NCBI RefSeq assembly: GCF_019649055.1
Contig: NW_026570639.1
Location: forward strand, 1-24,049
DNA: 24,049 nucleotides
Reading direction: 5' to 3'
DNA from: Paramacrobiotus metropolitanus
Lineage: Eukaryota; Tardigrada; Eutardigrada; Parachela; Macrobiotidae
Under the pieces are notes generated by a model. It worked only from the letters and a program-made list of their open reading frames with translations. It was not told the origin of the DNA and searched no databases. Made by a program: the position numbers and the translations under genes. Below are positions 1 to 24,049 of the stretch, in pieces (the stretch's first letter is position 1; every line of letters begins with the position of its first letter).

Positions 1-155
1 ACTGGCGTCTTTAACCTTTCGGCAACCCTTAAGGCCGTACTCTCCGATAGCGTTCACCGCGGTACTGCCTTTGGTGGACTGCTTTCGTGTGCTTAGCGAG
101 GCAAGGTATGTGTGATTCCCATTCGTTTTCTTCCTCTTCCGTACCACCAGACGGT
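1..155 (-). pseudogene. Decayed 3' exon fragment of an OFA-type MFS transporter
   Basis: The minus strand matches the last exon of the intact transporter gene at 14302-16918 (compare about 14370-14530). Both share the acidic stretch EEEENEWE and the DNA block CGTGTGCTTAGCGAGGC. About four extra bases after the NEWE codons shift the frame, so the residues that follow correspond to a different frame of the intact gene. Similarity stops near position 155. The membrane-spanning exons that should lie just beyond, toward 940, are absent. The fragment is therefore a truncated, frameshifted duplicate of the cytoplasmic tail only. It may continue beyond the left edge of the window. Confidence 0.75.
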
Positions 156-937
156 GTGGCGTCGGTGCCTTTGCCTGATTTCCAGTTCGTAGTCTGGGAT
201 GCTACATGCTGGTACACTGTAGCATCGTCACAGGTGGACCGTTCTGGAAGGTGTGCGGGCGCGCCGGCACCACATGCAGCAGAATCTCATAAAATGATCT
301 GCGAGTAATACTACTGTTAGAATTTATATTATGAGATTATTATAGTCACGGGAACAGAAACCGGAAGCATCGCACACACTAGTGTTCATTCAACGTTATA
401 CAAGCTGGTTGCTTATATAGCACACGGTACATTCACGATATTAGTAAGTTACTGCACCTAAACATCTGATAGACAAGGGGATTGGTGACCTGGGTGCACC
501 GTACACTCATAGATCAGCTAGTAAGACAATGATCATAGTTCACAAGTAGATGACACATGAGTGTATATTATATTGGTAATATAATTTCTAACAACTACTG
601 TTTCTTATAGCAGCACTGTTCGGTTTATCTTGTTGTGTCTGAAACCCTTGGAGCGGTGAGCGAGTCGAAAGAGAGCTTTCTCCATTTTTTGGGACGTAAA
701 GTTTTTGGGAAGTCAGGTGAAGCGTGAGCTGGTTCGTTTTTGAAACAGCATTCAGTATTGCTAGAATACAGATACAGTTCATTAATCGTGGCAATACGGC
801 GGCAGTTTTGGGCACTTTGTCACGCGTAAAACGGCATGAAAATGTCAAAGACAGCATTGGCTGCTTTGGCGTTACTTCTTAATTTAATTTTTAGGCAGTA
901 GTGTCCGGTTATAACTGGTAACAATGAGTCCATGAGA
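156..937. other. Non-coding stretch, nothing recognised
   Basis: No open frame here has a plausible start, splice sites or recognisable domain. It lies between the transporter fragment and the transposon target site. Confidence 0.6.
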
Positions 938-943
938 ATCGTG
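938..943. repeat. Target-site duplication ATCGTG, left copy
   Basis: ATCGTG directly precedes the left tip TGTGACCGG. The same six bases directly follow the right tip at 11212-11217. This is the direct repeat expected from a staggered-cut insertion. Confidence 0.8.
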
Positions 944-1152
944 TGTGACCGGCAAAAATGTCCCCCCTGTCCCCCCGGACATTTTTGCCGTGTCCCCCCT
1001 GCCACCATCTCCAAAACGGTAACCCTTTGGCCAGAATGGTAACATGGGGGACTTACAACGGAAAGTTGATTTTCAGGTCGATCGGTGACCTTTGAAAATG
1101 TGCCACCAGCGTTACCACGGCGTTACCTGTCCAAAACAGTTGAGGAACATCG
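944..1152 (+). repeat. Left terminal inverted repeat, unique outer part
   Basis: This is identical, as far as I can align by eye, to the reverse complement of 11003-11211. The similarity continues into the minisatellite to at least 1451, pairing with 10704. I found single mismatches at 1348/10807 and 1452/10703. It begins with the TGTGACC tip and includes the hairpin at 950-990. Confidence 0.9.
950..990. repeat. Hairpin at the left transposon tip
   Basis: The 14-base arm CGGCAAAAATGTCC (950-963) is followed, after a C-rich 13-base loop, by its exact reverse complement (977-990). The same structure lies at the right tip. Tip-proximal palindromes could be paired transposase-binding sites; that role is inferred. 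Confidence 0.85.
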
Positions 1153-2245
1153 GTCACCTAAGGACATTACAGCAGAACTGAACTTACAGGTTTCCGGCAA
1201 GGGGGTCATTATTGCCGAAACGAAATTACGGGTGTCAAGCATGGGGGACATTATTGCCGGAACGAAATTACTGGTGTCCGCCATGGGGGACATTATTGCC
1301 GGAACAAAATTACTGATGTCCGACAAGGGTTACATTATTGCCGGAACGAAATTACTGGTATCCGGCATGGGGGACATTATTGTCGGAACGAAATTACTAG
1401 TGTCCGGCATAAGGGACATTATTGCCGGAACGAAATTACTAGTGTCCGGCACGGGGGACATTATTGCCGGAACGAAATTACTAGTGTCCGGCATGGGGGA
1501 CATTATTTCCTGAAAGAAATTACTGGTGTCCGGCATGGTGGACATTATTGCCGGAACGAAATTACTGGTATCCGGCATGGGGGACATTATTGCCGGACAG
1601 AAAATACTGGCATCCGGCATGGGGGAAATTATTGCCGGAATAAAATTACTGGTGTCCGACATGAGGGACATTACTGCCGGAACAACATTACGGGTGTACG
1701 ACATGGGGGACATTATTGTCGGAACGAAATTACTGGTATCCGGCATGGGGGACATTATTGCCGGGACGAAATTACTAGTGTCCGGCATGGGGAACATTAT
1801 TGCCGGAACGAAATTACTAGTGTCCGGCATGGGGGACATTATTGCCGGAACGAAATTACTAGTGTCCGGCATGGGGGACATTATTGCCGGAACAACATTA
1901 CGGGTGTACGACATGGGGGACAATATTGTCGGAACAAAATTATTGGAGTCCGACATGGGGGACATTATTGCCGGAACAAAATTACTGGAGTCCGACACGG
2001 GTTAAATAATTGCTGGAACGAAATTACTGGTATCCGGCATGGGGGACATTATTGCCGGAACGAAATTACTAGTGTCCGGCATGGGGGACATTATTGCCGG
2101 AACAACATTACGGGTGTACGACATGGGGGACAATATTGTCGGAACAAAATTATTGGAGTCCGACATGGGGGACATTATTGCCGGAACAAAATTACTGGAG
2201 TCCGACAAGGGGGACATTATTGCCGGAACGACAATATTGGTGTCG
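1153..2245 (+). repeat. 42-bp minisatellite, left array (about 26 units)
   Basis: The consensus unit contains GGGGGACATTATTGCCGG, then AACGAAATTACT and a GTGTCCGGCAT junction. About 26 imperfect units fit the span. Within it a five-unit (210-bp) higher-order repeat is marked by AACAACATTACGGGTGTACG at 1681, 1891 and 2101. Because 42 is a multiple of three, long open frames occur on both strands. They read as a monotonous 14-residue repeat, begin only at non-ATG codons or inside the repeat, and are not taken as genes. Confidence 0.95.
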
Positions 2246-3158
2246 AGTGTTGACGTTATCGCAAACATTCGCAATAAAGCGGAAATAAGTGACCGATGTT
2301 GCAGAACTGCGGTTAAAATGCTAGACCTTATACTGTACAGTACTCAACGAAAGTCCTGTCAAAGATCCGAGCGCTTTAGTTGATGTTATAATGTTGCCTT
2401 CTTGAAAGGTAATAAATAACAGAATTTCGTAAATCTGTAATAACCGGAAACAGGGTGTTCTTGTTTAGCTAACTGCAAAAAGGGTGCCTGTATTAACGGG
2501 GATCGAAAAGGGGTAGTTATAAAAACGGGGGTGAAAAGGTGAGGCTATAGTGATTTCCGATAAATTCTTAGGTGTTGGGTAGTAAATTACTGATTACCTT
2601 TAATGCATGCTGCAATACAGAGCGCGTAGTAGCAGCGCATACCGGCTACAACGGCTGATCAAAATTAAGTTACTAATTACGCTTAGTTATTACTAACCCC
2701 ACTTATTACTAAGCCCTCACCCACTTATAAGTGTGTGAGTAATTACTTTCTTGCCAGGCTATCACAGTAATCCCACCTATAAGAATACATTGCATAAGAT
2801 GAGCTATGATAATTTTCAGGAATTTTTTGAAAATTCGCTAACGACTTTGTGTTGTCAATTCTAATTACATATACATGTAACTGTTAATTATTCTCATTTA
2901 AATCCGCACTACTAGTACTGCCCCGCACATGAATTCTTATTCCTCGCATTAGCTGCAGGAACGATGGAGATCATGGCGTCAGACTAAGAAAAATATTTGG
3001 TTAACTTACTGCATTTTTTTAGCATGAAGAAGCAGCACCCTAGTGTACTTATCAAACACTGCCGTTACAGTATCAATGTACAGCTCATGGGGAATAATAT
3101 TTCCGAAAATAATGACCAAAAGCAAACGAAAGATTAGCTGCAATTCGAGCTTCTGTAA
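2246..3158. other. Transposon interior, no gene recognised
   Basis: This lies between the left minisatellite and the first plausible coding stretch. It includes purine-rich and AT-rich segments. No domain, tRNA or clear exon was seen. It may hold the promoter and 5' untranslated region of the transposase gene. Confidence 0.5.
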
Positions 3159-3199
3159 AGCTATGGAAAGTTACGTACTTTCAGCGATTTTTGGATCAG

Positions 3200-3551
3200 C
3201 GATTTATTGTGGCGCTGGTTCACCATTCGCTTTATTCAATGGGATCCTGTTGTTCAGTCGCCCAATCCGTCTACCGCGCCTACAGTTAATTATGCTACTA
3301 CTACATTGGAAGTCACACGCAAAGGAGCCCCAGCCGGTCAAAGAGAGATCAAAGCTCCTCCGTATATTCCTAATCGGTCAGCATTCGGTTTTGATATTGA
3401 TCCGAAGAAGACCCGTGCAACAGCGACGACCGCTCCCTAATCTGTATTTCAACGTTATCCGGCAACTGTTCCGATGTTGCCTGTGCTTCCTCGGAAGGCT
3501 GTTACCCTCACCGATGCCACCGTAGAACTATCTGTAATACGCTGTATATAG
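3200..3551 (+). pseudogene. Possible Pro/Thr-rich exon of the transposon with an in-frame stop
   Basis: One frame stays open from 3159 to 3551 except for a single TAA at 3438-3440. It reads as a plausible Pro/Thr-rich protein before the stop (for example PVVQSPNPSTAPTVNYATTT) and after it (RYPATVPMLPVLPRKAV), ending at TAG 3549-3551. TAA could derive from a CAA codon by one transition, so one point mutation would explain the break. There is no ATG at the start, so if real it is an internal exon; AG acceptor candidates lie at 3159-3160 and 3198-3199. I do not recognise the protein. It could belong to the transposase gene upstream of 3908 or be a separate transposon gene. Confidence 0.35.
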
Positions 3552-3907
3552 GCAGTCCAGATTATTTTTAGGCGCTACGGCCAAAATTTTTCTCTATACG
3601 TTTTTTCTGGTGTTTGTGCGTTTACTGCGCCTGGTTCAAAATGCATTAGGTAGAAACGCTGCAGTACTTTGAGTTATGCATATGACCATATCTGTGCATA
3701 CCTGCCGAAATAGAGCTTCAGGTAGCTGCCAATATGTGGAGATTATCAGAGCTGGATACCGGTCTTGATTTCAAATTTAGACATGTTAAATGTTTGACAG
3801 GTAGTTCCTACTTGTTCGTTCGTTTTGGGAGATACAAACGTTTTTACCACACGATTACCTCGTTTGCGGAATCGGAGATCATTAAATAACTGGTTTGGGT
3901 TTTTCAA
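3552..3907. other. Transposon interior, no gene recognised
   Basis: AT-rich sequence directly upstream of the first integrase exon. A promoter or 5' leader would be expected here, but no specific element could be identified. Confidence 0.4.
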
Positions 3908-6900
3908 ATGGCTTCTAAGCAGCATGTTGATTTGCAAGCAATCAAAGAGTATCTAGAGACTCAGAAGTATCCGGCAGGAGTAACGACGAAAAATCAGAAA
4001 CGAGTTTTCCGCAGACGCTCCGATGGATTTTATGTGGGCCAGAACAAACTGTACCGCAAGAAATCGAGCGGAAAGGTTGTTGAAGGTGCCACTCAGAGTG
4101 CTCCAGACGTAATTGTTGTGTTATGCCCTGAAGAAGCAAAAAAGCTAGTGACTGGGTTGCACAGGTAAAATACAGCTTTTAAAGCTTCTCCTTCCAAATT
4201 GTCTTTCTGCTCTCATTAGAAAGGTTCGAAAGAACTAGAGATTTCACGGAATCAGTTAGAAATATTACTTGTATTTAATTACGGGAAGCAAAGTTTATGC
4301 GCGCATCTCATACGATTGAGGCTTTTTCATATTCTAACGACGGGTATCTTTTGGCTCCCTGACTACCTTTTACTTTGTCGGAAGTTGCCATTCCCTAGCC
4401 TGTTTTTAAATGAGAATTAATTTTTCTGCGGCAAGTCATGAGTTTATCTTGCAGTACACTTGGTCACGCTCGTCGAGATGCACTGGAGGCATCTGTCAAC
4501 CGGTTGTATTACTGGAATGGAATACGTCAGACGATAGACGAAGTGGTAATACCACTTGGCACAAAATATTAAAACAACCTGATTGCAGCTGCCTAACTGA
4601 ACATGCATATTTTAGACAAATTCATGTTCAATTCGTGATTCTCGCCGAGAATGCAGACTGGCAGTGTGTCATTTTGACGTCACTAACATACAGGGATTTT
4701 ACGGTGCGCCAACAGGAGAACTACGCATTCGCTCTGTTTCTGTTCGTGTGCTGTCATATGAGCGGTGGTGTGATACCGTGGTAATAGCACTGTCGCTTAA
4801 TTTAAGAATATTGTAAATATTTTTATCACACGTTTTTTTCTCGTTTGAAGAGGATAGTTTTCTGTAAATTTTCATGTACCTGCCCAATTAACAAACATCA
4901 TAGTTTGCGAAAGCGCGCTGTTTAAAAAGTGCCGGGATAAGCACTTGTTGTTATGGGCCTACGATGACTTCAGCGCCCATGAGCTCGGCTCCTAACCACA
5001 GGGCGCCATCCGGGCGAGAATCGTCAATCTGCAACGAACAAGGGAAAGGTTTAGACGCCGTGAAGGAGCCTTTGGCCTCCACAGCTGTACCCGGCCGACC
5101 ATGGGCACTTATCGGATACGATCTGATTGAACTGCCGAAAACGAAGCAAGGGAACGTTTACGTGTTGACCGTCGTGGACTATTTCACGAAGTTCAGGATG
5201 GCTTTCCCGATTCCGGATAAAAAGGCCGAAACCATCGTAGAAAAAATACCACGTGTACTCTCTTTTTGGGATTCCCGAGAATATAATTTCCGACAACGGT
5301 AGGTGCTCACTGAACGGCGAAACGATATTAAATGATCAGCAATCAACAAAATCTCGCATCTATTAATTTTAAGTGAGATCAGATAATTTAAAATCTATTC
5401 CGTTAACTTGCTTGAAATTTCGAATAATAGTAGGTAAAAATAACCGCAAATTATTGAGATGGATATTGTGTTTGCTAGCTCCGCTTAACGCGAGCCTTTT
5501 TTAGGCACGGAGTTCAAGAACGATCCCAACAGGAATATGGAAAAAATGTTAGGCATTCGACACCGTTATGCAAAACCGCGCCATCCACGCACATGCGGTC
5601 AGATAGAACAGGTCAACAAACAGCTGAAAACGTAAGTATGACTGGTCGCGCATTCGCCAGAAACGTACGGATACACATTGAGACTGATATTAACAGTTGC
5701 GTAATTTTGTTTACTGCCGAGCACCATGAAAGATCAGGTTAACTAACTGGCGATTACTGACCACTTGACAGCCGCACACACGCTTATAGCAGTCCCTGTA
5801 AAAAATTGGTAAAGCGATACTTTCGCGAGTGCTTTTTATGAAACTAACAACCATGCCAAGTGGTACTCGTAACACGTTCGCAAAGAGGTTTTGCGCGATT
5901 AGACCAGGATAAACCCGAAAACAAATTGTTTATCCCATAGACATGTATGTTATAGCGAACCTGCGGAAGAACGTTGTTGCCCATCGCACAGACGCAAATA
6001 ATTTTTTATCAAATAATTTTTCAGTTTCCTGTTACAAAATTTTTCTGCCAGAAAGGAAAGAACAGCAGCTGTCAGTTCAACTGATAATTATGGCTAAGAT
6101 ATTGTACCAACAAAAACGGTATTATTGCGTAGATCAGCTTTTGAAGTTTAAAATAAAATCATTCCCAAATAACTCGGCTGTTGATTTTACGAGAATTAAA
6201 TTTGTATCATTTCTCTCTTTTCTTCGTTAAATACGGTAAAAGATTATCGCAGCGTTTTGCAAGAAGTAAACAGTTATCTAATATAGCCACCGACCGATTT
6301 CTAGAAGCTGGTAATATTTGCCGGTATCAACAAGTAATAACTTTCCGGCCGGCTGGGTAACTAATCTGAAGGTAAAAGCGCCGCTATCGGCAAAGCTATA
6401 AAGATTTTTAAATCAAGTCTTTTAGATGTAACAACTTATTTCGTGAAAAGTGTTTTAAATTTAGAAGTGCCAAGAAGAGATGTGCAAATGGGGTGCCAAT
6501 TGTCGAAACGTGGTGTAAAAATACTTTAAAGAAGGTGGTGCGAATAGCTAGAAGGCGGCAAAAGGGATGAGAAAAGCCAAAAGGTGGTGTAAGGTGGTGG
6601 GAATAGCCACACCCAAAAATATAATGCACTTTAGTTCTTAAAGGGTAACGTGGCTGCAATTTTTGAGAAGAAGCTTTCGATTTTTTCTTGACAGAGCTGT
6701 AACATTAAGTCGCTGTTCTCTTCTTCTACATGTTATCTTCGGTTACCGAAATTAGTCTGTAATCCAGGCTTTACACCAACATCGCCTTTTCCTTATGCGA
6801 AAATAGGGCTTGTGCGCGCTGTTGAGTGCAAGATCGTGTGTACAGAACGTTTCGTCAGTTCACGTTGGGAGATTTCCTCGTGCTCATGCATGTAAAATAG

Positions 6901-7566
6901 CCATTGCTAGAAGTACCTGATAACAAGCTTGAATAATTTTGAAATTTTCTTAGTGACTAACACAATACACCCTGGAGCGTGGCGGTGAATGGGATAAATG
7001 GGTGGATGCTGCAGTATTTGCTGCTAATGCAACAGTCCAAAGCACGACTAATTTCACCATTTCGCGTCATGTTTGGGCGTGACCCTAAACTGCCAGACAG
7101 TTGCACCTACGATGGTGATGGTTCTGAGTCTGATGTTGACTGTCGCGAGTTTGATGAAGAGGATCCATTTTCCGATGCTATGCGCGACGACTTTACGCAT
7201 TTACGTCAGGCTGACGAGAAAACCTTATTCGCAAAAGTTGCAGAGAACATTGGATTCGGTCAAGCCCGTCAGCAGCGGAAATATATGAACGCAACCAAGA
7301 AAGGTCGCGATATGGAGATCGGACTGCAGGTGTGGGTGCGAAGCGCTATGGCACCGAAAGGGTCCTTAAAATCCAAGCAGTTTGGCAAAGCAAAGTACAC
7401 GGGCCCCTTCGAAATTGTCGGGATCCAGCGAAAGGTCACGAGTTGAAAGTCCGTTCGGATGAATTTAGTGCCCCGTTTCCGGTTAATATTCGAGACGTGA
7501 AAGCGGTGAAAACGAAACGACACACCGAAAAAAGGTCACTGGTTACCGATGCAAATCAGACGGCAG
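3908..7566 (+). pseudogene. Gypsy/Ginger1-type integrase (transposase) gene, multi-exon, frameshifted
   Basis: This is a DDE integrase expected to cut and join the transposon ends in the nucleus. Exon 3908-4164 starts at ATG and holds the N-terminal YLETQKYP segment and the first zinc-finger His; it joins in phase to 4455-4545 (GHAR, then YYWNGIRQ), completing the His part of the HHCC finger. The core follows: first Asp in GYDLIELPKT, exon ending at 5298 within the DNG codons, then exon 5505-5631 giving DNGTEFKN and the catalytic Glu in GQIEQVNK, with exactly 35 residues between Asp and Glu. The C-terminal part, about 6954-7566, has SPFRVMFGRDPKLP and the GPY/F motif YTGPFEIVGI. Reading frame is broken near 5263-5267, 7052-7054 and 7434-7435, each a one-base change beside a run. 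The joins into the core exon (upstream of about 5040) and at 5631/6954 are not in phase with the acceptors I can see. The second zinc-finger Cys pair shows only one clear Cys. Confidence 0.85.
5632..6953. other. Long intron-like gap within the integrase gene
   Basis: A strong donor GTAAGTATG begins at 5632 and a candidate acceptor CTTAG ends at 6953. At about 1.3 kb this is far longer than the other introns in the window. It contains a G-rich, GGTGGTG-like low-complexity stretch at about 6530-6610. I see no domain and no inverted ends of a nested element. Confidence 0.5.
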
Positions 7567-7874
7567 GTTCGTGCTCAACGATGACTCAGATTCCATATTT
7601 AAGTTTATGTAATTGCCAAATTTTCCGGGGTACGGATTCCGCTAAATTTTAACGTTTTAAATTGTGAATCTCGTTAGAAAATTGCGAACTATTTTAGAAA
7701 CCAGACATTGTGGTCTGAGTTCATCTTGCAGTTGGAAGAAAAACGCATATGCATTACTCACTTCATGATTTCAGAAGCACGGGTCACGCCAGAATGTCCG
7801 CCGGCCATTCCGCGAAATACGAACGGCGCTTCTGGTGCGCATTCTGAACCAGGTGCAGCGCATACCTGGAAAAA

Positions 7875-8384
7875 ATGAGGCATTCCTTCAACAATGAAAT
7901 TTCAGTTCTTTACGCCACTGATTACCAGTCCATGCTGAAAGGAATTCAAATTCTGCGGCCGCTTTTTACGGAATTATCCATTAGCCTTCTTGAGGCAAAT
8001 TTGATGCTATTGGACACAGACAATCAAGGATTTGAGTCCCTAACCGGCGCATTGAAATTGCGTGACGTGTTGCCACGACTGAACGCCCTGGACATCAGCC
8101 AAAAAAGGAAACTTTTCTACACCGACCTTGCGGCACTTCCTTTGGCGGTATTGCAGTGCATTGAAATGGAAGCCTGGCACGCTATCAGAGACGCGCTGCG
8201 AATTTTCGAAAAACTAAGCTCCGAAAACGAAAAGAACGGTGAGAACTTTCACAACATACAATATAAGAACAACTACAAGCAACGTAACGGTCAACCGTGG
8301 ACGTTTGCACTTCCAACAGCTGCGCAACAGCCAGCCGTGGGGAATTGCATCGTTTGCTTCCCAACCGCAGCTGTTAGTTCGTAG
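7875..8384 (+). CDS. Possible linker exon of the transposase, unknown helical region
   Basis: This 169-codon open frame sits between the integrase GPY/F domain and the Ulp1 protease. The first 115 or so residues look like a charged, Leu-rich, probably helical domain (for example LRPLFTELSISLLEANLMLL). The rest is low-complexity Asn/Gln/Ala sequence. I do not recognise a family. It may be an internal segment of the integrase-protease polyprotein, not a separate protein. The ATG at 7875 is not necessarily the start, because the frame is open for several codons upstream. Beyond about 8235 an overlapping frame (8239-8466) is equally plausible. Confidence 0.4.
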   Translation: MRHSFNNEISVLYATDYQSMLKGIQILRPLFTELSISLLEANLMLLDTDNQGFESLTGALKLRDVLPRLNALDISQKRKLFYTDLAALPLAVLQCIEMEAWHAIRDALRIFEKLSSENEKNGENFHNIQYKNNYKQRNGQPWTFALPTAAQQPAVGNCIVCFPTAAVSS

Positions 8385-8637
8385 TTTGGGTAATGGTTGC
8401 GCTTCGACGTCGAAGCGCAACGCTTACGCGGACAAGGCAGCTGTAAACCCATCCCAGATTTTGTGATTACGAATCACAATGTTTGCTTGCTTACGCGCTG
8501 TTACGTCACATTTTTACGCGTTTTCCCGTTACCCGTTGCGCAACGGTTACCCAGATGTAATTGACCTCCACCATTGTATGTTATAATTAGAAATCGCCAT
8601 ACAGAATACGCTTTATGTTTCCTATTTTCTTTTATAG

Positions 8638-9803
8638 AGAGAGATATGGATAGAGCCATCGTCTGGCTCGTGATCACAGAGCCAGTGAAACTAGTGCTAA
8701 CGTACGAAGACTGGACGTCTATCTACTACACTGCCGAATGGCTTACGGATGTCACAGTTTCTGCCGCCCAGATTTTACTGAAAAAACAGTATCCAGACAT
8801 TAACGGACTTGAAAATCCTGTTCAATACAGCATTCCGCGTGCGAACAAGGGAGATTCTTTTAAAACAACGGTGATTGGAATAAGAAAAAAGAAAGAGCGA
8901 AGCAGCGACAAACACTTCCGAAAATCTCAAATTATTTTTACCCAGGGCAACCACTGGATATTCGTAACCAACTACCACGATGGCGAGGCAAACGAAGTGC
9001 TGATCTATGACAGTCTGACTCCGCGTCTTGATTATATCCTCGACCAAGAAATTGCGTCGATCTTCAGGATTCAGTGTTGCGACTCCATAAAAATTCGCTA
9101 TCCTGCTATGATACACCAGGAAAACGGTTGCGATTGTGGAGTTTACGCAATCGCCTACCTTACTGAAAAATGTTACGGTGGGGACCCGGAAAAGAGACGT
9201 TATATCAAGAGGGTAAGTACCATCAGTTCCAGTTTCCAGTTTAGAAATTAGAGCCTACCTAGAATTACGTATATGGGGTAACCACATTCCAAATTTGGGA
9301 GTAAGAACCGTTTTCAATTTCAAAAACTTATTATGCTTTAAACTTAGGAAATGCGGAAGCACTTGATCCAGTGCTTGAAAAACGGTCGCCTTACTCCCTT
9401 TCCGAGCGTGCCTGCAAACCTAAATGGTTCGTCTTTGACAAGAAATACGCTCTTGTACTGTGTTTGCCGGATGCCTGTCGGCTTCAACGGGGAAATTATG
9501 TGGACCTGTGCAGAATGCAAGCGAGGCTACCACCAGTCTTGCGTGACCGCAAAGGATGCGACAGATATATCCACAGTCCAGCCGGCGAACTGGAAATGCC
9601 CAAATTGTGAAGGTGAAATACATCAAGTAGCGACATTGCATTAAAACATTTTATTCCGTTAAAGCTAAACATGGAAAACTTTTTGCATTTCAGACCAACC
9701 GGAAAACCTGAATTCAAACGACATTATAACCGCGAGCCAAGAAACAAGAATACAGAGAGTAGCCACGAGACGCCGGCTGAACCCAGCTACAACCGAGGAT
9801 TAA
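8638..9803 (+). CDS. Ulp1-type cysteine protease plus PHD finger, C-terminal module of the transposon protein
   Basis: Exon 8638-9212 encodes a C48 (Ulp1/SENP-like) peptidase. It starts after the acceptor TTTTATAG and has an EWLTDVTVSAAQILL entry segment, His in GNHWIFV, Asp in LIYDSL, and the Gln and Cys of HQENGCDCGVYAIAY. The catalytic His-Asp-Gln-Cys set is complete. Donor GGTAAGTAC at 9213 joins in phase 0 to exon 9348, which continues MRKHLIQCLKNGRLTPFP and then a PHD finger. All eight ligands of the Cys4-His-Cys3 pattern are present: CVC, CAEC, HQSC and CPNC. The protein may end at TAA 9642-9644. Alternatively it splices at 9612/9694 (weak donor GTGAAA, good acceptor TTTCAG) to a short basic tail ending at 9803. 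The protease probably processes the polyprotein or removes a ubiquitin-like modifier. A PHD finger usually reads histone tails and could guide integration. No frame break is seen here. Confidence 0.85.
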
Positions 9804-9996
9804 CTGTTATGCACTAGAACAAACAGTTTTGCTGTCTTGGCGCGTTCTCACTCAGTCGAGCTTCCCAACGGATTAGAGTAGCAATTCCTTCTGTAACTGG
9901 CACTATAAATTGTAGAAAACCATCTACAGTCGGTCTTCAAGAAGAAAGCTAGTTTCTGAAAAAAAAAACAATTACATTGACAAACAATCCCGCAGC

Positions 9997-11002
9997 ATTG
10001 TCCCCCATGTCGGACACCAGTAATTTCGTTCCGGCAATAATGTCCCCCATGCCGAATACCAGTAATTTCGTTCCGGCAATCATGTCTCCATGCCGAATAC
10101 CAGTAATTTCTTTCCGGCAATAATGTCCCCCATGCCGGATACCAGAAATTTTGTTCCGGCAATAATGTCCCCCATGCCGAATACCAGTAATTTCGTTCCG
10201 GCAATAATGTCTCCATGCCGAATACCAGTAATTTCTTTCCGGCAATAATGTCCCCCATGCCGGATACCAGAAATTTTGTTCCGGCAATAATGTCCCCCAT
10301 GCCGAATACCAGTAATTTCGTTCCGGCAATCATGTCTCCATGCCGAATACCAGTAATTTCTTTCCGGCAAAAATGTCCCCCATTCCGGATACCAGTAATT
10401 TTGTTCCCATGTCGGACACCAGTAATTTCGTTCCGGCAATAATGTCCACCATGCCGGACACCAGTAATTTCTTTCAGGCAATAATGTCCCCCGTGCCGGA
10501 CACTAGTAATTTCGTTCCGGCAACAATGTCCCCCATGCCGGATACCAGTAATTTCGTTCCGGCAATAATGTCCCCCATGCCGGATACTAGTAATTTTGTT
10601 CTGGCAATAATGTCCCCGATGTCGGACACCAGTATTTTCTTTCCGGCAATAATGTCTCCCATGCCTGACACTAGTAATTTCGTTCCGGCAATAATGTCCC
10701 CCATGCCGGACACTAGTAATTTCGTTCCGGCAATAATGTCCCTTATGCCGGACACTAGTAATTTCGTTCCGACAATAATGTCCCCCATGCCGGATACCAG
10801 TAATTTAGTTCCGGCAATAATGTAACCCTTGTCGGACATCAGTAATTTTGTTCCGGCAATAATGTCCCCCATGGCGGACACCAGTAATTTCGTTCCGGCA
10901 ATAATGTCCCCCATGCTTGACACCCGTAATTTCGTTTCGGCAATAATGACCCCCTTGCCGGAAACCTGTAAGTTCAGTTCTGCTGTAATGTCCTTAGGTG
11001 AC
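9997..11002 (-). repeat. 42-bp minisatellite, right array (about 24 units, inverted)
   Basis: Same unit as the left array but in reverse complement (CCGGCAATAATGTCCCCCAT). The inner part carries a three-unit higher-order repeat of 125 bp (42+42+41), marked by ATGTCTCCATGCCGAATACC at 10082, 10207 and 10332. One unit near 10400 is truncated. The outer units are the same, in the same order, as those of the left array up to the pairing 1451/10704. Further inward the arrays differ in unit number and order. Confidence 0.95.
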
Positions 11003-11211
11003 CGATGTTCCTCAACTGTTTTGGACAGGTAACGCCGTGGTAACGCTGGTGGCACATTTTCAAAGGTCACCGATCGACCTGAAAATCAACTTTCCGTTGT
11101 AAGTCCCCCATGTTACCATTCTGGCCAAAGGGTTACCGTTTTGGAGATGGTGGCAGGGGGGACACGGCAAAAATGTCCGGGGGGACAGGGGGGACATTTT
11201 TGCCGGTCACA
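11003..11211 (-). repeat. Right terminal inverted repeat, unique outer part
   Basis: Reverse complement of 944-1152, ending in CCGGTCACA directly before the second ATCGTG. Confidence 0.9.
11165..11205. repeat. Hairpin at the right transposon tip
   Basis: Arms 11165-11178 and 11192-11205 are exact 14-base reverse complements around a G-rich 13-base loop. It mirrors the left-tip hairpin. Confidence 0.85.
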
Positions 11212-11217
11212 ATCGTG
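11212..11217. repeat. Target-site duplication ATCGTG, right copy
   Basis: Identical to 938-943 and in direct orientation, immediately outside the right tip. Confidence 0.8.
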
Positions 11218-12365
11218 AAATAAATCCGAAATCAATTTACTAATTAAAAAGCATTACGTCGAAATCAAACAACCACAGAATATATTTTCATTGCTCGCAA
11301 GACCGTGTTTGCGTATGAAGGTTGATAATCTGTTAGTCTTGCGGAAGGTCACATGTAATCGGGATTACTTTCGGATACAGAGTTTCCTTACAGCGGACTA
11401 CAGAAACAGACTATCGTGAGTCCGTAACGCGTGGTCTATAATCTTGCTATGCCATGTTGCGCGGGAAAACACGCGTCACTCAATAAAATAATTACCCACG
11501 AAATGGACAATTCAATTACACAGCGTTATGTGACGTGGCGAGCTCAAAACCGTTAACTGCAGTATCGTGGATACTTTACCAAAAACAATTCAGCGTTTGA
11601 AGTATACCCAGGACTGGCGTGTAGCAATATTTACAACGGCGAGGTATGCAGAACCAGGACTTCTGCGGGATTTTCCTGGCTTCTGAGTAGAAGTCATTTT
11701 TTTACTAATGGGCAACGTTAATTTTTCAGCGGAAATAAAGTCATGGAGTCTATCGCTTTCCCATCATATCAGATGAGAAGTGTCCAGCAGTGCAGGAGTG
11801 CACAAAGACAGCGGCCAGAGATGCTCACTTTCAATGGCGCAATCGGGGAAATTACGATTACAGATGCTTGTAAAAATAATATTGACATCAAAGGGAAACC
11901 CTGCAGCGTATCATCGGCTTGACCTTTGACTTACGGAATCGCTTCTTACTAAGACCGCATTAGATCAGATAATGCCTCTTTCAGGCGTGCCATTCATCAA
12001 ACACGAGACAGCCTCCACATAGTCATATTAAAGACCTTCGAACAACATTTCCTTCCTGCAGCTACCGATGTACTGATGTTCTAGAGTAGTGAGATGGATG
12101 CCGAGCCTACAACTGCTATACAACATACAGCCAGCCATACAGATGATTAGAAAAATATACTGACGTTGCATCTGTGACCTTTAAGTCACGACTGCAACGG
12201 AGCACGCTATGAAACCGTACACTAGCGATTGACAACAACGTTTTTGCTTTAGTACTGCGCTAGAAACGGTTTCCTATTGCTGAATTTGGCGATTGTTGCA
12301 TCCGTGTGTTTTGTGGCTTCGAATGCATCAGCATACATCACTGCAAGTTACGGATCGGACGCACC
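11218..12365. other. Intergenic, upstream of the GPCR gene
   Basis: No convincing gene. A 60-codon ATG frame at 11743-11922 lacks any recognisable feature. The stretch must hold the promoter and 5' leader of the GPCR, but no core element stands out. Confidence 0.5.
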
Positions 12366-13917
12366 ATGAATATCTCCACACTAAGTACGACTTCTGACAG
12401 CACCGCTTTTAATCTATCAGTTACTGTTGATTATGTTGATCCTGGACAAAAAATATTCTTTTGCGCTCTTCTGGTATTTGAGAGCGTGCTCGGATCCGTT
12501 GCAAATTTAATCGTAAGGATCGCATATCCTTTATCAGACTAGTCAAACGTTAACCTATCCTACATTCTGCGTATGTTTCACGGCACATGCACATTTTACT
12601 TTACAGATCATTCTCGTTATTGCCTGTACGGCTTTTTTGCGTACAATCGAGAACGCTTTTGTAGTCAACTTGGCTTTGGCGGATTTCATTATATCATTTG
12701 TCACTCAACCATCGTCTTCGGTCGGTAAGTCTGTCACTCTGTCTGCATTATTAAAATATCAAAATGAGAATACTAATTTGATTTGCTAACAATAAGGAAC
12801 AATATAAAATGGTCACTTCGTGTACCCATATTTGTGCTTAAAATTTTATTATAGTGTAATAATAATTTAGAACGCAGTAACGTGCCACATTGAGAGTTCC
12901 AGATTACTTAATAAAGTGGATGCGTTGTAAATTTCAACGAATCTCAGATCTTTGTTTGTGTAGGAGTTGTCCTGGGGAAAATTTGGTTCACAACTCATCC
13001 GATTCTCTGCAAAGGTAATGCATAACTTGCAACTTAGAACATGTGCGCTGTTTAAACCTTGTGCGTTGTTTTGGATTGCCAGTTGTCAATGTCATTATCG
13101 ATTTTAAGTTCTAATACCCGTGGTTTTTTGTAGTAATTGCGCAACTGTGCTCTGCCAGCTGTATCGCTACCCACTGGAACACTCTACTGATCGCCATCAA
13201 TCGGTAAATGAACCTCTCCGCCACACCCAACAAACTATCGCAATAACTTGGCTTATGTCAATTGTTTTCAGGTATATCTTGATACGCCATCCCACTCTTT
13301 ATCCCCGTGTGTACACCCGGGGAAGCGTGTTCCTCATGTGCGTAACTGTGTGGGTGGTGATGTTTGGAGCCACTACACCCAATCACGTGGGCGTCGGATG
13401 GGGCTCACTCGGCTTCTCCGATATCCTGTTCGTCTGCACCTTCGCCACCGACCATTATCACTACACCCTTTTTAACGTGTCGGTGTTTTTATTTTTCCCG
13501 GCCATATTAACCTTTATCGCCTATTACGGTATCTACCGACAGGTGCGGATAAGCCGCATCCGAGTGCTGACCGGGCAGCCTGGAAAATCCTTTAGGAAGG
13601 ATATTCGGATTGCCAAGTCCCTGTTTAAGGCGTATGTCGTTTATTTGGTGCTTGTTGCACCCTTTGGTGTAATCATGTTAATTAACATGGGACAGCAGTT
13701 GCTGCATATTTGGTACATGCTGTCGCTGCTGCTGTACCACGGCGTGGGGACGGCCAACTGTTTTCTGTATGCCGTGCGGTTGGGGAAATTCTGGGATGGA
13801 TTGCGGTTGATGTTCCACTTGCCGGTGAAGAGCGAGAGTAGCGGAGCGAGTGGACAATTATCCACGTCGTCGCAACGGGCCCAGGTGACAGCGTCTTCCA
13901 GACGCTCCCATCGATAG
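12366..13917 (+). CDS. Rhodopsin-family (class A) GPCR, five exons, complete
   Basis: A seven-helix plasma-membrane receptor signalling through G proteins; ligand unknown. The exons are 12366-12512, 12607-12724, 12964-13014, 13134-13203 and 13272-13917. All junctions are GT-AG and in phase, giving 343 aa. Start ATG 12366 follows ACC and opens a short N terminus with two N-glycosylation sites (NIS, NLS). Landmarks: helix 1 GSVANL (Asn47), helix 2 NLALAD (Asp75), Cys104 before helix 3, NRY at 128-130 in place of DRY, a partner Cys in extracellular loop 2 (FVCTF), and NCFLY at 291-295 in place of NPxxY. Helix 6 lacks the CWxP motif. The tail is Ser-rich (ESSGASGQLSTSSQRAQ), a likely phosphorylation region. 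The overall look, especially NRYILIRHPTLYPRVY, resembles the Moody/Tre1/melatonin-receptor-like group, but I would not assign a subfamily. Confidence 0.93.
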
Positions 13918-14216
13918 ATGAATGCGTGCGGCTACTGCTTACATAAGTCCTTTGGTTAAGCCTGAAATTATTCCGGTTTCATACAAGTTGAGGGATTTTC
14001 GGTGATATAAACTGGGCACTTCAACATACATATCCTTTGCAAAAAAGCACCCAAATCATGCATTTGCTTTATACGTGTAACGACCACTATCTGGCAGACA
14101 CTGCGGTAATAACTTCTACGGACTACGGAGAATTATTCCTTTTTACACCCTTGATATTTCCCATAAAAACCATTTTTTCATCGACTATTTGTTTAGCTTT
14201 ACGCAGATTGCCGATT

Positions 14217-14222
14217 AATAAA
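14217..14222 (+). terminator. Poly(A) signal AATAAA for the GPCR gene
   Basis: This canonical hexamer lies 300 bp after the GPCR stop codon and is a good candidate in the plus-strand 3' region. It lies only 18 bp from the convergent signal of the neighbouring transporter gene. Confidence 0.55.
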
Positions 14223-14239
14223 AATGAGTGACACTCCTT

Positions 14240-14245
14240 TTTATT
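14240..14245 (-). terminator. Poly(A) signal AATAAA for the first transporter gene
   Basis: TTTATT on the plus strand reads AATAAA on the minus strand, about 57 bp after the stop codon of the transporter gene ending at 14302. Confidence 0.6.
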
Positions 14246-14301
14246 ACAGAGTATATAAGATAAGTTTCTTTAATACCGTAAATGCAGTTACCGTTTCCAG
14301 C

Positions 14302-16918
14302 TTACACATAAGTAAGGCTTACAGATTGCATGAGCCCTTCGATTACAAACTGAATGCGCGAGTAATCAGACAGGCGTCTTAAGCTCATTTCGTTTTGTCG
14401 TTCGTTCACCTTTATCACCGTACTCTGAGATACAGCATCTGCCGCTTTTTCCGCGCTACTGTCTTTGATGGAAAGTTTTCGTGTGCTTAGCGAGGCGAGG
14501 TATGCTTCCCACTCGTTCTCCTCCTCTTCCGTGCTGACAACATGGAATCGCCCACCCCCAAAACGCAGCAAGTGCCCATTGGGCAAACGCAACCGGAAGC
14601 GCTCGCCTTCGACACGGGGCAGCATGCGGTCGCGCAGATTGGTCGGAGTGAAAACCGCCAGAATTAGTGCTAGCAATACAGGTCCAAGAATCCAGCGGAA
14701 ATTTAAGTCGTACCTGCAAAGGTCATTTTATAAGCGCTGGTATGTTAGGAACGGAGGATGCTGATTTGCTGTACATTACCACATCATCTCGCTTTCTGGA
14801 TACGTTTCCCGTTGCTGATTGTAGACTTCTGTGAAAACCATACCACCGCCCACACCGGCGATGGCCCACGCTGTTAAAATCTAACAAAAAAAACGTTGTA
14901 ATGCGTACGTGTACGAGCAGTTAGTACGAAATTCCGTTACCATGCCGTGCGTGGCTCCCACATTTTTGGCCCCGAACTGGTCGGCTAAATATGCCGGCAT
15001 CAAGCCGAATCCGCCTCCATCTGCACAATCCCACAATATTTCGATTACGTACAAATATGTACTGCTAATCTATACAGGCGTACAAGTACAAGTCGTAACT
15101 TCTTACAAAAGAATCCGATAACGAAAGCGCACGTTAATACTCCCGCTAAACTGTCCGCTGCCATAGCGCTAGGCAGACATCCCAGACACACAGCTTGGCA
15201 TATTAGGGACAGTATAAACAGCGCTTTCCGACTCTGGATCAAATCGGATATGAAGGGCAGCAATAGTCGCCCTAACAAGTTCACCTAAATAATTCAGAAC
15301 CGCGGTCGTTCAGAATGGTCGGACGATTCAACGCCCATACAATACTAACCCCGCCCAGTCCGGAATTGATATCGGCGGAAACGGCATTTGATTGCTTCAG
15401 TTGATTTTGCGCTATGCTCTGGATTTTGGAGATACTCAGTAAGCCGGTGATTTCCGATCCAAGAAAGGTGAAGTACTGTATTAAAAGGCACATTAAAGGT
15501 TTGCACGTTTATGCGGATTAGTGTAGCTTCGTAAACAAAAACCGCTTTACCATCATCCAGTATTGAGGAGATGTCAATGATTCCTTCAGGCTCATAGAAA
15601 AATGCTTAGTGTAATCCGGAACAACAACCGTGCTCGATTTGCGGGGTTTCTGTGGATTATCTCCCGTGATGTTTGTCATCTCGATCCCTTGTTTATCCGT
15701 TTTTGCGGTTTCATCTTCTACTTTATCTTTGGTGACAAACAGCTTTTCCGCTCCCTTCACTGTGTGGACTGTTACCCCTTTTACCACATAACCAGGCCTT
15801 GGTAATAAAAAAACACTCCCGTTAATTTGTACTACTGTACATGAAAGCAGACATAAAAATGTGACAAATAGGGAGAACGATTCTTACGGAGGCATACGGA
15901 GTATGAGCGCGGAAACCAGCATGACTACAAAGTAGCACGATCCCAGGATCACAAAGGTCAATTCGATCCCGAGAAATTCCTGTCCGGTGGCGGCGTAATC
16001 TGGACCAATCAGAGCGTTCTGCGTGTATGGCGAAAAGATACTCCCGGCACCAAATCCACACACAGCCAACCCAGCCGCCACCCCACGAATTTCCGGAAAC
16101 CATTTCTGCAATGGTGACACGGGCGAGATGTAGCTGATACCAACGCCCGCACCTCCGATTACACCGTAACCTGAAAAAAGGAGGCAAATTGCGTGATTTG
16201 ACATTATAACCGAGTTTGATGCAGTCATTGTAGACTGCTGTTACCGATGTAGATCAGCCACATCTGGTTAACGTAAACTCCGAGCGCTGCCACTAAATTC
16301 CCCAGGTAGAACAGGCAAGCTCCCAAAATGGCTCCTTTTCGTGGTCCGTTGCGCTCTAACCACGGACCGAGGAAGGCTGCATTCAACGCGAAGATGGCAA
16401 CGGCCAGGTAGAAAACATTGACAGCTGTAAAAAGAATCAGGGAGATCATGTGTGAGATAAATTTCTATCATAAAAGGTCATGAAAAACTCAGCAAGAGTG
16501 TGTGATTATTCTAGAACTGAAAGTTCCGCTCTCGTACCGATTGCTCGATCCGTAGCTCCATTAAACCCGTACAATCTGGCCTCGAGAGGCAAATTGAAGC
16601 CGCTCCATGCGTACAATGAACCACAACAAACCTACAGAAAATCTAGTTACAGATGCCGCAACACATCAGTTGCGCTTGTTCTTTGGCAAATTTTGAGCGC
16701 AGAATGTATAGGTTATTAAGCGGATCCATACTGCAAAACCGTGAAACGGCTCGTACTTGGATCAGTACTGCTGCCGGCATCAGCATGTAACGATTGAACG
16801 GGATCAGTTTCGGAATAAGCCATTGTTCACGTTCCAGCTGCTTTTCGGTGCGCGGATAGCTCGTTTCGCTGTAATGGTACTTGACAGCACTTTTAACCTT
16901 TCGCACGAACTTGCTCAT
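14302..16918 (-). CDS. OFA-type major-facilitator transporter, paralogue A (ten exons)
   Basis: Predicted twelve-helix carrier of the oxalate/formate antiporter (OFA) branch, moving small carboxylates or related anions across a membrane; substrate not deducible. Minus-strand exons in order: 16757-16918, 16538-16631, 16245-16424, 15888-16170, 15551-15797, 15350-15475, 15107-15284, 14941-15020, 14780-14880, 14302-14713. All junctions are GT-AG and in phase, giving 620 aa. The start is the ATG that matches paralogue B's start after 162-bp first exons. Seen: basic N terminus, CCGSLYAWSGF in helix 1 (OFA-like), GAGVGISYISPVSPLQKWFP with KWFPEIRG at 168-175, PPPGYVVKG entering the central cytoplasmic loop, and a hydrophilic acidic C-terminal tail (TEEEENEWEAYL). 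The central loop is seven codons shorter than in B. Introns are mostly 60-125 bp. Confidence 0.92.
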
Positions 16919-17742
16919 ATTGGATGGCTGCACAGTCTGCGCAAATTATTCGCGGAAGTGGGGTATTCTGATGGACGGGTCGATCGGACAATACCGCTAC
17001 AAATCCACTCACCGACGAACAATAACTGCCGGTGATAAGGAAATAATCAGCGTCATGAGTAAACAGAAAGAATATCCAAATAGCCGGACGAACACTCCTC
17101 ACAGTTTAGCTTTGCACACTTAACCGAAGATGTGCACTGCAAAATGGAATACCTTACTTTACTTGACTGAAACTGGATGAATGACTGCTTAGTGCTTACA
17201 ATTTGACTTTAATGCGATAAGGGATGATTAATGGGGCAAGTGATTTCACCGTTGATAGTAATTTCGCTTCAGCACATGTTAAGGTATTGTCATGCGGTTT
17301 CATGGGATTTTCATATATGAGCGTACAGTATATGCTTACTTCTACAACAACACAAATACAGTAATTCGCTGTGCTTTGTAGATACTTATTGTCGGCGTAC
17401 CGCTGACGGTTAACGATAAACTGTGGACTTGGCTAAAACTTATGTACATGTATGCGCGTTGCGCTGGCAATAGTCAGCGCTTAACTTAAAATATACAAAA
17501 ATGTATCTTACTGTATCACTGTACAGTGTACATAACTCTTCAGTACAACATAAACCGTTTGTACCATGGCTTTTACAACAAGTGGCATGTGCGAAACCAA
17601 AAGCACAAGGTACAAAATAAATACTCTAAACTTTTTTCACATCGACTTAACAATTCTCAATTCCAAAAAATGCTCATCCGTACTGACAAATGACAAAAAA
17701 GGATCCCCAAAGAACACACGCTGTGTACATATAAAAAACCTC
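16919..17742. other. Intergenic between the two transporter paralogues
   Basis: AT-rich sequence that should contain the promoter of paralogue A and the 3' untranslated region of paralogue B. No obvious AATAAA for B was seen on the minus strand close to its stop. No gene recognised. Confidence 0.5.
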
Positions 17743-20700
17743 CTACGAGGAAAATCGTGGCCAGTGGGCTTGACGTCCGGTCGGCTCTATGCTCCTTTCG
17801 CGATTTTTCTCATTAAAGGACGGTAAGGTCGCTTCTGAGTCAGAAATAAACATTTTAGCAGGCCGATCCGGGGTCGTGGACCCTTTCCGGCTATCCTGCT
17901 TTTCAGCGTCCACGTGCAGCGATGACAAATAGGCCTGCCATTCAGCTTCCTCCTCCTCGACGCTAACCGTACGAAATCGTCCGTTAATGAGCCTGACCAT
18001 TCGACCAAAAGGTAGCCGGAAGCGCAGGCGTTCGCCTTCCACGCGCGGGAGTTTTTGGTCGCGGAGATTTGTTGGCGTTAAGATCGCTAAGATTAGCGCA
18101 AATAATACTGGAGCCAAAATCCATCGGAAGTTGACATCGTACCTGTAATACATTGTTAATTATTTCTCTACATGTCCGATAAAAGTTATATACGAGTACG
18201 CCAACAGCAAGAGAGTGAATTAGGTACTTTTCTACACCAACACGAATCTGATGGAACCCAGCTAAAATTAGAAAATCGTACCACATCATTTTGGAATCCG
18301 GATAAGCGAGCCGCTGTTGATTATAAACAGCGGTAAAAATGAGACCGCCGCAAACGCCGGCAATAGCCCAAGCAGTCAAGATCTAAAAGTTTCAGTTTAT
18401 AGCCATTCCTAGCTTTTTTAAATTATTGCTATGTACAAGCGTGCGGACTTACTACGCCGTGCGTTGCTCCCACATTCTTAGCGCCAAACTGGTCAGCTAA
18501 ATACGCTGGAATCATACCGAAGCCTCCACCATCTGCAATGTATCACAATCCCTTCATCGTCAGTACAAATAATTCTCGAAAATCATTTGACACAACTGAA
18601 GCGGAGTTTCGTTAGATGAATAAAGACCGGCTATAGCTAGAAAAATATTTAGCTGCACACTTACAGAAGAATCCGATGATAAAGGCGCACGTCAGCACAC
18701 CACCTAAACTCTGTGCATCCAACGCACTAGGCAGACATCCCAAGCACACAGCTTGACAGATCAGTGAAAAGATGAAGAGGGTCTTCCGGCTTTTAATCAA
18801 ATCTGAGACAAGTGGCAATATTAAGCGTCCCAGAAGATTTACCTATAGAAACTGGTTTTAGTGAAGCAGCCAAGGAAAAAGTGCGTGTTCGCACTGACCC
18901 CGCCCAAACCGGAGTTGATATCCGCCGATACGGAGTCCGACTGTTTGAGTTGATTCTGAGCAATACTTTGGATTTTGGAGATAATCAGGAGTCCAGTAAT
19001 TTCCGATCCCAAGAACATAAAATACTAAAAATTAATGAGGTTCAGGTCAGGCATTTTTCTAGTGATGAGAATGTGTACAAAAAACGGATAAACAATTTCT
19101 TATCATAGAAGAGGACAAAAGCTTTGTGTTTTTGATTTGCGCATTCATTTTACTGACCATCATCCAGTACTGTGGGGACGTGAGCGCCTGCTTGAGCGAC
19201 ATGGAAAAGTGTTTAGCATAGTCCGGCAGCACATCCACCACTGAGTGGCCTTTTGAGCGGCTGCGGCTTTTGCGCGCGGCCATCTTATCCATCTCCATGT
19301 CGGCTTCGACTTTCCCATTTTCCGCTGCCGGCACCGGATCGTCGACCACGGTTTTCTTGGCCACGAACAAATTCTCGGCGCCTTTGACCGTGTGCACCGT
19401 CACGCCTTTCACCACGTATCCCGGCCTACAAAATAGCTATATTAATATTGTGAAGGTGCAACTCGAGCTTTACAAATAGCTCTAAGTGTTTGCCGAGGAA
19501 ATCAAAATATGCATTTGACACATTACTTTTTATGGATAGGTGTTAATTACTCTGTACACATTTTCGTCAAACATTGCAAATATTATTATCTGTACATATG
19601 GCAGTAGTGGAATGTCATTTAAGTGTTCTTGTTGCGATCAAAATATATTGCCCAGGAAATTCGGGGAGTAATAAAAAAATACTGTTCTAGCGAAATTAGA
19701 GCTCTAGATTGCAGACTATTTTGAAAGGCAGTTTTCTGCTACTATACGAACAAACGCGGCACTTACGGAGGCATACGGAGGACCATTGCGCAAAGAGCCA
19801 TGATAACAAAATAGCAGGAACCCAGGATGACAAAGGTTAGCTCAATGCCCAGATTGATCTGTCCGGTCTTGGCGTAGTCCGGTCCAATTAAAGCCTTCTG
19901 TGTGTAAGGCGAGAAGATGCTACCGGCACCGAAGCCGCACACCGCCAATCCCGCCGCGATGCCTCGCATCTCCGGAAACCATTTTTGCAACGGTGACACC
20001 GGGGAGATGTAGCTTATGCCCAGACCGGCGCCGCCAATAACACCGTATCCTGGAAAAATTTTGATGTAGTATACATAATACATATGTGCTGTCAGTTACG
20101 TTCTGATGGTTTACAATTCGCGGCTTATATTAAACTAGGTACACATTCTGGTAGTTTTATAATTTACTGTACTGTACCGATAAATATCAGCCACATTTGG
20201 TTGACGTAGACGCCGAGAGCGGTAACCAAATTGCCCAGGTAAAACAGACAGGCGCCCAACATAGCTCCCTTCAGTGGCCCGTTGCGCTCCATCCAGGGCC
20301 CAAGGAAGGCGGCGTTCAGGGCGAAAATCGCCACGGCCACGTAGAAGACGTTGACAGCTGCACAAAAAAATTTTAACAAGAAATTAATACTATAAAATTA
20401 AAGATTCACCTGCGTATTATTCTCACCAATAGCGCGATCCACGCCTTTATTAAATCCATACAGTTTAGCTTCGATAGGTAAATTGAATCCGCTCCAGGCG
20501 TACAGGGAACCACAGCATACCTAGAACATGATGAATGCTAGATGGTATTGATAACAACTATATTAACTGGCTGGTAGCGATAGATAAGTTAAAGAATGCA
20601 ATTATTGCTTGAGCGGGGTGTATATAATAATTAACCCCAAAAACTAGCAAACCTGAATGAGAACAGCCGCTGGCATCAGCATGTAGCGACTGAACGGGAT

Positions 20701-20814
20701 CAGTTTGGGGATGAGCCATCGTTCCCGTTCCAGCTGGTCCTCGGTGCGGACGTACTTCGTCTCGCTGTAATGGTACGCAATGGCTTTCTTGATTTTATGC
20801 CAAATAGCGCTCAT
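17743..20814 (-). CDS. OFA-type major-facilitator transporter, paralogue B (ten exons)
   Basis: Tandem sister of paralogue A with the same predicted role. Minus-strand exons in order: 20653-20814, 20427-20520, 20178-20357, 19767-20049, 19158-19425, 18899-19024, 18665-18842, 18453-18532, 18282-18382, 17743-18142. All are in phase, giving 623 aa. Exons 1-4 and 6-9 have exactly the same lengths as in A; only the loop exon (268 vs 247 bp) and the last exon (400 vs 412 bp) differ. Motifs include CCGSLYAWSGF near residues 56-66, GGAGLGISYISPVSPLQ, KWFPEMRG (168-175) and LRMPPPGYVVKG. The central loop has an Arg/Ser/Lys cluster (RKSRSRSKG), and the last exon carries EEEEAEWQAYLSSL followed by a tail unlike A's. 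The first intron has an unusual GTTTGC donor. Introns are generally longer than in A (up to 341 bp). Confidence 0.92.
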
Positions 20815-21526
20815 TCTGGACCGAAATCTGTAAATAGCATTTAATACAAATCACCATCGAATGTTGTCAATGTTAAGTGTTCACAACAGAAAAGTACACA
20901 GTGCAAAAAAATGACGAAAATACACAACAGCCGTAGGACAGGCGAGAACAACTAGAGAAGTGCATTACAAATGGCACAAGCTGCTCCAAAATGTTGTCGT
21001 TATGTCCGATCGTAGGCTACATGTTGGCGCGTACGGAGTATTCCGTAGAACAACAACACGGCATGTTTTGCCGGCATTTACTGGTAAAGCCTTTCACTCA
21101 CGCTGTGGACGATTGCGCAATGTTTCTGTACCGCGCCGCAGCAGTCATACACGAGACGAGCTGTCTCAGATCGTGTATTTACGAGAAAAATTTTTATGAG
21201 TAGTCTTGACGGCACTAATTGTGCTGTTAACCACGAAATTATAAGCAATAATATTGTCAGTAGTAAACAATCAGTTCCGTTATGACCAAAATAACTCACT
21301 AGTCACTACTACTGTTTCCGTTTTATTCAAAATTTGTAAGAATACCCTTCTGCATTCTTTGTAATAATTTCACGCAGTTACTTTTTTGTAACTTTAACCA
21401 GGCTAAGAATAAAAATTTCCGGCAAGTAGTCAAGAAATGATTTTAATTTGCTGATGTCAGTTACTTTATAAGCAGCGAGTCTTTGCCGCACGCAATTAGT
21501 AACGCGGTAGTACAGGTACATACTGT

Positions 21527-21614
21527 AATTTAATGAGTACAATACATGTCATTACGATTAATTAGAAGTACAAATACATAATTTAATGAGTACTGAGCAC
21601 AATACATGTCACTA
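21527..21614 (+). repeat. Imperfect direct duplication, about 55-bp spacing
   Basis: AATTTAATGAGTAC followed by AATACATGTCA occurs at about 21527-21551. It occurs again at about 21580-21611 with six extra bases between the two blocks. This looks like a local duplication in AT-rich DNA. Confidence 0.7.
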
Positions 21615-21984
21615 AGTACTAACTAATAATTAATATGTACTGTTAACAGTTAAAAAACAATTGTGCGGTCCTAATTTTGCTGCGCACAAATTTAAATTTT
21701 TTGCTACACCAGAATTCTACTAACCTTTTCAAAACAATTTATAAAAAGTTGGCTTGAGTGTCAGCTTTGGAATGACAAAATCAAATCACAGAAACAGTTG
21801 GCAAAAAATTCGGATGCTTTATCACGCGGAATTTAAGGCTGTTGATAAACCGTGGTCCACTGCGGAACAGCTTAGTATTCCATGCCACCAAATACAATGT
21901 ACATATTATACCAAAAAACTGAATCAAAATTGCAAGCAGTCCACGTCAGTTTAAACACAAATTGGTCAAACACGGAAGAAAATA

Positions 21985-22022
21985 AGCTTAAGATATATAG
22001 TCCAGCTTAAGATATATAATCC
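21985..22022 (+). repeat. 19-bp tandem duplication
   Basis: AGCTTAAGATATATAGTCC at 21985-22003 is followed directly by the same 19 bases with one change at 22004-22022. Probably replication slippage. Confidence 0.8.
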
Positions 22023-22965
22023 AATCAGCAGATGATAAAGCCAAAAGAATCACATGAAGGTAAGAAGTGCGGGCAATCTTTTTCGACACAAAAGTCGTGA
22101 AGGGAATTTCCAATTATGATCCAAAGAAAACGGATTAACTGTTGCAGCACCTCTGAGCAGCATGTATTGTCAGCTGTAAAGATATTATCATTTTCTGTAA
22201 TTTGCCTTTGGAGATTTTGTGTAAATTATCGGTAGCAGCAAACTATGATATGTGAAGATGGACAAAAAAAGCTCAAGTATATGCCTTACGGCTACATTAC
22301 CGGCAACGTGCCGCCCTTATTGAAAAGGGAAAATATGACGAACAATACACCGGCTGTACTGGTTTCATTCCAAGTCAAATTGCGATACAATCAACCCGAC
22401 TCTAATACCTGCTAATCATCCGCTCAAAGTGCCTGGTGTTTAGCATTTTTTATCCAAGTGTTGCATGCGCGGCCTGCGTTTGTATTTTTTTGCCAAAATA
22501 CCTTTCCATTATGCTGACCAGTGATTGCGCATAGAAAACTGTCAACTCGACAATGCCTCTCGATACGGCTGAAAATCGTTCACGTGACACCGATAGGATT
22601 GTACAATGGACAATATAGCGACGCGAAAACGTAAACAGCCATCTTATTGCTGAAGTATGCCGTCTACAATGCCAGCTCAAACAATTAATACTTTATAAAT
22701 AATAATTTCTTACGAAACTGTTGCTACTCGTATACTATTAGTGGAAATTTCCGTTTAAAAGACACGTCTTCTTTATAAAAATATTCTGTGCATTCAAAAC
22801 TTTGACTTTGGAATTTCATAACGCGTTAATTAGACTATTTTTTTCATATAATGCTGAATTGTAATAATCAGAAAATTTTCTGAACAGAATTTTCAAAAAT
22901 TATCTGTGCAGCAGACTGAGCCTATATAATCATTTTTAAAAGAGTTGATAAAATGCTTAAAAAGT

Positions 22966-23006
22966 GCGATAGCAAAATTCGCTATCGCTCATGCATTTAA
23001 TGCATG
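22966..23006. repeat. Two adjacent short palindromes
   Basis: GCGATAGC (22966-22973) pairs with GCTATCGC (22981-22988) around a 7-base loop. Directly after it, CATGCAT (22990-22996) pairs with ATGCATG (23000-23006) around TTA. Function unknown. Confidence 0.65.
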
Positions 23007-23357
23007 ACTACACAAAATCCTGCAGAGCTAAGAAATTTTGTTTTTATTACTCATATAGACTCCGTGTGACTATTTTACCGACTTTTTCCCAAATTGTGGT
23101 GTATCTGCGACACTGCGTATCATTTTATGAGATGCTATGTTTGCCGTAGCCAACCCAGAATGACCTTTATAAATGACCACACTCGCAATGTTAGTACTAT
23201 TTAGTCCGATTCATTGAGATATCAATTTCTCGAAACTAAAAGATAACATAAAATTTGGACCATTCCGCATAATTATTATTAAGACGGCTCAAATTGCCAT
23301 ATCAGCCTGATACGGTACACCACAAATTCTAACGACGCAACCCATCGTGGAGGATGC

Positions 23358-24049
23358 TTATTGGATTCCAACGCAGCACCAGGACTTCTTCCATTCTTTA
23401 TTGACGCATAGCAGCAGAATCGGATCTACCACGGTTTCCACGTAGAACATCAAGAACGACACGTAGAACGCCACATTCACACCGGGATCCGACACCCCGC
23501 CAAATGTTCCCATACCCAAGGCCACCCCAATGGGCACCCAGCAGAAAATGGTCCACAAGGTCATGAAAAAGTACGTTCTGTACAGATTCCGATCGGTCAG
23601 GGATCGTACCGGACCAACCAGTCTTCCGGAGGCGGAACCTTGGGTACTCCGAATAGACCGGTTGGAACAGGCGATTAAATCGACTCGTCTGGTGGCGCTT
23701 CTCCGCACGTGCCAAATCACGATAAAGCCCACAAAAATAGTCACCATCGGCGTTAACACAAAGAGAACATACCGCACCGTTGTCAGTTCGCTCATGGCGC
23801 GAACGTTCATCCAGCACCGACCAGGTTCTTTCTTGATTCGATAATACAGCGCATCTAACAACACCGCTACACTTTGCAATGTATTAGAATACAACCATAT
23901 CGCGATGCAAAATCCGATGGCCACAGTTTTGGTGTGGTCCGCCCGATATGAATGCGGCAGAAAAACAGCCCACAGTCGGTTGATGCTGATGAGGAGATGG
24001 GATAAAATGACAACGGCCGTCGAGTCACGAAAATATAAGACCAATGTGC
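23358..24049 (-). CDS. Rhodopsin-family (class A) GPCR, 3' part, runs off the window
   Basis: The frame is open from the window edge to a stop at 23358 and covers helices 3 to 7 in one exon. Landmarks: helix 3 ends in INRLWAVF (NRL in place of DRY), with a Cys in extracellular loop 2 (GRCWMN). A long basic third intracellular loop (RRSATRRVDL, SNRSIRSTQG) precedes helix 6, which has the CWVP motif. Helix 7 has VDPILLL in place of NPxxY, and the tail is short and Cys-containing (KKSWCCVGIQ). The N terminus and helices 1-2 must lie beyond 24049. It differs from the first GPCR in having CWxP and a long third loop, so the two are not recent duplicates. Ligand unknown. Confidence 0.88.
   Translation of the reverse strand, partial: TLVLYFRDSTAVVILSHLLISINRLWAVFLPHSYRADHTKTVAIGFCIAIWLYSNTLQSVAVLLDALYYRIKKEPGRCWMNVRAMSELTTVRYVLFVLTPMVTIFVGFIVIWHVRRSATRRVDLIACSNRSIRSTQGSASGRLVGPVRSLTDRNLYRTYFFMTLWTIFCWVPIGVALGMGTFGGVSDPGVNVAFYVSFLMFYVETVVDPILLLCVNKEWKKSWCCVGIQ

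Follow-up and report, generated by a model that had tools for sequence, protein, structure and literature searches.

Ginger1 DNA transposons, as the available part of PMC2836005 describes them, have TIRs of about 40-270 bp, lengths of 2.6-7 kb and 4-bp duplications of CCGG or CCGT/ACGG, and they encode OTU or Ulp1 at the C terminus, sometimes with PHD; Ginger1-9_HM carries both Ulp1 and PHD. In the accessible portions of the literature, foldback arms are described mostly with Mutator-type elements (PMC4079207) and with the P-type Galileo (PMC3573991). Galileo is a foldback-like member of the P superfamily whose tandem repeats have been proposed to hold secondary transposase sites (PMC3573991, in part). 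Tetris, whose arm tandem repeats have 37 bp in common with its terminal domain, was put in Mutator by its 8-10-bp duplications, no transposase having been found for it in the sections of PMC4079207 used here. Polinton and IS3EU/GingerRoot elements have 6-bp duplications and an integrase-like DDE domain without HHCC, the IS3EU/GingerRoot termini being mostly TA..TA (PMC10045372, in part). A literature search, largely at title and abstract level and with few subscription papers, found no description of a Ginger element with foldback arms. Polintons carry virus-like genes; we know of no integrase, Ulp1 or PHD domain in Galileo.

Structure and coding capacity of the element

The window analysed here is a stretch of 24,049 nucleotides of Paramacrobiotus metropolitanus contig NW_026570639.1. 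Its positions 944-11211, exactly the limits given in the initial annotation, are one DNA transposon of 10,268 bp, a member of what we call family A, with the following features.

938-943, no strand: left target-site duplication ATCGTG; single copy in empty site C13
944-1165, plus strand: left tip, 222 bp; begins TGTGACCGGCAAAAATGTCC
1162-2244, plus strand: left arm, 42-bp minisatellite, ~25.5 units
3908-4165, plus strand: exon with YPYY-like motif (KYP...FYV...LYRKK); limits approximate
4459-4545, plus strand: exon with first half of the HHCC zinc finger (GHARRDALEASVNRLYYWNGIRQTIDE); limits approximate
4904-5299, plus strand: integrase core exon with catalytic Asp 1 and 2; frame change between 5194 and 5265
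5507-5632, plus strand: integrase exon with catalytic Glu (GQIEQVNK); DD35E spacing by eye
6981-7446, plus strand: integrase C-terminal part with GPF motif; frame change between 7043 and 7051
7848-8381, plus strand: conserved stretch between the integrase and Ulp1 parts, alignable across families B, C and E; Pfam gave no match
8565-9248, plus strand: open frame with Ulp1-like (C48) domain that has the His, Asp and Cys residues (NHW, YDS, DCG)
9348-9644, plus strand: open frame with PHD finger; Pfam match above cut-off
9988-10993, minus strand: right arm, 42-bp minisatellite, inverted; 9.8 and 13.7 units in two TRF rows
10990-11211, minus strand: right tip, same sequence as the left tip over 222 bp
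11212-11217, no strand: right target-site duplication ATCGTG, matching the left one

As inverted repeats the tips are identical at 222 of 222 positions, and an inner inverted repeat can be read by eye in the left one at about 949-963 / 977-990. The arms are 95% complementary over 806 nt; compared with each other, they agree at 503/504 positions adjoining the tip and at 259/294 further in. All parts that had been proposed for the element, a gene body with Gypsy-type integrase, Ulp1 and PHD within exact inverted tips and ends of 42-bp repeats, were found.

The gene is multi-exon and contains YPYY-like, HHCC, DD35E integrase, GPF, Ulp1-like and PHD parts. One correction applies to this copy: its gene is broken, as the integrase frame changes inside two exons show. 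The three gene-bearing copies of family A (C419, C35 and C245) all look broken. The motifs of the window integrase lie in pieces and its rve match (E 1.1e-4, 22.9 bits) is below the cut-off of 32.6; the Ulp1-like domain (PF02902, 19.5 bits) is below its cut-off of 20.7, and the PHD finger is above cut-off (E 1.2e-6). PF02902 was matched at E 0.1 or better in 4 of 7 Ulp1 copies, at best 0.00015, and the spliced exons of family B gave H2C2 (PF17921, E 4.9e-10) and rve (PF00665, E 3.6e-14). YPYY-like and GPY/F motifs were recognised by eye in both A and B (KYP/QYP...LYRKK/LYFIA; TGPF/LGPF).

A PDB sequence search returned the integrases of PFV (1.9e-37) and Ty3 (6.2e-27), and Ulp1 proteases at E 0.12-0.49 only. 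Integrase searches, one of which gave scores for just the 8000 candidates with most words in common, led to Paramacrobiotus LOC129601840 and Penaeus LOC122248828, to integrases of Gypsy type and to a few others. An identification of LOC122248828 with the domesticated Ginger1 gene Imagin was dropped, the available part of PMC12863088 giving another locus. For the Ulp1-PHD part, no outside homologue appeared among 660 candidates.

Insertion and target-site duplications

Elsewhere in this genome a related site (C13) is empty, with one ATCGTG and no element, showing that gene and ends were inserted as one unit with a 6-bp target duplication. Among 48 tip pairs, 20 are flanked by an exact 6-bp duplication, 14 by one with a single mismatch and 14, including the long copy of family B located on C58, by neither; swapped pairs as control gave 13/2256. 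No pair shows an exact duplication of 3, 4, 5, 7 or 8 bp. CG stands at positions 3-4, in at least one duplicate, in 32 of the 34 duplicated pairs, and the 5' ends TGTGA and TGTAA fit the TGTNR of Ginger1.

Set beside Ginger1 as the cited part of PMC2836005 presents it, the element shares YPYY, H2C2, a DDE core, GPY/F, C-terminal Ulp1 and PHD, introns, the 5' TGTNR and a central-CG target. The proposal that it is Ginger1-like is sound for the protein features but fails for the duplication, which has 6 bp and not 4 (exact at 4 bp in 0/48). The build differs too: 222-bp tips are followed in the window element by minisatellite arms, which in copies extend up to kilobases, and copies reach 12.2 kb compared with 2.6-7 kb, with the Ulp1-PHD block occurring twice in families B and C. 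The 6-bp duplication and integrase-like DDE are common to Polinton and IS3EU/GingerRoot, whereas the HHCC/H2C2 present here is lacking in them according to the available part of PMC10045372.

An integrase of the Gypsy kind might also stem from an LTR retrotransposon that has decayed, or from a Polinton, the latter known for 6-bp duplications too (same source). However, the window ends are inverted, not direct, H2C2 occurs in family B and is absent from Polintons in that text, and the 15 window frames scanned (7 + 8) of the 60 listed gave no match to reverse transcriptase, polymerase or capsid. The inverted ends, the H2C2 finger and the scan of these 15 frames lead us to reject such an origin, to which we assign a very low probability.

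Copies of family A and short tip pairs

The tip pattern of family A occurs 64 times in the genome and 0 times in the reversed control, and a pattern spanning A and related-family tips 246 and 2 times; since these counts lie far above the controls, the element is not a chance arrangement. The initial annotation had staked its case on other copies keeping the minisatellite at both ends, and all 16 copies read at both ends have inverted arrays there. The array lies directly inside the tip at 30/30 tip loci, the 30 being those given as loci among 40 tip matches listed; the measurement for one of them (L013) is that of the partner end, with 51 bp at its own. Array length ranges from 51 to 3802 bp across copies. 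Tip-anchored likeness extends for at least 0.7 kb (search to 2 kb) in 14 of 15 measured copies, the exception being the 893-bp copy. Elsewhere, at the gene-bearing locus on C284, two 200-base end probes contained no tandem repeat, a result that weighs neither way, and no left tip of the C252 copy was found within C252:1-14000. By their long, tandem-repeated inverted ends, their variable middles and the existence of gene-less copies, these elements belong to the foldback type, a structural class of many origins.

Left and right tips of the same copy are 80 to 100% identical in 15 copies and below 91% in five of them; homogenised arms are thus not general, which counts against recombination homogenising all copies.

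The expectation that the ends always come with the minisatellite was borne out in family A copies but fails for short copies whose tips belong to related types. Nine tip pairs cover no more than 40-77 bp each and have no array, and eight of them are flanked by 6-bp duplications (one mismatch allowed). A 77-bp form of the same build recurs at three loci whose duplications differ; of the three loci with 57-bp forms, two share a tip type and the third has another. Hairpin deletion readily affects long inverted repeats, and we give even weight to the view that the short pairs are remnants (scars) of larger insertions that lost their hairpin-forming middle, and not mobile at that size; a duplication shows just that something inserted. 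The recurrence of the 77-bp and 57-bp forms at several loci speaks against scars, although their sequences differ and separate deletions could account for them.

Related families

Family B has a 31-bp unit, with arrays at both ends in two copies, and family C a 32-bp unit, with the array seen at the right end only. Family E, also with a 32-bp unit, has arrays at both ends and an exact CACGTG duplication; its copy is without integrase and has the Ulp1-PHD part. In an integrase tree of 14 rows, which has long branches and includes no labelled Ginger1, Ginger2 or Polinton, A, B and C form one clade (100/100) that is not firmly joined to any other row. Because the same plan recurs with other units in these three related families, foldback arms look like a trait of the lineage.

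Many gene-less copies have the same ends around unrelated middles without integrase, as if the ends were a separate foldback element that had received or captured an integrase gene. Yet, as the initial annotation had anticipated in expecting integrase and ends to occur together, gene and arms are joined in C419, C35 and C245, each with a different duplication. C419 and C35 share them at different sites without flank match (neither C35 nor C245 matches the window copy in its flanks), and C245 keeps the same plan at an Ulp1 identity of just 65%. Moreover, B and C pair the integrase, and E the Ulp1-PHD part, with arrays other than those of A. The empty site and this recurrence largely refute a captured gene, which we consider very improbable.

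Origin and role of the arms

At 16 columns, units A, B and C best fit their own tips (15, 14 and 14 matches; 0/1000 shuffles as high in each case). At 14 columns the shuffles reaching A, B and C were 3, 7 and 0 of 1000, and unit B fits the A tip as well as its own. The family E unit fits the C tip (14/16) better than its own (13), a value reached by 14/500 shuffles. This own-tip fit in three of four families, the fourth being weak, suggests from sequence likeness that the units may be multiplied transposase sites, in line with the Galileo proposal. Long internally repetitive inverted ends and gene-less and chimeric copies are common to Galileo, whereas its transposase is P-type and that found here integrase-type (PMC3573991, in part). 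As in Tetris, the arm repeats resemble the element tip (available text of PMC4079207).

We regard it as likely that the element is a cut-and-paste DNA transposon of Ginger1 type with foldback anatomy, the arms being repeated tip motif that serves as secondary sites and recombination substrate. An integrase-like DDE transposase, presumably the element's own, would bind a short motif near each tip, cut at TGT...ACA and link the ends to the target across a 6-bp stagger that has CG at its centre (approximately NACGTN). The motif common to tip and unit would be its binding site, repeated and expanded just inside the tip into minisatellite arms, where the extra sites would help. The arms probably act as secondary binding sites and recombination substrate; recombination would homogenise them, keeping the two alike in many copies, alter their length and yield chimeric and gene-less copies.

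The arms could instead be non-functional, a slippage repeat inside the terminal repeat that drifts by unequal exchange while the tips alone work. The wide variation in array length and the weak tip-unit match of family E would agree with this, as would the array-free short pairs, eight of nine duplicated, in which arrays were unneeded for insertion unless the middle was lost later. Drift of this kind sits poorly with arrays in every A copy read at both ends and in each of four families whose units differ, and with units nearest their own tips in three families at 16 columns; we find it rather unlikely. Returning to functional arms, we put forward tentatively, at somewhat below an even chance, a distinct lineage of integrase-type transposons in which the stagger went from 4 to 6 bp with the CG-centred target kept, the arms arose from its own binding site, tip and array changed together and the 40-77-bp pairs moved.

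Implications

Foldback arms with an integrase-type transposase in several families would mean that foldback anatomy is convergent across enzyme classes, and they lend weight to the view that it is favoured by additional transposase sites or by recombination between arms. A 6-bp stagger in otherwise Ginger1-like elements calls for caution in sorting superfamilies by duplication length alone and is relevant to the evolution of integrase geometry from one spacing to another, 4 or 6 bp. If the 40-77-bp tip pairs do move, they would be very small mobile DNA. The four families, with their different units and tips, constitute a natural experiment on the co-change of tip and array.

Structure and insertion of the element

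The window holds a single element of 10,268 bp (944-11211), whose left and right tips, the outermost inverted sequences, are identical in inverted orientation at 222 of 222 positions. Just inside each tip begins an arm made of 42-bp minisatellite units:

1162-2244, left arm
9988-10993, right arm

Compared in register from the tips inward, the arms agree at 503 of 504 positions and then at 259 of 294, beyond which the register is lost. Between them lies a multi-exon gene whose protein features are present in pieces: an integrase core accompanied by a YPYY-like motif, half an HHCC finger and a GPF motif, and further a Ulp1-like domain, a PHD finger and a conserved region with no Pfam match. The reading frame shifts within two integrase exons and this copy is therefore not intact. 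The initial annotation had proposed a gene with integrase, Ulp1 and PHD framed by exact inverted tips and inverted ends of 42-bp repeats; all these parts were found, Ulp1 only as a Ulp1-like domain and the gene in a broken copy. The conserved region (7848-8381), between integrase and Ulp1, recurs before the second Ulp1 of the related families C and E (alignment A3). In the translation of 4904-5041, the first 46 residues of the open frame have matches at many other genomic sites that lack the integrase part; this frame start is probably another repeat adjoining the integrase exon.

ATCGTG is present on each flank of the element. When the flanks were joined (400 bases, junction at 200), bases 1-337 matched host contig C13 (730726-731067) across the junction at 87% identity, and this site carries one ATCGTG and no element. 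Such an empty site fixes the element boundaries and shows that the gene and the ends were inserted together, contrary to the alternative that the ends belong to a separate element into which the gene came later. Movement would most likely be cut-and-paste by an integrase-type transposase, with strand transfer at a 6-bp stagger. By eye, 12360-13920, 14300-16900, 17700-20800 and 23300-24049 resemble what we take to be two receptor (GPCR) genes and two adjacent transporter (MFS) paralogues on the minus strand, and a similar exon fragment was seen at 1-180; by the same inspection, the element is located in a gene neighbourhood with duplicates.

Copies of the family in the genome

In the genome examined (170 Mb, 533 contigs), the tip pattern of the element's own family, A, gave 64 matches against 0 for the reversed control. 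In all 16 copies read across both ends, each tip is followed on its inner side by an inverted array of 42-bp units, 51 to 3802 bp long. The tip-match search listed 40 matches (40 scored among 98 candidates), 30 of them given as loci, and an array lies directly inside the tip at all 30, L013 being measured at its partner end (own end 51 bp). Copies without the minisatellite, the check proposed with the initial annotation, thus appeared neither among the two-ended copies nor among these loci.

Among the 16 copies, integrase and Ulp1 matches occur in those of contigs C419, C35 and C245, and the partly read C135 has an integrase piece. Most of the remaining copies among the 16 have grouped, gene-less middles unmatched to those three. 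Residues 31-255 of the P. metropolitanus protein LOC129601840 (NCBI) are 99% identical to contig C284. The alignable stretches of the middle in C419 and C35 are 95-100% identical, their duplications differ and their flanks have no match. The tips of C245 and C419 are about 93% alike, with 77% identity in the integrase exon and 65% in Ulp1 (both as protein), which suggests exchange between ends. The copy at C58:99203 looks like a recombinant: its right tip is 99.6% similar to the one in C46 and its left tip 97.8% similar to the one in C44, and its flanks show no duplication that matches. Left-right tip identity within a copy ranges from 80 to 100% (15 copies) and falls below 91% in five, so arm homogenisation is common yet not general; recombination would maintain the likeness of the arms, in the window copy best beside the tip. 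Additional tips lie within the elements at C46:84326-90309 (inner right tip at 88942) and C59:750263-757374 (three left tips, spaced about 1.1-1.2 kb), as if whole arms had been duplicated.

Target-site duplication

We compared 48 tip pairs drawn among the matches listed, a subset of 246 pattern matches in the genome, excluding the inner tip of C46 and also C1:590103, where 14 bp of the right tip are missing. A 6-bp duplication was exact in 20 pairs, had one differing base in 14 and was neither in 14 (9, 4 and 6 of 19 in family A; 11, 10 and 8 of 29 in other tip types). Exact duplications of 3, 4, 5, 7 or 8 bp were found in 0 of the 48, and swapped pairs gave an exact match in 13 of 2256. In 32 of the 34 pairs with no more than one mismatch, one or both copies of the duplication read CG at positions 3-4 (consensus about NACGTN), and a C/T or G/A difference at this CG accounts for 8 of the 14 single mismatches.

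Nine tip pairs among the matches listed are very short:

C22:669961-670000, 40 bp
C72:232946-232988, 43 bp
C25:100540-100596, 57 bp
C35:1153613-1153669, 57 bp
C59:145699-145755, 57 bp
C418:7724-7790, 67 bp
C46:390862-390938, 77 bp
C261:80851-80927, 77 bp
C22:616397-616473, 77 bp

Their 6-bp duplication is exact in two, has one mismatch in six and is absent in one, and the 77-bp form is of one build at its three loci. Either these pairs are mobile at such a size or they are bigger elements whose middle was lost after insertion.

Comparison with known elements

The protein plan is that of Ginger1, as initially annotated, and Ginger1-9_HM carries both Ulp1 and PHD (PMC2836005). The duplications described for Ginger1 in that paper are of 4 bp (CCGG or CCGT/ACGG), whereas those of the elements studied here are of 6 bp. 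Since neither the duplication length nor the TIR length described for Ginger1 is that of the window element, it should not be filed as a plain Ginger1, although it probably works like one. Foldback ends have been described mostly in Mutator elements (PMC4079207), and also in Galileo (P). Within the accessible text of the literature searched, no description was found of foldback ends combined with an integrase-type transposase, or of a 6-bp duplication in a Ginger1-type element.

Each tip contains an inner inverted repeat, by eye. Over 16 bases, the best match of array unit to tip was 15 in family A, 14 in B and 14 in C, the own tip being the best of the tips compared and 0 of 1000 shuffles scoring as high. 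Over 14 bases, the score was reached by 3 (A), 7 (B) and 0 (C) shuffles per 1000, and the B unit scored equally with the A tip. The unit of family E scored 13 against its own tip and 14 against the C tip, with 14 of 500 shuffles reaching 13. Most simply, these matches can be read as arrays that repeat a putative transposase-binding site and may act as secondary sites. The same role has been proposed for the tandem repeats of Galileo, which would hold transposase-binding sites (PMC3573991).

Related families

A diverged relative at C58:163779-175329, assigned to family B, is flanked by 31-bp arrays, with 1.5-kb inverted repeats at 88%, and no target duplication was found at its ends. A shorter B copy, C1:3582237-3586804, contains integrase exons, is bounded on either side by 31-bp arrays and has a duplication that differs at one base. 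In family C, the right side of the C252 copy has a tip and 69 units of 32 bp; the left tip was not found in C252:1-14000. The family E copy at C84:335671-341202 has a 32-bp array at each end, an exact CACGTG duplication and Ulp1-PHD blocks, and lacks the integrase. The Ulp1-PHD block occurs twice in B, C and E (loci L059, L060 and L096). The second Ulp1 copies have Ser at the catalytic Cys position and, in C and E, also Arg for His, and for this reason resemble inactive proteases whose frames are still open. The integrases of A, B and C form one clade with 100/100 support, and the foldback arms look like a trait of the lineage.
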